Shown here: positions 1 to 64,000 of the stretch, piece by piece | How positions within the stretch are numbered: the stretch's first letter is position 1 | How the letters are laid out: the number at the start of each line of letters is the position of its first letter | Assembly: GCF_038024035.1 (NCBI RefSeq) | Contig: NZ_CP150664.1 | Location: forward strand, 2,294,001 to 2,358,000 | Direction: 5' to 3' | Length of the DNA stretch: 64,000 nucleotides | From: Polaribacter pacificus | GTDB taxonomy: Bacteria; Bacteroidota; Bacteroidia; Flavobacteriales; Flavobacteriaceae | Translations under genes and position numbers: made by a program | The notes under the pieces: model-generated | The model's database searches: none | Told to the model about the DNA's origin: nothing | The model's input: only the letters and a program-made list of their open reading frames with translations

Positions 1-711
1 GTTTTTAAGTGCATACATTTGTCCATTTACCTCTTGATAAAACTCAATTCCTAAAACTTGTACAATTGGCAATGTTGAATTTGCAGTTATAGTAGATGTT
101 AAAGCAATTGGAGCAGTATCAGCTGCAGCATAAGGCAAAATTGCAGTTTCATCATTTTCAAATGTTGAGGTTTCATTTGCAAAATCTAATTCTGCTGCAC
201 CCATTACAACTTTAAAATGAGTTGTTCCTGCAGGAGCCGCAATTCTTAAAGTTGGAGAAAAAGCAGCAATATTTAAAGTTGCATCACCAGTAACTCTGTC
301 GAAAGCATTTGTAAATACAGCAAATAAAGTTGCTCCTAATTTACCATTCAAATTGAATTCAAATCTTTCTAATAGGCTTAAATCCCCATCTTGGATGGTT
401 CTTAATCCTCTTTCATTAGTGGTGTCTGTTTTAACAATAGCAACAAGGTCTTTTGTTAATCTGCTTACAACACGCTTGTCTTTTGCATTCTGCAAAAGCA
501 CACGAATTGCATTTCGTAATACTTTTCCACCTTTTCCTGCTCTTCCAAATTCAGAACCATTTTCACGCGTTCTTTGAAACGCAGGATCATTTTGAATTCT
601 GTTTTTGTCCACTCCACCTTTTTCACGAGCTAAATGTCCATCACTTGTTTTGTAAAAAGAAATACCTCCGATAGTTCCTTTTAATTTGATAATACCTGTT
701 TGTTTTGCCAT
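1..711 (-). CDS. conserved hypothetical protein, 3' part outside window
   Basis: An open frame of 237 codons runs leftward from an ATG at 711-709 to the window edge without a stop, so the C-terminus is missing. The N-terminus begins MAKQTGIIKLKGTIGGISFY and continues with a basic, Arg/Gly/Lys-rich stretch (about residues 25-75) and then a Thr/Ala-rich, probably beta-structured part. I recall this N-terminal pattern from uncharacterised Bacteroidota proteins, but I know no function for it. There is no signal peptide or membrane segment. It faces away from the small HTH-like gene at 935, so the two may share a control region. The reading frame is well supported; the role is unknown. Confidence 0.8.
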   Translation of the reverse strand, partial: MAKQTGIIKLKGTIGGISFYKTSDGHLAREKGGVDKNRIQNDPAFQRTRENGSEFGRAGKGGKVLRNAIRVLLQNAKDKRVVSRLTKDLVAIVKTDTTNERGLRTIQDGDLSLLERFEFNLNGKLGATLFAVFTNAFDRVTGDATLNIAAFSPTLRIAAPAGTTHFKVVMGAAELDFANETSTFENDETAILPYAAADTAPIALTSTITANSTLPIVQVLGIEFYQEVNGQMYALKN

Positions 712-934
712 AATTTTTACTTTTTTTTATGATTAATATTTCAAATCACGTAACTTTATGGCAGCCAATAAAAAATCAAATTCCGTTTTTGGATGTTCTT
801 TCCGATAACACCATAAACGTCATTAAAATATTGATAACACTAACGTGTTGTCAACATTTTAACAACGCATTATTACCATCATCATATAATTATAGAATAT
901 GGCTTAAGTATGGATAAAGCATAGATAGTGTATT

Positions 935-1132
935 ATGAATCAAAAAAGAGCTTGCATATACCCAAAGGACATTCAGCGTATTACAGGGCGCAGTGAACGT
1001 TATGGGCGAAAGCTTTTAAATGATATAAAAAGTTTTTTGGATAAAGAACCTCATCAATTTATAACTGTAGATGAATTTTCTGAATACTCTGGAATTCAAT
1101 TAGATATAGTAAATAAGTATATTAGAGATTAA
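935..1132 (+). CDS. small HTH-like protein (65 aa)
   Basis: This 65-residue, Lys/Arg-rich protein has the composition of a short helix-turn-helix. An early segment YPKDIQRITGRSERYGRKLL looks like an HTH followed by a basic recognition helix (about residues 9-28). A second helical part, VDEFSEYSGIQLDIVNKYI (about 44-62), resembles a second HTH-like unit. I recall similar small proteins as common, uncharacterised genes in Flavobacteria. A strong hairpin terminator lies about 100 bases downstream. DNA binding is inferred from composition and helix pattern only, and no partner gene is obvious. The ATG at 935 is the only sensible start. Confidence 0.65.
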   Translation: MNQKRACIYPKDIQRITGRSERYGRKLLNDIKSFLDKEPHQFITVDEFSEYSGIQLDIVNKYIRD

Positions 1133-1208
1133 ATTTTAAGGGACTAATTAGGTGTCAGTAAAAATTCATATATTTGGAAACATAGATAAATACAGGGTTT
1201 ATGGGAAT

Positions 1209-1233
1209 TGTGTTAGTTCCTTCCTCTCTGCGA
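1209..1233 (+). other. possible tRNA 3'-end remnant (att-like)
   Basis: The stretch ending CCTTCCTCTCTGCGA looks like the T-arm distal side and acceptor strand of a Ser-type tRNA. No T-loop consensus and no upstream tRNA body are present, so it is not a functional tRNA. Duplicated tRNA 3' ends mark integration sites of mobile elements, and this one lies between odd accessory genes and the core region. The resemblance is judged by eye only. Confidence 0.2.
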
Positions 1234-1235
1234 AT

Positions 1236-1298
1236 AAATAAAACACCCAAACGTTAAATCAAGTTTACTTGAATTTATAAGTTTGGGTGTTTTATTTT
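1236..1298 (+). terminator. intrinsic terminator after the 65-aa gene
   Basis: A perfect 17-bp inverted repeat, AAATAAAACACCCAAAC (1236-1252) and its complement (1281-1297), flanks a 28-base loop and ends in a T-rich run. It would end transcripts of the small HTH-like gene. Its right arm is also part of every downstream tandem repeat unit. Confidence 0.6.
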
Positions 1299-1768
1299 CA
1301 AAACGTAGTTTTGAGGGATCAGCGCAGCTAATCCCACTACTTACTCTTTGAATACGAACTTAAGTTTACTTGAATTTATAAGTTTGGGTGTTTTATTTTC
1401 AAGACGTAGTTTTGAGGGATCAGCGCAGCTAATCCCTATTATTTATCCTTCGAATATCAGGTTGTGTTTACTTGAATTTATAAGTTTGGGTATTTTATTT
1501 TCAAAACGTAGTTTTGAGGGATCAGTGCAGCTAATCCCACTACTTACTCTTTGAATACGAACTTAAGTTTACTTGAATTTATAAGTTTGGGTGTTTTGTT
1601 TTCAAAACGCAGTTTTGAGGGATCAGCGCAGCTAATCCCGCTACTTACTCTTTGAATACGAACTTAAGTTTACTTGAATTTATAAGTTTGGGTGTTTTAT
1701 TTTCAAAACGCAGTTTTGAGGGATCAGCGCAGCTAATCCTTACTACTTATCCTTCGAATATCAGATTT
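1263..1768. repeat. five tandem ~101-bp palindrome-rich repeats
   Basis: Five head-to-tail units begin at about 1263, 1364, 1466, 1567 and 1668, with periods of 101, 102, 101 and 101 bases. Each begins GTTTACTTGAATTTATAAGT and then contains the terminator arm GTTTGGGTGTTTTATTTT, a small hairpin CAAAACGTAGTTTTG (CGC for CGT in the last two units), and a larger imperfect palindrome GGGATCAGCGCAGCTAATCC. Units come in two end types, one ending TTGAATACGAACTTAA and one ending CTTCGAATATCAG, in the order A, B, A, A, B. No convincing gene lies in the array: the one open frame across it simply translates the repeat. There is no CRISPR-like spacer structure. Confidence 0.9.
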
Positions 1769-1964
1769 ATTTGAATAGATAAATCCAATTTGGACAGTAC
1801 TCAGTATGACAATAGCACAACTTAGAGCCAAATTAAATAAAAGAAGCTGACAACGGAAATATAAAAACATTCCTAAAATTTACAGAAAAATAAAATCAAA
1901 CCTTCAAAGGCATCTTATTCAGTATTTATTCGTTAATTTAAGGGCTTAAGCACACCAAGGCCCT
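1769..1964. other. intergenic stretch with no gene
   Basis: No credible coding frame lies between the last repeat unit and the RDD-family gene. One 14-codon frame starts at 1806 but has no support. Just upstream of the RDD start, AGGGC (1941-1945) and GCCCT (1960-1964) form a small inverted repeat that ends at the base before the ATG. Its meaning is unknown. Confidence 0.5.
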
Positions 1965-2321
1965 ATGAAAAAACGTATCAGATTTTATAACTTCTTAATA
2001 GATTCACTAGTTTTCTACCTTATTGTGGTACTATTTTCTCTTGGGCTAAAAGACTACGTGAGCAGGGAGATTTTAAAGTATTTTATGATTCTGTTGTATT
2101 ATCTATACTATTTAATATTTGAGTTTGCTTTTGGGCAAACCATCGGAAAGATGATTACCAAAACCAAAGTCATTGATGCAAAAACTCAAGAAAAGCCGAG
2201 TTTGAGTAGCGTACTTATTAGAACCTTGGCAAGATTAATCCCTATTGATTTTTTGTCGTACTTTATCAGTTCAAACGGAATCCATGATCGGCTGTCTAAA
2301 ACAGCAGTAAAAAAAATATAA
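1965..2321 (+). CDS. RDD-family membrane protein
   Basis: A 118-residue inner-membrane protein. Arg/Lys and a phenylalanine-rich first helix (about 8-28), a second hydrophobic segment (about 40-60) and the motif GQTIGKMITKTKVID (about 57-72) match the RDD family, which is named for conserved Arg and Asp residues. The family's function is generally unknown, though some members have been linked to ion exchange. A lipoprotein gene follows 21 bases later on the same strand, so the two are probably co-transcribed. The length is typical for the short single-domain form. Confidence 0.75.
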   Translation: MKKRIRFYNFLIDSLVFYLIVVLFSLGLKDYVSREILKYFMILLYYLYYLIFEFAFGQTIGKMITKTKVIDAKTQEKPSLSSVLIRTLARLIPIDFLSYFISSNGIHDRLSKTAVKKI

Positions 2322-2342
2322 GCACACATTAAATATAAGCAA

Positions 2343-2576
2343 ATGAAAAAAATGAAAAGAGTAATCGCAGTTGGTTTTATTGCAATCATGTTGTCTAGTT
2401 GTGCAACCATACTTGGCGGCAAGGTAACCCCTAGTCAAAAAAGGAAACCAGCACCAGGAGAACAGCAAAGACAGGTTAGAGTTGTTGCTTTAATTGCGGA
2501 TATTTTACTTTTTGCCCCGGGATTAATCGTTGATTTTGCCACAGGAGCAATCTACAAGCCAGCGAATAACGATTAG
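2343..2576 (+). CDS. small predicted lipoprotein (77 aa)
   Basis: The N-terminus has a basic start, a hydrophobic stretch and the lipobox LSSC, with Cys at about residue 20, followed by ATILGG. This indicates export and lipid anchoring. The rest is a short basic linker (KRKPAPGEQQRQ) and a hydrophobic segment VVALIADILLFAPGLIVDF (about 46-65) before a polar C-terminus. The SCATI..G start recalls Bacteroidota lipoproteins with PEGA-like tails, but this one is much shorter. It sits directly behind the RDD gene and is followed by a hairpin terminator. The function is unknown; a stop in one of two alternative N-terminal Met positions would not change the call. Confidence 0.65.
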   Translation: MKKMKRVIAVGFIAIMLSSCATILGGKVTPSQKRKPAPGEQQRQVRVVALIADILLFAPGLIVDFATGAIYKPANND

Positions 2577-2602
2577 AAACACGATGTAAAAGCAATTGCT
2601 AG

Positions 2603-2655
2603 AGGCGTATTTCCACTACCAAAAGAGTAGAGGTTTACGCCTATGTTTTATTTTC
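2603..2655 (+). terminator. terminator after RDD/lipoprotein genes
   Basis: AGGCGTA (2603-2609) pairs with TACGCCT (2636-2642). An inner stem CCACTAC/GTAGAGG with one mismatch gives a long hairpin, which is followed by a T-rich stretch. Confidence 0.5.
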
Positions 2656-2656
2656 T

Positions 2657-2664
2657 TAATTTTG
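2657..2664 (+). promoter_or_regulatory. -7 box upstream of trmN6
   Basis: TAATTTTG matches the Bacteroidota consensus TAnnTTTG and lies about 80 bases before the trmN6 ATG. The -33 element is not clear. Confidence 0.4.
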
Positions 2665-2743
2665 CCCTTAAGATTGATTGATAAATAATCAAATAATAGG
2701 TCGCTAAATCGGTCAATAAAAACAATTTATTCCTCTTATATTT

Positions 2744-3472
2744 ATGAGCTCATCAACCCTTTTTAGATTCAAGGAGTTTAACATCCGCCAAGATAAGACG
2801 GCAATGAAAATTGGTACCGATGCAGTATTGCTTGGTTCTTGGGTTTCTTTGGATGCCTATCCTGATACTATTTTAGATATTGGTACAGGTACGGGTGTCA
2901 TTGCTCTAATGCTGGCGCAACGCTCAGATGCAATGACCATTGATGCAGTAGAACTAGAAGAGGAGGCCTACGAAGAGGCGGTAGAAAATTTTGAACAGTC
3001 TGATTGGGCTGATCGATTGTTTTGCTACCATGCTAATTTTACAGAATTTTCTGAAGAGTTGGCAGAAGAGGAAGAAAGCTACGATTTAATCGTATCAAAC
3101 CCACCTTTTTACACAGCAGACTATGAAACAGACAATTCGGCTAGAAATCAAGCCAGATTTACCTCAGCCTTATCCTTTGATCAGTTGTTAAAAGGGGCTG
3201 CACAACTACTTAGTGCAGATGGTATTTTTTCCGTGGTCATTCCGGCAGCAGAAGAAGCGCAGTTTACTCAATTGGCACTGATTTATCAATTGCATTTAAA
3301 CAAGGTGTGTCGTGTAAAAGGGAATTATACTTCAGAGGTTAAAAGAAGCTTAATGAGTTTCTCTTTTACAGCCACAGAGCTAGTAGAGCAGGAGCTAGTC
3401 ATAGAAAAAGAGCGCCACAACTATACAGAAGACTATATTGAGCTAACCAAAGACTTTTATCTTAAAATGTAG
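2744..3472 (+). CDS. trmN6: tRNA1(Val) adenine-37 N6-methyltransferase
   Basis: A 242-residue class I SAM-dependent methyltransferase. The SAM-binding motif I is DIGTGTG (residues 45-51). The catalytic motif is NPPF (119-122), typical of N6-adenine methyltransferases such as YfiC/TrmN6, which modify A37 of tRNA1-Val. The N-terminal FRFKEFNIRQDKTAMKIGTD matches the family's conserved start. It is a cytosolic protein of full family length. It stands alone, with its own promoter box upstream and a convergent saccharopine dehydrogenase-like gene downstream. The family assignment is firm; the exact tRNA substrate is inferred from the family. Confidence 0.9.
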   Translation: MSSSTLFRFKEFNIRQDKTAMKIGTDAVLLGSWVSLDAYPDTILDIGTGTGVIALMLAQRSDAMTIDAVELEEEAYEEAVENFEQSDWADRLFCYHANFTEFSEELAEEEESYDLIVSNPPFYTADYETDNSARNQARFTSALSFDQLLKGAAQLLSADGIFSVVIPAAEEAQFTQLALIYQLHLNKVCRVKGNYTSEVKRSLMSFSFTATELVEQELVIEKERHNYTEDYIELTKDFYLKM

Positions 3473-3497
3473 GGCTTGGTTTTTAAATAGAGTGCAT

Positions 3498-3528
3498 AAA
3501 AAAGGTGCGGTTTTAGCAAAACCGCACC
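3498..3528 (-). terminator. terminator of the saccharopine dehydrogenase-like gene
   Basis: A perfect 11-bp stem, GGTGCGGTTTT (3504-3514) and AAAACCGCACC (3518-3528), has a 3-base loop. The adjoining A run at 3498-3503 gives a U tract only on the minus strand, so it serves the minus-strand gene. Confidence 0.75.
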
Positions 3529-3567
3529 AAGCATGAATTATTCCCCCAAATAATCGATACTATTTTT

Positions 3568-4938
3568 TTAGCCTATCACATGTTCTGGGTTATAGCCCAG
3601 ATAAGGCACTTCTTTTTCAATAAATCGGATATCAAACTGCTCGAGTTCGTTTAAAATTGGTTCATAGACTTCTTTATTAATCGGAAGCTGAACACCACTA
3701 GTGGTAATTTCTTTGTTTAATATTTTTAAAGCTGCAATCGCTACGGGTAGCCCAACAGTCTTAGCCATGGCAGTAAAAGTTTGATTTTCTCCTTTTACAA
3801 CTAGGCTGCTTTCTAATTGTTTTTTTACTCCGTTTAACTCATAGCCAAATTTATGATGCATAATAATCATGTCTTTGTCTGTGGCTTGTAAGGTCCATGA
3901 ATCCGAAAGGATTTTTTGAAGCATTTTTGCAGGTGTGGCATTTTTTAGACCAATGGTTTTTTGAGTGCTAAACAGATCTAGCTCGACCAATTTGTCCCAC
4001 ATAATATCATCCTGATCAATTTTTAAGTAGGAGCGCAATTTTAGTTCTACAGAATCGGTAGGTGAGTAGGCTAAAAATAGATTGGTAAAATCGCGGTAAC
4101 TCATATGTTCAGATTCTTCAATAGTATAAGAGTCATCTGTCATCCCTAACTGAACAAAAACATTCCAAGCTCTAGAAAAACCAACTTTACGGATGGTTCC
4201 TCTGTACATGGTTGGGATCTCATCCAACCCATACACACTTCTGTATTTTAAAGAATCTCTATTGGCGTAGGCTTCAAATTTACCGCTACCGTTAATGTTT
4301 AAAAATTCTGTTCTTCTAAACAATTTATGGTACGGAATGTATTTATAGGTTCCTTCTTGGATAAACTTTGCTGCGCCTCCTTGTCCTGCCAATACCACAT
4401 TCCTTGGGTTCCATGTAAACTTATAGTTCCAAAGGTTGTTATCACTTTCTGGGGCAATCAATCCGCCAGTAAAAGATTCAAAAAGCATTAGTTTTCCACC
4501 TTTCGCTCTAATGCTATCAATGGCTTGCATGGCACTCATATGATCGATGCCTGGATCCACGCCAATCTCATTCATAAAGACCAAGTTTTTTTCTTTGGCT
4601 TGGCTGTCCAAGGCTTGCATTTCATCAGAAATATAAGAAGCGGTTACCATATGCTTACCAAATTCAATACAGTCTTTGGCTACATTTATATGTAAACTTG
4701 CAGGCAACATAGAAATTACGAGGTCTGCCTTTTTAATAGCAAGACTGCGTTCTTCACTGTTAAAAATATCCAAGCGAAAGGTTTTTGCATTGGCATGTCC
4801 CGCAACAATCTGGTCTGCATGCTCTAAATGAATGTCACCTATATGTAGTTGTAGTTTTTCTGCACTTGATTTGTTTAATAAATATTGAATCAACGATGCA
4901 CTTGATTTTCCTGCACCGATAATAAGTATGTTCCGCAT
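3568..4938 (-). CDS. saccharopine dehydrogenase family oxidoreductase
   Basis: A 456-residue protein with an N-terminal Rossmann motif (ILIIGAGKSS, residues 4-13), an NAD(P)-binding domain, and a large C-terminal catalytic domain. It has the size and ordering of the NADP-dependent, glutamate-forming saccharopine dehydrogenase (LYS9-like). Phrases such as NEIGVDPGIDHMSAM fit the substrate-binding region of that family. The reaction would convert saccharopine to glutamate and 2-aminoadipate 6-semialdehyde in lysine breakdown. No lysine-ketoglutarate reductase is adjacent, so the pathway role is inferred. The gene is monocistronic, with a promoter box at 4990-4997 and a strong terminator. A carboxynorspermidine synthase-like relative is the main alternative. 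Confidence 0.8.
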   Translation of the reverse strand: MRNILIIGAGKSSASLIQYLLNKSSAEKLQLHIGDIHLEHADQIVAGHANAKTFRLDIFNSEERSLAIKKADLVISMLPASLHINVAKDCIEFGKHMVTASYISDEMQALDSQAKEKNLVFMNEIGVDPGIDHMSAMQAIDSIRAKGGKLMLFESFTGGLIAPESDNNLWNYKFTWNPRNVVLAGQGGAAKFIQEGTYKYIPYHKLFRRTEFLNINGSGKFEAYANRDSLKYRSVYGLDEIPTMYRGTIRKVGFSRAWNVFVQLGMTDDSYTIEESEHMSYRDFTNLFLAYSPTDSVELKLRSYLKIDQDDIMWDKLVELDLFSTQKTIGLKNATPAKMLQKILSDSWTLQATDKDMIIMHHKFGYELNGVKKQLESSLVVKGENQTFTAMAKTVGLPVAIAALKILNKEITTSGVQLPINKEVYEPILNELEQFDIRFIEKEVPYLGYNPEHVIG

Positions 4939-4989
4939 TCCTAAATATTATAGTTATTTTTACAGCAGTTCTTACTTTGTGAAGAACAG

Positions 4990-4997
4990 CAAAGCTA
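4990..4997 (-). promoter_or_regulatory. -7 box of the saccharopine dehydrogenase-like gene
   Basis: On the minus strand this reads TAGCTTTG, a match to TAnnTTTG, about 50 bases before the ATG. No clear -33 element is seen. Confidence 0.4.
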
Positions 4998-5048
4998 AGA
5001 TACAGAATCCATTATTAAAATGTTTAAAATTTAACAAAATTTGATAAA

Positions 5049-5432
5049 ATGCATAAAAATTTAACAATTACAGCAATACTAGGAGTGCTAACCATTGCAT
5101 TAGGGGCCTTTGGAGCACACGCATTAAAAGAGATATTAACAGTTGATGGCTTAAGCAGTTTTGAAACTGCCGTTCGATACCAGTTTTATCATGTACTCGT
5201 TTTATTATTTGTCAATAGCTATTCTGGATTTTCTGAGGCTAGAAGAAAGCAAATAAGCAATTTGTTTTTTTTAGGGATTCTTGCTTTTTCAGGTTCTATT
5301 TATGCAATCCAGTTAGCAGGTGTTTCTGCTAAAAGTATTTGGTTTGTAACTCCGCTAGGAGGGTTACTCTTTATTGCAGGCTGGACTTTAATGGCATTTA
5401 CTTTCTTGAAAAGCAGTGAAAAAACTAAGTGA
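5049..5432 (+). CDS. DUF423 family membrane protein
   Basis: A 127-residue protein with four hydrophobic segments (about 5-27, 46-60, 75-92 and 98-118). It carries the family pattern LGAFGAHALK near the N-terminus (about residues 17-26) and the central RYQFYHVLVLL. This is the DUF423 (YgdD-like) family of small inner-membrane proteins, whose function is not known. It lies between the divergent saccharopine dehydrogenase-like gene and pckA, which has its own promoter, so it is probably transcribed alone. Length and topology are typical. Confidence 0.85.
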   Translation: MHKNLTITAILGVLTIALGAFGAHALKEILTVDGLSSFETAVRYQFYHVLVLLFVNSYSGFSEARRKQISNLFFLGILAFSGSIYAIQLAGVSAKSIWFVTPLGGLLFIAGWTLMAFTFLKSSEKTK

Positions 5433-5452
5433 TAAAAAAACAGAAATGATTA

Positions 5453-5481
5453 ATTGATTGTCAAAAATATCTGTACTTTTG
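5453..5481 (+). promoter_or_regulatory. pckA promoter
   Basis: The -7 box TACTTTTG (5474-5481) is preceded, after an 18-base spacer, by TTG (5453-5455). This matches the Bacteroidota -33/-7 arrangement. The leader to the pckA ATG would be about 40 bases. Confidence 0.6.
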
Positions 5482-5527
5482 TTCTTTCTTATTTAACACA
5501 ACTAAATAAATAACTTAAAAATTAAAC

Positions 5528-7120
5528 ATGGTAAATCTTAATTCGAAATCGATTTCGTTAGAAAATTTAGGAATATCAAACGCGACCGTTCGTTACAACT
5601 TAAGTTCTGATGAATTGCATGCAATTACAATTGAAAAAGGGCAAGGAGTTGAGGCTAACACGGGAGCATTAGCAATTAATACTGGAAAATTTACAGGACG
5701 TTCTCCAAAGGATCGTTTTATCGTAATGGACGATGTAACAAAAGATGAAGTTTGGTGGGGAGACATCAACATTCCTTTTGATGCTGATAAATTTGACAAA
5801 CTATACAACAAAGTAACAGACTATCTTTCTGAAAAAGAACTTTTTGTCAGAGACAGTTATGTCTGTGCAGACAAAGATTACAGAACTAACATTAAGGTCA
5901 TCACAGAAATTCCATCGAGTAATTTATTTGCTCACAACATGTTTTTAAGACCTACAGAAGAAGAGTTAGAAAACTTTACTGCAGAGTGGACCTTAATCGC
6001 TGCTACAAACTTTCAAGCAGATCCAGAAGTTGATGGAACACGTCAACAAAATTTTGCCATTTTAAACTTTTCTAAAAAAATTGTTTTAATTGGTGGAACA
6101 GGATATACAGGAGAAATTAAAAAAGGGATTTTCTCTGCATTAAACTTTGTGCTTCCTGTTTTTAAAGAAACATTGCCAATGCACTGTTCTGCAAACGTTG
6201 GTAAAAATGATGATACTGCAATCTTCTTTGGTTTGTCAGGTACAGGGAAAACAACCTTGTCTGCAGATCCAGAAAGAAGATTAATTGGTGATGATGAGCA
6301 CGGATGGACAAAAGACAATACCGTATTTAATTTTGAAGGAGGTTGTTATGCAAAAGTAATTGACCTAACTGAAGAAAAAGAACCAGACATTTTTAAAGCA
6401 ATTAAAAAAGGAGCAATCTTAGAGAACGTAGTGTTTAAAAAAGATGGTTCTGTTGATTTTGAAGATACGTCTATCACACAAAATACAAGAGTAAGTTACC
6501 CAATTTATCATATTGATAATATTCAACCGGGTTCTATTGGTAAAAACCCTAAAAACATTTTCTTTTTAACAGCAGATGCTTTTGGTGTGTTACCTCCAAT
6601 ATCTAAATTGACTCCAGGTCAAGCTGCTTACCACTTTATCTCTGGTTATACTGCAAAGGTTGCCGGGACAGAAGAAGGGATTAACGAGCCAACGCCAAGT
6701 TTTTCTGCTTGTTTTGGAGCGCCTTTTATGCCTTTGCATCCAACGCGTTATGCTGAGATGTTGAGTAAAAAAATGAAAGATGCGGGTGTTAATGTTTGGT
6801 TGATCAATACTGGATGGACTGGTGGTTCTTACGGTACAGGAAGCCGAATGAAATTAAAATACACGCGTGCTATGATTACTGAGGTATTAGAAGGAAACAT
6901 GGACAATGCTACATTTGTAAAACATCCAATTTTTGGCTTAGAAATGCCTACTAATTGTGAAAATGTACCTAATGAGGTATTAAATCCAAAAGATACTTGG
7001 GCAGACAAAGCAGCTTATGATGTAAAAGCTACAGAGCTAGCAAATTCATTTAGAAAAAACTTTGCTAAGTATGAAGATTATGCAAATGAAGAAATAATGA
7101 ATGGAGGTCCTTTGGTATAG
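5528..7120 (+). CDS. pckA: phosphoenolpyruvate carboxykinase (ATP)
   Basis: A 530-residue cytosolic enzyme that converts oxaloacetate and ATP to PEP, CO2 and ADP, the first committed step of gluconeogenesis. The P-loop GLSGTGKTT is at residues 235-243. The substrate-binding TGRSPKDRF (56-64) and the metal-site region DDEHGW (255-260) are intact. Length is normal for the ATP-dependent family. It has its own promoter and a perfect hairpin terminator, so it is monocistronic. The enzyme fits growth on amino acids or peptides, which other genes in this window also suggest. Confidence 0.97.
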   Translation: MVNLNSKSISLENLGISNATVRYNLSSDELHAITIEKGQGVEANTGALAINTGKFTGRSPKDRFIVMDDVTKDEVWWGDINIPFDADKFDKLYNKVTDYLSEKELFVRDSYVCADKDYRTNIKVITEIPSSNLFAHNMFLRPTEEELENFTAEWTLIAATNFQADPEVDGTRQQNFAILNFSKKIVLIGGTGYTGEIKKGIFSALNFVLPVFKETLPMHCSANVGKNDDTAIFFGLSGTGKTTLSADPERRLIGDDEHGWTKDNTVFNFEGGCYAKVIDLTEEKEPDIFKAIKKGAILENVVFKKDGSVDFEDTSITQNTRVSYPIYHIDNIQPGSIGKNPKNIFFLTADAFGVLPPISKLTPGQAAYHFISGYTAKVAGTEEGINEPTPSFSACFGAPFMPLHPTRYAEMLSKKMKDAGVNVWLINTGWTGGSYGTGSRMKLKYTRAMITEVLEGNMDNATFVKHPIFGLEMPTNCENVPNEVLNPKDTWADKAAYDVKATELANSFRKNFAKYEDYANEEIMNGGPLV

Positions 7121-7135
7121 GTCTCTTATAAAAAT

Positions 7136-7169
7136 AAAAAAAGCTACTAATTACTTAGTAGCTTTTTTT
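7136..7169 (+). terminator. pckA terminator
   Basis: A perfect 15-bp stem, AAAAAAAGCTACTAA and its complement, has the 4-base loop TTAC and ends in a T run. Confidence 0.85.
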
Positions 7170-7195
7170 TTGCAAAATTGAACGTATTTTAAAGT

Positions 7196-7224
7196 AAAAA
7201 AACACCTCATTGAGGTGTTTTTTT
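7196..7224 (-). terminator. hppA terminator
   Basis: CACCTC (7203-7208) and GAGGTG (7212-7217), extended by A7/T7 flanks, form a 13-bp stem with a 3-base loop. It lies 12 bases past the hppA stop and could act on both strands. Confidence 0.75.
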
Positions 7225-7235
7225 AGTAACTATCA

Positions 7236-9695
7236 TTAGTAAATCTTGTTCACTTTTAATATTTTTTCTCTTTCTAGAGAAGCTTCTTTGCCAATATTAT
7301 CTTCAATTAGTTCATTAATCTTTTGACTTACCTCAGCTTTTGTTCCTTTTATTTTTTGAGTGCTGGTTGTGGTTGCTCCATTTGTAGTACTCGTAATAGT
7401 TACTGTAGCAATGGTAAGACCATCTTGATACTCTAATTGATAATCAACTTGTTTGTTTGTTGTAAATTCAACTGTGTTTGTTGTGTTCACTTCTTGTGTG
7501 ACTAAAACAGCTTTTTCATCAGAAGTATGTCCTCCTAAAATAGGAGCGATCACCAATCCAATTAAACAAGTAAGCTTGATTAAAATATTCATAGAAGGGC
7601 CAGAAGTATCCTTAAAAGGATCACCTACAGTATCACCGGTAACAGCAGCTTTATGTGCCTCAGATCCTTTGTAAGTCATTTCGCCATTAATCTCTACACC
7701 TGCTTCAAAAGATTTCTTAGCATTGTCCCAAGCACCTCCAGCATTGTTCTGGAAAATTGCCCAAAGTACACCACTAACAGTAACTCCGGCCATATAACCA
7801 CCTAACATCTCTGCAATCGCCAAAGGATCCATTCCAAAAATCATCGGAACAAATGCAATGGCTAATGGGAACCCAATAGTTAATAATCCAGGAAGCATCA
7901 TTTGTTTTAATGAAGCCTCTGTAGAAATAGCAACACATTTGTCGTATTCTGGTTTTCCGGTACCTTCCATAATTCCTGGAATGTCTCTAAATTGTCTACG
8001 TACTTCTTGAACCATTTCCATGGCTGCTTTTCCAACGGCATTCATAGCCAAGGCAGAAAATACTACAGGCACCATTCCTCCAACAAATAGCATGGCTAAA
8101 ACAGGTGCTTTAAAGATGTTAATTCCGTCAATTCCTGTAAAGGTTACATAGGCAGCAAATAAAGCCAATGAGGTTAATGCAGCAGATGCAATAGCAAAAC
8201 CTTTCCCTGTTGCAGCTGTTGTATTACCAACAGAGTCTAAAATATCTGTACGCTCTCTAACGATAGGTTCTTGTTCACTCATTTCTGCAATACCTCCTGC
8301 GTTGTCAGAAATTGGTCCAAAGGCGTCGATAGCCAATTGCATAGCAGTAGTTGCCATCATCGCAGAAGCTGCTAATGCAACTCCATAAAATCCTGCAAAT
8401 GCATACGAAGCCCAAATGGCACCAGCAAATAGCAGCACAGAAGGGAATGTAGAAATCATCCCGGTAGCTAAACCAGCAATAATATTGGTTCCTGCACCTG
8501 TACTAGATTGTTGTACAATTTTTAAAATAGGGCTTTTTCCAAGTCCTGTATAATATTCTGTCACCGATGAAATTACAGCACCAACGACCAAACCAACTAA
8601 GGTTGCATAGAAGACACGCATAGAAGAGATGTCTTGCAATCCTTCACCAAAAAACTCCATTTTCATTGTTTCTGGCAACATCCAAGTTACCAATGCGTAA
8701 CAAGAGATGGCTACCAAAACAATGGATGTCCAGTTACCGATGTTTAAAGCACCCATTACTTGAGATTCTTTAGCATCGTTGCTCTTTATTTTTACCAACA
8801 TGGTTCCGATAATAGAAATGATAATTCCTACACCAGCAATCGCCATAGGCAATAAGATAGGACCTATGCCACCAAATGCATCGGAAATACTTCCCCCCAT
8901 ATCTTTAATAACATAGTTTCCTAAAACCATTGCAGCCAAAACGGTTGCAACATAAGAACCAAATAAATCAGCACCCATTCCGGCAACATCTCCAACATTG
9001 TCTCCAACATTATCTGCAATCGTTGCAGGGTTACGAGGATCATCTTCTGGGATCCCAGCTTCTACTTTACCAACTAAATCAGCTCCAACATCTGCGGCCT
9101 TGGTGTAGATACCTCCACCAACACGAGCAAATAAAGCAATTGATTCTGCTCCTAAAGAAAAACCTGCTAGGGTTTCTAAAACGATAGTCATGTCTGCTGT
9201 TGATGTCCAACTTCCTTCCATAAAAAACTGGAAGAAAATGATAAAAAATGCGGTCAAACCTAAAACGGCTAAACCTGCAACACCAAGACCCATAACGGTA
9301 CCACCTCCAAAAGAAACTTTTAAAGCATTTGGCAAGCTAGTTTTTGCAGCCTGCGTAGTTCTTACATTGGTCTTAGTGGCAATTTTCATTCCCATGTTTC
9401 CTGCCCAAGCAGAAAAGAGGGCTCCAAATATAAAAGCGATTACGATTAACCAATGTGTGGTTGGTACAATAAATGATACGGTTGCCAAAGCTATACTTAC
9501 TATTATTACAAATATGGCGAGCAGTCGGTATTCTGCATTTAAGAATGCCAATGCACCTTCGTAGATATGATCTGCGATCTCCTTCATTTTTCCATCACCC
9601 GCATCTTGTTTTAATACCCAAGATTTCTTTATGACCATATAAATTAATCCCAAAGCTGCCATAACTAATGGCATATAAATCATCATTGATTCCAT
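7236..9695 (-). CDS. hppA: membrane-bound K+-dependent pyrophosphatase (Na+/H+ pump)
   Basis: An 819-residue polytopic inner-membrane protein that couples PPi hydrolysis to cation export. The signature [18 protein letters not shown] is at 193-210 and the Mg-PPi site [18 protein letters not shown] at 228-245. In [10 protein letters not shown] (490-499) the residue after NTT is Ala, where K+-independent enzymes have Lys, so this should be the K+-stimulated class, which contains Na+ and dual Na+/H+ pumps. The pump ion cannot be settled by reading. After the last membrane helix there is a polar tail of about 95 residues (725-819) rich in Thr, Val and Glu. It is longer than the classical C-terminus of the family. 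A soluble pyrophosphatase gene lies upstream, separated by a terminator. Confidence 0.95.
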
Positions 9696-9754
9696 ATTTT
9701 ATTGTTTTGATTAGTAGTTAATATCTGTAAATATAACAAAATCAGCGAGAAACA

Positions 9755-9786
9755 AAAAGCCTTACAATTTTCATTGTAAGGCTTTT
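9755..9786 (-). terminator. ppa terminator
   Basis: A 13-bp stem, AAAAGCCTTACAA (9755-9767) and its complement (9774-9786), has a 6-base loop. It lies between ppa and hppA and should uncouple them. Confidence 0.75.
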
Positions 9787-9812
9787 ATTATATTTTTTAA
9801 AAAAACAAATTT

Positions 9813-10340
9813 TTAGATGGTAAAATTGCCGTTTTTTTTATGTTCACTTTGCATATAACGCTCAATACATTTGTCTACAATTTGGTATGCTTCATTAGCA
9901 TCTCCCCAACCTCCAACATCTACTTTTTTCTTTTCTAAATCTTTGTAAACTTGAAAAAAGTGAGTGATTTCTTTTACTTGGTGAGGATTCATATCAGACA
10001 AGTCATTTAACTCGTTCCAAATAGGATCTGATACTGGTACACAAATAATTTTCTCATCCGGACCTTTTTCATCAGCCATATGGAAAACACCAATAGGTTT
10101 AACTTCCATTACACACATTGGGAATGTTGGTTCTGTACCTAAAACTAAAACATCTAAAGGATCTCCATCTAAAGCTAAGGTTTCTGGTATAAAACCGTAG
10201 TCTGCTGGATACATCATAGAAGAAAAAAGCATTCTGTCGAAACGGATTTTATGTAAGTCAAAATCGTATTCGTATTTATTTCTGCTTCCTTTTGGTATCT
10301 CTATCAATACATCAAAAGTCTTTCTTTCTTTTGCCGTCAT
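9813..10340 (-). CDS. ppa: inorganic pyrophosphatase (family I, soluble)
   Basis: A 175-residue cytosolic enzyme that hydrolyses PPi to two phosphates. The family I signature DGDPLDV is at 58-64. The catalytic YPADYGFIPET region (about 44-54) and the C-terminal KKVDVGGWGD (about 138-147) are present. It is followed by a terminator and then by the membrane pyrophosphatase on the same strand, so both PPi-consuming enzymes are neighbours but probably separately transcribed. A promoter -7 box lies about 37 bases upstream. Length is normal. Confidence 0.95.
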   Translation of the reverse strand: MTAKERKTFDVLIEIPKGSRNKYEYDFDLHKIRFDRMLFSSMMYPADYGFIPETLALDGDPLDVLVLGTEPTFPMCVMEVKPIGVFHMADEKGPDEKIICVPVSDPIWNELNDLSDMNPHQVKEITHFFQVYKDLEKKKVDVGGWGDANEAYQIVDKCIERYMQSEHKKNGNFTI

Positions 10341-10376
10341 ATTAATTATGTCTTTTTAGATTCTTTTTTCGGAGGA

Positions 10377-10384
10377 CAAAAGTA
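10377..10384 (-). promoter_or_regulatory. ppa -7 box
   Basis: On the minus strand this reads TACTTTTG, an exact TAnnTTTG match, giving a leader of about 30 bases. Confidence 0.5.
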
Positions 10385-10430
10385 GTGATATTTTGACGTT
10401 TTTCTACTAGAAAACAAGGTAATTTTTTAA

Positions 10431-12932
10431 TTAAAACCCTGCTTTTATTCCGACGCGGACTGCAAATTTAGGTGAGGGTAAGCCATTTACGCTAGTATGA
10501 TCTCCTCTCCAAAGGAAATCTACACGTAATGGACGAATGTCTTTGTAGCCAATATTTTCAAATCCAAAGCCGTATTCATAGTATAATTTGTTGCTTGGAG
10601 CTGCATAGGATATGTTTGATCTGTTGATAGCTATGTTTTCATCAGAGATGGTCCCGTAGACTCCTTTAAAAGAAATGATACTTCGAAGTTTTAAGCGATT
10701 TATTAACGGGATTCTATTTAAAATAAAACCATTAAAATGATGTTCTGCATCTCCGTAAACATAACTGTCAGTTACATAATCATAATAATTCATCAAAGAA
10801 AAGGTATTCTTTGTAAGCCAGTAAGTTTGATTGGCAGGGACAGGACTTAACAAAGCGATAGGAACTGTGCCAAAGGTTTTTCCGACTTCTGCAGTGGTTA
10901 CTAATATTCCAATCTTACCAAGTATAATTGGTTGACTGTATTTTATCTGAATCTTATCGTAGTTAAAATCACCGTCTAGGAAATTTTTATACCCTCTTTT
11001 ATAATTGATTACCAAAGAAGGGTATAGGTTTCTACCCATTTTTTGCTCTACACCAAAACCATATTCAAATCTTCCTGGAGTGTAAGCCAAATACAAATCA
11101 GTACTCACATCTGTAACTCTAGAAGAGATGCCTCCAAACTCATTGACATAATCTATGGAGAACTCAGAAGGACTTGCTGAGCTTATTTTTGTGTGGGCAA
11201 TAGAAAACCCAACGTGTAAATTTTTCTTAGCTTCAATATCAAACTTCACAACGCTTTTGTTTACAAAAGACAAGAAGTAATTTTCTCCTCTAGAAAACAA
11301 GGCGTTTGGGTCAAAAACATTGGCGTTTAGTCTATTGGTATTTAATAGTTTGGCACCTAGTTGCTCTACATCATATAAATAAGCTGCTCCAACCGCAATT
11401 CTTGGTTTGTATGAAATTAAATATTTTGCTTCTGTACCAAATTTAAAGCGTTTGTCTTTAATTCCGTACCCCACAAAACCACTCAATCTAAATCGATCAT
11501 CATCAGATTTAAAAGTTCTAAAACCTAGTTTTAGTTTTGTTCCCTCTACACTATTACCAACAACTGTGTTCCAATACTGCCCTAACTGTATTCCAGGGAC
11601 AAGGTTAATATACCCTGTTGAGAGTGTATTTAAGATGCCAGAAATTTGTTTTATTTTTTTATTGTTCTTTACATCATCTATTAAGGTGTAGGTGCTTTTT
11701 TTATCTGTTGATGTATTGATTGAATCCCAGTAGGCCTGATCTTGCTCAAACTGATTGGGCTTATAACGAATAACTTCAGTATCGTAAAATTTGTTATCAA
11801 GTGCTTTGTCAAACACATAATCAGAATACAACAGGGTCTTTTTGATGGTCAAGCCTTTGTTTGAATCGTCTTTATCGACAAAGACAAAATCCCCCATGTA
11901 TTTGTCTTTTTTTGGCAAGTAGATGCTGTCATCTTTGACAAAAAATTCTTTTTCAAAAGAAACGCCTCTCACAAAGTTTAAATTAATTTCTTTGTTGACC
12001 TTCATTTTAATTTTTGAAATCGAAAAATTCTTATCTGCAATAACCATATTTCCTTCAAAGGCTAAATCGCCATTTCTTCTAGGAAAAAAATAAATAGAGT
12101 AGAATTTTTTATCGTCAACAACCAAGCTGTCGTGAAGCACATAATCATACGAGTCAAAACCAGCACTAGATATTGGGCTAACAAATGATTTTTTTAAGAG
12201 TTCTATAGAGTTGTTAAAAATGTCAATATCATTAAAGGTATTTGCCATTCGGTCAAATATAAAACCGTTCTTATTAACGCCTTCGCTTTTTTCGGCGATG
12301 ATGACTTCTCTTTCTTTATTTAATATATTGTTTCCGTAAACTTCAATAACATCTTCACTCATAAACAATGGAATGTAGAAGTTAATTCCATTGTTATCAA
12401 CAGGCAAACGCGTTATGGTATTGTCTGTTTTATCTGTAAATACTTTTTTGAGAAATAAGGTATCTAAATTGTTTAGGCCAATTTCAGTCGTTTTTTGCGT
12501 GGTGTATTGATAAGCGTCAAATAATTTTAAACCATTGGTTTTTTTTCGCTTCCAAACTTCTTTTAAAATACGATAGGCGGGGTTTTCTTTTTTTCGAAGT
12601 CTTTTCTTGGGCTTTGAAACAATAATAATTTCATCCAATTGATTGCTTTCTTCTACAAGCATTATAGAAAACTGATTCTTCTTTGCTGTAAATCGAATTG
12701 ACTGAGCGGTGTACCCCATAAAGGAAATCTCTAAGTTTCCTCTTTTTTTTGTGGTGATAAATGAAAATAGACCGTTTTCATTGGTCACATCACCTTCTGT
12801 GGTGTTTTCTATATATACATTTACAAAGGGTAAGGGTTGATTATTTTGGTCAACTACCACACCTGACAATTTAAGCTGAGCAAAACTAGCACAACTTAAA
12901 AATAAACAGATAAGAGAAAAACTAAATTTCAT
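10431..12932 (-). CDS. DUF5686 / carboxypeptidase-like outer-membrane protein
   Basis: An 833-residue exported protein. A signal peptide (about 1-18, ending SFAQ) is followed by a carboxypeptidase-regulatory-like beta-sandwich (about 20-95, containing GVVVDQNNQPLPFVNVYIE). A long DUF5686 region then ends in an amphipathic beta-barrel, and the last residue is Phe (GIKAGF), as in many outer-membrane proteins. Members of this family are common in Bacteroidota and lack a settled function. It is not a SusC-type receptor: no plug domain is visible. The start is fixed by the signal peptide. A terminator hairpin belonging to upstream pdhB ends only 7 bases before the ATG. Confidence 0.85.
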   Translation of the reverse strand: MKFSFSLICLFLSCASFAQLKLSGVVVDQNNQPLPFVNVYIENTTEGDVTNENGLFSFITTKKRGNLEISFMGYTAQSIRFTAKKNQFSIMLVEESNQLDEIIIVSKPKKRLRKKENPAYRILKEVWKRKKTNGLKLFDAYQYTTQKTTEIGLNNLDTLFLKKVFTDKTDNTITRLPVDNNGINFYIPLFMSEDVIEVYGNNILNKEREVIIAEKSEGVNKNGFIFDRMANTFNDIDIFNNSIELLKKSFVSPISSAGFDSYDYVLHDSLVVDDKKFYSIYFFPRRNGDLAFEGNMVIADKNFSISKIKMKVNKEINLNFVRGVSFEKEFFVKDDSIYLPKKDKYMGDFVFVDKDDSNKGLTIKKTLLYSDYVFDKALDNKFYDTEVIRYKPNQFEQDQAYWDSINTSTDKKSTYTLIDDVKNNKKIKQISGILNTLSTGYINLVPGIQLGQYWNTVVGNSVEGTKLKLGFRTFKSDDDRFRLSGFVGYGIKDKRFKFGTEAKYLISYKPRIAVGAAYLYDVEQLGAKLLNTNRLNANVFDPNALFSRGENYFLSFVNKSVVKFDIEAKKNLHVGFSIAHTKISSASPSEFSIDYVNEFGGISSRVTDVSTDLYLAYTPGRFEYGFGVEQKMGRNLYPSLVINYKRGYKNFLDGDFNYDKIQIKYSQPIILGKIGILVTTAEVGKTFGTVPIALLSPVPANQTYWLTKNTFSLMNYYDYVTDSYVYGDAEHHFNGFILNRIPLINRLKLRSIISFKGVYGTISDENIAINRSNISYAAPSNKLYYEYGFGFENIGYKDIRPLRVDFLWRGDHTSVNGLPSPKFAVRVGIKAGF

Positions 12933-12937
12933 AGCAT

Positions 12938-12984
12938 AAAAAAATCCTTTTCTATAATTACATTAACTATAAAAAAGGATTTTT
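12938..12984 (-). terminator. pdhB terminator abutting the next start codon
   Basis: A 12-bp stem, AAAAATCCTTTT (12940-12951) and AAAAGGATTTTT (12973-12984), has a 21-base loop. It lies between the pdhB stop and the ATG of the DUF5686 gene, so any read-through transcript would carry this hairpin over the ribosome-binding region. Confidence 0.65.
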
Positions 12985-13003
12985 GTTTTATTTTGTTTTC
13001 ATA

Positions 13004-13981
13004 TTACAGATACAATACTTCTTTAACAGCTTTTATAACATCAGATGAATTTGGTAACCACTCTTCTAATAACACCGGAGAATATGGGGCAGGGGTATCT
13101 GCAGTCGTAATTCTTTTTATTGGTGCATCCAAGTAATCAAATGCTAAGTCTTGAACTCTATACGTAATTTCAGAACTAACACTTCCAAAAGGCCATGCTT
13201 CTTCTAAAATAACCAAGCGATTGGTTTTTTTGACTGATTCAATAATTGCATTTTCATCCATTGGTCTTACGGTTCTCAAATCAATAATTTCTACTGAAAT
13301 GTTTTCCTTAGCCAACTCATCTGCCGCAATATAGGCTTCCTTTATGATTTTACCAAATGAAACTATTGTTACGTCGGTTCCAGCTCTTTTAATATCAGCG
13401 ACTCCAATAGGAATAATATACTCGCCTTCTGGAATCTCCATTTTATCACCATACATTTGCTCTGATTCCATAAAAATAACAGGATCATTATCGCGTATAG
13501 CTGCTTTTAATAAGCCTTTTGCATCATAAGGATTTGATGGTACCACTACTTTTAAACCAGGACAATTTGCAAACCAGTTTTCAAATGCTTGAGAGTGGGT
13601 TGCGGCTAACTGGCCAGCAGAAGCTGTAGGACCACGAAATACGATTGGGCAATTAAATTGACCACCCGACATTTGTCTTATTTTTGCTGCATTGTTGATA
13701 ATCTGATCGATTCCTACCAATGCAAAGTTAAAGGTCATATATTCTACAATTGGTCTATTGCCATTCATGGCAGATCCAACGGCAATCCCTCCAAAGCCTA
13801 ATTCGGCAATCGGAGCATCAATAACACGTTTTGCACCAAACTCATCTAGCATTCCTTTAGAAGCCTTGTAGGCTCCATTATACTCTGCAACTTCTTCACC
13901 AATTAAATAAATGCTTTCGTCGGTACGCATTTCCTCGCTCATCGCTTCGCAAATAGCTTCTCTAAACTGAACTGTTTTCAT
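13004..13981 (-). CDS. pdhB: pyruvate dehydrogenase E1 component, beta subunit
   Basis: A 325-residue transketolase-like subunit of the E1 heterotetramer that decarboxylates pyruvate using thiamine diphosphate. Typical segments are GEEVAEYNGAYKASKGMLD (about 28-46), RVIDAPIAELGFGGIAVGSA (about 52-71), and the C-terminal domain with VEIIDLRTVRPMDE. The alpha subunit and E2 are not in this window, so the complex genes are split. A 2-oxoacid dehydrogenase of the branched-chain type is the alternative, but the match to pyruvate E1-beta is better. Its -7 box is at 14014-14021. It diverges from etfB, and a strong palindrome lies between them. Confidence 0.9.
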   Translation of the reverse strand: MKTVQFREAICEAMSEEMRTDESIYLIGEEVAEYNGAYKASKGMLDEFGAKRVIDAPIAELGFGGIAVGSAMNGNRPIVEYMTFNFALVGIDQIINNAAKIRQMSGGQFNCPIVFRGPTASAGQLAATHSQAFENWFANCPGLKVVVPSNPYDAKGLLKAAIRDNDPVIFMESEQMYGDKMEIPEGEYIIPIGVADIKRAGTDVTIVSFGKIIKEAYIAADELAKENISVEIIDLRTVRPMDENAIIESVKKTNRLVILEEAWPFGSVSSEITYRVQDLAFDYLDAPIKRITTADTPAPYSPVLLEEWLPNSSDVIKAVKEVLYL

Positions 13982-14013
13982 TCTGTATTTTACTTCTTAA
14001 AGATATTGAAAGG

Positions 14014-14021
14014 CAAAAATA
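14014..14021 (-). promoter_or_regulatory. pdhB -7 box
   Basis: The minus strand reads TATTTTTG, a match to TAnnTTTG, about 32 bases before the pdhB ATG. Confidence 0.45.
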
Positions 14022-14103
14022 TGAAAATTTAAAAGAAAAAAATTGCTTTGTAGATTAGAAAGATTTGCTTTTGTGGCTTTTTTTGTTTTTGTGAATTAAA
14101 AAT

Positions 14104-14123
14104 TTACTATGCACGCATAGTAA
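14104..14123. promoter_or_regulatory. 20-bp palindromic operator upstream of etfBA
   Basis: TTACTATGCACGCATAGTAA is a perfect 9-2-9 inverted repeat in the pdhB-etfB gap. It overlaps the place where the -33 element of etfB would be, given the -7-like TAAATTCG at 14141-14148. That is the position of a repressor site. The regulator is not in the window. Confidence 0.6.
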
Positions 14124-14187
14124 TATAGAAAAAAAAGTCATAAATTCGTAGCCAAGAAAATTACAAATAGAATAAAAATAGAAGTAT

Positions 14188-14934
14188 ATGAAAATATTAG
14201 TTTGTATTAGCCACGTACCTGATACCACTTCAAAAATCAACTTTGCAGATAACGATACAAAGTTTGATACCAATGGAGTTCAGTTTGTTATTAATCCTTA
14301 CGATGAATTTTGTTTGACAAGAGCCATGTGGTTTAAAGAAAAACAAGGTGCTACAGTTACTGTAGTGAATGTAGGAAATGCAAGCACTGAGCCTACACTT
14401 AGAAAAGCGCTTGCTATTGGTGCTGATGATGCCATTAGAGTTGATGTTGAGGCAACTGATGGATTAGCAGTTGCTAAAGAATTAGCTGCGGTTGTTAAAG
14501 AAGGGGCATATGATTTGGTCTTAGCAGGTAGAGAATCTATTGATTATAATGGTGGTATGGTGCCAGGAATGTTGGCAAGTTTAACGGATTATAATTTTGT
14601 AAACGGTTGTGTAGGAATGGAAATTGATGGCACAGCTGTTTCTTTAACCAGAGAAATTGATGGTGGAAGCGAAAAATTAAGCACTTCATTGCCATTAGTG
14701 GTAGCCGGTCAAAAAGGATTGGTAGAAGAAAAAGATTTGCGCATCCCAAATATGAGAGGGATTATGATGGCTAGAAAGAAACCTTTAGCTGTTGTAGCAG
14801 GTATTTCTGCTGCCGCTGCAACAAGTGCTGCTTCTTTTGAAAAGCCAGCTGCTAAGGGAGCGGTTAAGTTAGTCGCTGCAGATCAAATTGATGAGTTAAT
14901 TAGCTTGTTACACAATGAAGCCAAAGTTATTTAA
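14188..14934 (+). CDS. etfB: electron transfer flavoprotein, beta subunit
   Basis: A 248-residue subunit of the FAD/AMP-containing heterodimer that passes electrons from acyl-CoA and related dehydrogenases to the quinone pool. It begins MKILVCISHVPDT and has the NPYDEFCLTRA segment (about 37-47) and the adenine-binding loop AGRESIDYNGGMVPG (about 113-127). The C-terminal arm that wraps the alpha subunit is present. etfA follows after 67 bases on the same strand, and the pair ends in a terminator. The palindrome at 14104-14123 probably controls both. Confidence 0.95.
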   Translation: MKILVCISHVPDTTSKINFADNDTKFDTNGVQFVINPYDEFCLTRAMWFKEKQGATVTVVNVGNASTEPTLRKALAIGADDAIRVDVEATDGLAVAKELAAVVKEGAYDLVLAGRESIDYNGGMVPGMLASLTDYNFVNGCVGMEIDGTAVSLTREIDGGSEKLSTSLPLVVAGQKGLVEEKDLRIPNMRGIMMARKKPLAVVAGISAAAATSAASFEKPAAKGAVKLVAADQIDELISLLHNEAKVI

Positions 14935-15001
14935 GGCTTATCAGAATAAAGACACTAACAAACCCAAAATTTAATTGTTTGGAAAAAAATCTTAATAAAA
15001 T

Positions 15002-15964
15002 ATGTCAGTTTTAGTTTTTGCCGATACATCGGAAGGAAAATATAAAAAGTCTGCTTTTGAAGTCGTTTCATACGGAAAAAAAGTAGCAGAGCAATTAGGG
15101 AGTTCTATGGTTGTGCTTAGCATCAATGCAGAAAGCCCTCAAGACTTATATGCTTATGGAGCAGAAAAAGTAATTACTGTTAGTAATGATTCATTAGCAA
15201 ACTTTAATGGGAAAGCCTATGCGTCTGTAATTAATCAGGTTGCTCAAAAAGAATCGTCAAATGTTGTTATTATAGACTCTAGTATTGATGGTTTGTATTT
15301 AGCACCAATGCTTGCAGTAAAAATGGAAGCAGGTTATGCATCTAATGCTGTAGCATTACCAAGTAGCACTAGCCCATTTACAGTAAAAAGAAAATCTTTT
15401 TCAAGCAAAGCGTTTAACAATACAGTAATTGCAACAGATAATAAAATTGTTGGAGTTTCTAAGAATTCATTTGGGGTTCATGAAAATCCAGTGAGTGGAA
15501 CTACAGAAGCTTTTGAGCCAGCTCTTTCTGATGCTGATTTTGGAGTGAAGTCTGTAAGCGTAGATAGAGCAAAAGGAAAAGTGAGTATTGCTGATGCAGA
15601 TATCGTTGTTTCTGCAGGTCGTGGATTAAAAGGTCCAGAAAACTGGGGAATGATAGAAGAATTGGCTGATGTTTTAGGAGCTGCAACTGCATGTTCTAAA
15701 CCCGTATCTGATTTAGGATGGAGACCTCATAGTGAGCACGTAGGGCAAACCGGAAAACCGGTTGCGTCTAACTTGTATATTGCTATTGGAATCTCGGGTG
15801 CTATTCAGCATTTGGCAGGAATCAACGCATCAAAGGTTAAAGTGGTTATTAATACCGATCCAGAAGCTCCTTTCTTTAAGGCAGCAGATTATGGAATTGT
15901 AGGTGATGCATTTGAAGTAGTACCAGCCTTGATAGAAAAATTAAAAGTTTTTAAACAATCATAA
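15002..15964 (+). CDS. etfA: electron transfer flavoprotein, alpha subunit
   Basis: A 320-residue partner of EtfB. The N-terminal half is the ETF domain, with pseudo-repeats of the beta subunit. The C-terminal half carries the FAD-binding region with SAGRGLKGPENW (about 202-213), PVSDLGWRPHSEHVGQTGK (about 234-252) and YIAIGISGAIQHLAGI (about 259-274), all characteristic. It receives electrons from acyl-CoA dehydrogenases encoded elsewhere and delivers them to ETF-quinone oxidoreductase. It is co-transcribed with etfB and followed by a terminator. Confidence 0.95.
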   Translation: MSVLVFADTSEGKYKKSAFEVVSYGKKVAEQLGSSMVVLSINAESPQDLYAYGAEKVITVSNDSLANFNGKAYASVINQVAQKESSNVVIIDSSIDGLYLAPMLAVKMEAGYASNAVALPSSTSPFTVKRKSFSSKAFNNTVIATDNKIVGVSKNSFGVHENPVSGTTEAFEPALSDADFGVKSVSVDRAKGKVSIADADIVVSAGRGLKGPENWGMIEELADVLGAATACSKPVSDLGWRPHSEHVGQTGKPVASNLYIAIGISGAIQHLAGINASKVKVVINTDPEAPFFKAADYGIVGDAFEVVPALIEKLKVFKQS

Positions 15965-16073
15965 GGTTTACTGCGTAAACGAATTTCAATCGCTAAAACA
16001 GATTTTCTTTTTTATTTTCTTTTAAGAGAAACTAAAAAGCAAGTGTTTTTTTAGTAAATTGTGCCCAGAAAAG

Positions 16074-16126
16074 GGCTGTTTGTCTTTTGGTAAAAGCTAA
16101 AATATAAACAGCCTTTTTATTTTTTA
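16074..16126 (+). terminator. etfBA terminator
   Basis: The outer stem GGCTGTTT/AAACAGCC (16074-16113), with an inner CTTTT-GGT-AAAAG hairpin, is followed by a T-rich run to 16126. Confidence 0.6.
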
Positions 16127-16142
16127 TGACGATTGATACACA

Positions 16143-16751
16143 ATGAATTTGATACAATTAACCATCAAAGGAATCTCTTACAGCCAAACTCAAACAGGTG
16201 CTTATGCATTGGTGTTGAATGAAATTAAAGGCAAAAGAACTTTACCTATAATTATAGGTGCTTTTGAAGCGCAGTCAATTGCGATTGCCTTAGAAAAAGA
16301 AATTAGACCTCCTAGACCACTAACACATGATTTGTTTAAAACTTTTGCAGATCGTTACCAAATTAAAGTAACTAAAGTAATCATCCATAAATTGGTAGAT
16401 GGTGTCTTTTTTTCTAGCTTGATTTCTGAGCGTGATGGCAAACAAGAAGTGATCGATACCCGAACATCAGACGCTATTGCTTTAGCTGTGCGTTTTGATG
16501 CTCCGATTTACACCTATGAATCAATTTTAGAAAAGGCAGGAATTTATCTTAAGATAGAAGAAGATTTATCAATAGAAGGGCCTGAGTTTGATTCTGATGA
16601 TTTGATGTCAGAAATACTAAACGAGTCATCAGAAGAACCTTTTGTAGAGAAGAGTCTAAAAGAATTACATCAAGAATTAGACGATGCAATTGCAAATGAA
16701 GATTACGAATTAGCTGCAAAAATAAGAGACGAAATTAACAAGCGCTCTTAA
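16143..16751 (+). CDS. bifunctional nuclease (BFN) family protein with UVR motif
   Basis: A 202-residue protein. Residues about 1-130 form the BFN (DUF151) domain, with LPIIIGAFEAQSIAIALE near the start and DTRTSDAIALAVRFDAPIY (about 110-128). Residues about 168-202 form a UVR-type helical motif (LHQELDDAIANEDYELAAKI). BFN proteins have been described with DNase and RNase activity, but the bacterial role is unclear. The nucleoside transporter gene begins 16 bases downstream, so they are probably co-transcribed. Length and domain order are typical for Bacteroidota. Confidence 0.85.
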   Translation: MNLIQLTIKGISYSQTQTGAYALVLNEIKGKRTLPIIIGAFEAQSIAIALEKEIRPPRPLTHDLFKTFADRYQIKVTKVIIHKLVDGVFFSSLISERDGKQEVIDTRTSDAIALAVRFDAPIYTYESILEKAGIYLKIEEDLSIEGPEFDSDDLMSEILNESSEEPFVEKSLKELHQELDDAIANEDYELAAKIRDEINKRS

Positions 16752-16767
16752 ATCAATATCCCGTTTT

Positions 16768-18291
16768 ATGAAAAAATATCTAATCTTAGTGTTTTGTTTA
16801 AGTACCTTGTTTGCTCAAGCAACGACAATTAAAAGCACTAAAAGCAACAATTTTGCGTATACGATTTTAGTTTCGGAATCAAATTCTGTAGAAAAGCTGA
16901 CTAATGAATCACTGTCTTTTGCGGCTGAAACAACAGAAAAAAATGCTAGTGTTCAAGAGCAATCAACCAAACAAATTATACCAAGTCAAGGGTTTTCTTT
17001 TTCAAATTTATGGAGAGGACTCTTAGGAATGGTTTCTTTATTGTTTATTGCTTTTTTGTTTTCAAGCAATAAAAAAGGAATTGATTGGAAAACCGTTGGG
17101 ATTGGGCTTTCATTGCAATTATTAATTGCAATAGGAGTCTTAAAAATACCCTTTGTACAACGAATTTTTGAATGGATAGGAGGTCTATTTGTCAGTGTCT
17201 TAGACTTTACCCGAGCAGGGAGTAAGTTTTTATTTGAAGGCTTGGTTATGGATATGGATAAGTTTGGATTTATCTTTGCTTTTCAGGTATTGCCAACCAT
17301 TATTTTCTTTTCAGCCTTAACTTCTTTGTTGTTTTATTTAGGAATTATCCAAAAAGTTGTCTCATTGATGGCAATGATAATGACTAAGTTTTTAAAGATA
17401 TCTGGAGCAGAAAGTTTGTCTGTTGCCGGAAATGTGTTTTTAGGACAAACAGAAGCGCCTTTATTAATTAAGGCATATTTAGAAAAGATGAATAAGTCTG
17501 AAATGCTTTTGGTGATGATCGGTGGTATGGCTACTGTAGCTGGAGCTGTTTTGGCGGCTTATATAGGCTTTTTGGGAGGCGATGACCCTGTGCTAAGATT
17601 GCAGTTTGCAAAGCATTTATTAGCAGCTTCTGTGATGGCAGCACCTGGTGCTATTGTAGTTTCTAAAATTTTATATCCACAAACAGAAAAAGTAAATAGT
17701 GATGTCCATGTCTCTTCAGAAAAGATTGGATCAAATGTATTAGACGCTATAGCAAATGGGACAACTGAAGGTTTGAGATTGGCTGTAAACGTCGGGGCTA
17801 TGTTATTGGTTTTTGTGGCTTTTATAGCCATGCTTAACGGAATTTTAGGTTGGGTTGGAGACATCACCAGCTTAAATGAATGGTTGGCTGCAAATACGGC
17901 TTATTCTAGTTTGTCTTTAGAGTTTATACTAGGTTATCTTTTTGCGCCATTGATGTGGTTGATAGGGGTAGCAAGTGAAGACATGACTATGATGGGGCAA
18001 TTGCTAGGAATCAAGTTGGCAGCAAGTGAGTTTGTGGGCTATATTCAATTGGCCGAACTAAAAGACATGACCAATATCATTCACCTAAATTATAATAAAT
18101 CGATTATCATGGCTACCTATATGCTATGTGGGTTTGCTAATTTTGCCTCTATCGGAATTCAGATAGGCGGAATAGGATCTATTGCTCCTGGACAACGAAA
18201 AACACTTTCTGAATTTGGAATGAAAGCGCTAATCGGAGGAACCATCGCTTCTTTAATGTCTGCAGCAATCGCAGGGATGATTATCGGATAA
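16768..18291 (+). CDS. nupC: concentrative nucleoside transporter (NupC/CNT family)
   Basis: A 507-residue inner-membrane symporter that imports nucleosides with H+ or Na+. The CNT motif GNVFLGQTEAPLLIKAYL is at about 221-238, and the C-terminal helices contain the expected GIASEDMTMMGQ-like segment. Unusually compared with the roughly 400-residue E. coli form, there is an N-terminal extension of about 75 residues that begins with a cleavable-looking signal peptide (ending AQATT) and a polar linker before the first core helix. It follows the BFN gene and precedes thyA, so its imported deoxyuridine or thymidine could feed the nucleotide pathway next door. A terminator follows. Confidence 0.92.
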   Translation: MKKYLILVFCLSTLFAQATTIKSTKSNNFAYTILVSESNSVEKLTNESLSFAAETTEKNASVQEQSTKQIIPSQGFSFSNLWRGLLGMVSLLFIAFLFSSNKKGIDWKTVGIGLSLQLLIAIGVLKIPFVQRIFEWIGGLFVSVLDFTRAGSKFLFEGLVMDMDKFGFIFAFQVLPTIIFFSALTSLLFYLGIIQKVVSLMAMIMTKFLKISGAESLSVAGNVFLGQTEAPLLIKAYLEKMNKSEMLLVMIGGMATVAGAVLAAYIGFLGGDDPVLRLQFAKHLLAASVMAAPGAIVVSKILYPQTEKVNSDVHVSSEKIGSNVLDAIANGTTEGLRLAVNVGAMLLVFVAFIAMLNGILGWVGDITSLNEWLAANTAYSSLSLEFILGYLFAPLMWLIGVASEDMTMMGQLLGIKLAASEFVGYIQLAELKDMTNIIHLNYNKSIIMATYMLCGFANFASIGIQIGGIGSIAPGQRKTLSEFGMKALIGGTIASLMSAAIAGMIIG

Positions 18292-18355
18292 AATTACCTT
18301 AAAAAGTAAAAGCGTTTTTATTAAAAATCGTTAATAACTTTTAATAGAATATTCT

Positions 18356-18389
18356 AAAGCTTCAATGTAAATCATTGAAGCTTTTTATA
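18356..18389 (+). terminator. nupC terminator
   Basis: A perfect 12-bp stem, AAAGCTTCAATG (18356-18367) and its complement (18373-18384), has the loop TAAAT and is followed by a T run. Confidence 0.8.
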
Positions 18390-18460
18390 TTTTTACAACA
18401 TGTAGCTTTTATTTTATAAAAAGCACAGTAAGAAGTCCAGATCAAACATAGAAACCAACG

Positions 18461-19285
18461 ATGAAGCAGTATTTAGATTTAGTAAGCCATGTTCTAGAGA
18501 ACGGAAATGAAAAAGGAGATAGAACGGGTACAGGGACCAAAAGTGTTTTTGGACATCAAATGCGCTTTGATTTAAGCAAAGGTTTTCCGATGGTTACCAC
18601 AAAAAAATTACATCTTAAATCGATTGTTTATGAACTGTTGTGGTTTATAAAAGGAGATACGAATATTAAATATTTACAAGAAAACGGGGTTCGTATCTGG
18701 AACGATTGGGCTGATGAGAATGGTGATTTAGGACCTGTTTACGGGCATCAATGGCGCAACTGGAACTCTGATGATATTGATCAGCTAGAAGAGGTAATTG
18801 CCACTTTAAAAAACAACCCAAATAGTAGGAGAATGCTTGTGTCTGCATGGAACCCCAGTGTCTTGCCAGATACCAGTGTTTCGTTTTCAGAAAACGTAGC
18901 CAATGGCAAAGCAGCTTTACCTCCATGTCATGCATTTTTTCAATTTTATGTAGCCGATGGAAAACTATCTTGTCAGTTGTACCAACGCAGTGCAGACATT
19001 TTTTTAGGTGTGCCTTTTAATATTGCTAGCTATGCATTATTTACCATGATGATCGCTCAGGTTTGTGGTTGTCAGGCTGGAGATTTTATTCATACTTTTG
19101 GTGATGCTCATATTTATAACAATCATATAGAGCAATTAGAATTGCAATTGTCTAGAGATCTACGCCCATTACCGACGATGAAAATCAATCCAGAAGTGAC
19201 CAGTATTTTTGATTTTAAATTTGAAGACTTTGAATTGGTTAACTATGATCCGCATCCTCATATCAAAGGAAAAGTAGCCGTATAA
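18461..19285 (+). CDS. thyA: thymidylate synthase
   Basis: A 274-residue homodimeric enzyme that methylates dUMP to dTMP using methylenetetrahydrofolate. The nucleophile is Cys156 in [13 protein letters not shown]. The dUMP-binding [10 protein letters not shown] (about 123-132), [17 protein letters not shown] (about 176-192) and DAHIYNNH (about 215-222) are intact. The product dihydrofolate is reduced by FolA, encoded two genes downstream in the same direction. Spacing of 9 bases to the next gene indicates an operon. Confidence 0.97.
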
Positions 19286-19294
19286 TATTTTGCT

Positions 19295-19738
19295 ATGAAA
19301 GTATTGTTTTTTTTGTTGTTTTTTGGGATGTGTACTGTTTTTGGACAAGAAAGCGATGCAACAAAAGTATACACACTCTCAGAAGTTGATGTTGCTCCTT
19401 TGCTTCCAAAATTAAAACTAGTCGATTCTTTATCTAGTAAAGAGAACTTCAAGAAAAACTTATTTTACCAGGTAATAAGAAATGTTGATATTGTTAGAAG
19501 TAATGACGTTCTGAGAAAAGTGCATGTAGAGTTTTTAATAAAAAAAGACGGAAGCATAGAAATTTTAAGAGTTAAGGGAGAAACCAAAGCGGTAAAAGCA
19601 GCAGCGGTTAGAGCTATTAAAGAGATTAAAAGAATGACTCCAGCTCAAAAAAATTCTCAACCCGTTGCGATTAAATATATTGTTCCGGTTACTTTTGAGC
19701 CTTTAATTACTATTGATTTAACAAGACAGTATGAGTAA
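19295..19738 (+). CDS. secreted TonB-C-like small protein between thyA and folA
   Basis: A 147-residue protein with a signal peptide (about 1-18, ending VFGQ). Its C-terminal half has the pattern HVEFLIKKDGSIEILRVKGE followed by an Ala-rich helix and IKYIVPVTFE. That resembles the TonB C-terminal beta-alpha-beta fold seen in many exported Bacteroidota proteins. No transmembrane anchor or Pro-rich linker is present, so it is not a full TonB. It lies between thyA (9 bases) and folA, which overlaps its end by 8 bases, so all three are co-transcribed. Why a periplasmic protein sits in a folate operon is unknown. Confidence 0.7.
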   Translation: MKVLFFLLFFGMCTVFGQESDATKVYTLSEVDVAPLLPKLKLVDSLSSKENFKKNLFYQVIRNVDIVRSNDVLRKVHVEFLIKKDGSIEILRVKGETKAVKAAAVRAIKEIKRMTPAQKNSQPVAIKYIVPVTFEPLITIDLTRQYE

Positions 19739-20228
19739 AACTATCATTATAGCTGCCATCGCAGATAACAATGCCTTAGGCAAGGATAACGATTTAATTT
19801 GGCATTTGCCAGCTGATTTACAGCGATTTAAAAAAGTAACCTCTGGGCATCATATCCTAATGGGAAGAAATACTTTTGAGTCTATCGGCAAGCCTTTGCC
19901 TAATAGAACCACTGTAATCATTACCAGAAATAAAGACTACACAGCTGATGGATGTAAAGTGGTTCATAGCCTGCAAGAAGCTTTAGAGTTTGCAAAAGCA
20001 GATAGTCATATTTTTATCATCGGAGGTGCGCAAATTTACAAAGAAGCCATGGCGTCTGATTTGGTTGATCAACTAGACATTACCAGAGTTCATGAAAGTT
20101 TTGAGGCAGATGCTTATTTTCCAGAAATTGACCTTACTGAGTGGCGTGTAGTGGCAAGAGAAGATTGTATGGCAGATGAAAAAAACCCACACGATTACAG
20201 CTTTATAAGCTATCAGAAATTAATTTAA
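19731..20228 (+). CDS. folA: dihydrofolate reductase
   Basis: A 165-residue cytosolic enzyme that reduces dihydrofolate with NADPH. The N-terminal AAIADNNALGKDNDLIWHLP (about 7-26) holds the substrate-site Asp and Trp. MGRNTFESIGKPLPNR (about 44-59) and IIGGAQIYKEAM (about 97-108) form the NADPH site. The start ATG overlaps the preceding gene by 8 bases, so it is translationally coupled. Together with thyA it closes the dTMP-folate cycle. Its 3' end overlaps the convergent DUF6146 gene by 9 bases. Confidence 0.95.
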   Translation: MSKTIIIAAIADNNALGKDNDLIWHLPADLQRFKKVTSGHHILMGRNTFESIGKPLPNRTTVIITRNKDYTADGCKVVHSLQEALEFAKADSHIFIIGGAQIYKEAMASDLVDQLDITRVHESFEADAYFPEIDLTEWRVVAREDCMADEKNPHDYSFISYQKLI

Positions 20229-20627
20229 TTTCATCCGGTATTTTTGCTCTGCAAATTTAAAATACCAATAGAGCTTGTAATTTACTTCTAAACCGTAATT
20301 GATATTAGATTCATAGTCTATTATATTCTCATAAATATTTGCATTGTATCTTGTGGGGTTACGAGCACGATTGTTCCATTCTATTACATAGAATTTGTTT
20401 TTACTTTCTAAAAAGTTCTGTGAATAAAAATTCATAGGTCTAGCAATAGATTTTAGATAATTGGTAAAACCCTGGTCTATAATTATGATTTGATACTCTA
20501 GGCTATCGTTGGCAATGACCACTGGCTCTTCCTTAATATTGGTGCTTTTCTTTTGCGTATAAGATCCACAGCTAGCAATTAAAAGACTACTTATTGCAAG
20601 AAAGAAATAGGTTTTTAGCGAGTTCAT
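20220..20627 (-). CDS. DUF6146-like lipoprotein
   Basis: A 135-residue protein with a lipoprotein signal: hydrophobic core, then IASC with Cys at about residue 20. The mature part contains EYQIIIIDQGFTNYL (about 44-58), FYSQNFLESKNKFYVIEWNN (about 67-86), and a C-terminal tail rich in Tyr and aromatic residues. I place it in DUF6146, a family of Bacteroidota lipoproteins of unknown function. It is convergent with folA and shares 9 bases with it. It probably sits in the periplasmic leaflet of a membrane. Confidence 0.7.
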   Translation of the reverse strand: MNSLKTYFFLAISSLLIASCGSYTQKKSTNIKEEPVVIANDSLEYQIIIIDQGFTNYLKSIARPMNFYSQNFLESKNKFYVIEWNNRARNPTRYNANIYENIIDYESNINYGLEVNYKLYWYFKFAEQKYRMKLN

Positions 20628-20724
20628 TATCAGTTATTTAGTAAGTGAATATCGTGAAAATAATTAACAAAACATAGGTTTATTGGAGTTTTAACATTAA
20701 TTTTCACCATCAAAAAAAATAACC

Positions 20725-22074
20725 ATGCGTAAAATAGTACCTGTTTTCATTCTTTTTATTTTGCTAATTTCTTGTCAAGAAACTACCGAGCAAACAATTT
20801 CTTATGAAGTTTTGAATGAAAGAGATCGAGCAAGGCTTAGAGATGATCTCATTAAGGATCGTTTTGAAAACCTGCTCCCAAAATTAATGGATGATTCTGG
20901 GATAGATATGTGGGTTGTTATCTCTAGAGAGTACAATGAAGATCCTGTGTTAAAAACCATGTTGCCTTCGGAGTGGTTAAATGCAAGAAGAAGAACCATT
21001 TTGGTGTTTTATAGAAATGCGCAAACCAATACATCAGAACGCTTAGCTGTTGCTAGGTATAATGTAGGAGATAATATTAAATCAGCATGGGATAAAGAAA
21101 AAGAACCCAACCAATGGGCTGCTTTAAATAGAATCATTGAAGAGCGAAACCCAGCTAAGATAGGCATCAACAGTTCTACGTATTTTGCACTGGCAGACGG
21201 ATTGGTTAAAACTGATTTTGAAGAATTTAAAGCTAGCTTGTCTGTGGCCAATCAAAAGAAGCTTGTTTCTGCAGAGAAACTAGCCATTGGATGGGTAGAA
21301 ACGCGTACAGAAAAAGAGATGAAGCTTTATAAAAAGCTCGTTAAAATTACGCATGAAATTATTGATGAGGCTTTTTCAGCCAAAGTTATTACTCCCGGTA
21401 AGACAACCACAGAAGATGTTGTTTGGTGGATGCGTCAAAAAGTTACAGACTTAGGCCTTGAGACTTGGTTTCATCCAACAGTAGATGTTCAACGTAATAA
21501 AGAACCTTTGCAATCGCATATTGTCTCTTTTAGCAAGGGCGAAAATGAGCAAGTTATTATGCCGCAAGATTTGTTGCATTGCGATTTTGGAATTAGCTAC
21601 TTAGGGCTTAATACCGATTGTCAACAGCATGCTTATGTGTTGGGGGAAGCAGAAAAAGAAGTGCCAGATTTTTTAGTTGCTGCTTTTTCTAAAGGTAACA
21701 AACTACAAGATATTTTAACTTCAGAAATGCAAACAGGTAAAACAGGAAACCAAATCTTAGCAACCTCGTTACAAAAAGCAAAAGCAGTTGGATTACAACC
21801 GTCAATTTACTCACATCCTTTAGGGAATTTCGGGCACAGTGCCGGTACCACTATTGGCATGTGGGATTCACAAGATGGAGTGCCTGTCAATGGTGATTAT
21901 CCGTTGCATAATAACACGGTATATGCTATTGAGTTAAACGTAACAGTCGCTGTTAAAGAATGGCAAAAAGATATTCGGATTATGTTAGAGGAAGCAGGTT
22001 ATTTCGGTGCAGGCAAACATCAGTTTGTCAACGGACGACAAGAGGCTATCAAACCCATTAAAATTAGTTATTAA
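20725..22074 (+). CDS. M24 family metallopeptidase (Xaa-Pro aminopeptidase-like lipoprotein)
   Basis: A 449-residue exported lipoprotein (LLISC lipobox, Cys at about 17). The C-terminal creatinase fold carries the five metal ligands: Asp in LLHCDFG (about 288), Asp in LNTDCQQ, His in NFGHSAGTT, Glu in AIELNVT and Glu in IMLEEAG. A typical N-terminal domain precedes it. Such enzymes remove the first residue from peptides with Pro at the second position. It is followed without any gap by tag: the TAA stop and the ATG are adjacent. Confidence 0.88.
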   Translation: MRKIVPVFILFILLISCQETTEQTISYEVLNERDRARLRDDLIKDRFENLLPKLMDDSGIDMWVVISREYNEDPVLKTMLPSEWLNARRRTILVFYRNAQTNTSERLAVARYNVGDNIKSAWDKEKEPNQWAALNRIIEERNPAKIGINSSTYFALADGLVKTDFEEFKASLSVANQKKLVSAEKLAIGWVETRTEKEMKLYKKLVKITHEIIDEAFSAKVITPGKTTTEDVVWWMRQKVTDLGLETWFHPTVDVQRNKEPLQSHIVSFSKGENEQVIMPQDLLHCDFGISYLGLNTDCQQHAYVLGEAEKEVPDFLVAAFSKGNKLQDILTSEMQTGKTGNQILATSLQKAKAVGLQPSIYSHPLGNFGHSAGTTIGMWDSQDGVPVNGDYPLHNNTVYAIELNVTVAVKEWQKDIRIMLEEAGYFGAGKHQFVNGRQEAIKPIKISY

Positions 22075-22626
22075 ATGAAAAAAAGATGTTTTTGGTCTAC
22101 AAATGATCCGCTGTATATTTCGTATCATGACAATGAGTGGGGAAAGCCAGTTTACGATGATGAAACCTTGTTTGAGTTTTTGGTTTTAGAGAGTTTTCAG
22201 GCAGGTTTAAGCTGGATCACGATCCTTAAAAAAAGAGAAAATTTTAGGGCTGCTTTTGATCAGTTTGACTATCGTAAAATTGCAGCCTATGATGCTAATA
22301 AAATGGAGGAGTTGCGCTTAAATGAGGGTATCGTTAGAAACCGATTAAAAATAAAGGCTGCGGTAGTAAATGCCCAATTATTTATGGAAATTCAAAAAGA
22401 ATTTGGTTCGTTTTCTACCTATGTTTGGAGTTATGTTCAAGACAGACCTATCGTAAATCATTTTTCTGATCGCAGCGAAGTTCCAGCAACAACACCCATT
22501 TCTGATGCTCTTTCTAAAGACTTAAAAAGAAGAGGTTTTAAGTTTGTGGGCTCTACCATTATCTATGCCTTTATGCAGGCAACAGGGATGGTCAATGATC
22601 ACACAACTGATTGTTTTTGTCATTAG
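22075..22626 (+). CDS. tag: DNA-3-methyladenine glycosylase I
   Basis: A 183-residue base-excision repair enzyme that removes 3-methyladenine. The zinc-snap residues Cys5, His18, His176 and Cys180 are all present, as in E. coli Tag. The catalytic-region segments YHDNEWGKPVYDDETLFEFL and LESFQAGLSWITILKKRENF (about 17-56) are conserved. The ATG follows the M24 stop directly, so the two genes are one transcript, though they have no obvious functional link. The 3' end overlaps a small convergent gene by 4 bases. Confidence 0.95.
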   Translation: MKKRCFWSTNDPLYISYHDNEWGKPVYDDETLFEFLVLESFQAGLSWITILKKRENFRAAFDQFDYRKIAAYDANKMEELRLNEGIVRNRLKIKAAVVNAQLFMEIQKEFGSFSTYVWSYVQDRPIVNHFSDRSEVPATTPISDALSKDLKRRGFKFVGSTIIYAFMQATGMVNDHTTDCFCH

Positions 22627-22814
22627 CTTTTGCTGTAGATGCGGATAGCGCTAAAAAGGAGTATGGCTACAAACATCCAAAAACCAACTTTTAAAGCAGT
22701 GTTTTTGTAGTGGATTTTATGGTTTTTAATATCCTTTCTATAGCTCCAAATCATCACAATTACAAAAGCAACCACAAAAAAACCAGCAAAAATTAATTGA
22801 CCCTGACTAAACAT
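22623..22814 (-). CDS. small two-helix membrane protein (63 aa)
   Basis: A 63-residue protein with two hydrophobic segments (about 7-24 and 44-59) joined by a basic loop (YRKDIKNHKIHYKN). This is the layout of a small inner-membrane hairpin protein with both ends outside and a positive cytoplasmic loop. I do not recognise a named family. Its stop overlaps the end of tag by 4 bases, and nothing follows on its strand, so it is transcribed alone. The coherent charge pattern and ATG start support a real gene, at moderate confidence. Confidence 0.6.
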   Translation of the reverse strand: MFSQGQLIFAGFFVVAFVIVMIWSYRKDIKNHKIHYKNTALKVGFWMFVAILLFSAIRIYSKS

Positions 22815-22884
22815 AAAATCGTATTTTTATGCAAAAATACAAATTAATTAGTCAAACAATCTGTAAAATAACAAGCCTTTTAAC

Positions 22885-23271
22885 ATGAAAAAAAGAATCG
22901 CTGCAGTCCATGATTTTCATACTGCCTTTAAATTAGGAATCAAAAATGCACCCACTGCAAATATTGGAGAAGATCGTAATATGTTGCGTTTTAATTTAAT
23001 GAAAGAAGAGAATGAAGAGTATTTAGAGGCTGCCCAAAATAACGATTTGGTTGAGGTTGCTGATGCCTTAGGCGATATGTTGTACATTTTATGTGGGACC
23101 ATTATAGAACATGGAATGCAAGATAAAATAGAAGACGTTTTTAACGAGATTCAAAGAAGTAATATGAGTAAGCTAGGAGAAGATGGAAAGCCCATTTACA
23201 GAGAAGATGGTAAAGTATTAAAAGGGCCTAATTACTTTAAACCAAATATTAAAGAAATTTTAGATAAATAA
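22885..23271 (+). CDS. MazG-like / PRA-PH-fold nucleotide pyrophosphohydrolase
   Basis: A 128-residue all-alpha protein. The segment LMKEENEEYLEA (about 39-50), followed by EVADALGDMLYILCG (about 57-71), supplies the ExxE and ExxD metal ligands of the MazG/phosphoribosyl-ATP pyrophosphohydrolase superfamily. These enzymes cleave nucleoside triphosphates to the monophosphate and PPi, often as house-cleaning of damaged nucleotides. The C-terminal YREDGKVLKGPNYFKPN is typical of the short stand-alone subgroup. The substrate is not known. It stands alone between a small convergent gene and a secreted protein. Confidence 0.8.
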   Translation: MKKRIAAVHDFHTAFKLGIKNAPTANIGEDRNMLRFNLMKEENEEYLEAAQNNDLVEVADALGDMLYILCGTIIEHGMQDKIEDVFNEIQRSNMSKLGEDGKPIYREDGKVLKGPNYFKPNIKEILDK

Positions 23272-23314
23272 GGCGAGTAAAGTCTCGTAATAGCAACATT
23301 TAAAATCTAGTCAG

Positions 23315-24025
23315 ATGAAAAATTACATAGTAGTGCTACTTTGCTTCTTGAGTTTTGTTCCGTTAAATGCGCAAAGTATACTTGGTGCATGGGAAACTCA
23401 AACTACAACAAAAGAAGGTCAGCACATTAAAGGAGTTGTTATTTTTTCTAAAAGATATCTGGTGGTCACTTGGTACCAAGCAAAAACAGGTGAATTTTTG
23501 GGCACAAACGGAGGCAAGTGGGTATTGAATGGGAATACTGTAACCGAAACTGTTGAGTTTGATACAGACAATTCAGCAAGTGTTGGTCAACAGCTAAGCT
23601 TTGCTATAAGGTTTTCAGATACAGAAATGGAAATTGAAGGGATGCCTATGAGATGGAAAAGAATAGACAATGGAGCGCCCGGTGCTCTTGCTGGAGCCTG
23701 GTTAATGTCTGGTAAAAAATCAGGTGATGTTATTCAATCTAGAGATACCAATCAGCCTAGAAAAACAATGAAAATTTTGTCTGGAACTCGTTTTCAGTGG
23801 ATCGCCTACAATACAGAAACTAAAAAATTCATGGGTACAGGAGGAGGAACTTATACAACTATTGACGGTAAATACACAGAAAATATAGAGTTCTTCTCTA
23901 AAGATAATTCTAGAGTTGGAGCTAGTTTGACTTTTGATTATAGTTTAAAAGATGGTGATTGGAACCACAGTGGTTTTTCTAGTAAAGGAGCTCCCTTATT
24001 TGAAATTTGGAGCATTAGAAAATAA
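23315..24025 (+). CDS. secreted protein with two lipocalin-like (DUF4488-type) domains
   Basis: A 236-residue exported protein with a signal peptide (about 1-19, ending LNAQ). Two similar beta-rich halves follow (about 20-118 and 125-236). Each has GAW near its start and a pattern of TG-FLGTNGG or FMGTGGGTYT, then a TVTE or YTENIEFF strand, then SVG-QLSF or RVGASLTF. This internal duplication fits a DUF4488/lipocalin-like fold, named from memory. The ligand is unknown. It is convergent with a broken response regulator gene 20 bases away. Confidence 0.7.
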   Translation: MKNYIVVLLCFLSFVPLNAQSILGAWETQTTTKEGQHIKGVVIFSKRYLVVTWYQAKTGEFLGTNGGKWVLNGNTVTETVEFDTDNSASVGQQLSFAIRFSDTEMEIEGMPMRWKRIDNGAPGALAGAWLMSGKKSGDVIQSRDTNQPRKTMKILSGTRFQWIAYNTETKKFMGTGGGTYTTIDGKYTENIEFFSKDNSRVGASLTFDYSLKDGDWNHSGFSSKGAPLFEIWSIRK

Positions 24026-24045
24026 AAATAGCTAGTTGTTTTTTT

Positions 24046-24329
24046 TTAAACGTTTCTAAGGCTTTTAATTAATTCTTCAAAGCCTGTTGCTTTGTCAAAA
24101 AAAGCATACGCACCATATTTTAAACAAACCTGTTTAAGCTCGGTATGTGTAGAGAAAACAAAAACTTTCTTTTTAATGTGGTTTTCTTTAAAAAAGCAAA
24201 AGCTTCTTCTATCGTCTCAGATTTGTATACCGTTTGTATACTGCTAAATTTTTTAACGGCGTCAACTATTTTTTGACCGATAAAAGGGTTGTCCTCTACG
24301 ACTAATAAATTATGTAAGCTAGTTCCCAT
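24046..24329 (-). pseudogene. response regulator receiver domain, deleted and frameshifted
   Basis: The frame from 24329 encodes the first receiver-domain strand LLVVEDNPFIGQKI and a helix ending EEAFAFLKK. It then runs out of frame to a stop at 24120. In the next frame the domain's end is intact: VFVFSTHTELKQV, then GAYAFFDKATGFEELI, ending at 24046. The part between them is missing. It should hold the phosphorylated Asp and the following loop, roughly 20 residues. A deletion whose length is not a multiple of three explains both defects. A promoter-like TATATTTG remains at 24349-24356. The neighbouring histidine kinase, presumably its partner, is also broken. Confidence 0.85.
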
Positions 24330-24348
24330 TTTAGTACAATTATATAAG

Positions 24349-24356
24349 CAAATATA
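24349..24356 (-). promoter_or_regulatory. -7 box of the broken response regulator
   Basis: The minus strand reads TATATTTG, an exact TAnnTTTG match 20 bases before the ATG. Confidence 0.4.
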
Positions 24357-24542
24357 ACTTAAGTTTATTGCTTTTTATATAGGTAAATTTCTTATTTAAT
24401 TAAGGTATTCACATAGAATATAATAACAATATTTATACTCACAAGATACCCCTTTTTATCCATATCTCAAAGGTTTATATTTATATAATTAAGACGTACT
24501 CAGTGCACCTCAACTTTAGGTACTAATACTGGTAGTAGTATA

Positions 24543-27500
24543 TTATTCAGTGATAGGTAATTTGATTTCTACAGTAGTTCCTTTGTTAATTTCTGAAGCA
24601 ATAGTAAAAGTTCCGTTGATATTTTTTAAACGTTCTTGAACTGCAAACAATCCAAAGCCAGATCCCTTAGTATCCTTGTGATGATGATTGTTGGTTGAAA
24701 GTAAATTAGTGTCAAAACCTAAACCATTATCAATAACTTTAATGCTAATCTGTTTTTTGTTAGTACCTATGTTTATTGTTATTAAATTTGCTTGTGCATA
24801 CTTTATTGCATTTGTTAACACTTCTTGTATGCTTCTGTAAAGAATAATAGATTTTGTTTCGCTGAGTTTTAAAGTTGTGTTTTTAGTGTTAAGTTTAAAC
24901 TTAATTTTATGCTTGGTTTCTAAATCATCTGTCAGCCAGTATAAGGCATCAATAAGTCCAAGCTGATACAAAACAGGAGGAGAAAGCTCTGAGGTAATTT
25001 TACGGCTATTTTCTAAGGCTTCCGAAATATGGTCTTCTATAAATTTTAAATCGTCGTTCGTAATTCCTGAACTAGGTTCCTTCTTTAAATCGCTGATTTT
25101 CATTTTAGAAATCACTAAAGATTGACTGAGGTGATCATGGATGTTAGAAGCAATTTGTTTTTTCTGTTTTTCTTCTATAGTGATAATCTCATTTGTGAGT
25201 TTTTGTAATGAATTTTGGTATTTTTCTATCCGTTCTTTGGCTAAAACCCACTGGGTAATATCTCTTGCAGAAGTAACAAAATATTTTACTTTCTTATTTT
25301 TATAGACTGGAGAGGTTAAGAATTCTAACCACACATAGTGGCCTTTTTTATGAAGGGCTCTAAAAGAGTAAGCTGCTTTAGACTTGTCTTTAAGAATCTT
25401 GTTTACCATGAAATTTTTTAGCGTTCTGAAATCTTCAGGATGGACTATTCTAAATATTTTTTCACCAATAAACTCAGATTGTTCATAGCCTAAAATATTT
25501 TTTATAGAGGGTGTAATATACCTAAAAGTAGTATCTTCCTCTTGTAAACAGATAATATCTCCAGTATGATTGGCTAATAGCAGCTGCATTTCTTGACTCT
25601 TTTCAATTTTAGCTCTTGTTGATTTCTGCTCGGTGACGTCTTGTATCACTCCTCTTAAACCAGTGACCTCTCCTTTGTTATTTGTAATTGAGTAACCTAT
25701 AGCGTGTACCCAGATTTTTTGTTTTTGAACGTTTTGAAACCGGAGTTCCAAATCAAATTTTTTATTGTTTTTAAGGCTGTTCTCCATAGCCTTTTCTAAT
25801 TTTTCTTTAGAGCCATCTACGTAATAATTTATGGCATCTTCTAGTGAAGGAACTTCACCAACAGGGAGACCGTGAATTTTAAAGACCTGGTTAGATCATA
25901 ATAATTTTTGGGTTGCCAGATCAAAATCCCAAGCACCAACTTTAGCGATCCTACCAGATTCGTTTAGGAGAAATTCACTTTGCTCAGCTTTTTTAAGCGC
26001 TTTTTTAATTTTTTCACTACTTGTTTTTCTCTCAGTGATGTCTTGAAAAACACCTCTTAGACCGACAACTTCATTTTTGTCATTCAATACAGGGAACCCT
26101 ATGGTATTTACCCAAAGTTTTTGGTTCTGTGCATTTTGAAATCGCAATTCTAGATCGTATTTCTTTTTTTTACTAATACTTTCTTCTATAGCTTTGGCTA
26201 GTATTTCTTTAGAGCCTTCAATAAAAAAGTCCATAGCATTTTCAAGATCAGGAAGCTGTCCGATAGGCAATCCATGAAGTTTAAAAATTTGATCAGACCA
26301 GATTAATTTTTGTGTTTTGAGATTTATCTCCCAAGACCCTACATTTGCTATTTTTTCTGATTCTTTTAAGAGAATTTCACTTAGTTCAACATTTTTCAAT
26401 GCCTTTTCAATTTTTTCTCTACTGAGTTTTTTTTCTGTGATATCCTGTATTACACCTCTTAGGCCAATCACTTCATTTTTACTGTTTGTTACCGGATAGC
26501 CAACGGTATTTATCCAAAGTTTTTCATTTTGTGCATTCTGAAAACGCAAATCTAAATCGTATTTTTTATTCTGTGAAATACTTTGTTCAATGGCTTTTGA
26601 AAGTATCTCCTTAGACCCATCTATAAAATAATCTAGGGCTGTTCCAAGTGGAGGGTGCTGGCCAACAGGGAGACCATGAATTCTAAAAACTTGATCAGAC
26701 CAGGTTACTTTTTGTGTCGAGAGATTGAGCTCCCATGAGCCTACATTTACAATTTTTTCTGATTCTTTTAATAGGAATTTATTTTTTTCAACTTCCTCAA
26801 GCGCTTTTGATATTTTTTGCTGGGTTCTATCGAGCTCTTTTTCCTTTAACCTGTACTCTGTCATATCATTCATGACAATTAAGGCACCTAAATTTTTACC
26901 ATCAGAATCTAAAAATGCGGATCCGTTACAAATAACATGTCTTGGTTCTTTATTATTTGGTTTAATCACCATTTCTTGATTAACCACTTCTTTTCCTTTA
27001 AGTGCTTGAACTAAAGGAATTTCATCTGTTTGAAGCAAGGTTTTTTCATCTGCTTTATAAAGATCGAAGTGTGCAGCCCATTTTTCTTGTGGAATTTTAA
27101 AAAGATCGACCCCATGCCACTTTTTAGCAGCCTTGTTAAAAACAACTAACTCACCTTTTGTGTTACAAGCAACAATCCCAGCGGGGTGATTTTCTGTCAT
27201 TGCAAATGCAAAATCACTGTGGTGTTTTAATTCTTCTTGAGTTTTTCTTATCTCAGTAATATTTTCTACGATGAGTAAAATAAATTCTTCATTGTCTATA
27301 GGGATGATTTCTCCAGATAGGGACCAAGTTTGAGTTTCTTTGTTTTTTAAAGTAAAACTACCTTCATAACCCTGGATGCTTCCGTTAGTTTTTAGTGATT
27401 TAATAAAAATTTCACTTTCTTTTTTAGAAGTCCATAGATTTAAATCCAATAAATTGGTGTCTTTTAACTCCTCTAAAGAATAGCCTATAAGTTTTGAAGC

Positions 27501-28430
27501 AGCCTCATTAGAGTTTATAATACTAAAATCTTTTAAGCGAGCAAATACAATTGCTTCTGAGCTGTTTTTTAGTACTTTAAAAAATTTTTCTTCGCTTTCT
27601 TTTAATTGATTTTCGGCCTGCTTTTTTTTAGAGATATCTTGTATGGCGCCAATTATTTTTATGGGATTTCCTTTTTTATCACAGACCAATTCTGCTGTAG
27701 AATGAACCGTTCTTATTTTATTTTTACCCTTTGGTATAATCCTGTATTCTAAGCTGTAGTTTCCCCCAGTTTCTATAAACTCAATTTTAGATTTACGAAC
27801 AAAATCTGGGTCAACAAGATAACTCTCGATTAAATCAAATGTTAATTGATCAACTTTTGGATCGAGACCAAAAATTTTATAAGCTTGATCAGAGCCCCAT
27901 AGGTGCTTTGCCTCAAAATTGTATTCCCAATTTCCTACTTCGCCAATTTGTTGAGTTTTTCTGTATCGGAGTTCATTTTCTCTTAAAAGTAAATCTGCTT
28001 TTTTAATAGCAGTGATGTCTTCGAAGGTTGTAAAAACTTGAAAGGGTTCTTTTTGTCCATCTTTAAATTGAGGAAAGGCATCTATTTTTATCCAACGGTA
28101 CTCTTTTTCTGCAGAGTTAATCACCCCCATAATTTTATTTAAAACAGGTTGTCCTGTTTTTAAAGCAATCATACTTGGGTGGGTTTCACCAGGGTAATCT
28201 GAGCCATCTTCATGAATCGTTTTCCAACTAGGGTCTAAAGAAGTTTTTCCTTGAACTTGGTCTAATGTTAAGCCCAAGACTTTTAAAGCCGCATGGTTAA
28301 TATCAATAATTTGGCCTTTTGAGTTTTGGTAGGTAACACCCAAATTCATGGTTTTAAACATCAACTGAAACCTGTCGTGCTGCTCTTTAAGTTCTTTTTG
28401 AGACGTGTCTTTTTTATTAGATTTTTCCAT
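24543..28430 (-). pseudogene. multi-PAS sensor histidine kinase broken by one TGA
   Basis: One continuous frame of 1,296 codons contains a single internal stop, TGA at 25898-25896 (codon 845). In the two preceding tandem PAS copies the same position is Trp (TGG, codons 577 and 711), so one G-to-A change explains it. The 844-residue part holds about six PAS/PAC sensors. After the TGA come the rest of PAS 7, one more PAS, and a HisKA_3-type kinase: phospho-acceptor His in SNIHDHLSQ (1098), N box QEVLTNAIKYA, G1 DNGLGFD and G2 GSGFGL. No transmembrane segment is visible, so it would be cytosolic. An ATG at 25787 (codon 882) could start a 414-residue kinase with PAS 8 intact. The response regulator downstream is also defective. 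Confidence 0.85.
25572..26777 (-). repeat. three tandem 402-bp PAS-PAC coding repeats
   Basis: Three copies with a period of exactly 402 bases (134 codons) cover codons 552-953 of the kinase gene. Each has the order LLKESEKI, VGSW, TQK, W(S/T)DQ(V/I)F, HGLP(V/I)GQ, GSKE, LRFQNAQ, GLRGV. The Trp of the WSDQ motif is at codons 577 and 711. In the third copy the same codon (845) is TGA. Confidence 0.85.
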
Positions 28431-28490
28431 GTATAAATTTAAAAGGGAGGATTAAATAACAACTTAGAAATACCTTGGGGTCGGTAGGGG

Positions 28491-28498
28491 CAAAGATA
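28491..28498 (-). promoter_or_regulatory. -7 box of the histidine kinase gene
   Basis: The minus strand reads TATCTTTG, matching TAnnTTTG, about 60 bases before the kinase ATG. The promoter appears intact although the gene is interrupted. Confidence 0.45.
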
Positions 28499-28609
28499 AT
28501 AATAAAAAATTAGCTTTCTCTTTTTTTTACTAAGAAGACGAGGTAATTTTCTGAAATTGAGCTTTTTTACATTTTAAGTATAGAGGATGAATAGTGTTTG
28601 CAGAAAAAA

Positions 28610-29563
28610 CTACAATTCATAATTAGTGCCTTCAGAGGCAAACTGAAAACCTAATTTTTCAATCTCTTTTCGTTCTACGCTGTTGTCTTGAAGTGCTGGG
28701 TTTGTATGGTTAAAGTGAATAAAAATCACTTTGTTTTTTGTGCTGAAAGATTCGTTTTTAAATAAAGTAACAGTTTCATTAATAAACGGGTGAGGGACTT
28801 CTGTCATGGCTCTTTTAACCTCGTTTTGATTTAAAAAAGTTGCATCTACAAATGCATAATCTACTTTCTTTACTTCTTCTATAATGCTTTTTTCCCACTT
28901 ATGCCATTTGTCAATATCCGGAATATACAAGGCAGATTTGTTTGGGCCTTTAATGTGGTAGCCAACAGTCTCTGAAAACTCATCTCGGTGAGGAACCAAA
29001 AAAGGTGTAACGCTTAACTGTTGGTTTAAGCGTAAGGGAGTTTCGTTTTGTAATGTTGAAATTTTAATATTTTTTAAGCCGACTAATTGACTCCACGGAC
29101 CATTGGTTTCAATAAATTCTTTCATTTTAGGCATAGCATGAACAAGGATGTCTTGCTTACCATAGGCCTCTCTTCCTAGATACATTAAGCCAGTATAGTG
29201 TCCTATATGAGCATGTGTTAAAAAGATGCCATCTATAATTTTTTCGGTTTTTATATGATTTTGTTCTAAGCTTGCAAGTTGTGTAGACATGTCTGGCGAT
29301 GCATCAAACAACCATTTTTGCTTGTTTACCAAATCAACCAAGCCTAAAGAAACAACACTTTTTTTAGCGTTGGTTCCATTGTAATAATCTTTACAGCAGT
29401 CTTTTTGACAACCGATATGCGGATAGCCACCATCTTGTGCAATCCCTAAAACACTAATGTATCGCTTAAGAGCGATTGGCTGCTTAGCTTCTTTTGGTGT
29501 TTCTTGTTTACAACTAAAGCACAAAAAAGTTAAAAAGAGCAGCGGGAGTAGGATTGCTTTCAT
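28610..29563 (-). CDS. MBL-fold metallo-hydrolase lipoprotein (PqqB-like)
   Basis: A 317-residue protein. The start at 29563 is chosen because it gives a clean lipoprotein signal with Cys in LCFSC (about residue 18); an in-frame ATG at 29605 adds 14 residues before it. The metal motif is LTHAHIGHYTGL. The Asp of the usual HxHxDH is Gly, while both outer His and the later VPHRDEF, DIDKW and IHFNHT positions are kept. CQKDCCK (about 55-61) could bind another metal or form disulfides. Similar sequences are labelled PqqB-like, but no other pqq gene is here. It follows ilvE after a terminator. The substrate is unknown. Confidence 0.7.
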   Translation of the reverse strand: MKAILLPLLFLTFLCFSCKQETPKEAKQPIALKRYISVLGIAQDGGYPHIGCQKDCCKDYYNGTNAKKSVVSLGLVDLVNKQKWLFDASPDMSTQLASLEQNHIKTEKIIDGIFLTHAHIGHYTGLMYLGREAYGKQDILVHAMPKMKEFIETNGPWSQLVGLKNIKISTLQNETPLRLNQQLSVTPFLVPHRDEFSETVGYHIKGPNKSALYIPDIDKWHKWEKSIIEEVKKVDYAFVDATFLNQNEVKRAMTEVPHPFINETVTLFKNESFSTKNKVIFIHFNHTNPALQDNSVERKEIEKLGFQFASEGTNYEL

Positions 29564-29593
29564 AGGGTTTGTTTTGTGCAATAAAACTACAAA

Positions 29594-29620
29594 AAAAAGC
29601 ACCACTAAAGTGATGCTTTT
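29594..29620 (-). terminator. ilvE terminator
   Basis: A hairpin with one G-U pair on the minus strand (AGCATCACT/AGTGGTGCT, loop TT) is followed by a U-rich tract encoded by the A run at 29591-29598. Confidence 0.6.
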
Positions 29621-29643
29621 AAAATATAGTTCTGTTTTTATGC

Positions 29644-30702
29644 TTACTTAATCAGTACGCGCCAACCGTATGGGTCTTCTGATTTATTGGTCTGGATATC
29701 TGTGATTTTTTTCTTGAGAAGACTCGCGTAACTGTTTTCTAAATCAGGCAAATCATAATCTGTACCTTGATAACCAAAGGCAGCAATGGGAGAGATGACC
29801 GCAGCGGTACCTGCTCCAAACAATTCTTTTAGTTCACCACTTTTTGCAGCAGCGATTACTTCATTAACGGTTACTTTTCTAATATCAACAGAGATGCCAG
29901 CGTCCTTTGCAATCTGAATAATACTTTTACGTGTAATACCGTCTAAGATTCGATCACTTGTTGGGCTAGTTAATAGTGTGTCATTGATGCGAATAAAAAT
30001 ATTCATTGCACCTGCTTCTTCTATGTACTCATGACTTGTGTCATCTGTCCAAATAACTTGATTATAGCCTTTTTCGATAGCCAATTGCGTTGGGTAAAAC
30101 TGTCCTGCATAATTACCTCCAGCTTTAGCAAAACCAACACCTCCGTTTGCAGATCTAGCATAGTGCTCTTCAATCAAAACTCGAACTTTTCCGGCAAAAT
30201 AAGCGCCAGATGGAGCAGTTGCAATGATTAGTTTGTACTCTGTAGAAGGAGAGGCGTGAAAGCCACTACCTGTTGCAAAAATAAAAGGTCTAATATATAA
30301 TGAGCTTCCTTCTTTAGTCGGAATCCATTGGTCGTCAATTTTTAATAGCTCTGTAAGTCCCTGCATAAAAAGGTCTTCTGGAAATTCTGGAATAACCAAT
30401 CTTTTTGCAGAAATATTTAAGCGTTTGATGTTGTCTAATGGTCTAAACAACAAGGTGTTTTTTTGTTCGTCTTTATAGGCTTTCATTCCTTCAAAAATAG
30501 ATTGTCCATAGTGGAAAATCTTAGCTGAAGGATCTAAAGAAATAGGAGCATAAGGCTCAATACTTGGGTTCTGCCATGAGCCATCTTTATAATCACATAC
30601 AAACATATGATCAGAAAATTGGCTTCCAAATTGTAGATTATCAAAATCTACAAGTGATCTTTTAGATTCTTTAATACGTTGTATTTGTAGTGTTGAACTC
30701 AT
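29644..30702 (-). CDS. ilvE: branched-chain amino-acid aminotransferase
   Basis: A 352-residue PLP enzyme that interconverts Leu, Ile and Val with their 2-oxo acids. The PLP lysine is in the segment GGVGFAKAGGNYAGQF (about 185-200). Other family segments are YIEEAGAMNIFIRI (about 227-240) and DGITRKSI. The start at 30702 is preferred over an upstream in-frame ATG at 30729, because the -7 box at 30734-30727 would place the RNA start downstream of 30729. It is cytosolic and transcribed alone, and the divergent DUF4920 gene has its own promoter. Confidence 0.92.
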   Translation of the reverse strand: MSSTLQIQRIKESKRSLVDFDNLQFGSQFSDHMFVCDYKDGSWQNPSIEPYAPISLDPSAKIFHYGQSIFEGMKAYKDEQKNTLLFRPLDNIKRLNISAKRLVIPEFPEDLFMQGLTELLKIDDQWIPTKEGSSLYIRPFIFATGSGFHASPSTEYKLIIATAPSGAYFAGKVRVLIEEHYARSANGGVGFAKAGGNYAGQFYPTQLAIEKGYNQVIWTDDTSHEYIEEAGAMNIFIRINDTLLTSPTSDRILDGITRKSIIQIAKDAGISVDIRKVTVNEVIAAAKSGELKELFGAGTAAVISPIAAFGYQGTDYDLPDLENSYASLLKKKITDIQTNKSEDPYGWRVLIK

Positions 30703-30726
30703 TTTAAAGGCTTTTCTAATTCGCTG

Positions 30727-30734
30727 CAAAGGTA
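30727..30734 (-). promoter_or_regulatory. ilvE -7 box
   Basis: The minus strand reads TACCTTTG, matching TAnnTTTG, and puts the RNA start near 30720, just before the ATG at 30702. Confidence 0.55.
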
Positions 30735-30790
30735 CGGAATTTATCTCGCTGTTTGAGTCTAATAGGATTGGTTTTTGTGTTTAATATTGC

Positions 30791-30798
30791 TATCTTTG
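30791..30798 (+). promoter_or_regulatory. -7 box of the DUF4920 gene
   Basis: TATCTTTG matches TAnnTTTG, with a TTG about 14 bases upstream. The RNA would start just before the ATG at 30825. Confidence 0.5.
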
Positions 30799-30824
30799 TA
30801 ATGAATTTGTTTAAAATTAAAATT

Positions 30825-31322
30825 ATGAAAAATAGTATCCGATTAAGTCTGCTTGTATTGTTGCTAATTGCAGCTTGTAAAGAAGCAAAAACAACAGAAA
30901 ATACAACGACATCAGTAGTGCGTTATGAGTCTTTTGGTGCAGAGATCAATGAAAAAGATGCCTTAGATGAAAAAGCCATGTACGGAAAATACAGCAATTT
31001 AAAGATGGGAGATACCATCCAAGTTAAATTTGCTTCAAAAATTAATGAGGTATGTTCAAAAAAAGGATGTTGGATGAAATTGTCTCTTCCTGATGGATCT
31101 GAGACCATGGTAACCTTTAAAGACTATGAATTTTTTATGCCTTTAGATTCTCAAGACAGCGAAGTGATTGTTAATGGGAAAGCTTTTGTGTCTGAAATTT
31201 CTGTAGCAGATTTAAGACACTTTGCAGAAGATGCAGGGAAATCAAAAGAAGAAATAGCTAAAATTACTGAACCTAAAGTTACCTTTGCTTTTGAAGCTGA
31301 TGGTGTTTTGATGAAAAAATAA
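30825..31322 (+). CDS. DUF4920 lipoprotein
   Basis: A 165-residue exported lipoprotein. The start at 30825 gives a short basic start, a hydrophobic core and Cys at about 18 (IAAC); the in-frame ATG at 30753 lies upstream of the promoter. The mature protein has the DUF4920 pattern FGAEINEKDALDEKAMYGKY and VCSKKGCWMKLSLPDG (about 85-100), with two Cys flanking Lys-Gly. The DUF4920 function is unknown; a metal or heme-related role has been suggested by the Cys pair, but that is not shown. It is followed 9 bases later by another lipoprotein gene with a CxxCH motif, so both may act together. Confidence 0.75.
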   Translation: MKNSIRLSLLVLLLIAACKEAKTTENTTTSVVRYESFGAEINEKDALDEKAMYGKYSNLKMGDTIQVKFASKINEVCSKKGCWMKLSLPDGSETMVTFKDYEFFMPLDSQDSEVIVNGKAFVSEISVADLRHFAEDAGKSKEEIAKITEPKVTFAFEADGVLMKK

Positions 31323-31331
31323 AGCACTTTT

Positions 31332-31754
31332 ATGAGGACTTTTTTTTTAATCGCAGTATTACTTTTAGTTTCCTGTGCACAGAATCAAGAAAAGCCTACC
31401 GTAGTTATTGAAAAAAACAGCAGTAGGCAAACTTCAGAAATGGCAACTTTGATGTTGCAAATGTTTGAGGTAAATATGCAGCACAAAGAATTGATATCCA
31501 ATGGAGAGGCTGTTAAAGGGAATCCCAATCAATTTACTAATATTTACACAGCAAAGTTTACAGATCCAACTGAGGAAAAACCTAATTTTGAAGCCTATGC
31601 AGATTTGTATATGGATAATTTCAAAAAAGTATTTGAAGCACAAGATGATTTGTTAAAGCAGCAGCACAACAATGTTATTCAAAGTTGTATTGCTTGTCAT
31701 CAAACTACCTGTCCTGGTCCAATTTCTAAGATAAAAAAACTGATACTTCCTTAA
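31332..31754 (+). CDS. lipoprotein with a single CxxCH heme-like motif
   Basis: A 140-residue protein with a lipoprotein signal (LLVSC, Cys at about 15). The only recognised motif is CIACHQTTCPGPISKI near the C-terminus (about 118-133), a CxxCH heme c attachment site followed by another Cys. This resembles small cytochrome-like domains. The preceding region is mostly helical. It lies between the DUF4920 gene and mnmD with almost no gaps, so the three are probably co-transcribed. Heme binding is inferred from the motif only. Confidence 0.7.
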   Translation: MRTFFLIAVLLLVSCAQNQEKPTVVIEKNSSRQTSEMATLMLQMFEVNMQHKELISNGEAVKGNPNQFTNIYTAKFTDPTEEKPNFEAYADLYMDNFKKVFEAQDDLLKQQHNNVIQSCIACHQTTCPGPISKIKKLILP

Positions 31755-31755
31755 G

Positions 31756-32418
31756 GTGAAAAGAGAAATAAGAGTCACTTTAGATGGCTCTACGACACTC
31801 TATTTGCCCGACTGGGATGAACAGTATCATTCTAAGCACGGTGCCATTCAAGAAGCAGAACATGTCTTTTTGCAAATGGGACTTGCTGCCTGTACTTTGC
31901 AACACATTTCAATTTTAGAAATTGGTTTTGGTACTGGGCTTAATTGTTTTATGACTTTTTTAGCCGCTCAAAAACAACAACTTAGCATTGATTATGTTGG
32001 GGTAGAGGCTTACCCTGTTGTTCAGGAAGAATTAGATCTGCTTAATTACACTACTCTGTTAGCTGCTCAAAAACACCAAGCAGTTTTTGATCGTTTACAC
32101 AGTACTAGTTGGGAAGAAAAACAAGAGATTAGCCCTACATTTAGTCTTACTAAAAAACAGTTGTCTTTTAAAGATATCACTGATCAAAACAAGTATGATT
32201 TAATTTATTTTGATGCCTTCGGAGCAGAACACCAACCAGAGTTGTGGACGGTCAGTATTTTTGAAAAAATGTTTGTAGCTTTAAAGCCCAAAGGAATATT
32301 AACAACCTATGCTGCCAAAGGAAGTGTTCGAAGAGCAATGCAAGAAGTAGGTTTCTTAGTGGAGCGCCTGCCAGGACCTCCCGGAAAGAGAGAAATGCTT
32401 CGAGCAATAAAAGAATAA
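31756..32418 (+). CDS. mnmD: tRNA 5-(aminomethyl)-2-thiouridine methyltransferase MnmD
   Basis: A 220-residue protein with a GTG start at 31756, one base after the previous stop and with AAGG just before it. The SAM-binding motif is ISILEIGFGTGLN (about 52-64). YDLIYFDAFGAEHQPELW (about 151-168) and the C-terminal RLPGPPGKREMLRA (about 203-216) are typical of the MnmD domain, which makes mnm5s2U34 in tRNA for Lys, Glu and Gln. MnmC fusions carry an extra oxidase half; this is the stand-alone methyltransferase form. It is cytosolic. Confidence 0.85.
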   Translation: MKREIRVTLDGSTTLYLPDWDEQYHSKHGAIQEAEHVFLQMGLAACTLQHISILEIGFGTGLNCFMTFLAAQKQQLSIDYVGVEAYPVVQEELDLLNYTTLLAAQKHQAVFDRLHSTSWEEKQEISPTFSLTKKQLSFKDITDQNKYDLIYFDAFGAEHQPELWTVSIFEKMFVALKPKGILTTYAAKGSVRRAMQEVGFLVERLPGPPGKREMLRAIKE

Positions 32419-32452
32419 ACACCTAGTAGTTTAGCAATATTAAATTAACAAT

Positions 32453-32587
32453 ATGGAATTTAAAAGAAAATTTGGTCAACGAAAAAGACCCAATCCTAAA
32501 AGAGGAGTTTACTTGGTTATTTTACTTTTTATTATGGTATTTCTGTGGATGAATGCAGAGGGTATCATAAACAAACTCTTGGGCTAG
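32453..32587 (+). CDS. 44-residue single-helix membrane protein
   Basis: A short frame with a very basic start, MEFKRKFGQRKRPNPKRG, followed by a single membrane helix YLVILLFIMVFLWMN. The charge pattern places the N-terminus in the cytoplasm. Its stop at 32585-32587 directly meets the end of the convergent glycosyltransferase gene. The basic N-terminus plus one helix is a pattern I recall in other Flavobacteriaceae. It lies 34 bases past mnmD on the same strand, so it may be on the mnmD transcript. Confidence 0.55.
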   Translation: MEFKRKFGQRKRPNPKRGVYLVILLFIMVFLWMNAEGIINKLLG

Positions 32588-33700
32588 TTATTTTTTAAAG
32601 ACCCTGTCTTTCCATTGATAGTTGCCTAGTGTAGCTCTTAGTACCACATAACAACTAAAGAAGGGGTAAAGAAAACAACTCAACACATAACTTGGAAAGT
32701 CTATTTTTTGCTCCATCATTTGTGCAGTTTTAAAGAGTAAAATTAGATCAATACTGCATTTGCACAGAAAGAGAACTAAAGAAACTTTCATAGCGATTAG
32801 ATCGCTTAAAATAAAAAATGGGAGCGTAAGTAAACTGGCGTTTGCCAAGAGTACAAACAGGCCAATTATTTTAGCTTCTACTAAATTGTAATGAGTGCTT
32901 TTTGCAGCCCAGCGCACTCGCTGATTGATTAACTGCTTTAGAGAGTCAACAGCATTTGTTTTTACCAAAGCCTCCCTAGATTTAAGGTAATGCACCTTGA
33001 CTTTATCCTGTGTTAAAAAACTTTCTAACAAGAAAAAATCATCGCCACTAGCTATGGTATTGTTGGTGTCAAAGCCATTTAACTGTTCAAAAACATCTTT
33101 TTTATACACCAAATTTGCGCCATTACACAAAAAAGGTTTTTGCCAGCCAAAACCACCTACAGTTGCGCCTTGTAAGCTTAAGAAATCAACAAATTGAAAT
33201 TCTTTAAAAAATCCTTTGTTTTTATGATAGCTAACCGGTGCAACTAGCATATTGCATTTGTTTTCTATTAGGTATTGATTGTATACAGCAAGCCAGTTTT
33301 TTGGGAAGGTGCAATCTGCATCTGTAGTTATAATCCATGAGTGTTTGGCTTCTGAAATAGCAGTGGTGATCGCATCTTTTTTTGGAGAACCTGAGAAACG
33401 TTTGTTTTGAATACTTCTTAGATTTTTAATAGTATAACTGTTGATAATTTCTTGTGATTGATCTGAAGATGCATCATCCACCAGGATAAATTCAACCCAT
33501 TCATTAGGGTAATTTAATTCTTGGATGCTTTTAAGTAAATCGTTTAAATGAGCGGCTTCGTTTCTAAAAGGGATGATCACACTAAAGCCCGTTTGCGCTT
33601 TCTGCTCTTGAAATTTGTAATAAGGCATTCTATCAAACCCTATGATTAGCAAGCCAATCAAGACACAATAGATTCCTATAAAAATTGCTAAGACGATCAT
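32588..33700 (-). CDS. membrane glycosyltransferase, family 2
   Basis: A 370-residue protein with one N-terminal membrane helix (about 2-21), then a GT-A catalytic domain starting FSVIIPFRNEAAHL (about 39-52). The DxD-type motif is TTDADCTF (about 125-132). Further family landmarks are SGDDFF and the QxxRW-type QRVRWAAKS (about 263-271). Two or three hydrophobic C-terminal segments anchor it in the inner membrane. The ATG overlaps the stop of the upstream flippase-like gene by 4 bases, so they are translationally coupled. A lipid-linked sugar substrate is an inference. Confidence 0.85.
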   Translation of the reverse strand: MIVLAIFIGIYCVLIGLLIIGFDRMPYYKFQEQKAQTGFSVIIPFRNEAAHLNDLLKSIQELNYPNEWVEFILVDDASSDQSQEIINSYTIKNLRSIQNKRFSGSPKKDAITTAISEAKHSWIITTDADCTFPKNWLAVYNQYLIENKCNMLVAPVSYHKNKGFFKEFQFVDFLSLQGATVGGFGWQKPFLCNGANLVYKKDVFEQLNGFDTNNTIASGDDFFLLESFLTQDKVKVHYLKSREALVKTNAVDSLKQLINQRVRWAAKSTHYNLVEAKIIGLFVLLANASLLTLPFFILSDLIAMKVSLVLFLCKCSIDLILLFKTAQMMEQKIDFPSYVLSCFLYPFFSCYVVLRATLGNYQWKDRVFKK

Positions 33701-34656
33701 TTTTTTGTTTTAAAGGTAAGAACAAAATAACTTCCAAAAAGACTTGGAATGGCAAAGTTTAAGAGCCACATTACTAATGAAACCATTAAAACACCAAGTT
33801 CATTCTGGGTAAAATGACCAAAAATAGCGATGGCAACGGAGCTTTTTAAAACCACATCAAACAAAGAGAGCATTGGGATGATAGAGGCAACCAAATACAT
33901 AAGACCAACACAAGAAATAGCGATGAGGTATGGAATGTCAATTTCAAAAAGATCCAATAAAAACACAAACTGATGCGAAAAAAACAGATAGCGCAGGCAG
34001 CCGAATAGTACATTGAGTATGAGGATTTTTTTAGGAAGCGCTTTCGCAAACGATGTTATTTTTTGCCAAGAATATCCTTTGTATGTTGTTTTGTTTTTTG
34101 TGATTATAAAATACAGAACTCCACCTACAATTACAATGCCCATAGCAGCATAAAGGCTGTACTGAAAGCTTTTAAAATCGTTGCTAATGGTGTTGAGATA
34201 GAGAAATCCAAGGCTCCCAAATAAAAGCGTAGCAAAAAGTTGGCTCAGGTTTCCAAACAAATTTAGTAGCAGTACTCTCGATCGAAATTCAGGTTTAAAA
34301 TACAGAATTTTGGCTCCGTATTCACCTATTCTGTTTGGGGTTATTAAAGATGAAGTTAATGAGCTTAAGCTTTGTTTTGCAGCCTCAAAAAAATCAATCT
34401 TCTGAATGCTTGAAACCAAGCTTTGCCATTTTAAAATTTCTAAAATCCAATTGATCAGACTAAAGCCGATTAAGATGCTTAGGTTTTTAATAGAAAAAAA
34501 CTGTTTCCCTAGAAGTGTATTCCAAAATTCGTTTAGGCTAAAGTTCTCATTTTGTGTCAATCTTAAATAGATAAAATATACACAGCCAATTACAAGGGTC
34601 AATTTAAGTATCAACCAAAAGAATTGCTTAGTTTTGTGTAAATCACCGAGAATCAT
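33697..34656 (-). CDS. flippase-like / lysylphosphatidylglycerol synthase TM-family protein
   Basis: A 319-residue protein with about eight hydrophobic segments and the family core LTSSLITPNRIGEYGAKILY (about 96-115). It belongs to the UPF0104/LPG-synthase membrane family, which lacks the soluble aminoacyl-transferase domain here. Its overlap (ATGA) with the downstream glycosyltransferase suggests a shared task, perhaps handling a lipid-linked glycan across the inner membrane. It is divergent from ruvC with only 21 bases between the start codons, so both promoters must overlap. The substrate is unknown. Confidence 0.8.
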   Translation of the reverse strand: MILGDLHKTKQFFWLILKLTLVIGCVYFIYLRLTQNENFSLNEFWNTLLGKQFFSIKNLSILIGFSLINWILEILKWQSLVSSIQKIDFFEAAKQSLSSLTSSLITPNRIGEYGAKILYFKPEFRSRVLLLNLFGNLSQLFATLLFGSLGFLYLNTISNDFKSFQYSLYAAMGIVIVGGVLYFIITKNKTTYKGYSWQKITSFAKALPKKILILNVLFGCLRYLFFSHQFVFLLDLFEIDIPYLIAISCVGLMYLVASIIPMLSLFDVVLKSSVAIAIFGHFTQNELGVLMVSLVMWLLNFAIPSLFGSYFVLTFKTKK

Positions 34657-34677
34657 AAGTACAAAGAACGATAAAAT

Positions 34678-35232
34678 TTGAGCACAGAAAAAATCATATT
34701 AGGAATCGATCCAGGAACCACAATTATGGGCTTTGGATTGATTAAGATTGTTGGCAAAAAAATGGAGTTTATTCAAATGAACGAGCTGCTCTTGCAAAAA
34801 TATGATGACCATTATATAAAGCTTAAACTTATCTTTGAAAGGACTATAGAACTTATAGAAACCTATCATCCAGATGAGATTGCCATTGAGGCTCCTTTCT
34901 TTGGTAAAAACGTTCAGAGTATGTTAAAATTGGGTAGAGCTCAAGGAGTGGCTATGGCAGCCGGCTTGTCTAGAGAGATTCCAATTACGGAGTACCTGCC
35001 TAAAAAAATTAAGATGGCTATCACCGGAAACGGAAATGCCAGTAAGGAGCAAGTTGCATTGATGCTAAAATCTTTGTTAAACTTAAAAACCTTGCCAAAA
35101 AACCTCGATGCAACCGATGGATTAGCCGCTGCTGTTTGTCATTTTTACAATGCAGGAAAGGTTGAAGGTTCAAAAAATTATTCAGGTTGGGATAGTTTTG
35201 TCAAGCAGAATCCTAAAAAAGTTAAATCTTAA
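34678..35232 (+). CDS. ruvC: Holliday junction resolvase RuvC
   Basis: A 184-residue endonuclease that cuts four-way junctions during recombination. The catalytic acidic residues are Asp11 (GIDPGTT), Glu71 (IEAPFFGKN), Asp144 and Asp147 ([10 protein letters not shown]). They line up with E. coli Asp7, Glu66, Asp138 and Asp141. The start is TTG at 34678: there is no in-frame ATG nearby that preserves the first beta-strand. The gene is divergent from the flippase-like gene and followed by hemW after 37 bases. ruvA and ruvB are not in the window. Confidence 0.93.
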
Positions 35233-35269
35233 CAATTGTCAATTAGCATTGATAAATGATCATTGAATT

Positions 35270-36397
35270 ATGTCTGGAATTTACATCCATATCCCTTTTT
35301 GTAAACAAGCTTGCTTTTATTGCGACTTTCATTTTTCTACAACTTTAAAAAAGAAAGCAGCCTTAATCGCCTGCTTGATAAAAGAAATTGAAATCAGAAA
35401 GGAAGAGCTTCAAGATACGCTAATCGAGACCATCTATTTTGGAGGTGGAACACCAAGTTTGCTTACTATTTCTGAACTTCAAAGCATTATTAAAAGTATT
35501 TATCAACATTACAAAGTGGCAGAGCATCCAGAAATTACGCTAGAGGCAAACCCTGATGATCTCTCAGAAGCTGTGATTTTAGAACTGGCAAAAAGTCCAG
35601 TCAATAGGTTGAGCATAGGTGTGCAATCTTTTTTTGAAGATGATTTAAAACAAATGAATCGCGCGCACAATGCAAAAGAAGCCATGAATTGTTTGTCATT
35701 GGCTACGGAACATTTTGACAATATTACCGTAGATTTAATTTACGGAATACCTAACATGTCTGTAGAAAAATGGAAACAGAATTTACAAACAGTTTTTGAT
35801 TTTGGGATTCATCATATCTCAAGTTATGCCTTAACGGTAGAGCCAAATACGGCACTAGATTCATTTATAAAAAATGGCAAATATCCAACTTTGGACGAGG
35901 CCTTGGCCAAGGAACACTTTGATGTCTTGGTAGACGAAACCTCTAAAAATGGTTTTGTGCATTATGAGATCTCAAATTTTGGAAAACCAGCATATTTTTC
36001 AAAACACAACACTAGTTATTGGCAAGGAAAAAAATATCTAGGGATTGGACCTTCTGCACATTCCTATAACAAAACGCATAGAAGTTGGAACGTAGCTAAT
36101 AATGGTAAATACATAGCAGCGCTTAAACAAAACAAGTTGCCATCAGAACTAGAACTCTTGAGTGTCTCAGATCAATTTAATGAGTACATTATGACTGGAA
36201 TGAGAACCATTTGGGGCATTTCTTTGGATTTTGTGGAAGCTAATTTTGGTAGTTCTTATGTCTCACAATTGCTAGCGATGTCAGAAAAATTTATAGATCA
36301 AGAGCTGCTTGTGCTCAAAGATGGTAAAATTACAACCACAGCCAAAGGCAAGTTCTTAGCTGATGGCCTAGCTAGTGAGCTCTTTATTCTAAACTAG
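35270..36397 (+). CDS. hemW: radical SAM heme chaperone HemW
   Basis: A 375-residue radical SAM protein. The iron-sulfur motif is FCKQACFYCDFH, with the CxxxCxxC spacing (about residues 10-17). GGGTPSLL (about 63-70) and NPDDLSEAV (about 98-106) follow, and the region KYLGIGPSAHSY (about 258-269) is typical of HemW. This family was long labelled oxygen-independent coproporphyrinogen oxidase, but this subgroup acts in heme delivery to respiratory proteins. It follows ruvC on the same strand. The start ATG has a TGAATT stretch before it and no strong ribosome-binding site. Confidence 0.92.
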   Translation: MSGIYIHIPFCKQACFYCDFHFSTTLKKKAALIACLIKEIEIRKEELQDTLIETIYFGGGTPSLLTISELQSIIKSIYQHYKVAEHPEITLEANPDDLSEAVILELAKSPVNRLSIGVQSFFEDDLKQMNRAHNAKEAMNCLSLATEHFDNITVDLIYGIPNMSVEKWKQNLQTVFDFGIHHISSYALTVEPNTALDSFIKNGKYPTLDEALAKEHFDVLVDETSKNGFVHYEISNFGKPAYFSKHNTSYWQGKKYLGIGPSAHSYNKTHRSWNVANNGKYIAALKQNKLPSELELLSVSDQFNEYIMTGMRTIWGISLDFVEANFGSSYVSQLLAMSEKFIDQELLVLKDGKITTTAKGKFLADGLASELFILN

Positions 36398-36501
36398 TTT
36401 CATTATTTTTTTAATGCATTTGTAAGGATTGTAGTTGATAAATTTGCTTTTAAAAAGGAGCTAGATTTTAATAAATGCATAAAAGCCTCAAATAAAAAAG
36501 G

Positions 36502-36509
36502 TATATTTG
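36502..36509 (+). promoter_or_regulatory. -7 box of the cyclase-family gene
   Basis: TATATTTG matches TAnnTTTG and is about 48 bases before the ATG at 36557. It makes the cyclase gene independent of hemW. Confidence 0.45.
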
Positions 36510-36556
36510 AACTTAGCGTATTTCAATAGTCATTTACTTAAATAAGTTTAGTATAC

Positions 36557-37309
36557 ATGCTTGCTACAATTAAATACAGTTCAAAAAATCATCAAATAGA
36601 TCTGTCAAAGCCTATAGACATTTCTATACCTATTGACCCCGCTAAAAAGGGTGTTAATGCCTGGTATATCGATGATCCTAAAATTTATCCTGTTGTTATA
36701 GAAGATTGGATTGCAACAGTTGCTAAGGGGGCTTCTATCAATTTCAATATGATAGAATTTAATCCACATTCTCATATTACTCATACAGAATGTGTAGGTC
36801 ATATTAGCAAAAAAGTACACTCTGTCAATAAAAATTTAAATCAGTTTTTCTTTTATGCAGAGCTTATTACCATTGCGCCAGCTTTGGTAGATGATGATTT
36901 TGTAATTACAAAAAAACAGCTTCAATTTGCTTTGGGAGCCAAAAAGAGAGATGCTGTGGTTATTAGAACCTTGCCTAATTTAGCTGATAAAAAATCGACT
37001 CGTTACTCGCATAGCAATCCACCATATCTTTTAGAAGAGGCTGCTGTGTTTTTAAGAGAAGCAGGGATTGAGCACCTGCTTATAGACTTGCCTTCTGTTG
37101 ATCGAGAAGAAGACGAAGGCTTATTGCTTTCTCACAATGCTTTTTGGAATACAAACGGAAAGCTTCGTAAATCTGCAACCATCACAGAATTTATTTATGT
37201 ACCCAATACCGTACTTGACGGCACATACTTTTTAAATTTGATGATTGCCCCTTTTGAAAACGATGCTACACCTAGTAAACCTATCTTGTATGAAATTATA
37301 AAAAATTAA
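36557..37309 (+). CDS. cyclase / kynurenine formamidase family hydrolase
   Basis: A 250-residue protein. The metal-binding pattern HSHITHTECVGHIS (about 72-85) matches the HxGTHxDxPxH type of the cyclase superfamily, with a His, Thr, Glu and His arrangement. SIPIDPAKKGVNAW (about 23-36) is the conserved N-terminal part. A later His in LLSHNAFW could also join the site. The family includes arylformamidase, which hydrolyses N-formylkynurenine, but the substrate cannot be read from the sequence. DUF4260 and GNAT genes follow closely, so they may be co-transcribed. Confidence 0.8.
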   Translation: MLATIKYSSKNHQIDLSKPIDISIPIDPAKKGVNAWYIDDPKIYPVVIEDWIATVAKGASINFNMIEFNPHSHITHTECVGHISKKVHSVNKNLNQFFFYAELITIAPALVDDDFVITKKQLQFALGAKKRDAVVIRTLPNLADKKSTRYSHSNPPYLLEEAAVFLREAGIEHLLIDLPSVDREEDEGLLLSHNAFWNTNGKLRKSATITEFIYVPNTVLDGTYFLNLMIAPFENDATPSKPILYEIIKN

Positions 37310-37314
37310 TACTT

Positions 37315-37668
37315 ATGAAACTGCTTTTAAAACTCGAAGAACTAGCTTCACTTTTTTTGGCAATTTATTTGTTTAACCTACTAAGCTATGATTGGTGGTG
37401 GTACGCCATCTTTTTTTTAGCACCAGATATTAGTTTTGTTGCCTACGCCATCAATCCAAAAATTGGAGCATTTTTCTATAACCTTTTGCATCACAAAGCG
37501 GTTGCAATTGTTGTTTATTTCTTGGGGATTTATTTTTTAAATGAGCCCCTACAGTTTGCCGGACTCGTCTTGTTTGGTCATTCATCCTTTGATAGAGTAT
37601 TGGGTTATGGTTTAAAATACTCCGATAGTTTTAATCATACCCATTTGGGATTAATAAAAAAAGAATGA
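37315..37668 (+). CDS. DUF4260 family membrane protein
   Basis: A 117-residue protein beginning MKLLLKLEELASLFLAIYLF, with a conserved SYDWWWYAIFFLAPDISFVA (about 24-43) and NPKIGAFFYNLLHHKAVAI (about 47-65). It has three to four hydrophobic segments. This is the DUF4260 family of small inner-membrane proteins with unknown function. It starts 5 bases after the cyclase gene and overlaps the next gene by 4 bases (ATGA), so it is part of an operon. Confidence 0.85.
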   Translation: MKLLLKLEELASLFLAIYLFNLLSYDWWWYAIFFLAPDISFVAYAINPKIGAFFYNLLHHKAVAIVVYFLGIYFLNEPLQFAGLVLFGHSSFDRVLGYGLKYSDSFNHTHLGLIKKE

Positions 37669-38063
37669 TCACTATTTCTAAAGACAAATCCAAGCTTCAA
37701 ATAGCTGTAATTCATCAGTATTTAACAGAAAGTTATTGGGGAAAAGGCAGAAGTATAGAGGCTGTTCAGAAAACTATTGACCACTGTTTGTGTTATGGAG
37801 TGTATCTAGAAGGCAAGCAAATTGGTTTTGCAAGAATTGCAACTGATTATACCGTATTTGCCTATTTAATGGACGTTTTTATTCTGCCAAAATTTCAAGG
37901 CAAAGGCTACTCTAAACAACTAATGCAGACACTGATCAATGATGCTGAGTTAGAGACCTGTACTGTTTGGATGTTAAAAACTTCTGATGCTCATGGGTTG
38001 TATGAGCAATTTGGGTTTACGGACTTAAAAAATCCGACCAAAGTCATGGAGCGCCTCCTGTAA
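37665..38063 (+). CDS. GNAT family N-acetyltransferase
   Basis: A 132-residue acetyl-CoA-dependent acyltransferase. The cofactor loop QGKGYSKQLMQ is at about 85-95, after the strand YLMDVFILPKF. The C-terminal LYEQFGF matches the usual motif B. The ATG overlaps the upstream DUF4260 stop by 4 bases. The acceptor substrate is unknown. Length is typical for a minimal GNAT. Confidence 0.85.
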   Translation: MITISKDKSKLQIAVIHQYLTESYWGKGRSIEAVQKTIDHCLCYGVYLEGKQIGFARIATDYTVFAYLMDVFILPKFQGKGYSKQLMQTLINDAELETCTVWMLKTSDAHGLYEQFGFTDLKNPTKVMERLL

Positions 38064-38118
38064 GAAAAAATAAACACTGGTTTAAAAAAAGTTGTTACCA
38101 GATGTCTAATTCTATCCT

Positions 38119-39060
38119 ATGAAAAACAAAAAAATTAAGTACAGTATTTATGCCGCTTTGTTAGTGGTTGTTCTTTTAATAGTTGGTGGAATGTATTCTG
38201 ATATTCCAGTAGCCCAATTAAAGGAAAAATATGCCAATGAATACTCTAAGTTTCTAGAGATAGATGGCATGCAAGTGCATTATAGAGATGAGGGCAAAGG
38301 AATTCCTATTCTGTTGATTCACGGTACAGCTTCTTCTTTGCATACTTGGGATGATTGGACAAAAGAACTTGCCCAGAATTACCGAGTAATCCGTTTGGAT
38401 TTACCAGCTTTTGGTTTAACTGGAGCCAATAAAAATGGTGATTATTCCATAAAAAATTATGTGCAGTTTTTAGATCAATTTACCTCCAAGATTAAGCTGG
38501 ATGATTTTCATTTAGGCGGAAGTTCTTTAGGAGGGAATATCGCTTGGGAGTATGCTGCAAAATATCCACAGAAAATTAAAAAATTAGTGCTTGTTGATGC
38601 AAGCGGTTTGCCAACAAACAACCCACAACCTTGGATTTTTAAGTTGGCAAAAACACCAGTGTTAAGCACTGTTTTTTTATACCTAACTCCAAGAATGGTC
38701 ATTAAAGACAATATAAAGCAGGTGTATGATGATGATGTAAAAATTACAGATCAATTGGTTACTCGGTATCATGATATGGCATTGAGAGCAGGTAATAGAC
38801 AAGCCTTTATTGATAGAGCAAAAATCGATTTTAAATTTGATGAATCTAAATACAGCGAGAAGTTAAAAAGCATAAAAGCACCCACCTTATTGATTTGGGG
38901 AGAAAACGATACTTGGATTCCCTTAGACAATGGAAGGCGAATGGATTCTTTACTGCCAAATTCTAAATTAGTGGTTTTAAAAAACTCAGGGCATGTGTCG
39001 ATGGAAGAAAATCCGGTAGAAAGTTTGGTAATTTTTAAGGCATTCCTAGAGAATCGTTAA
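38119..39060 (+). CDS. alpha/beta hydrolase with N-terminal membrane helix
   Basis: A 313-residue protein. One hydrophobic segment (about 8-27) probably anchors it, or acts as a signal peptide. The nucleophile is in the segment LGGSSLGGNIAWEYA (about 134-148; elbow SxG), the oxyanion segment is LIHGTASSLHTWDDW (about 65-79), and the acid and base are in WGENDTWIPL (about 261-270) and NSGHVSMEENP (about 288-298). This is a complete catalytic triad. The substrate is unknown. It follows the GNAT gene after about 55 bases. Confidence 0.85.
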   Translation: MKNKKIKYSIYAALLVVVLLIVGGMYSDIPVAQLKEKYANEYSKFLEIDGMQVHYRDEGKGIPILLIHGTASSLHTWDDWTKELAQNYRVIRLDLPAFGLTGANKNGDYSIKNYVQFLDQFTSKIKLDDFHLGGSSLGGNIAWEYAAKYPQKIKKLVLVDASGLPTNNPQPWIFKLAKTPVLSTVFLYLTPRMVIKDNIKQVYDDDVKITDQLVTRYHDMALRAGNRQAFIDRAKIDFKFDESKYSEKLKSIKAPTLLIWGENDTWIPLDNGRRMDSLLPNSKLVVLKNSGHVSMEENPVESLVIFKAFLENR

Positions 39061-39125
39061 GGGCTTGGGATAAGCGCAGTTGCGGATTTAAAATGGCCAG
39101 TTTTGAGATTTAAAAAATAGTAATA

Positions 39126-39164
39126 AAAACAATTGCGGCTTTAGTTTTTACCAGAACCGCAATT
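39126..39164 (-). terminator. terminator after the DUF6789-like gene
   Basis: AATTGCGG (39131-39138) pairs with CCGCAATT (39157-39164). The U tract (from AAAAAC at 39126-39130) is on the minus strand, 30 bases past the DUF6789 stop. Confidence 0.5.
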
Positions 39165-39193
39165 GCGTTTATGCATTGATGTACGTTGTTTTT

Positions 39194-39649
39194 TTATGCT
39201 GTTTTTGTTTTACATGTTCCATTAGCACAATAAGTATCACCAACGATTTTTGCCACGACCATTCCAAAAATGATATGACCTACTAAACTACCCATTGCAG
39301 TTAGTGCCATAGATCCTTCCATTTTAGGCATCGGAAGCATCATTCCCATTACTCCCATCATAATTTGCGCAAAAACAAAGGCAATAATTCCAAATACGGC
39401 ACCTTTTACCCAACTGTTTTTGATCTTGTGTTTAAAAATGCACAAATAGGTGTAAACAAACGCAAATAATATTCCAGTCATAAAGTGCATTACCCAACCT
39501 AAAAAAATAGGTATGCCTAGCATTTCTGAGAGCATTTTTGGTGGAGACATTTTAGGCATTCCCATCAAGGGTGCAATCATTATCACCAAGGTCATTATGG
39601 CTGTACCTATAATTCCCGCTAAAATTGATTTTTTAATTTTTGTATTCAT
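39194..39649 (-). CDS. DUF6789-like four-helix membrane protein
   Basis: A 151-residue, Met- and Gly-rich protein with four hydrophobic segments (about 10-30, 47-70, 82-105 and 113-135). Met-Pro-Lys-Met motifs occur twice and a Cys pair lies in the tail (YCANGTCKTK). I place it in the DUF6789 family, whose function is not known. Met-rich and Cys-rich features could bind copper-like metals, but this is only a guess. It follows the YceI gene by 11 bases on the same strand and is probably co-transcribed with it. Confidence 0.7.
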   Translation of the reverse strand: MNTKIKKSILAGIIGTAIMTLVIMIAPLMGMPKMSPPKMLSEMLGIPIFLGWVMHFMTGILFAFVYTYLCIFKHKIKNSWVKGAVFGIIAFVFAQIMMGVMGMMLPMPKMEGSMALTAMGSLVGHIIFGMVVAKIVGDTYCANGTCKTKTA

Positions 39650-39660
39650 AACTTATTCTT

Positions 39661-40263
39661 TTACTTTTTACGATTTAGTTCTATTGGAATATGGATCTTA
39701 ACCTTATCACCTACCACCATAGTAGCAGCCCAGTCACCTGTCCCAACTCCGTATTCTGTTCTATCAATTGTCGTATCAATAACAACTCCTAAAATAAGAG
39801 TTCGCTTCATCATTGGGTGTTCCATTTCACCTGTAATTTTCATAGGCAAGACAACGTCTTTTGTTTTATTTCTAATGGTGAGTTTACCGTAGATTAAATA
39901 TTCCTTGTCAGATTTTTTTTCAATTTTACTTGATTTAAAAGCCATTTTAGGGTAGGTCTTTGCATCAAAAAAATCTTTAGATTTTAAATGTCTATCTCTT
40001 TTTGCATCATCAGTGTTTACACTTTTGATTGATACCGAGAAATCGGCCTTGCTTCCGTTTAAGTTGTTTGGGTCAAAATGTATTGTTCCGTCAAAGTCAG
40101 AAAACTTTCCAGTAACTGCAGAAAAGAAGTGATTTATTGAAAAATTGACTGAAGTGTGTGCTTTGTCAATTTTCCATTTTGTTGCAGTTTGTGCATTTGT
40201 AGTAAGTGTACTCATCGCAGTAATTGCTACTGCTAAAACCATTGTTTTGATTATTGAAACCAT
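39661..40263 (-). CDS. YceI family periplasmic lipid-binding protein
   Basis: A 200-residue exported protein with a signal peptide (about 1-25, ending TNAQ). The lipocalin-like YceI fold starts WKIDKAHTSVNFSINHFF (about 29-46). It continues with KFSDFDGTIHFDP and SKDFFDAKTYPKMAFKSS. The family binds isoprenoid-type molecules in a beta-barrel pocket. It lies downstream of an ECF sigma factor gene on the same strand, which makes it a candidate target, but an 80-base gap leaves room for its own promoter. Confidence 0.9.
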   Translation of the reverse strand: MVSIIKTMVLAVAITAMSTLTTNAQTATKWKIDKAHTSVNFSINHFFSAVTGKFSDFDGTIHFDPNNLNGSKADFSVSIKSVNTDDAKRDRHLKSKDFFDAKTYPKMAFKSSKIEKKSDKEYLIYGKLTIRNKTKDVVLPMKITGEMEHPMMKRTLILGVVIDTTIDRTEYGVGTGDWAATMVVGDKVKIHIPIELNRKK

Positions 40264-40343
40264 GTTGTTTAAATTTTATAGTTGTGATAGCCAATATGAA
40301 CTATCTATACCTTTATACCAATGGTTTCAAAAAATCACCCAAG

Positions 40344-40895
40344 TCAATAGATTTTTTTTAAAGTTTCTTCTTTTTCTTTGATTTTTCGGATTTGCTCAAC
40401 GCACTTATGTTTTTGATTTTGAGCATTATGACGTGTGGAGTAACCGTAATCTTTCTGAATTTGCTCAATCGCTTTTTCTTTAAAAAAAATGTCTTGAATA
40501 AGCCTGTTACAATGTTCGGTAATATTGAGTAAGTATCCTTTAAGCTTTTCTAAATATGTTTTTTCATCCTCAATAGCCTCATTAATTGAATTCAAAAAAT
40601 CAAAAGATTGTAGTTCTTCAACAGATAACTCAAAGTTTTTATTTCGTAGTTTTTTAAACCATAAGTTTTTGCAAATGGCATAGACGTAGGTGTCTATAGA
40701 AGCTGTGAGCTGAAAATCGTCTTGGCGAAGTTTTTCTACAAGTACCATCATAGCATCTTGAAATAAATCTTCTGCATCTGATTGATTTCCGCTATTGTTT
40801 TTTACAAACTTTGTAATTTTCACATAATTGTCTTGATACAATTTTCCAAAAGCAAAGTTGTTGTCAGTCTTTAAATCGGTTAAAATAGTATTCAT
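40344..40895 (-). CDS. ECF-type RNA polymerase sigma factor
   Basis: A 183-residue protein. Sigma region 2 is SDAEDLFQDAMMVLVEKL (about 37-54), including the core-binding DLFQDA motif. Region 4 lies at about 125-175, with a helix-turn-helix around IEQIQKDYGYS. No adjacent anti-sigma factor is visible, so control must come from elsewhere. YceI and the DUF6789-like membrane protein follow on the same strand. A regulator for envelope stress is plausible but unproven. Confidence 0.85.
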   Translation of the reverse strand: MNTILTDLKTDNNFAFGKLYQDNYVKITKFVKNNSGNQSDAEDLFQDAMMVLVEKLRQDDFQLTASIDTYVYAICKNLWFKKLRNKNFELSVEELQSFDFLNSINEAIEDEKTYLEKLKGYLLNITEHCNRLIQDIFFKEKAIEQIQKDYGYSTRHNAQNQKHKCVEQIRKIKEKEETLKKIY

Positions 40896-41037
40896 GTACT
40901 CATTGGTCGTAATTTTTTTTAATTGCCTACAAATTTTATGGTATTCAGTGCTTTAGTTCTAAAATAAATGAGGTAAGAAATTAAATTACCAGAAATAATT
41001 TTTAAAACTATCTTATCTTTAACGCAAAGTTTAACAT

Positions 41038-41403
41038 ATGCACATAGAACAACTTAGAGAGTATTGCATCAGTAAAAAAGGAGTAACTGAACATTTTCCG
41101 TTTGATGAGGTTACCTTGGTTTTTAAAGTGATGGGAAAGATGTTTGCTTTGGTTGGTTTAAATAAATGGGAACAAGGAGAAACCAAAATCAATTTAAAAT
41201 GCGATCCAGATTGGGCTGAAGAATTGCGTGGTGAATATGAAAGTATCAACGCAGGTTGGCATATGAGTAAAAAACATTGGAATACCGTTAGCTTAAACAA
41301 GGATGTTTCTGATGCTTTTGCTTTTGAGTTGATAGATCACTCGTACAATTTGGTGGTAAGTGGACTCACAAAAAAGTTAAAAGCAGAATTAGAGAATCTT
41401 TAA
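41038..41403 (+). CDS. MmcQ/YjbR family DNA-binding-like protein
   Basis: A 121-residue protein starting MHIEQLREYCISKKGVTEHF. The central FDEVTLVFKVMGKMFALVGL and ADWAEELRG-like segments fit the YjbR/MmcQ family, a small alpha/beta fold with a proposed double-stranded DNA-binding surface. The function is unresolved. It is monocistronic and sits between an ECF sigma gene (divergent) and the AraC regulator (convergent). Confidence 0.85.
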   Translation: MHIEQLREYCISKKGVTEHFPFDEVTLVFKVMGKMFALVGLNKWEQGETKINLKCDPDWAEELRGEYESINAGWHMSKKHWNTVSLNKDVSDAFAFELIDHSYNLVVSGLTKKLKAELENL

Positions 41404-41450
41404 ACCTCATTCTGGAAAAAGGAACGCATTGCCAGAACTCTTAAAAGTGT

Positions 41451-42290
41451 TTAATGCAAACGTCTAAAGGCAGTCGGTGTGATTCCTTTGACTTCTTTAA
41501 ACTTCCGATTAAAATTAGAAATGTTTTTAAATCCGGCTTTTTCTGAAATTTCGGCAATTAATAGTTCTTGATTTTTTAACAAACGACAGGCCTGTTCTAT
41601 CTTGACTTCGATAAGAAACTGAAAATAAGTTTTGTTGGTTCGCTGTTTAAAATAACGACAAAATGCATTGGGGGTCATGTTTGCTAGGTCTGCTATGCTT
41701 TGCAAATCAATATCACTGTCAAAATGATTCATGGTATAATCCATAATGGTACTCATTCTTTTTCCTTCATTATCCGTGTATTTTTTTTGATACACGAAAG
41801 TAGAAAGTGAAGCTGTTTCTGCTTTTAAAATAAGATTGATAATTTTTAGAAAGATGATAAATCGCTCAAAAGAACTGGCTTTTTTTAGTGATACAAATAA
41901 GGCTAATAACTCCTTTTTATGCGATAGGACCGTGCAGCCCGTATTACTTAATTTAAAAAAAGTATCAATTTTAGAAAAATCGCCCAACGAAAAAAATGCA
42001 TCACCAAATGAAGTTTTTGTAAAAAATAAGGAAATCATGTGTGATTTTTTTTCACTAGAAACATCACTTTTAAACACATGCGGTAAATTGCTGCCAATCA
42101 CTAAAACATCACCGCTTTTATAGTCGTTTACGGTATCTCCAACTACCAATGTGCCTTCTCCCTTAACAATGGCGCAAATCTGAATTTCTTCATGTTGATG
42201 CAGTTTGTCATAGAAAATAGCTCCTTTGTCTTCCTGATATATCAGAGCAATATTTTTAGATTTAGGTATTTTAAAGGGTAAAACTTTCAT
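41451..42290 (-). CDS. AraC family transcriptional regulator of the hydroxyproline cluster
   Basis: A 279-residue protein. The N-terminal cupin-like sensor (about 1-110) has IYQEDKGAIFYDKLHQHEEI and GDVLVIGSNLPHVFKSD. The C-terminal AraC domain has two helix-turn-helix motifs, IADLANMTPNAFCRYFKQRT and AEISEKAGFKNISNFNRKF. The start at 42290 is chosen because the -7 box (42344-42337) puts the RNA start near 42330, downstream of the earlier in-frame ATG at 42335. It is divergent from the first catabolic gene, so it is probably an activator responding to a hydroxyproline-derived ligand. This role is inferred from position. Confidence 0.85.
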   Translation of the reverse strand: MKVLPFKIPKSKNIALIYQEDKGAIFYDKLHQHEEIQICAIVKGEGTLVVGDTVNDYKSGDVLVIGSNLPHVFKSDVSSEKKSHMISLFFTKTSFGDAFFSLGDFSKIDTFFKLSNTGCTVLSHKKELLALFVSLKKASSFERFIIFLKIINLILKAETASLSTFVYQKKYTDNEGKRMSTIMDYTMNHFDSDIDLQSIADLANMTPNAFCRYFKQRTNKTYFQFLIEVKIEQACRLLKNQELLIAEISEKAGFKNISNFNRKFKEVKGITPTAFRRLH

Positions 42291-42336
42291 TGCTATAAAA
42301 CTTGTTTCAGCATCCAATTCTAATGTACATTTCATA

Positions 42337-42344
42337 CAAATATA
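42337..42344 (-). promoter_or_regulatory. -7 box of the araC-type gene
   Basis: The minus strand reads TATATTTG, an exact TAnnTTTG match, giving a leader of about 40 bases to the ATG at 42290. This decides the start. Confidence 0.55.
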
Positions 42345-42443
42345 TGCTAAAATACTCGTTATAATTCTTCTTTAAGTGAAAAATGAGTTAATAAAGTATC
42401 AAGACTAGATAGAATTTAGGATGGGAAAAACTTAAATCTCGTT

Positions 42444-42451
42444 TAAATTTG
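42444..42451 (+). promoter_or_regulatory. -7 box of the hydroxyproline catabolic operon
   Basis: TAAATTTG matches TAnnTTTG just 17 bases before the first ATG. The -33 position is poor, as expected of a promoter needing an activator such as the divergent AraC protein. Confidence 0.45.
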
Positions 42452-42468
42452 TAAAAAAAACATTTATA

Positions 42469-43425
42469 ATGAGTATACAATGGAATGGCGTAATGCCAGC
42501 CGTGTTTACATGGTTAAAAGAGTCAAAATCAGGTGCTCTTGAAATTGACCTTGATGCAACACAAAAACAGGCAGTAGGTATTTTAAAAACTCAAGGAAAG
42601 GGCGGAAGCAGAATGAGCGGACTTGTCGGCTCTGGAACTCTGGGTGAAAATAGCTACCTGAGCACCAAGCAGCGTCTTTCCTTACTTAGATCCCTTTCTG
42701 AGGTTGCTAAAGAATACAATGTCCCGTTGATTAGCGGAGCAGCTGCAGAAAGTAAGGAAGAACTTGCCAAAATTGTTGAAGGGCTTGCAACAGTTGGAGT
42801 TGATACAGTCATGGTCATGCCACCCAAAACTAAGGCGGTTCCTTCTGAAAAAGAAATGTATGAGTATTATGCACTTGCTGAAGCAACTGCAAAAGATGTA
42901 GGCCTAACAATTATGCCTTATAACAATCCTGATGCAGCCGGTTATCATGCACTCTCAACCGACCTTCTTTTAAGACTTTCAGTTCTTCCTAAGGTAACTG
43001 CTCTTAAAATATCGACTATAGATGTCTCAATTATTGAAACGCTGATGTTAGAGAACAAAGATTTAAAAATTTTGGCAGGAGTAGACACAGTCACTGTATA
43101 TGCAGGACTCGCTGGAGCAAGCGGTGGAGTTACAGGTGTAGGTACTATCTTTCCAAAAGCAAGTGTTACTATGCAGGAGTATGTTTTAAATGGAGAATGG
43201 GCTGAGGCAAACAAAATTTCTCAGGCTTTAAATTCCTTATCGTATCTGGATGCTCAGCCGCTGCTTATGGAATATCTTAAACTTGCTATGGGAATTCATC
43301 ATAATGATGTTGCTGGAGGGCTGCGTACCTTTGGTAAGAAATTAACCCAACAGCAAATTGATGATGTCCGTGCAAGATATATTTTGGCAAAAGAAAGACT
43401 TGAAGTTCTGGACTTAATAGGTTAA
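42469..43425 (+). CDS. DapA-family lyase, likely pyrroline-4-hydroxy-2-carboxylate deaminase
   Basis: A 318-residue TIM-barrel protein of the dihydrodipicolinate synthase family. The Schiff-base Lys is Lys180 (VTALKISTID), the Tyr is in MPYNNP (151), and the phosphate-like loop is GSGTLGE (54-60). In the hydroxyproline pathway such an enzyme removes ammonia from delta1-pyrroline-4-hydroxy-2-carboxylate to give 2-oxoglutarate semialdehyde. The neighbouring genes support this over lysine biosynthesis. Counted by eye, 28 of 42 Leu codons are CTN, against roughly a quarter in the next gene, where TTA/TTG dominate. This suggests a different origin. It is first in the operon. Confidence 0.82.
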   Translation: MSIQWNGVMPAVFTWLKESKSGALEIDLDATQKQAVGILKTQGKGGSRMSGLVGSGTLGENSYLSTKQRLSLLRSLSEVAKEYNVPLISGAAAESKEELAKIVEGLATVGVDTVMVMPPKTKAVPSEKEMYEYYALAEATAKDVGLTIMPYNNPDAAGYHALSTDLLLRLSVLPKVTALKISTIDVSIIETLMLENKDLKILAGVDTVTVYAGLAGASGGVTGVGTIFPKASVTMQEYVLNGEWAEANKISQALNSLSYLDAQPLLMEYLKLAMGIHHNDVAGGLRTFGKKLTQQQIDDVRARYILAKERLEVLDLIG

Positions 43426-43499
43426 GTTTTTCAAGACTTAAAAATACTAGCTTACAAACCAGTAAATTTGAAAAAAAAACATTTAAAAAATAAGTAAGG

Positions 43500-45083
43500 A
43501 TGATTACAGGAAAAAATTATATCGGAAATCAACTTTCTGCAAACGGAAATAAAACATATACAACATTCAATCCGCAAACCAATCAAGAAAACAAAGTTGT
43601 TTTTACAGAAGCAACTTCAGAAGAAATAGACCAAGCCGTTCTTTTAGCAACAGAGGCTTTTGCAAGTTTTAGAAACACTTCTAAAGAGCAAAAAGCAGCC
43701 TTTTTAAATGCCATTGCAGATGAGATTTTAGCTTTGGGAGATGAGCTGTTAGAAACCTATTGTTCAGAATCTGGATTGCCTCAAGGAAGAGCCATGGGAG
43801 AACGAGGAAGAACCATGGGGCAGTTGCGTAGTTTTGCTGAGTTGGTTTTAGAAGGTTCTTGGGTAGAAGCTAGCATAGACACAGCTCAACCAGACAGAGC
43901 TCCAATGCCAAAACCCGACGTTCGAAAAATGAATATTCCATTAGGACCTGTCGTTGTTTTTGGAGCCAGTAATTTTCCGTTGGCATACTCTACCGCAGGA
44001 GGAGATACAGCAGCAGCTTTAGCAGCTGGTTGTCCGGTATTGGTCAAATCACATCCAATGCATGCAGGTACTGGAGAGTTAATTTCCTCGGCTATTATCA
44101 AAGCAGCAAAAGACACAGGAATGCCAAATGGTGTTTTTTCAAATCTTAACAGTAGTGGTATCGAAGTCGGACAGCAATTGGTCAATCATCCAAAGGTAAA
44201 AGCTGTAGGTTTTACAGGAAGCATTAGAGGAGGTAGAGCCTTGTATGATTTGGCTGCCAAAAGACCAGAGCCTATCCCTGTTTTTGCAGAAATGGGAAGT
44301 GTAAACCCTGTTGTTGTACTGCCAAAAGCTTTAGAAAATAGAGCTGCAGCTTTAGCAAAAACCTATGCACAATCGATTACTTTAGGTACAGGGCAATTTT
44401 GTACTAATCCAGGCTTAATTTTAGGAATCAAAGGAGCTGCACTCACAGAATTTATAAATGTATTAGCATCTGAGATTGTGACCATAGATCCTGGATGTAT
44501 GTTGCATCCTAATATTTTGGGAGCTTATGAAGCAAACAAAGAAAAAGCTATTTCGCAAGAAGGTTTAACACTTGCTGCTCATTACCAAAATGATGTGGCA
44601 ACCAATTTTGCAAAACAAGCAATTGCCACTGTTAATGGAGCCACTTTTTTAGCCAATCCACAATTACATCAAGAAGTTTTTGGACCCTATTCTATTGTGG
44701 TACAATGCGATGATGCAAATCAGCTAGAAGAACTTATTTTGCAACTAGAAGGACAATTAACCGGAACGGTAATCGCAGACGATAATGAAACTGCAAACTA
44801 TCCAGGTGTTATTGCAGCAGTTCAAAACAGAGTAGGACGAATTATTTTTAATGGCGTTCCGACAGGTGTAGAGGTTTGTCCATCAATGGTACACGGAGGA
44901 CCTTACCCTGCATCAACAGATTCTAGATTTACTGCAGTAGGTGTTAGTTCTATTGCTCGATGGGTTCGACCATTTAGCTATCAAGATTGGCCAAATAAAT
45001 TATTACCTTTAGAATTGAAAAATGAAAACCCATTGGGTATTTTACGCTTGGTCAATAATCAGAAAACAACCGATAAAATTTAA
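43500..45083 (+). CDS. 2-oxoglutarate semialdehyde dehydrogenase (NADP+)
   Basis: A 527-residue aldehyde dehydrogenase. Catalytic Cys301 lies in GTGQFCTNPG and Glu264 in FAEMGSVNP; the nucleotide-binding GFTGS is at 237-241. It is the size of the NADP-dependent ketoglutarate-semialdehyde dehydrogenase subgroup. Its role here would be the last step, from 2-oxoglutarate semialdehyde to 2-oxoglutarate, which enters the TCA cycle. The next gene starts 4 bases after its stop, so they are co-transcribed. A fatty or aromatic aldehyde substrate is less likely in this context. Confidence 0.88.
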   Translation: MITGKNYIGNQLSANGNKTYTTFNPQTNQENKVVFTEATSEEIDQAVLLATEAFASFRNTSKEQKAAFLNAIADEILALGDELLETYCSESGLPQGRAMGERGRTMGQLRSFAELVLEGSWVEASIDTAQPDRAPMPKPDVRKMNIPLGPVVVFGASNFPLAYSTAGGDTAAALAAGCPVLVKSHPMHAGTGELISSAIIKAAKDTGMPNGVFSNLNSSGIEVGQQLVNHPKVKAVGFTGSIRGGRALYDLAAKRPEPIPVFAEMGSVNPVVVLPKALENRAAALAKTYAQSITLGTGQFCTNPGLILGIKGAALTEFINVLASEIVTIDPGCMLHPNILGAYEANKEKAISQEGLTLAAHYQNDVATNFAKQAIATVNGATFLANPQLHQEVFGPYSIVVQCDDANQLEELILQLEGQLTGTVIADDNETANYPGVIAAVQNRVGRIIFNGVPTGVEVCPSMVHGGPYPASTDSRFTAVGVSSIARWVRPFSYQDWPNKLLPLELKNENPLGILRLVNNQKTTDKI

Positions 45084-45087
45084 AAAG

Positions 45088-46809
45088 ATGAAAAATAAAA
45101 TCTTAGGAATGCTCATTTTAATATTGAGCATTTTTGCATGTAAAAAAGAATCTTCAAAAGATTTATTAACACAGGCGATTAAAGAATACGAAACCGAGCG
45201 GACCTATGATTTTAAAAGAAGTGAATCAGTAGAAAATACCATAGCGTATTATCAAAAGGAATCTGATTTTGCTGTGCAATTGTTGGAGAAACTTTCAAAA
45301 ATTGACGCTGCTGGTTTGTCTAAAACTGATCAAATTTCTTTAGAGTTGTTAGCCTTTACCTTACAAGATAAGGTAGATACACACACCTATAAAATGTATC
45401 TAAATCCTATTACTAATGAGTCGGCTTTCCATTTAAATTTGAGCAATATGGCAAATAGGAATTTTAAAGACAAAAAGCAGGCGCTGTCTTATCTAAAGCA
45501 ACTGTCTGATTTGCCAAAACGAATTGATTATAATCTAAATTTGTTAAGTGCAGGTGTTAAAGAAGGGATTTCTCAGCCAAAAGCAGTGTTTTACAACTAT
45601 GAAAACACCTACGATAAGCATATTGTTTCTGATGTTACTCAAAGTGAATTTTACAAGCCTTTTATAAATTTGCCAAAGACTTTTTCTGAAAGCTTAAAGG
45701 ACTCTTTAGTTGTAGAAGCAAAGAAGAGTGTGCAAAGCAATGCCATAGATCAATACAAAAAAATTAAGGCATTTTTTGAGGAAGAATATTTTCCGAATAC
45801 CAGAAAAGGATTAGGAGTAAGTACAATTCCAAATGGTAAAGAATTTTATCAAAACAGAATTGATTTTTATACTACTAGCAAGGAGTATACTGCAGAGGAT
45901 ATTCATCAGATTGGCTTAAAAGAAGTGGCTAGAATTAAGGCAGAGATGCAGCAAATTATCACTGATTTAGGCTTTAAAGGGAGCTTTTCAGATTTTTTAA
46001 AATTCTTAAGAACAGATAAACAGTTTTATGCAAAAACGCCTAAAGAGCTGTTGATGTATGCACGTGATATTGCAAAAAGAATTGATGCAGAATTGCCGAA
46101 GTTTTTTAAAACCCTCCCAAGAAAACCTTATGGAGTTGTTCCTGTGCCAGCAGCCATTGCACCTAATTATACAAGTGGGCGCTATTCAGGATCTAGAGGT
46201 GAGACAACTGCCGGTTTTTATTGGGTAAACACCTATAATTTACCTAGTAGAACCTTATATACCATTCCTGCATTAACTGCGCATGAAGCTGTCCCTGGAC
46301 ATCACTTGCAAATTTCATTAAACAATGAGTTGCCAGACACATTTCCTAGATTTAGAAGAGGTTTATATCTTTCTGCTTTTGGAGAAGGTTGGGGATTGTA
46401 CTCAGAATATCTAGCAGATGAAATGAATATTTATACCACTCCCTATGAAAAGTTTGGTCAGCTAACTTATGAAATGTGGAGAGCCTGTAGACTAGTTGTA
46501 GATACAGGAGTACATGCAAAAGGTTGGACCCGTCAGCAAATGATTGATTATATGGCTGCCAATACGGCTTTGTCTATGCATGAAGTAACCACAGAAACAG
46601 ACCGATACATCTCTTGGCCAGGACAAGCCTTATCGTATAAGATGGGTGAGATTAAGATTCGAGAAATGCGCAAAAAAGCTGAAGCTGCTTTGGGTGAGAA
46701 ATTTAATATTAGAGACTTTCACGAAGTAATTTTAGGAGAAGGAACCGTTACCTTATCCATCATAGAGAAACGAGTAAATAGTTATATAGAGCAGATAAAA
46801 AATGAGTAA
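45088..46809 (+). CDS. DUF885 lipoprotein (metallopeptidase-like)
   Basis: A 573-residue protein. The start at 45088 is preferred over an in-frame ATG at 45022, since it gives a lipoprotein signal (ILSIFAC, Cys at about 18), and the earlier one overlaps the preceding gene. The metal-binding segment TAHEAVPGHHLQISL (HExxxGH, about 403-417) and the Glu in FGEGWGLYSEYLADE (about 437-451) are typical of the DUF885 family, which resembles zinc peptidases. It should sit in the periplasm or on a membrane. In this operon it may process proline/hydroxyproline peptides, by inference from position. Confidence 0.82.
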   Translation: MKNKILGMLILILSIFACKKESSKDLLTQAIKEYETERTYDFKRSESVENTIAYYQKESDFAVQLLEKLSKIDAAGLSKTDQISLELLAFTLQDKVDTHTYKMYLNPITNESAFHLNLSNMANRNFKDKKQALSYLKQLSDLPKRIDYNLNLLSAGVKEGISQPKAVFYNYENTYDKHIVSDVTQSEFYKPFINLPKTFSESLKDSLVVEAKKSVQSNAIDQYKKIKAFFEEEYFPNTRKGLGVSTIPNGKEFYQNRIDFYTTSKEYTAEDIHQIGLKEVARIKAEMQQIITDLGFKGSFSDFLKFLRTDKQFYAKTPKELLMYARDIAKRIDAELPKFFKTLPRKPYGVVPVPAAIAPNYTSGRYSGSRGETTAGFYWVNTYNLPSRTLYTIPALTAHEAVPGHHLQISLNNELPDTFPRFRRGLYLSAFGEGWGLYSEYLADEMNIYTTPYEKFGQLTYEMWRACRLVVDTGVHAKGWTRQQMIDYMAANTALSMHEVTTETDRYISWPGQALSYKMGEIKIREMRKKAEAALGEKFNIRDFHEVILGEGTVTLSIIEKRVNSYIEQIKNE

Positions 46810-47812
46810 GAAAACTTTTTTTTGTGTTGATGCACATACCTGTGGAAATCCTGTCCGAGTAGTTGCAGGAGGTGGTCCAAATTTGGTTGGGAACACCATG
46901 AGTGAAAAACGCCAACATTTTTTAAAAGACTATGATTGGATTCGCAAGGGGTTAATGTTTGAGCCCCGAGGTCACGATATGATGAGTGGTAGCATTCTGT
47001 TTCCACCCCATGATCCAGCCAATGATTTTGCAATTTTGTTTATAGAAACATCGGGTTGTTTGCCCATGTGTGGACACGGAACCATCGGAACCATTACCAT
47101 TGCAATAGAAGAGGGTTTAATTACACCAAAAGTGCCAGGAAAAATAAGAATGGAAGCTCCAGCTGGTTTAGTAGACATCGCTTATGGTCAAACAGGAAAC
47201 AAAGTTGATTGGGTTCGATTGACCAATGTCAAAAGTTATTTGGCGGCAGAAAATCTAAGTATTGATTGTCCAGAATTAGGAGAGGTTAGCTTTGATGTGG
47301 CATATGGAGGAAATTACTATGCCATAGTAGATCCTCAGAAAAACTTTTCGGGAGTCCATGATTTTACTGCGTCTAAAATTATTCAGTACTCTCAGGTAGT
47401 TAGACAAAGAATCAATGAAAAATATCCAAATCAATTTATCCATCCAGAAAATGATACCATTAGAGATGTAACCCATATGCTCTGGACAGGAAATCCAATT
47501 GACCCAACATCATCTGGGAGAAATGCTGTTTTTTATGGCGATAAAGCCATTGATAGAAGCCCTTGTGGCACAGGAACATCAGCAAGATTAGCGCAGCTAT
47601 ACGCAAAAGGAAAGTTGCAGCTAGGTGAGGCCTTTGTACATGAAAGTTTTATCGGGAGCAAATTTATCGGACGCGTAGAAGAAGCAACAAGTTTGGCAGG
47701 AAAACCAGCTATTATTCCAAGCATTGAAGGTTGGGCCAAAGTATATGGCTATAACAATATTATTATTGATGAAGAAGATGATCCGTATGCACATGGGTTT
47801 CAGGTAATTTAA
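46802..47812 (+). CDS. 4-hydroxyproline 2-epimerase (proline racemase family)
   Basis: A 336-residue cytosolic enzyme. The two catalytic Cys are Cys90 (MCGHGTIG) and Cys255 (SPCGTGTSA), the acid-base pair of this family; both present means an epimerase/racemase rather than a dehydratase, which has Thr at the second site. The reaction would turn trans-4-hydroxy-L-proline into cis-4-hydroxy-D-proline, the first pathway step. Its ATG overlaps the upstream stop by 8 bases, so it is translationally coupled. Proline racemase is the alternative, but the gene context favours hydroxyproline. Confidence 0.9.
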   Translation: MSKKTFFCVDAHTCGNPVRVVAGGGPNLVGNTMSEKRQHFLKDYDWIRKGLMFEPRGHDMMSGSILFPPHDPANDFAILFIETSGCLPMCGHGTIGTITIAIEEGLITPKVPGKIRMEAPAGLVDIAYGQTGNKVDWVRLTNVKSYLAAENLSIDCPELGEVSFDVAYGGNYYAIVDPQKNFSGVHDFTASKIIQYSQVVRQRINEKYPNQFIHPENDTIRDVTHMLWTGNPIDPTSSGRNAVFYGDKAIDRSPCGTGTSARLAQLYAKGKLQLGEAFVHESFIGSKFIGRVEEATSLAGKPAIIPSIEGWAKVYGYNNIIIDEEDDPYAHGFQVI

Positions 47813-47902
47813 CAACATAAGTGTAGTGTAAATTAGCATTAAGAATGAACGTGTTTTTGGAAATTAGACAAAAACCTATTTGGAATTTTAATTGGAACCA
47901 AA

Positions 47903-49150
47903 ATGAGTAAAAGTGTTGTAATTATCGGTGGAGGTATCATTGGATTGTGTACCGCCTACTACCTTCAAAAGGAAGGCTGTAAGGTAACCATAATTGATAA
48001 ATCTAATTTTAGTAGTGGAGCCTCTTATGTCAATGCGGGCTATATTACACCTAGTCATTTTATTCCATTGGCAGCGCCAGGAATGATTAGCAAAGGACTA
48101 AAATGGATGTTTAATTCATCGAGTCCTTTTTATGTAAAGCCACGTTTGGATTCAGATTTTTTGCAATGGTCCTGGGCCTTTAAAAAATCAGCAACAGCAG
48201 AGAAAGTAGCACAAGCCATACCTGTTATAAAAGACATTAACCTTTTTGGACGAGACTTGTATCAAGCAATGAAAACTTCTAATGAATTTGATTTTAGTTT
48301 TGATAAAAAAGGCTTGTTAATGTATTATCAATCTGATAAGGTTGGAGAAGAAGAATGGTCAATCGGTCAACAAGGAATTAAAGAAGGTCTACAAGTTGAG
48401 TTGCTAAGCAAGGCTCAAGTAGAAACACTACAACCCAATCTAAACCTAGATATTAAAGGCGCTGTGTATTTTCATTCAGATGCCCATATGACTCCAACAG
48501 AATTTATGCCACAGCTCTTGGCGAATCTCAAGTCTAAAGGAGTGCAGATTTTTGAAAATGAAGAGGTTAAAGACTTAGAGATAGATGCTAAGGGCATTCG
48601 CAAAGTAATCACAAATAAAAGAACGCTAACAGCTGATGAATACGTTTTGGCAGCTGGTAGTTGGAGCCCTTTACTCACAAAAAAACTGGGTTTAAAAATC
48701 CCGATTCAAGCGGGTAAAGGCTACGCAATTAATGTAAAAAGAGAAACGAATATCAATATTCCTGCGATTTTAGCGGAGGCAAAAGTAGCAGTAACTCCTA
48801 TGAATGGATTTACCCGTTTTGCTGGGACCATGGAAATTGGTGGAATCAACCACAATATAAATCCAGCTCGCGTTGCTGCTATTGCCGCTGCAGCAGCTCG
48901 CTATTATCCAGATATTAATATTACTACCCAAGAAAAGGCAGCAGCAGTTTGTGGTTTGAGACCCTGTTCACCAGATGGGATTCCATATATCGGAAAATCA
49001 TCCAAGGCCAACAATCTAACCATTGCAACAGGACATGCAATGATGGGCTGGAGCTTAGGGCCCGCAACAGGTAAAATGGTTTCAGAGATTATTACAGGAC
49101 AAAAGAGTTCTTTAAACCTAGCTCCGTTTCATCCAGATAGAAAATTTTAA
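47903..49150 (+). CDS. FAD-dependent D-hydroxyproline dehydrogenase (DadA-like)
   Basis: A 415-residue flavoenzyme. The FAD-binding motif SVVIIGGGIIGLCTAYYL is at about 3-20. The C-terminal GLRPCSPDGIPYIGKS and TGHAMMGWSLGPATGKM are typical of the DadA/D-amino-acid dehydrogenase family. In this cluster it should oxidise cis-4-hydroxy-D-proline to delta1-pyrroline-4-hydroxy-2-carboxylate and feed electrons to the quinone pool. It has no transmembrane segment. It follows the epimerase by 90 bases and precedes an Xaa-Pro peptidase gene. Confidence 0.9.
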   Translation: MSKSVVIIGGGIIGLCTAYYLQKEGCKVTIIDKSNFSSGASYVNAGYITPSHFIPLAAPGMISKGLKWMFNSSSPFYVKPRLDSDFLQWSWAFKKSATAEKVAQAIPVIKDINLFGRDLYQAMKTSNEFDFSFDKKGLLMYYQSDKVGEEEWSIGQQGIKEGLQVELLSKAQVETLQPNLNLDIKGAVYFHSDAHMTPTEFMPQLLANLKSKGVQIFENEEVKDLEIDAKGIRKVITNKRTLTADEYVLAAGSWSPLLTKKLGLKIPIQAGKGYAINVKRETNINIPAILAEAKVAVTPMNGFTRFAGTMEIGGINHNINPARVAAIAAAAARYYPDINITTQEKAAAVCGLRPCSPDGIPYIGKSSKANNLTIATGHAMMGWSLGPATGKMVSEIITGQKSSLNLAPFHPDRKF

Positions 49151-49169
49151 AAAAGTAAATTCATTAAAA

Positions 49170-50384
49170 ATGATAGGAATAGGAGGATCAACTATTGATC
49201 AAGAATTAAAGGCTATAGTACCCAGTGCTCATCTTGTTGAGCCCATTAAAAAGGAAGAATATCAAGCGAGAATTCAGAAAGCTTGTGCTTTGATGAAAAC
49301 TAAAAACATTAAGGTTCTGTATTTAAATGCAGGGACCAACTTGTATTATTTTACAGGAATGAAATGGAATTCTAGTGAACGAATGGTAGGAGCGCTTTTA
49401 TTTCAAGACGGATCACTTCATTTTATAGCTCCAGAATTTGAAAAAGGCACCATCCTAGATTTTATGCTTATAGAAGGAGAGATTCATTGTTGGGAAGAGC
49501 ATGAGTCTCCATATCAACTCTGTATGGATATACTTACTTCAAAGTCATTGACAGAGGGAGTAATCGCTCTAGATGAGAGTACGCCATTTTTTATTGTTGA
49601 TGGTCTTGAGCACTGCAAAGGTCGTTTTGATTTTATCAATGCGAAAAGCATTACAGCAACCTGTAGGATGGTAAAGTCTGATGCAGAAATTGCCATCATG
49701 CAACAGGCCATGAACATTACCTTAGAGGTGCAAAAAGCAGCTGCAAGAATTTTAAGGGTCGGTATTTCTGCCAAAGAAGTAACTGATTTTATTCATCAAG
49801 CTCATATTAGATACGGAATTCCTTCGGGCTCTTATTTTTGTATCGTACTATTTGGTGTAGATTCGTCATTTCCTCATGGTGTAAAATCACCAAAAAATTT
49901 AGAAGAAAATGAAGTAGTCTTAATTGATACAGGTTGTATGCTACACCACTATATTTCTGATCTTACAAGAACCTATGTTTTTGGAGAAGCTAATGACTTA
50001 CAACGAAAAATTTGGAACATCGAAAAAGAAACCCAACAGGCAGCTTTTGATGCTGCACAGCTTGGAGGGACTTGCGCAATGGTAGATGCAGCATCTAGAC
50101 GTGTATTAGAATCACATAAGTTAGGACCTGATTACAAATTGCCAGGGCTGCCTCACAGAACAGGTCATGGAATCGGCTTAGACATTCACGAGTGGCCATA
50201 TTTGGTTAGCAGCGATCAGACTATTTTAGAAGCAGGAATGACCTTTAGTAATGAGCCAATGATTTGTGTCCCTAATGAGTTTGGAATTCGATTTGAAGAC
50301 CATATTTATATGACTAGCACAGGGCCAAAATGGTTTACTGAACCCATGAAGACCATCGAAGACCCGTTTGGGTACTCGTCTTAA
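49170..50384 (+). CDS. M24 aminopeptidase P-like cytosolic peptidase
   Basis: A 404-residue protein with no signal peptide. All five metal ligands are present: Asp in LIDTGCM, Asp in ISDLTRTY, His in RTGHGIGLD, Glu in SNEPMICV and Glu in RFEDHIYM. Aminopeptidase P-type enzymes release an N-terminal residue before Pro. Collagen-derived peptides are rich in Gly-Pro-Hyp, so a dipeptidase or Xaa-Pro/Hyp peptidase at the end of this operon fits as the supplier of free hydroxyproline. That use is inferred from the neighbours. A strong terminator follows. Confidence 0.88.
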   Translation: MIGIGGSTIDQELKAIVPSAHLVEPIKKEEYQARIQKACALMKTKNIKVLYLNAGTNLYYFTGMKWNSSERMVGALLFQDGSLHFIAPEFEKGTILDFMLIEGEIHCWEEHESPYQLCMDILTSKSLTEGVIALDESTPFFIVDGLEHCKGRFDFINAKSITATCRMVKSDAEIAIMQQAMNITLEVQKAAARILRVGISAKEVTDFIHQAHIRYGIPSGSYFCIVLFGVDSSFPHGVKSPKNLEENEVVLIDTGCMLHHYISDLTRTYVFGEANDLQRKIWNIEKETQQAAFDAAQLGGTCAMVDAASRRVLESHKLGPDYKLPGLPHRTGHGIGLDIHEWPYLVSSDQTILEAGMTFSNEPMICVPNEFGIRFEDHIYMTSTGPKWFTEPMKTIEDPFGYSS

Positions 50385-50390
50385 TTATAT

Positions 50391-50424
50391 AAAAAAACCT
50401 TAGGTGTTTGCCTAAGGTTTTTTT
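50391..50424. terminator. bidirectional terminator between convergent operons
   Basis: A perfect 14-bp stem, AAAAAAACCTTAGG and its complement, has the loop TGTTTG. It lies between the stop codons of the M24 gene and the amidohydrolase and has A and T flanks for use in both directions. Confidence 0.9.
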
Positions 50425-50432
50425 GTGTTTAC

Positions 50433-53400
50433 TTAGTTAGCGTGACAGCTACAGGTTGGTATGGTAAAACTGTTGGTGGCTGCATTCAAAGGAACCCCTT
50501 GATTGTATTTGCCATTTTCCCAATAAAACTTTGTGCGTGGCTTATTGTAATTGCCAATTTCATTCATGGTGTTAATGTCATACAAACGACCATTAACCAT
50601 AGTATAATGAACAGAGTTCGAATTTTGTATGTCTTCTAAAGGGTTTTTGTCGAGTACAATTAAATCGGCTAATTTTCCAACTTTTAAAGAGCCTAACTCA
50701 TCTCCAACACCTATGTATTCTGCACCATTAATGGTGGCAGCTTTTAGGGCTTCTAAATTGCTTAGCCCACCTTGTTGTAGCATCCACAGCTCCCAGTGAG
50801 CTCCCAAACCTTGTAATTGACCATGAGCTCCTAAATTTACTTTGACACCAAGTTTAGAAAGATCTGTTACTGTTTTAGAAGTCAAAATATGGCCATTTTC
50901 ATATTCTTCGTCCGGAATCATTGTTCTGTGACGCGATCGGGTATCAACCACATAACGAGGCGTGTACTTAAGGAGTGTTTTGTTTTCCCATACATTGCTT
51001 TTTTGATACCAGTAATATTCACCACTCATTCCTGCATAATTTACAATCAAAGTAGGCGTATAGCCAGTTGCGCTATTTTTCCAGAGCGTCAATACATCTT
51101 TATATACTGGAGCTACCGGTATGTTGTGCTCAATTCCGGTATGACCATCAAAGATCATACTCATATTTGAATAGAAGTTAGAGCCCCCTTCAGGAACGAC
51201 ATTTACACCCAGTTCTTTTGCTGCTTGCATAATTTGCTGACGTTGTTCTCTTCTTGGTTGGTTGTAACTTTTTACTGATTTTGCCCCAAAAGCTTTGGTT
51301 CTTGCAATGGCAAAGCGCGCATCGTCTAAGCTGTTAACCACTGCTTTAAAATCACCTTCGGCACCATATAAGATAAAGCCAGTAGAAAACATTCTAGGCC
51401 CAACAATTTCTCCACTACGTTGTAATTCTTCAAGTGTAAAAGCTGCCGCAGTATTTACAGAAGGGTCATGAGAGGTGGTTACTCCAAAGGCTAAGTTTGT
51501 GTAAAACTGCCAGTGTTTTTGAGTGCTTAGCCCGTTTCTAAAAGCACCTACATGGGCATGTACATCTACCATTCCTGGCATGATGGTTTTGCCCTTCATA
51601 TCATAAATTTTTGTTCCTGACGGAATCTTAACGCTTGATGATTTTCCTATTTTTTCTATCTCATTTTGATTCACAATGATGGTTCCACTTTCGATAATTT
51701 TATCGTTTTCCATAGTAATCAAACGCGCATTGGTAAAGGCGATTCTGCCTTGTGGTACATCGGTTTTAACCTCGAGTCCAACTTTTATTCCTGCTGGAGC
51801 ATTGCTAATCAAATTAGTGTTGGCAAAAGGGTTCTGCGTATTGTCAGTGATGTTTTTAGTAAAGTATTCATCACCTAAAGTCCAATGAACCTGCTTACTA
51901 TTGTTAGACCAATGCAAGTTGATTCCCGCATTTTCTGATAAGCTTTCGACTTTAAAAGAACTGCTATTGGTGTCTAAGTTAATGGTACTTCCGTTATGAA
52001 CAAAAGGAGCCACATACAATTTGTGCAAATGAATAAATGAAATCCATTTATTGTCAGGGCTAGGGACCAATCTATTTGCATGTTTAGAACTAAAATGACT
52101 TTGTCTTTTTTGACCTTCTAAATCAAAACTGACTAAGGTTTTGGTTAGTCCTCCCATAAACGAGCCACCGGTTTGAACAAAAATGCGATCTCCTTTGGCG
52201 TTAAAGATTGGAAAATCACCTCCGTCTGCAATTTTTTTAGCTTCGCTTCCATTGGCATTCATTAAATAAATTCCAGTTTTTTTAGTAAAATCATAGCCTT
52301 GATCTCCGTTTCCTCCTTCTTTTTTATAGACAATTTTTTGATTGTTAGGTGCAAATGAAGGCATTCTATAGATCCCTTTTTCTTTGGTTAATTGTTGATG
52401 ATTACTTCCGTTGATGTCAATTTTATGAACTGCACCCAAGTTTTCATCGTTCCACGTAACAAATACCACTGATTTTCCATCCGAAGAAAAACTTGGGTCT
52501 CCTTCAAAATCAGTTAGGTTGGTGATTCTTTGTGGGGTTCCGTTTGGTAAACTTTTTCTGTAGATATGTCCAAGCGAAGTAAAGATGAGTGTTTTACCAT
52601 CTGCAGAGGTCTTGGCATCTTTAATCATTTTAGAGGTAAAGCTTTTACTAAAGACCTGTCTTTTTACTTTTTGGGTCTCTGCCAGCTTAATTTTCTCATC
52701 CACTTCAAAAGGGATTTCTGTTAGCTTTTTAGTATCAATATTTAATTTGTTTATTTTTCCACCAGACCAAATAATCAAGTCTTTGTTGTTTTTAAGCCAA
52801 GTAAAATGAGGATAGACACCAAACACAGCCCAAGCTTCTTGCTGGTCTTTGTTTAGGTCAAAATACACAGGCCATTCTTCTCCAGTTTCTAAGTTGTGGA
52901 TGTATAAAACAGATTTGGTTCTTACCCGCTTAACAAAAGCGAGAAGTTTTCCATCTTTAGAAATAACGGGTCTTGCAGCACCACCTGGACCACCAGTAAT
53001 CTGTTTTATTTTACCGGTAGTAAAATCATATTGTTTAATGACATAGATCTGATTGTTAGGGTCTTTGTTGTAGTTAAAAGCGCCTCCAGGATACATGTCT
53101 TCTGCAAAATAAAGATACCTTCCGTCAGATGATATAGAAGGGTCATTGACATCTTGCTGGTCGTTCTTTCTACTTGTCAACTTAAGGCCTGCAGCTCCAG
53201 ATAATGGGTATTGCCACATTTCTCCAGCACCTACAGAACGAGTAGAGGTATAGTGTTTTCTCGCTACTACTGATTTTCCGTCTGGAGTCCAAACGGCATT
53301 GTTAAGCAGTCTAAATTTTTCTTTGGTTAAAGATTTTGCATTTTTACCATCGGCAGTCATAATCCAGATATTGTTACCGCCTTCTGCATCACTGGTAAAT

Positions 53401-53717
53401 GAAATATACTGACCATTTGGACTAAAACGCGGTTGCACTTCATAGGCCAAACCAGTTCTTAAAGGAGTTGCTTTTCCACCTGTGATAGGCATGGTGTAGA
53501 TGTCTCCTAATAAATCAAAAACGATGGTTTTTTCATCCGGGCTTACATCTAAGTTCATCCAAGTACCTTCTGAGGTTTTTAAACGAAAAGATTTGTATTT
53601 CCAGTCTTTATAAGGGTTGTTTACATCCCACTTTTCTGGTTTTTCAGCTGTTTTCTTTTGAGCAAAAGAACTAAAAGAAATTAAAATTGCAAAGATCAAT
53701 GATAAAATAGTACGCAT
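50433..53717 (-). CDS. exported TolB-propeller / amidohydrolase fusion
   Basis: A 1094-residue protein with a signal peptide (about 1-19, ending SFAQ). The N-terminal two-thirds is a WD40/TolB-like beta-propeller with repeats such as PSFSSDGKSVVFVT. The C-terminal third (about 665-1080) is an amidohydrolase with metal motif MPGMVDVHAHVGAF (HxH) and later AHGQLQGLGAH and LADLIVLD segments. It ends PTCSCHAN. A role in cleaving amide or peptide substrates in the periplasm fits, and such fusions are known in Bacteroidota. It is convergent with the hydroxyproline operon and 51 bases downstream of the big fusion gene, so the two may share a transcript. Confidence 0.88.
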   Translation of the reverse strand: MRTILSLIFAILISFSSFAQKKTAEKPEKWDVNNPYKDWKYKSFRLKTSEGTWMNLDVSPDEKTIVFDLLGDIYTMPITGGKATPLRTGLAYEVQPRFSPNGQYISFTSDAEGGNNIWIMTADGKNAKSLTKEKFRLLNNAVWTPDGKSVVARKHYTSTRSVGAGEMWQYPLSGAAGLKLTSRKNDQQDVNDPSISSDGRYLYFAEDMYPGGAFNYNKDPNNQIYVIKQYDFTTGKIKQITGGPGGAARPVISKDGKLLAFVKRVRTKSVLYIHNLETGEEWPVYFDLNKDQQEAWAVFGVYPHFTWLKNNKDLIIWSGGKINKLNIDTKKLTEIPFEVDEKIKLAETQKVKRQVFSKSFTSKMIKDAKTSADGKTLIFTSLGHIYRKSLPNGTPQRITNLTDFEGDPSFSSDGKSVVFVTWNDENLGAVHKIDINGSNHQQLTKEKGIYRMPSFAPNNQKIVYKKEGGNGDQGYDFTKKTGIYLMNANGSEAKKIADGGDFPIFNAKGDRIFVQTGGSFMGGLTKTLVSFDLEGQKRQSHFSSKHANRLVPSPDNKWISFIHLHKLYVAPFVHNGSTINLDTNSSSFKVESLSENAGINLHWSNNSKQVHWTLGDEYFTKNITDNTQNPFANTNLISNAPAGIKVGLEVKTDVPQGRIAFTNARLITMENDKIIESGTIIVNQNEIEKIGKSSSVKIPSGTKIYDMKGKTIMPGMVDVHAHVGAFRNGLSTQKHWQFYTNLAFGVTTSHDPSVNTAAAFTLEELQRSGEIVGPRMFSTGFILYGAEGDFKAVVNSLDDARFAIARTKAFGAKSVKSYNQPRREQRQQIMQAAKELGVNVVPEGGSNFYSNMSMIFDGHTGIEHNIPVAPVYKDVLTLWKNSATGYTPTLIVNYAGMSGEYYWYQKSNVWENKTLLKYTPRYVVDTRSRHRTMIPDEEYENGHILTSKTVTDLSKLGVKVNLGAHGQLQGLGAHWELWMLQQGGLSNLEALKAATINGAEYIGVGDELGSLKVGKLADLIVLDKNPLEDIQNSNSVHYTMVNGRLYDINTMNEIGNYNKPRTKFYWENGKYNQGVPLNAATNSFTIPTCSCHAN

Positions 53718-53768
53718 GATGCTATGATTTAATGGTTGATTGATAATTTTTAGGTGTATAAATATAAG

Positions 53769-56700
53769 CTATTTAAATGAGAGCTTTAAAGGGTCTTCAG
53801 CAAGTATGTCCTCTAGACAAGCTATGAGTTCTTCGGCGTTTTGTTGTGAAAAAACCAATGGAGGTTTAATTTTTAAGACATTGTTATCTGGTCCATCAGA
53901 GCTCATTAGAATGCCGTGGTCTTTCATTCGGTTAATAAGATAAGCTGTTTGCTCACTTAGCGGACGCAGCTTTGCATCCACCAATTCAATGCCTAAAAAT
54001 AAACCTTCACCTCTGATATCTCCTATAATAGGGAATCGCAATGCTAGTTTTCTGAGTTCAGATTTTAAGAACTCCCCAACAGTAAAAGCATTTTCTTGAA
54101 GCTTTTCTCGACTAACCGTTTGTAATACTTCGGTGGCAATGGCACAAGAAACAGGATTTCCTCCAAACGTATTAAAGTACTCCATGCCGTTGGCAAACTT
54201 TTCTGCAATTTCGGCTGTACAAGCAACTGCGGCAATAGGATGCCCATTGCCAAGCGGCTTCCCAATGGTAACAATATCTGGACATACTTGATGAAGTTGG
54301 AATCCCCAAAACGTTTTCCCCATTCGACCACAACCTGTTTGTACTTCATCAGAAATACAAACACCTCCTGCTGCTCTGGTTTTTTGATAGGCAATTTCTA
54401 AAAATCCTTGAGGGAGCTCAATTTGCCCACCACAACTAATAATTGGTTCTAAGATAAGTGCCGCAACGCCTCTCCCTTTTTTGGAGATTCTATCGATACA
54501 GTTTTGAACTTCTTGGGCATAGGCGGTAGCTGTATTTTTACCTTTGTATGTCCCTCTAAAAGAATCAGGAAGTGGAAATATATGGGTGTGCTCTGGTGCT
54601 CCTGATCCTCCTTTGCCGTCAAATTTGTATGAGCTAATGTCTATACAGGCATTGGTATTGCCATGGTAGCCATACTCACTGGCTATGATATCTCTTTGTC
54701 CTGTTGCAGCTTTTGCCATTCTCAGTGCCAACTCATTGGCTTCACTGCCAGAATTAACAAAGTGTAAAACACTTAATTCTTTAGGTAAGGTTTTTAGCAG
54801 TTCTTTTGCAAGTGTGTTTATGTTTTTGTGTAAATAGCGCGTATTGGTATTAATCAAGGCCATTTGCTCTTGCCCTGCTTTTACAACGGCGTAATGCTCA
54901 TGCCCTACATGGGCTACATTATTTACGGTGTCAAGGTATTTTTTTCCGTTTTGATCCATTAAATACTGACCAGAACCACGGACCATTTTAAGAGGTATTT
55001 TGTATTGTAAACTTAAGCTTTTCCCGAGGTGTTCAGTCCTAAACTCTATGAGTTTGTCATTAGTGCTATTAGATTCTTTTACCGATTCTTTGGTTTTAAA
55101 AAGCAGGGATGGATCAGGGCAAATACTCTCCCAAACAGCTTTTTGTTCATAAAAAGCAACTCCAGGAAAATCATCTTTAAAATCCAATAAAGACAGCATC
55201 AACTGAAAATGAAGGTGTGGGGCCCAAGATCCATTTTCTTCGGGAGTACCCAAATACCCGATGGCATCGCCTTTCTTTAATTTTTCAGTAAGTGATTGAT
55301 TGTCAATGCTTTCTTTGGATAAATGCCCATAAAGCGAATAAAAGTCAAAGCTGTCTGTTTGATGCTTTAGGATGATAAGTCCTCCGTAATTTTTAAAACC
55401 TTTACAATAGGTAGCAACCACAATTTCTCCATCGAGGATTGCATGAATTGCTGTGCTCTTAGGAAGCCAATAGTCAACACCCAAATGGATGGTTCTGCTC
55501 ATTCTACCATTATTGCCAATAGCATCAAAATCAGTAGAGGTATATAAAGGTCTTGGCTCAAGATAGCCTCCAGCAAGGATGGATTTAGGCTGTGTTTTTT
55601 GTAGTTTTTGTAGTTTGTAGGCAAATAAATCCAAGTCATTAAAATCTTGCTGATGCCCGATCCATGAACTAGCCACGCTTAAGTCTAGCGGATAGGTGCT
55701 GCTCTTTTGAATGCTTGGAAACAAATCAGTCAATGAAAAATGAATAGATGCTGCCCAGTCTTTAAAAGCATTTTCGTTGGGATGTGAAGCAAATCCACAG
55801 GCAGCTCGAAAGCAATAATGCGCAAAATCTTTATGGGTGCTTCTCCATTTTTTTAACAGCTCCCAAGCGGGTTTTTCACTAATTAAAAGATACTCGTTGT
55901 CTGGGTTTTTTATTTTGTTGATGGCAGATTTGCACACCGAAATCACCAATCTCATGCCAATTAAGTTGTAGAGGAATTCCAATTCTTTTTCTAGAAGCGG
56001 TAAGCTCTTGTGATACCCTGCTACTATCGGGAGTGCTGCTGTTAAAGGATCTTTATGATTCATGATTGCATAGGCACAGCTAACGGCAACATCATTGATA
56101 ACCTGGCTATAGACCGCATCACCATAATCAATAAGTGCGACTACTTTTGGGGCAAATAAATCATCAGAGACCAAAATGTTATTGTCATTGGCATCGTTGT
56201 GAATGACAGATTTTGGCAAGAGGTTATAGGTTTTTTGATGAGCTTCAAAATCAGATAAAAAAAAGGTGACTAGGTCTTTTTCTTTGGGAGTAAAGGCAGC
56301 TAAATGTTCTTTTACCCATAGAGCCTGTGCAAGATCCCAATCAAATATTCTGTTGGCTTTTGGGTGTTCAAAGCCCTTTAATGATTTTGTTAATTGACCA
56401 CATAGTTGCCCAAGACCAAAACGCAGCTCGTCTAACTGAGGGTTTGCCTCAGACCAAAGTCTACCGGGAATCCATGTTAAAAGACGCAAGTATCTTTGTG
56501 TTCCATCACTATGAACAAAGGATGTAATTGCCTGCCCTTTTACATCTAAAATAATCTTAGGAATGCAGATTTCTGGATTGGCATCCCTAGCATATTGCAA
56601 TAGTTTTTGTTGAAAATCAAGGTTATCAAGTGCTTCATTTTCATGAGAAATTTTTAAAATATATGAGTTGTTTTCAGTAGTCACTATTTTAAAATTATGA

Positions 56701-56804
56701 TCAACTTCTCCTGGGAGTTTGCTAGCAGACCCTATACTGTTGTAGTGTTCTAACAAGAGTTTTTCTGCTAGTTCTATGGTTATTTTTTTAGAAGACGAAT
56801 TCAT
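53769..56804 (-). CDS. APH kinase - M23 peptidase - class III PLP phospholyase fusion
   Basis: A 1011-residue three-domain protein. Residues about 10-340 are an APH-type kinase, with the catalytic loop [13 protein letters not shown] (HNDANDNN at 202-209) and LIDYGD. Residues about 430-570 hold an M23/lysostaphin-like domain with His440, Asp444, His494 and the HxH at 530-532. Residues about 595-1010 form a class III PLP enzyme: [12 protein letters not shown], Asp819 in ISDEVQTG and Lys849 in TIGKPLG. The NNVAHVGH...RYLH pattern resembles human PHYKPL and ETNPPL, and the kinase resembles hydroxylysine kinase. There is no signal peptide. The start at 56804 is a choice: ATGs at 56810 and 56834 are also in frame, but the last lies inside a palindrome. 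A hydroxylysine or phosphoethanolamine role is inferred. Confidence 0.82.
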
Positions 56805-56824
56805 ATCCATTGTTGCGATTAGTT

Positions 56825-56854
56825 TTTTATACATCTGTCAACTGATGTATAAAA
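56825..56854. promoter_or_regulatory. 11-bp inverted repeat over the fusion gene's 5' region
   Basis: TTTTATACATC (56825-56835) and its complement GATGTATAAAA (56844-56854) flank an 8-base centre. The ATG at 56834 lies inside the left arm. It could be an operator or a leader hairpin for the kinase-phospholyase gene. Confidence 0.5.
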
Positions 56855-56914
56855 TAAACGCTTTAAAAATACTTAAATCTTTGAGTATAATTAGGGTCTA
56901 ATTTGCTTTTCGTT

Positions 56915-56931
56915 AAGATTAGCCTAATCTT
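56915..56931. promoter_or_regulatory. 17-bp palindrome between the fusion gene and ade
   Basis: AAGATTAGCCTAATCTT is a perfect 8-1-8 inverted repeat in the gap between the divergent fusion gene and adenine deaminase. It is a likely binding site for a dimeric regulator; neither the regulator nor the target gene is known. Confidence 0.45.
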
Positions 56932-57018
56932 GGTTAGTATTGTATTAGCAATGCAAGTAACCTTGCGAATAGAGTCCGTAGAATTCTTTGTAATTTTACA
57001 GTTCCTAAATAGAAACTT

Positions 57019-58641
57019 ATGAAGATCCAAGGAAACATAGTAGACATTGTAAACAAACAAATTTTTAAGGGTGAGATACTCGTTGAAAACGGAAAAATAA
57101 AAAGCATACAAGCGTCTAATCATAAGGTTGAAAACTATATCATTCCTGGATTTGTTGATGCGCATATTCATATAGAAAGTTCAATGCTAGTACCCTCAGA
57201 GTTTGCTAAAGTAGCAGTTTTGCACGGTACCGTTGCCACTGTTTCTGATCCGCATGAAATAGCCAATGTGTTAGGAGTAGAAGGTGTTGATTTTATGATC
57301 GCCAACGGAAAACAAGTGCCTTTAAAATTTCATTTTGGAGCTCCAAGTTGTGTGCCTGCCACCTCTTTTGAAAGTGCTGGTGCTGTGATTGATTCTGAGG
57401 ATATAAAAAAAATGATGGAGAATCCAGATATCAACTATTTGGCAGAAATGATGAACTATCCTGGGGTGCTTTTTGACGATGCAGAAGTGATGGCAAAAAT
57501 AAAGCATGCAAAAGATAATAACAAACCCATCGATGGACATGCACCTGGATTGAGAGGTGCTGATGTAAGCAAGTATATCGCAGCAGGAATCTCTACTGAT
57601 CACGAGTGTTTTAGCTATGATGAAGCTCTAGAGAAATTAGAAAAAGGAATGAAAGTCCTCATTAGAGAGGGTAGTGCGGCAAAGAATTTTGAAGCTTTAA
57701 TTGCACTAGCTCCAGAGCATTATAAAAACATGATGTTTTGTTCTGATGACAAGCACCCTGATGATTTGTTAGTCGGACACATCAATCAACTTTGTGAGCG
57801 TGCAGTAGCTAAAGGAGTTGATGTTTTTAAGGTTTTAGAGATGGCCTGTATAAATCCGGTAAAACATTATAAAATGGATGTTGGTTTGCTGCAGCTAAAC
57901 GATGCAGCTGATTTTATTGTGGTAGAAGATTTAAAATCATTTAAGGTTTTAGAAACCTATATAGAAGGTCATTTGGTTGCCAAACAGGGAGAATCCTTTG
58001 TGCAATCTGTCACTTTTGATCTGTTGAATAACTTTAATACAAACCCCAAAAACAGTGCTGATTTTGAGTTTTTGACAACGGCTACTACCATGCAGGTGAT
58101 AGAGGCATTAGATGGTGAGCTCATTACAAATTCCATACAAGAAAAAGCAAAAATTATTAAAGGAAATTTGGTTTCAGATCCCGATAGAGATTTGTTAAAA
58201 ATGACGGTAGTCAATCGCTATAAAGACAGTAAACCATCTATTGCGTTTATAAAAAATATTGGACTAAAAACGGGAGCCATTGCAAGTTCAGTAGGACATG
58301 ATTCTCATAATATCATAGCCGTAGGGGTCTCTGATGAGGCTATTTGCAAAGCGGTCAACTTAATTATAAAACACAAAGGAGGTGTTTGTGCAATTACAGA
58401 ATCAGAAGAACTGATTGTGCCTTTGCCTGTTGCTGGAATCATGAGTGATCAATCAGCAAAAGACGTTGGGTTAGCCTATGCTCAATTAGATTTGATGGCA
58501 AAAAAGATGGGTAGCACTTTAAGAGCTCCTTACATGACCTTATCCTTTATGGCACTGTTGGTCATTCCTTCATTAAAATTATCAGACCAAGGCTTGTTTG
58601 ATGGTCGTGCCTTTGCATTTACAAATCTAATACAGGATTAA
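57019..58641 (+). CDS. ade: adenine deaminase
   Basis: A 540-residue amidohydrolase that converts adenine to hypoxanthine. The first metal motif is [17 protein letters not shown] (HxH, about 40-56). [18 protein letters not shown] (about 74-91) and GHAPGLRG (about 173-180) are the other family signatures, and the C-terminal [20 protein letters not shown] is typical of Ade. It matches the bacterial Ade, not adenosine deaminase. It is divergent from the fusion gene and convergent with a GNAT gene only 3 bases away. Confidence 0.95.
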
Positions 58642-58644
58642 ATC

Positions 58645-59148
58645 TTATTTAAAAACATATTCAAATAGTGCTTCTTCTGCATCAAATACTTTTTTTAAGC
58701 CTTTGGCCTCAAAGCCAATTTTGATTAAGAGATTTTGTGAGGGTGTATTGCTTGGTTTTGTAAAGGCCAAAACTTTTGGGTATTGGAGCTCTTCTGAAAT
58801 ATACTTCATTAAGCGTAGGGTTGCTTCTCTAGCATAGCCTTTGCCTCTGCCTTTGGGTAAAAACCCATAGCCTAGATCTACCGTTTTTAAAGCCTCTCTT
58901 TTGATAAGGGTACTAACGCCGATAGATTCACCTGTTTTGGTAATCCTAACCACGTAAAAACCAAGACCTCTGTAATTAAAATTTGGGATAAGCGTATTTT
59001 TTATATAGGCTTCTACTGCATCAATATTTTCTAACTTACTGTCTCGAATGTTTGCGATCCAATCTTTGTCCGTAAGCAAGTTGTAATAAAAAGCTGCGTC
59101 GGATGGTTTAATCGGTTGTAGGTTGATTCGGTCTGCTCGTAAAATCAT
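58645..59148 (-). CDS. RimJ/RimL-type GNAT acetyltransferase
   Basis: A 167-residue protein of the family that acetylates ribosomal protein or other amino termini. It begins MILRADRINLQPIKPSDAAF, with the LRxL.P style start of this family. The acetyl-CoA loop is PKGRGKGYAREATLRLMKY (about 97-115), and SNTPSQNLLIKIGFEAKG (about 136-153) is the usual C-terminal motif. The acceptor is unknown. It is convergent with ade, with only 3 bases between the stops, and no terminator was found there. Confidence 0.88.
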   Translation of the reverse strand: MILRADRINLQPIKPSDAAFYYNLLTDKDWIANIRDSKLENIDAVEAYIKNTLIPNFNYRGLGFYVVRITKTGESIGVSTLIKREALKTVDLGYGFLPKGRGKGYAREATLRLMKYISEELQYPKVLAFTKPSNTPSQNLLIKIGFEAKGLKKVFDAEEALFEYVFK

Positions 59149-59210
59149 TGGTTAAAAATAAGGAGATAAATTTATAAAAATGTACTTTTACGCTATTAAA
59201 AAAAAATCTC

Positions 59211-59801
59211 ATGAGTTTATTACAAGACCTAGAAAACAGAAGCGGAAATCAATGTGAATTTTGTGCCGCAACAAACCAATTGTCAGTTTATGAATTAAAA
59301 CCAGTATCTACCGGAGGTGTTGATGGTTCTGTATTGGCTTGCGAAACCTGTATTTCTCAAATAGAAAATCCAGAAACTACAGACGCAAATCACTGGCGCT
59401 GTTTAAACGATAGTATGTGGAGTGAGCACAGCCCAGTTAAAATAGCTGTTTGGCGTATGCTTTCTCGTTTGAGAAAAGAAGGATGGCCGCAAGATTTGTT
59501 GGATATGATGTATTTAGAAGATGATGAATTGCGTTTGGCAAAAGAGTCTGGTGACCATTTAGACGAGAGTGAAAAAATAATTCACAGAGACGCTAACGGA
59601 GCCATTTTACAAGCAGGTGATTCTGTGGTGCTAATCAAAGACTTAAAAGTAAAAGGATCTAGTATGGTTGCCAAGCAAGGTACAGCAGTGAGAAGAATTT
59701 CTTTGGATCATGAAAACGCAAAGTATATAGAAGGAAAAGTAGGGCCTACACAAATTGTAATCATTACAGATTATGTTAAGAAAATGTCTGAAAAAGAATA
59801 A
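59211..59801 (+). CDS. PhnA-domain zinc-ribbon protein
   Basis: A 196-residue protein. A zinc-ribbon-like pair, CEFCAATNQLSVYELKPV (about 16-33) and LACETC (about 44-49), opens the N-terminus. The C-terminal PhnA domain has QAGDSVVLIKDLKVKGSSMV (about 122-141), then a basic AVRRISLDH stretch. PhnA was named for phosphonate operons in E. coli, but most homologues have no known link to phosphonates, and no phosphonate genes are here. The role is therefore open. A perfect terminator follows. Confidence 0.85.
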   Translation: MSLLQDLENRSGNQCEFCAATNQLSVYELKPVSTGGVDGSVLACETCISQIENPETTDANHWRCLNDSMWSEHSPVKIAVWRMLSRLRKEGWPQDLLDMMYLEDDELRLAKESGDHLDESEKIIHRDANGAILQAGDSVVLIKDLKVKGSSMVAKQGTAVRRISLDHENAKYIEGKVGPTQIVIITDYVKKMSEKE

Positions 59802-59820
59802 TATAAACGCTTTAAATTTT

Positions 59821-59851
59821 AAAAACCCTTTGTTAATCACAAAGGGTTTTT
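59821..59851 (+). terminator. terminator of the PhnA-domain gene
   Basis: A perfect 13-bp stem, AAAAACCCTTTGT (59821-59833) and its complement (59839-59851), has the loop TAATC. Confidence 0.85.
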
Positions 59852-59935
59852 CGTTTTTATAAATCTATAGGTTTGTACTCCAATCACTTTTTAATCTCTT
59901 TTTGGTAAGAGAGAAAAAGAAAGTTAATAGCTGTT

Positions 59936-61390
59936 TTATTTACTAATATAGCTAGCAATCAATTTTTTTAAACCTGGATCACTTGGTCTTGGAGCATTAT
60001 CATCAATTATTACGCCATTTTTATCGAAAAGTAAATAACGAGGAATGGTCTTTATTTTGTATTGTTGATACAAGGATGATTTTTCCCAGTTAGAAATTCT
60101 ATAACTGTGTTTATACTGATCTATTTTTTCCATTTTTGAAGCTCTTTTCCAAGCTAAAATATCTTTGTCAGTTGATATTTCTATGACTGTAAGTTTAGAG
60201 TCATCAAATTCTTTTTTTAATTCTTTTAAAAAAGGCATTTCTCTTCGGCATGGAGCGCACCAACTAGCCCAAAAATCAACCAATACAACCTTTCCTTTTT
60301 CTTTTTTTAAAATCTCATTAAAGTCAACGGGTTTTTCAGAGAGCATTGTTGTTAAGCTGCCCGTTGGATTTTTTATAGCGCTTTTTGTGCTTTCTTGATA
60401 TGCGGTGATTCGCTCAATAAAATCTAGATCTTCTTTTTCTTTAGCAATCGTTTTAAAATGTTCTAAGTACTTGTTAAATTTACTGTTTTCTAAATTTTTA
60501 ATGCCTTCTAAATAGCCTCTCAGAACCATCGTTTTTAAACTGCCAGTTAAAAAGGTTGGTTCTTTTAGTATATAATCATAATATCCTGAAGGTTTTAGAC
60601 GTGCTTTAGTGTTTTTAAAGTAACGATATCGAAATACACTTTTTAAAAACGCAATATAGGTTTCATTTGTTGACAGTTTTTCATTATCTAGCGGTATTCC
60701 CAAAGCATTGATGTCAATACTTACTTTGTCATTGATCGCCTGATATATTCTTGATGTGGCATAAATAAATGGGATTTCAACTTCTTTTTGCTCTTTAAAG
60801 TCAGAAGAAATGAGTTGTTTTTTAGTTAAACTATCGAGTAATAACTGTGTGTTTTGCTTATTTTTTTCAATATCTAATGCAGCTCTAACAAAAGGAGCTT
60901 TTTTGTCTACAACAAAGGCTCTTGTTTCTATATTTTTTTGATAGAGTAAATAATCAAAATTTAACTCATAATAATTTGCAACTCGATTTGTAACTCGATA
61001 GGTTGGATACAAAACCTTAATTTTATCTAGTATCGTTAGTGGGGTAAAATCAATTTGAACGCTGTCTCCTTTTTGAAAACAAAAATCATATTTAAAACTA
61101 GCCTTAATCGGACTACCTCCTAAAACATGTAGCTCATTTTCTACAAATAGCGTGATGCTAGAACGTTTATGTTTTTTACCCAAATAAAGAAGATCTGGCA
61201 TGGCTTGAAACTCATCGTAGCGTACGTTAAAGAATGCATTCTCGATGCTGTCATTTACAGTAATGGTCACTTCGTTCGGAAGTTCCTTTTTTAGAGGTTC
61301 AATATTTTCTTTAATGATTGTTTTCTCTTTAAAGTCTTTTTTACAAGATAATAAAGAGAAAACAAGAATTGCGTAAAGTGCTTTTTTCAA
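59936..61390 (-). CDS. TlpA-type thioredoxin-fold lipoprotein
   Basis: A 484-residue protein with a lipoprotein signal (Cys at about 16, LLSC). The C-terminal thioredoxin domain has the active site WASWCAPCRREM (Cys378 and Cys381) in DFWASWC. The N-terminal part (about 20-340) is an unassigned, mostly beta and helical region. It should act as a periplasmic thiol-disulfide reductase. The start is TTG at 61390, since no in-frame ATG lies between it and an upstream stop. It is the last gene of the BlaI-M56-TlpA operon, 43 bases after the M56 stop. Confidence 0.88.
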   Translation of the reverse strand: MKKALYAILVFSLLSCKKDFKEKTIIKENIEPLKKELPNEVTITVNDSIENAFFNVRYDEFQAMPDLLYLGKKHKRSSITLFVENELHVLGGSPIKASFKYDFCFQKGDSVQIDFTPLTILDKIKVLYPTYRVTNRVANYYELNFDYLLYQKNIETRAFVVDKKAPFVRAALDIEKNKQNTQLLLDSLTKKQLISSDFKEQKEVEIPFIYATSRIYQAINDKVSIDINALGIPLDNEKLSTNETYIAFLKSVFRYRYFKNTKARLKPSGYYDYILKEPTFLTGSLKTMVLRGYLEGIKNLENSKFNKYLEHFKTIAKEKEDLDFIERITAYQESTKSAIKNPTGSLTTMLSEKPVDFNEILKKEKGKVVLVDFWASWCAPCRREMPFLKELKKEFDDSKLTVIEISTDKDILAWKRASKMEKIDQYKHSYRISNWEKSSLYQQYKIKTIPRYLLFDKNGVIIDDNAPRPSDPGLKKLIASYISK

Positions 61391-61433
61391 ATTTAAAATG
61401 GTATTAATTAAGGTTTGCTTTTAGATCAAGAGC

Positions 61434-63524
61434 TTAAATTGTCATGTTTGTGATTCCATACTTCTTAAAGATAATAGCCAATTTTTGAACATGAGGTTTT
61501 ACTAGTTTGGTGTCTTTATTATCTAAAACATATTGAATATAGGGAACCTGTATTAAATCATTTCCGTTTTCTTTTAATGTTATTATTTTGATTTTTGATT
61601 TAAATAGATTTATCTCAATATCATCTTGGTATTCTTTAGAGTTTGATGGTTTTGAACGAAACTTGTTTAAGTCTTTAGATTTAGCAAACACAAAAGTGTT
61701 TTTAATCTCATTTGTAGACAATTTTGAAAGTAGTTCCTCAATAGATGCTAAAGAGATTGGCTCAAAAGTTTTAAAAGTATCATCTGTGTTAATAGAAAAA
61801 AACCCTTCAGGTGATATAGAAATTGCAAGCTGACGTTTATTAGAATCTTTATTACCATTAACATTTATTACTTCTGGTTTTGGCAACACTAAAGATGGTT
61901 CAATCACTTGATCCCTTTGTTTAGGAGTCATCTCCTTATACATTTGTTTAATGCGAGTCATATAGGGTTTACCCGTTTTTGGAGCAGCTTGTATTTTCTT
62001 TACAAAATGCTTATACGTATAAATAGTATCCATTGGTGGTGGTAAATTCTTCTTAACAGTAGCAACATTCTCCTTTTTTTCTTTTTTAGGTGAATTAAGC
62101 GATTTAAAAAAAATCATTGGTTGCTTTTTACTGGTCTCTCCTCTATAATTTGGATCTTTTTTTCTCTTCTCCTTATAATCTTCAAAATCACGAACTCTTT
62201 TATTATTTCTAGTCTCAAAAAAATCATTTGTGGTTAAATGTGCTTGATATTCTTGTGGAAATCGTTCTGATCGTGCATTTTTATAAACAAAACTAATAAA
62301 GTAGCTCGAAAAATCAGAATTGGTATAGGTATCTAAAATACTGTTGTCAACAACTTTTTCATTTATCCAGATTGCATATTTTTCTGAATTTTTTAAGTCA
62401 GATATTATTTTTTCTGAAGGGATCTTCTTTTTAAACAACAAAGGCATAGGACTCCCTAGCATTTTTTTCTCTTCAGGGGTCATTTCAGGATAGGATTTTT
62501 CAATTTTGTTCCCATTTTTATCTGTGTATTTTAAAATTACATTTTTATATACATAGTCTCTATATAGATCTTCTTCTGAAAGATTCGTAGTCAATTTTTT
62601 AATTTCTTTGACTTGTGGTTTTTCATTTTGTTTTGCTTCTACACGTTGTGCAAAGGCAAAGATAAATCCTGCTACTACTGGTACTACCAATAGTTTTTTA
62701 ATCAAGATTTTTGTTTTGGAACTCGGTGTTGTCATCATGAGTAATCTTTTTTTAGTGAGTGAATAATTTAAATTACTGGCCAAGTAACTGCTGTTGTTCT
62801 GAGTGGTTAACTGTAGTAATAAGTTTTGGTACTCGGAAATATTGTTATGGGTGTTTAGTACGGCTTGATCGGCTAAAAACTCGTGATTTAACTGGATGGC
62901 TTTTTTGTACCATTTAAATATTGGAACTATCCAAAAAACGAGATGTAGCAACTCTATAAAAATAATATCAATAGAGTGTTTTTGCTTTACATGTGCCAGC
63001 TCATGGGTTAAGATTAGCTGTTCAGATTGATCTTTAACATAAGCTTGTTTGTTCAGAAAAATATAACTTAAAAAGGTATGAGGTAAGATCTCTTCTTTAA
63101 GTAAAATTACCGTTGCACTATAGTAATTTAGTCGCTCATTTTTTCTGACCTTCGCAATGATTTTATAAATGCTTTTTATAAAGATAAAGGCAAGGATACT
63201 GCTAATTAGTATATACAAACCACTAAGGTAAACTTCATAATTGATTGTGTTTACTTGAGCAGGAGCATCAATACTGACTGTATTTAAAAATGCGATATCA
63301 GTAACAGGTTGTTGCTGCGGTTGCTGCTGTTCTAAACCTATAAAGTTTTCAGCTGCGGTAGCTGGAACATATATTATATAACTAGGAATTAGAAAAGAAA
63401 CAAGGATGCTTCCCAACAAGTACCATCTATTAAATTGGTGCATTTTTTCGCGCTCTAGCACTAGGTAGTAAAATCCTAGAAAGAGCAGCAAGCAACAGAT
63501 TGATTTAAATAAATACCAAAACAT
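61434..63524 (-). CDS. M56 (BlaR1-like) membrane metallopeptidase
   Basis: A 696-residue protein. Several N-terminal membrane helices, then the zinc motif LTHELAHVKQKH (HExxH at 174-178) with an extra Glu (191), form the BlaR1/MecR1-type peptidase domain. One more helix (about 270-290) follows. The C-terminal periplasmic part of about 400 residues is not a penicillin-binding domain, so the signal sensed is not a beta-lactam of the usual kind. In the paradigm the peptidase triggers cleavage of the BlaI repressor. Its start lies one base after the BlaI stop. Confidence 0.88.
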   Translation of the reverse strand: MFWYLFKSICCLLLFLGFYYLVLEREKMHQFNRWYLLGSILVSFLIPSYIIYVPATAAENFIGLEQQQPQQQPVTDIAFLNTVSIDAPAQVNTINYEVYLSGLYILISSILAFIFIKSIYKIIAKVRKNERLNYYSATVILLKEEILPHTFLSYIFLNKQAYVKDQSEQLILTHELAHVKQKHSIDIIFIELLHLVFWIVPIFKWYKKAIQLNHEFLADQAVLNTHNNISEYQNLLLQLTTQNNSSYLASNLNYSLTKKRLLMMTTPSSKTKILIKKLLVVPVVAGFIFAFAQRVEAKQNEKPQVKEIKKLTTNLSEEDLYRDYVYKNVILKYTDKNGNKIEKSYPEMTPEEKKMLGSPMPLLFKKKIPSEKIISDLKNSEKYAIWINEKVVDNSILDTYTNSDFSSYFISFVYKNARSERFPQEYQAHLTTNDFFETRNNKRVRDFEDYKEKRKKDPNYRGETSKKQPMIFFKSLNSPKKEKKENVATVKKNLPPPMDTIYTYKHFVKKIQAAPKTGKPYMTRIKQMYKEMTPKQRDQVIEPSLVLPKPEVINVNGNKDSNKRQLAISISPEGFFSINTDDTFKTFEPISLASIEELLSKLSTNEIKNTFVFAKSKDLNKFRSKPSNSKEYQDDIEINLFKSKIKIITLKENGNDLIQVPYIQYVLDNKDTKLVKPHVQKLAIIFKKYGITNMTI

Positions 63525-63525
63525 C

Positions 63526-63891
63526 TTATTTATTTTTTATTTGATGATCTATAATTGTACGCAATTCTTCTAATTCTTCTTTTGTTAGATTCGTTTCTGA
63601 GGTAAAAAACGAAGCAAACTGAGGAGCAGAATCATTAAAGAAGTTTTTAATCAATCCATTTACATGCTTTGAAAAATAATCCTTTTTAGTTACCAGAGTA
63701 TAATATTCTCTCGCTTTTCCGTGCAAGGTATAATCAATAAAACCCTTGTCATTCATTCTTTTTAATAGTGTAGCAACTGTTGTTGTAGCAGGTTTCGGTG
63801 CTGGGAAATCTTCTAGCAAATCTTTCATAAATGCTTTTTTGCGTTTCCATAGCAATTGCATTACTTGTTCTTCGGCTTTTGATAGTTGCAT
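63526..63891 (-). CDS. BlaI/MecI/CopY family repressor
   Basis: A 121-residue winged-helix regulator. The N-terminal KAEEQVMQLLWKRKKAFMKDL (about 5-25) and PATTTVATLLKRMNDKGFI (about 34-52) form the DNA-binding HTH. The C-terminal half forms the dimer helices. The start ATG at 63891 is 24 bases from the nearer operator-like palindrome. The next gene, an M56 peptidase, starts one base downstream, a classic blaI-blaR1 pair. It should repress its own operon until the sensor peptidase inactivates it; the trigger signal is unknown. Confidence 0.92.
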   Translation of the reverse strand: MQLSKAEEQVMQLLWKRKKAFMKDLLEDFPAPKPATTTVATLLKRMNDKGFIDYTLHGKAREYYTLVTKKDYFSKHVNGLIKNFFNDSAPQFASFFTSETNLTKEELEELRTIIDHQIKNK

Positions 63892-63914
63892 TCTTCTTTA
63901 TTTTAACGGTTAGC

Positions 63915-63956
63915 TCTACAAACATAGAACAAAAATTTTAATTCTACAAATGTAGA
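63915..63956 (-). promoter_or_regulatory. blaI promoter with two BlaI operator palindromes
   Basis: Minus-strand TATGTTTG (63926-63919) is a -7 box, and TTTG (63950-63947) is a -33 element with an ideal 20-base spacer. A perfect palindrome TCTACA-AA-TGTAGA (63943-63956) covers the -33 box, and an imperfect copy TCTACA-AA-CATAGA (63915-63928) covers the -7 box. TACA...TGTA arms are the known core of BlaI/MecI operators. The centres are 28 bases apart. Confidence 0.8.
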
Positions 63957-63980
63957 GTTAAAAAAGTTGAGAACTTTAAG

Positions 63981-63988
63981 TATCTTTG
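63981..63988 (+). promoter_or_regulatory. -7 box of a gene beyond the right edge
   Basis: TATCTTTG matches TAnnTTTG on the plus strand, facing out of the window. The gene it serves is not visible, and the -33 match is weak. Confidence 0.3.
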
Positions 63989-64000
63989 GGGCTCACCACA

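What the first reader, a model, noticed from the sequence alone, without database searches (positions are those of the whole stretch)
42469..56804. Hydroxyproline pathway beside a kinase-M23-phospholyase fusion: a possible collagen amino-acid catabolic island
The four enzymes for trans-4-hydroxy-L-proline to 2-oxoglutarate are all in one direction (epimerase with both catalytic Cys, DadA-like dehydrogenase, DapA-family lyase, semialdehyde dehydrogenase), with two peptidases between. The nearby convergent protein joins an APH-type kinase and a class III PLP domain whose NNVAHVGH...RYLH pattern matches human hydroxylysine- and ethanolamine-phosphate phospholyases. Hydroxyproline and hydroxylysine occur together mainly in collagen, so the layout suggests breakdown of both. 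The hydroxylysine part is inference.
Basis: partly seen in the sequence, partly recalled or inferred. Interest (0 to 1): 0.8.

Follow-up and report, generated by a model that had tools for sequence, protein, structure and literature searches.

The report
Collagen hydroxy-amino-acid catabolic island in bacteria
A marine bacterium carries, side by side, genes to eat hydroxyproline and a three-part enzyme that very probably eats hydroxylysine, and in sister species the same locus also holds enzymes that would strip collagen's sugars, so this looks like a genetic kit for using collagen's modified amino acids.

Summary
In detail: 42469-50384 is a six-gene 4-hydroxyproline operon with a divergent AraC regulator, and 53769-56834(-) is a convergent 1021-aa APH kinase / M23 / class III PLP fusion (NCBIfam PRK06148). 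In a sister species (G306) the same locus also holds P2C reductase, trans-3-hydroxyproline dehydratase, a YgjK-type GH63 and a GH2 beta-galactosidase; other relatives add SusC/D, mutarotase, galactokinase and GalT. A PDB entry has YgjK with Glc-alpha1,2-Gal, collagen's hydroxylysine-linked disaccharide. In the genus, 23 of 24 GH63-bearing genomes carry the fusion, 21 of 24 within 3.4 kb. Two loci add L-piperidine-6-carboxylate dehydrogenase, the enzyme for the expected lyase product. Best reading: the fusion phosphorylates and deaminates 5-hydroxylysine (M23 role speculative) within an island for 3-Hyp, 4-Hyp and Glc-Gal-Hyl; the window holds a reduced version without GH63. The fusion and its tie to hydroxylysine kinase were used in 2012 (recalled); ten searches listed nothing on the glycosidase link. 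No enzyme was assayed.

The parts
41451..42335 (-). AraC-family regulator, divergent from the Hyp operon
   Evidence: Pfam HTH_18, AraC_binding; a homologue (33-69% identical) stands in 17 of 20 Hyp loci L151-L170
42469..43425 (+). DapA-family lyase, presumed delta1-pyrroline-4-hydroxy-2-carboxylate deaminase; a same-genus substitute for the usual 301-330-aa type
   Evidence: Pfam DHDPS; 32% identical to L072's DapA, the type found in 20 of 20 other Hyp loci; 88-94% orthologues in the same operon position in 5 same-genus genomes
43500..45083 (+). Aldehyde dehydrogenase, presumed 2-oxoglutarate semialdehyde dehydrogenase
   Evidence: Pfam Aldedh; best NCBIfam match 2,5-dioxovalerate dehydrogenase, far below cut-off
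45022..46809 (+). DUF885 putative lipoprotein metallopeptidase (real start probably near 45088)
   Evidence: Pfam PF05960, 521 bits; HEAVPGHH and a lipobox-like start read from the sequence
46802..47812 (+). 4-hydroxyproline 2-epimerase
   Evidence: NF010578 587.6 bits over cut-off 376; both Cys motifs
47903..49150 (+). FAD-dependent D-amino-acid dehydrogenase, presumed cis-4-hydroxy-D-proline dehydrogenase
   Evidence: Pfam DAO; NF001933 266.2 bits, below cut-off 383
49170..50384 (+). M24 Xaa-Pro-type peptidase
   Evidence: Pfam Peptidase_M24 and Creatinase_N
50433..53717 (-). TolB-propeller/amidohydrolase protein with a signal-like start; possible Xaa-Pro dipeptidase
   Evidence: PD40 and Amidohydro_1; NF051886 Xaa-Pro dipeptidase 100.6 bits, below cut-off 500; within the stretch of 21 of 55 same-genus fusion loci
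53769..56834 (-). APH kinase (residues 40-263), M23 peptidase (449-546), class III PLP phospholyase (612-1011): presumed 5-hydroxylysine kinase/phospholyase with a peptidase domain
   Evidence: Pfam; NF004799 PRK06148 1128.5 bits, cut-off 1128; 6tor and 5g4i best phospholyase relatives; H450, D454, H504, H540, H542 kept in 86 of 86 M23-bearing rows
57019..58641 (+). Adenine deaminase: flanking marker of the orthologous locus, not part of the pathway
   Evidence: TIGR01178 632.8 bits over cut-off 472.5; in 28 of 55 same-genus fusion stretches

Best explanation
The region is the core of a catabolic island for collagen's modified amino acids. The operon takes trans-4-hydroxy-L-proline by epimerase, FAD dehydrogenase, deaminase and semialdehyde dehydrogenase to 2-oxoglutarate. 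The convergent fusion phosphorylates the 5-hydroxyl of hydroxylysine (APH domain), and its PLP domain eliminates ammonia and phosphate to give 2-aminoadipate 6-semialdehyde / piperidine-6-carboxylate, which a P6C dehydrogenase encoded elsewhere in the genome oxidises. In fuller relatives a GH63 removes glucose and a GH2 or GH42 removes galactose from Glc-alpha1,2-Gal-O-Hyl outside the cytoplasm, mutarotase, galactokinase and GalT take the galactose, and trans-3-hydroxyproline is handled by a dehydratase and P2C reductase. The window has the fusion and the 4-Hyp branch only. Shown: gene content, family membership, conserved catalytic residues, recurrent linkage. Inferred: every substrate. Speculative: the M23 domain frees Hyl from short Hyl-Gly type peptides.
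For: Sister species G306 reads P2C reductase - t3Hyp dehydratase - GH63 - FUSION - TolB/amidohydrolase - GH2 - two small genes - M24-like - DAO - epimerase - DUF885 - ALDH - DapA - AraC at the same place beside adenine deaminase. L235 (G412) has both hydroxyproline branches, mutarotase, GH63, two GH2 and the fusion in one 20-kb stretch. L213: SusC-SusD / GntR - mutarotase - GH63 - FUSION - GH2 - SSF - GalK - small gene - GalT. L065: P2C reductase NF004793 379>322, t3Hyp dehydratase-like, GH63, GH2, SSF, galactokinase TIGR00131 326>227. P6C dehydrogenase NF050084 in the L030 cluster (826>730), 1 kb from the fusion in L107, another phylum (780>730), and in the own genome (819>730). GH63: 24 of 166 genus genomes, 23 of them fusion-bearing (59 of 166 have the fusion), 21 of 24 within 3.4 kb; 6 of 296 in the order, 5 fusion-bearing and all 5 within 3 kb. 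PDB 3w7w is YgjK E727A with 2-O-alpha-D-glucopyranosyl-alpha-D-galactopyranose (title); the Asp and Glu of YgjK align (the Asp in a short low-scoring piece). Collagen glycan: PMC11012932, PMC8626586 (passages). On the tree GH63 linkage needs at least 6 changes and 4Hyp linkage at least 7.
Against: No enzyme was shown here to act on hydroxylysine; the closest solved relatives act on phosphoethanolamine by name, and sequence cannot separate the two. 19 of 55 same-genus fusion stretches carry none of GH63, beta-galactosidase, 4Hyp epimerase or t3Hyp dehydratase. Outside Bacteroidota only L107 and L128 of the named loci show a marker; three Roseobacter loci whose upstream gene was scanned gave a glutamine-synthetase-like gene, ferrochelatase and a hydroxyisobutyrate-dehydrogenase-like gene. 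P6C dehydrogenase also serves lysine breakdown (recalled), so its presence in the own genome is not specific. The window genome lacks GH63 at the cut-offs used, and no M9 collagenase was found, by an uninformative search. P values ignore shared ancestry.
Confidence: 0.85

Rival explanations
1. The fusion is an ethanolamine kinase plus phosphoethanolamine phospho-lyase that salvages nitrogen and acetaldehyde from membrane lipids; its place next to Hyp genes is incidental.
Against: Recurrent linkage to 4Hyp, 3Hyp, GH63 and beta-galactosidase genes and P6C dehydrogenase in two phyla, none of which ethanolamine needs.
Confidence: 0.1
2. The GH63/GH2/GalK loci degrade an unrelated Glc-alpha1,2-Gal glycan (algal or bacterial), and the fusion salvages a different amino-alcohol of that glycan.
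For: SusC/SusD and Leloir genes show a carbohydrate-utilisation locus; I know of no established natural substrate for YgjK-type GH63 (recalled).
Against: t3Hyp dehydratase, P2C reductase and 4Hyp operons recur in the same loci; collagen explains all of them together.
Confidence: 0.07
3. The window's fusion is a relic that no longer serves Hyl, since partner genes are missing there.
For: The window genome lacks GH63; in G310 the same locus keeps the Hyp operon but only a 237-aa fusion remnant.
Against: The window copy is full length with kinase Asp, zinc ligands and PLP lysine present, and P6C dehydrogenase is in the genome.
Confidence: 0.06

Closest known systems
Vertebrate hydroxylysine degradation: HYKK (AGPHD1) kinase plus PHYKPL (AGXT2L2) phospholyase, and ETNPPL (AGXT2L1) (Veiga-da-Cunha et al. 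2012, recalled; paper not held)
   Same: Same two chemical steps and homologous domains; that work, as I recall it, already used bacterial bi- and trifunctional fusions to infer the functions.
   Different: In bacteria the two enzymes are one chain, mostly with an M23 domain between, and genomically tied to hydroxyproline and collagen-glycan genes.
Bacterial trans-4-hydroxy-L-proline pathway (epimerase, D-Hyp dehydrogenase, deaminase, 2-oxoglutarate semialdehyde dehydrogenase; recalled)
   Same: All four enzyme types in one direction with an AraC regulator, as in the order's other Hyp loci.
   Different: The window's DapA gene is only 32% identical to the usual one; peptidases DUF885 and M24 are included.
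E. coli YgjK (GH63)
   Same: Closest solved relative by sequence of the GH63 beside the fusion (252 bits); PDB 3w7w holds Glc-alpha1,2-Gal.
   Different: YgjK is not known to me to be tied to hydroxylysine use; the flavobacterial copies have signal- or lipoprotein-like starts (by eye). None was found in the window genome.
Animal PGGHG (GH65), which removes glucose from Glc-alpha1,2-Gal-Hyl of collagen, and its bacterial kin FjGH65A, an alpha-1,2-glucosidase acting on kojibiose (PMC8626586, PMC11012932; passages)
   Same: Same proposed reaction for the GH63.
   Different: Different glycoside hydrolase family (GH65 against GH63).
NCBIfam PRK06148 (NF004799), unnamed subfamily of these fusions
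   Same: The window protein scores 1128.5, cut-off 1128.
   Different: The model is named hypothetical protein; it assigns no function.

Membership tests
4-hydroxyproline epimerase (PRK13971) | Score over curated cut-off and two catalytic Cys | tested here: met
   587.6 against 376 bits; Cys in the MCGHG and SPCGTG motifs
4-hydroxyproline degradation operon | Epimerase, DAO-type dehydrogenase, DapA-type deaminase and ALDH together | tested here: met
   the DapA is a non-orthologous substitute
PRK06148 kinase-M23-PLP fusion | Full-length match over curated cut-off | tested here: met
   1128.5 against 1128 over residues 10-1013
Hydroxylysine kinase (HYKK-like) | APH fold with catalytic Asp residues | tested here: met
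   PF01636 80 bits, cut-off 23.2; D214 and D236 in 91 of 91 rows with a letter
Hydroxylysine kinase (HYKK-like) | Phosphorylates 5-hydroxy-L-lysine | not testable with these tools
   needs an assay
5-phosphohydroxylysine phospholyase (PHYKPL) against ETNPPL | Phospholyase-type class III PLP domain with the PLP lysine | tested here: met
   6tor and 5g4i the top two sequence relatives; K859 in 91 of 91 rows with a letter
5-phosphohydroxylysine phospholyase (PHYKPL) against ETNPPL | Prefers 5-phosphohydroxylysine over phosphoethanolamine | tested here: inconclusive
   sequence alone does not separate them; gene context favours Hyl
M23 metallopeptidase | HxxxD and HxH zinc ligands | tested here: met
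   86 of 86 M23-bearing rows; nearest solved kin LytM, zoocin A, lysostaphin
SusC/SusD carbohydrate-utilisation locus | SusC/SusD pair beside glycosidases and the fusion | tested here: not met
   met in relatives L029 and L213; not among the window's genes from 41451 to 58641
Collagenolytic organism | M9 collagenase in the genome | tested here: inconclusive
   no match in the own genome; 2 of 296 in the order weakly, none over the cut-off; control genomes silent both times

The most novel reading that the evidence does not exclude
Bacteroidota carry an undescribed utilisation system for collagen's whole set of post-translational marks: 3-hydroxyproline, 4-hydroxyproline and Glc-alpha1,2-Gal-O-hydroxylysine, in which YgjK-type GH63 is the bacterial collagen-glycan glucosidase and the PRK06148 fusion is a trifunctional Hyl-peptide hydrolase, hydroxylysine kinase and phosphohydroxylysine lyase, the cytoplasmic M23 domain cutting Hyl-Gly peptides.
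Probability: 0.5. Interest if true: 0.85.

Novelty: new variant of a known kind. Interest (0 to 1): 0.76.

Why it matters
Collagen is a major animal protein, and I know of no assigned bacterial gene set for its hydroxylysine or the sugar bound to it. The island gives candidate genes for the whole route, a proposed natural substrate for YgjK-type GH63, a function for a widespread 'hypothetical' fusion, and a genomic marker for bacteria that live on animal matrix. Each step can be assayed with purified enzymes.

Tried and rejected
Ethanolamine reading: kept as a rival, lowered by P6C dehydrogenase, 3Hyp and glycosidase linkage. Chance adjacency of fusion and Hyp operon: rejected, since the linkage recurs in several lineages (FastTree, 23 of 89 inner branches drawn open). 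Collagenase search (PF01752): nothing in the own genome, but the 14 control genomes gave nothing either, and in the order 2 of 296 gave weak matches below the cut-off, so it says little. Substrate by sequence alone: not possible; no PHYKPL was among the 60 PDB sequences listed (of 199), and the best 120 listed in searches with the PLP part and with the kinase part were mainly partial copies of the same fusions. Members outside Bacteroidota: neighbours scanned gave no further hydroxylysine sign apart from L107 and L128; two had aldehyde-oxidising neighbours (L101 AFOR, L134 ALDH nearest to benzaldehyde dehydrogenase), which fits an aldehyde product but is not specific. The GH63 model is weak (mean pLDDT 62.7, 5 sequences); I rely on the sequence match and the PDB titles. 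The fusion model has low confidence in parts of the PLP domain. Literature: ten searches, seen as listings of up to 20 rows, listed no paper on bacterial hydroxylysine kinase/phospholyase genes or on bacterial use of Glc-Gal-Hyl; some searches were loosely worded and tell little, and most subscription journals are not held. Passages were seen of PMC11012932, PMC8537180, PMC8626586 and PMC7263609; no paper was read whole. Two named loci (L116, L136) dropped out of the counts because my gene finder did not return the fusion there.
Full report
OBSERVATION. The window holds a + strand run of six genes, 42469-50384: DapA-family lyase, aldehyde dehydrogenase, DUF885 protein, 4-hydroxyproline epimerase, DAO-type dehydrogenase and M24 peptidase, with a divergent AraC regulator at 41451-42335. 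The epimerase passes the curated model by a wide margin (587.6 against 376 bits) and keeps both Cys; the other three enzymes match only broad families, and their exact reactions are inferred from the cluster. On the minus strand follow a TolB-propeller/amidohydrolase protein (50433-53717) and the 1021-aa APH / M23 / class III PLP fusion (53769-56834), a member of NCBIfam PRK06148, named 'hypothetical protein'. That protein matches an Xaa-Pro dipeptidase model weakly (100.6 bits, cut-off 500).

THE HYDROXYPROLINE BRANCH. I read 20 stretches around epimerase genes of other genomes of the order. All 20 have an ALDH and a 301-330-aa DapA of one type; 18 show DAO in the stretch; an AraC homologue is in 17. 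Of the two without DAO, L151 is cut and continues in L022 with epimerase and DAO, and L168 has none. The window's own DapA (318 aa) is 32% identical to that DapA type, and the genome has no closer copy. Five same-genus genomes have an 88-94% orthologue in the same operon position. So this is a standard 4-hydroxyproline operon in which the deaminase has been replaced by another DapA-family member within the genus (inference).

CO-OCCURRENCE. In 296 genomes of the order, 14 have a fusion homologue (8 with three domains, 6 kinase-PLP); 12 of those 14 have the epimerase, against 37 of 296 in all. The GH63 is in 6 of 296, 5 of them fusion-bearing, and in each of these five the two genes are less than 3 kb apart. 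A trans-3-hydroxyproline dehydratase homologue is in 5 of 296, 4 of them fusion-bearing. In the window's genus 59 of 166 genomes have the fusion and 24 of 166 the GH63; 23 of these 24 are fusion-bearing, and in 21 of 24 the GH63 is within 3.4 kb of the fusion. Of the other three, one is 12.8 kb away, one is a 41% relative about 466 kb away, and one is in a genome without the fusion. Hypergeometric values are 1.9e-10 (epimerase), 6.4e-7 (GH63, order), 1.6e-5 (dehydratase) and 2.9e-11 (GH63, genus); they ignore shared ancestry.

NEIGHBOURHOODS. I read 55 of the 59 same-genus fusion loci as stretches of up to 20 kb (the others are G000, G030, G256 and G306); 47 of 55 have at least 7 kb on both sides. 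Of the 55, 20 carry GH63, 17 a beta-galactosidase over 40% identical to the references, 19 the 4Hyp epimerase, 14 the t3Hyp dehydratase, 9 galactokinase; 36 carry at least one of the first four and 19 none. Among 91 loci of the wider sets (78 named, 13 unnamed), 11 carry GH63, 12 a GH2 or GH42, 8 the 4Hyp epimerase, 4 the t3Hyp dehydratase and 2 P6C dehydrogenase. By my count of those rows 24 of 91 carry at least one. All but L107 and L128 of these 24 are records labelled Bacteroidota or same-family genomes, counting L069 (titled Algicola, placed by that name in Pseudomonadota, but grouping with Flavobacteriaceae on the tree). On the tree GH63 linkage needs at least 6 changes and 4Hyp linkage at least 7 (FastTree, several weak forks). 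The second proline-racemase-family gene beside the fusion (L065, L068, L079, L089) has Cys/Thr where the epimerase has Cys/Cys (alignment; that this marks trans-3-hydroxyproline dehydratase is recalled); L065's copy scores best against that family, 370 bits, below the cut-off of 540.

THE FULL LOCUS IN RELATIVES. In G306, same genus, the orthologous place beside adenine deaminase reads P2C reductase - t3Hyp dehydratase - GH63 - fusion - TolB/amidohydrolase - GH2 - two small genes - M24-like gene (26% identical to the window's) - DAO - epimerase - DUF885 - ALDH - DapA - AraC. The window has the same order minus P2C reductase, dehydratase, GH63 and GH2. L235 (G412) joins both hydroxyproline branches (P2C reductase cut by the stretch's end), mutarotase, GH63, two GH2 and the fusion. 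L213 reads SusC - SusD divergent from GntR - mutarotase - GH63 - fusion - GH2 - SSF symporter - galactokinase - small gene - GalT. L029-L032 pair the M23-less form with GH63 and GH42, L029 also with SusC/SusD and L030 with P6C dehydrogenase upstream of the GH63 (826 against 730 bits). L107, from another phylum, has P6C dehydrogenase 1 kb from the fusion on the other strand (780 against 730).

HOW IT MOST LIKELY WORKS. Collagen hydroxylysine carries Gal or Glc-alpha1,2-Gal (PMC11012932 and PMC8626586, passages seen). The linked GH63 is closest to E. coli YgjK; YgjK's Asp501 and Glu727 align with an Asp and a Glu of L065's GH63 (the Asp in a short low-scoring piece; Asp501 named as general acid in PMC7263609, passage; Glu727 is the mutated residue in PDB titles). 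YgjK has been crystallised with 2-O-alpha-glucosyl-galactose (3w7w title). Glucosidase, then beta-galactosidase, then kinase and phospholyase, then P6C dehydrogenase is therefore a coherent route from Glc-Gal-Hyl to 2-aminoadipate. Mutarotase, GalK and GalT take the galactose, and the hydroxyproline genes take the other two marks of collagen. The kinase/phospholyase chemistry on hydroxylysine is that of vertebrate HYKK and PHYKPL (recalled; the 2012 paper is not held). The M23 step is my speculation: hydroxylysine in collagen is followed by glycine (recalled), and the nearest M23 enzymes cut next to glycine. That M23-less forms sit in GH63 loci too (L029-L032) shows the domain is not needed everywhere.

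WHAT THE WINDOW ORGANISM CAN DO. It has the 4Hyp branch, the fusion and P6C dehydrogenase (819 against 730 bits at genome position 1708916; that enzyme also serves lysine breakdown, recalled), but no GH63 at the cut-offs used; beta-galactosidase was not searched. It could use free or peptide-bound hydroxylysine but perhaps not glycosylated forms. The genus is probably Tenacibaculum: contigs of two same-genus genomes (G351:C1, 2791743 bases; G321:C11, 328738 bases) have the lengths of contigs named Tenacibaculum pacificus and T. aiptasiae; this is inference.

VERDICT. The fusion itself is known and its link to hydroxylysine was proposed before (recalled). The tie to collagen-glycan glycosidases, Leloir genes, SusC/D and both hydroxyproline pathways did not appear in the listings of ten searches of a partial library. 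Substrates remain unproven.

Noticed in passing
42469-43425: The operon's DapA gene is a non-orthologous substitute (32% identical) for the DapA type found in 20 of 20 other Hyp loci of the order; some same-genus genomes share it.
   Followed up: yes
50433-53717: TolB-propeller plus amidohydrolase protein, within the stretch of 21 of 55 same-genus fusion loci; possible Xaa-Pro dipeptidase for Pro/Hyp peptides.
   Followed up: partly
L029-L034: Shorter kinase-PLP proteins (747-768 aa) without the M23 domain; four of six beside GH63 and GH42.
   Followed up: partly
L030 10953-13901; L093 7764-10703: A D-2-hydroxyglutarate-dehydrogenase-like FAD/Fe-S protein directly follows the fusion or kinase-PLP gene; it could act on a later 2-hydroxy acid of the route. 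Unexplained.
   Followed up: no
L125 7861-10004: In a Sulfitobacter the fusion is preceded by an overlapping glutamine-synthetase-like gene (nearest model gamma-glutamylputrescine synthetase, below cut-off), hinting at a different amine substrate in Roseobacters.
   Followed up: partly
L181 11268: In same-genus genome G310 the same locus keeps the Hyp operon, amidohydrolase and adenine deaminase but only a 237-aa remnant of the fusion.
   Followed up: no
L114: A full-length fusion in a metagenome-assembled record labelled Thorarchaeota archaeon: transfer or contamination.
   Followed up: no
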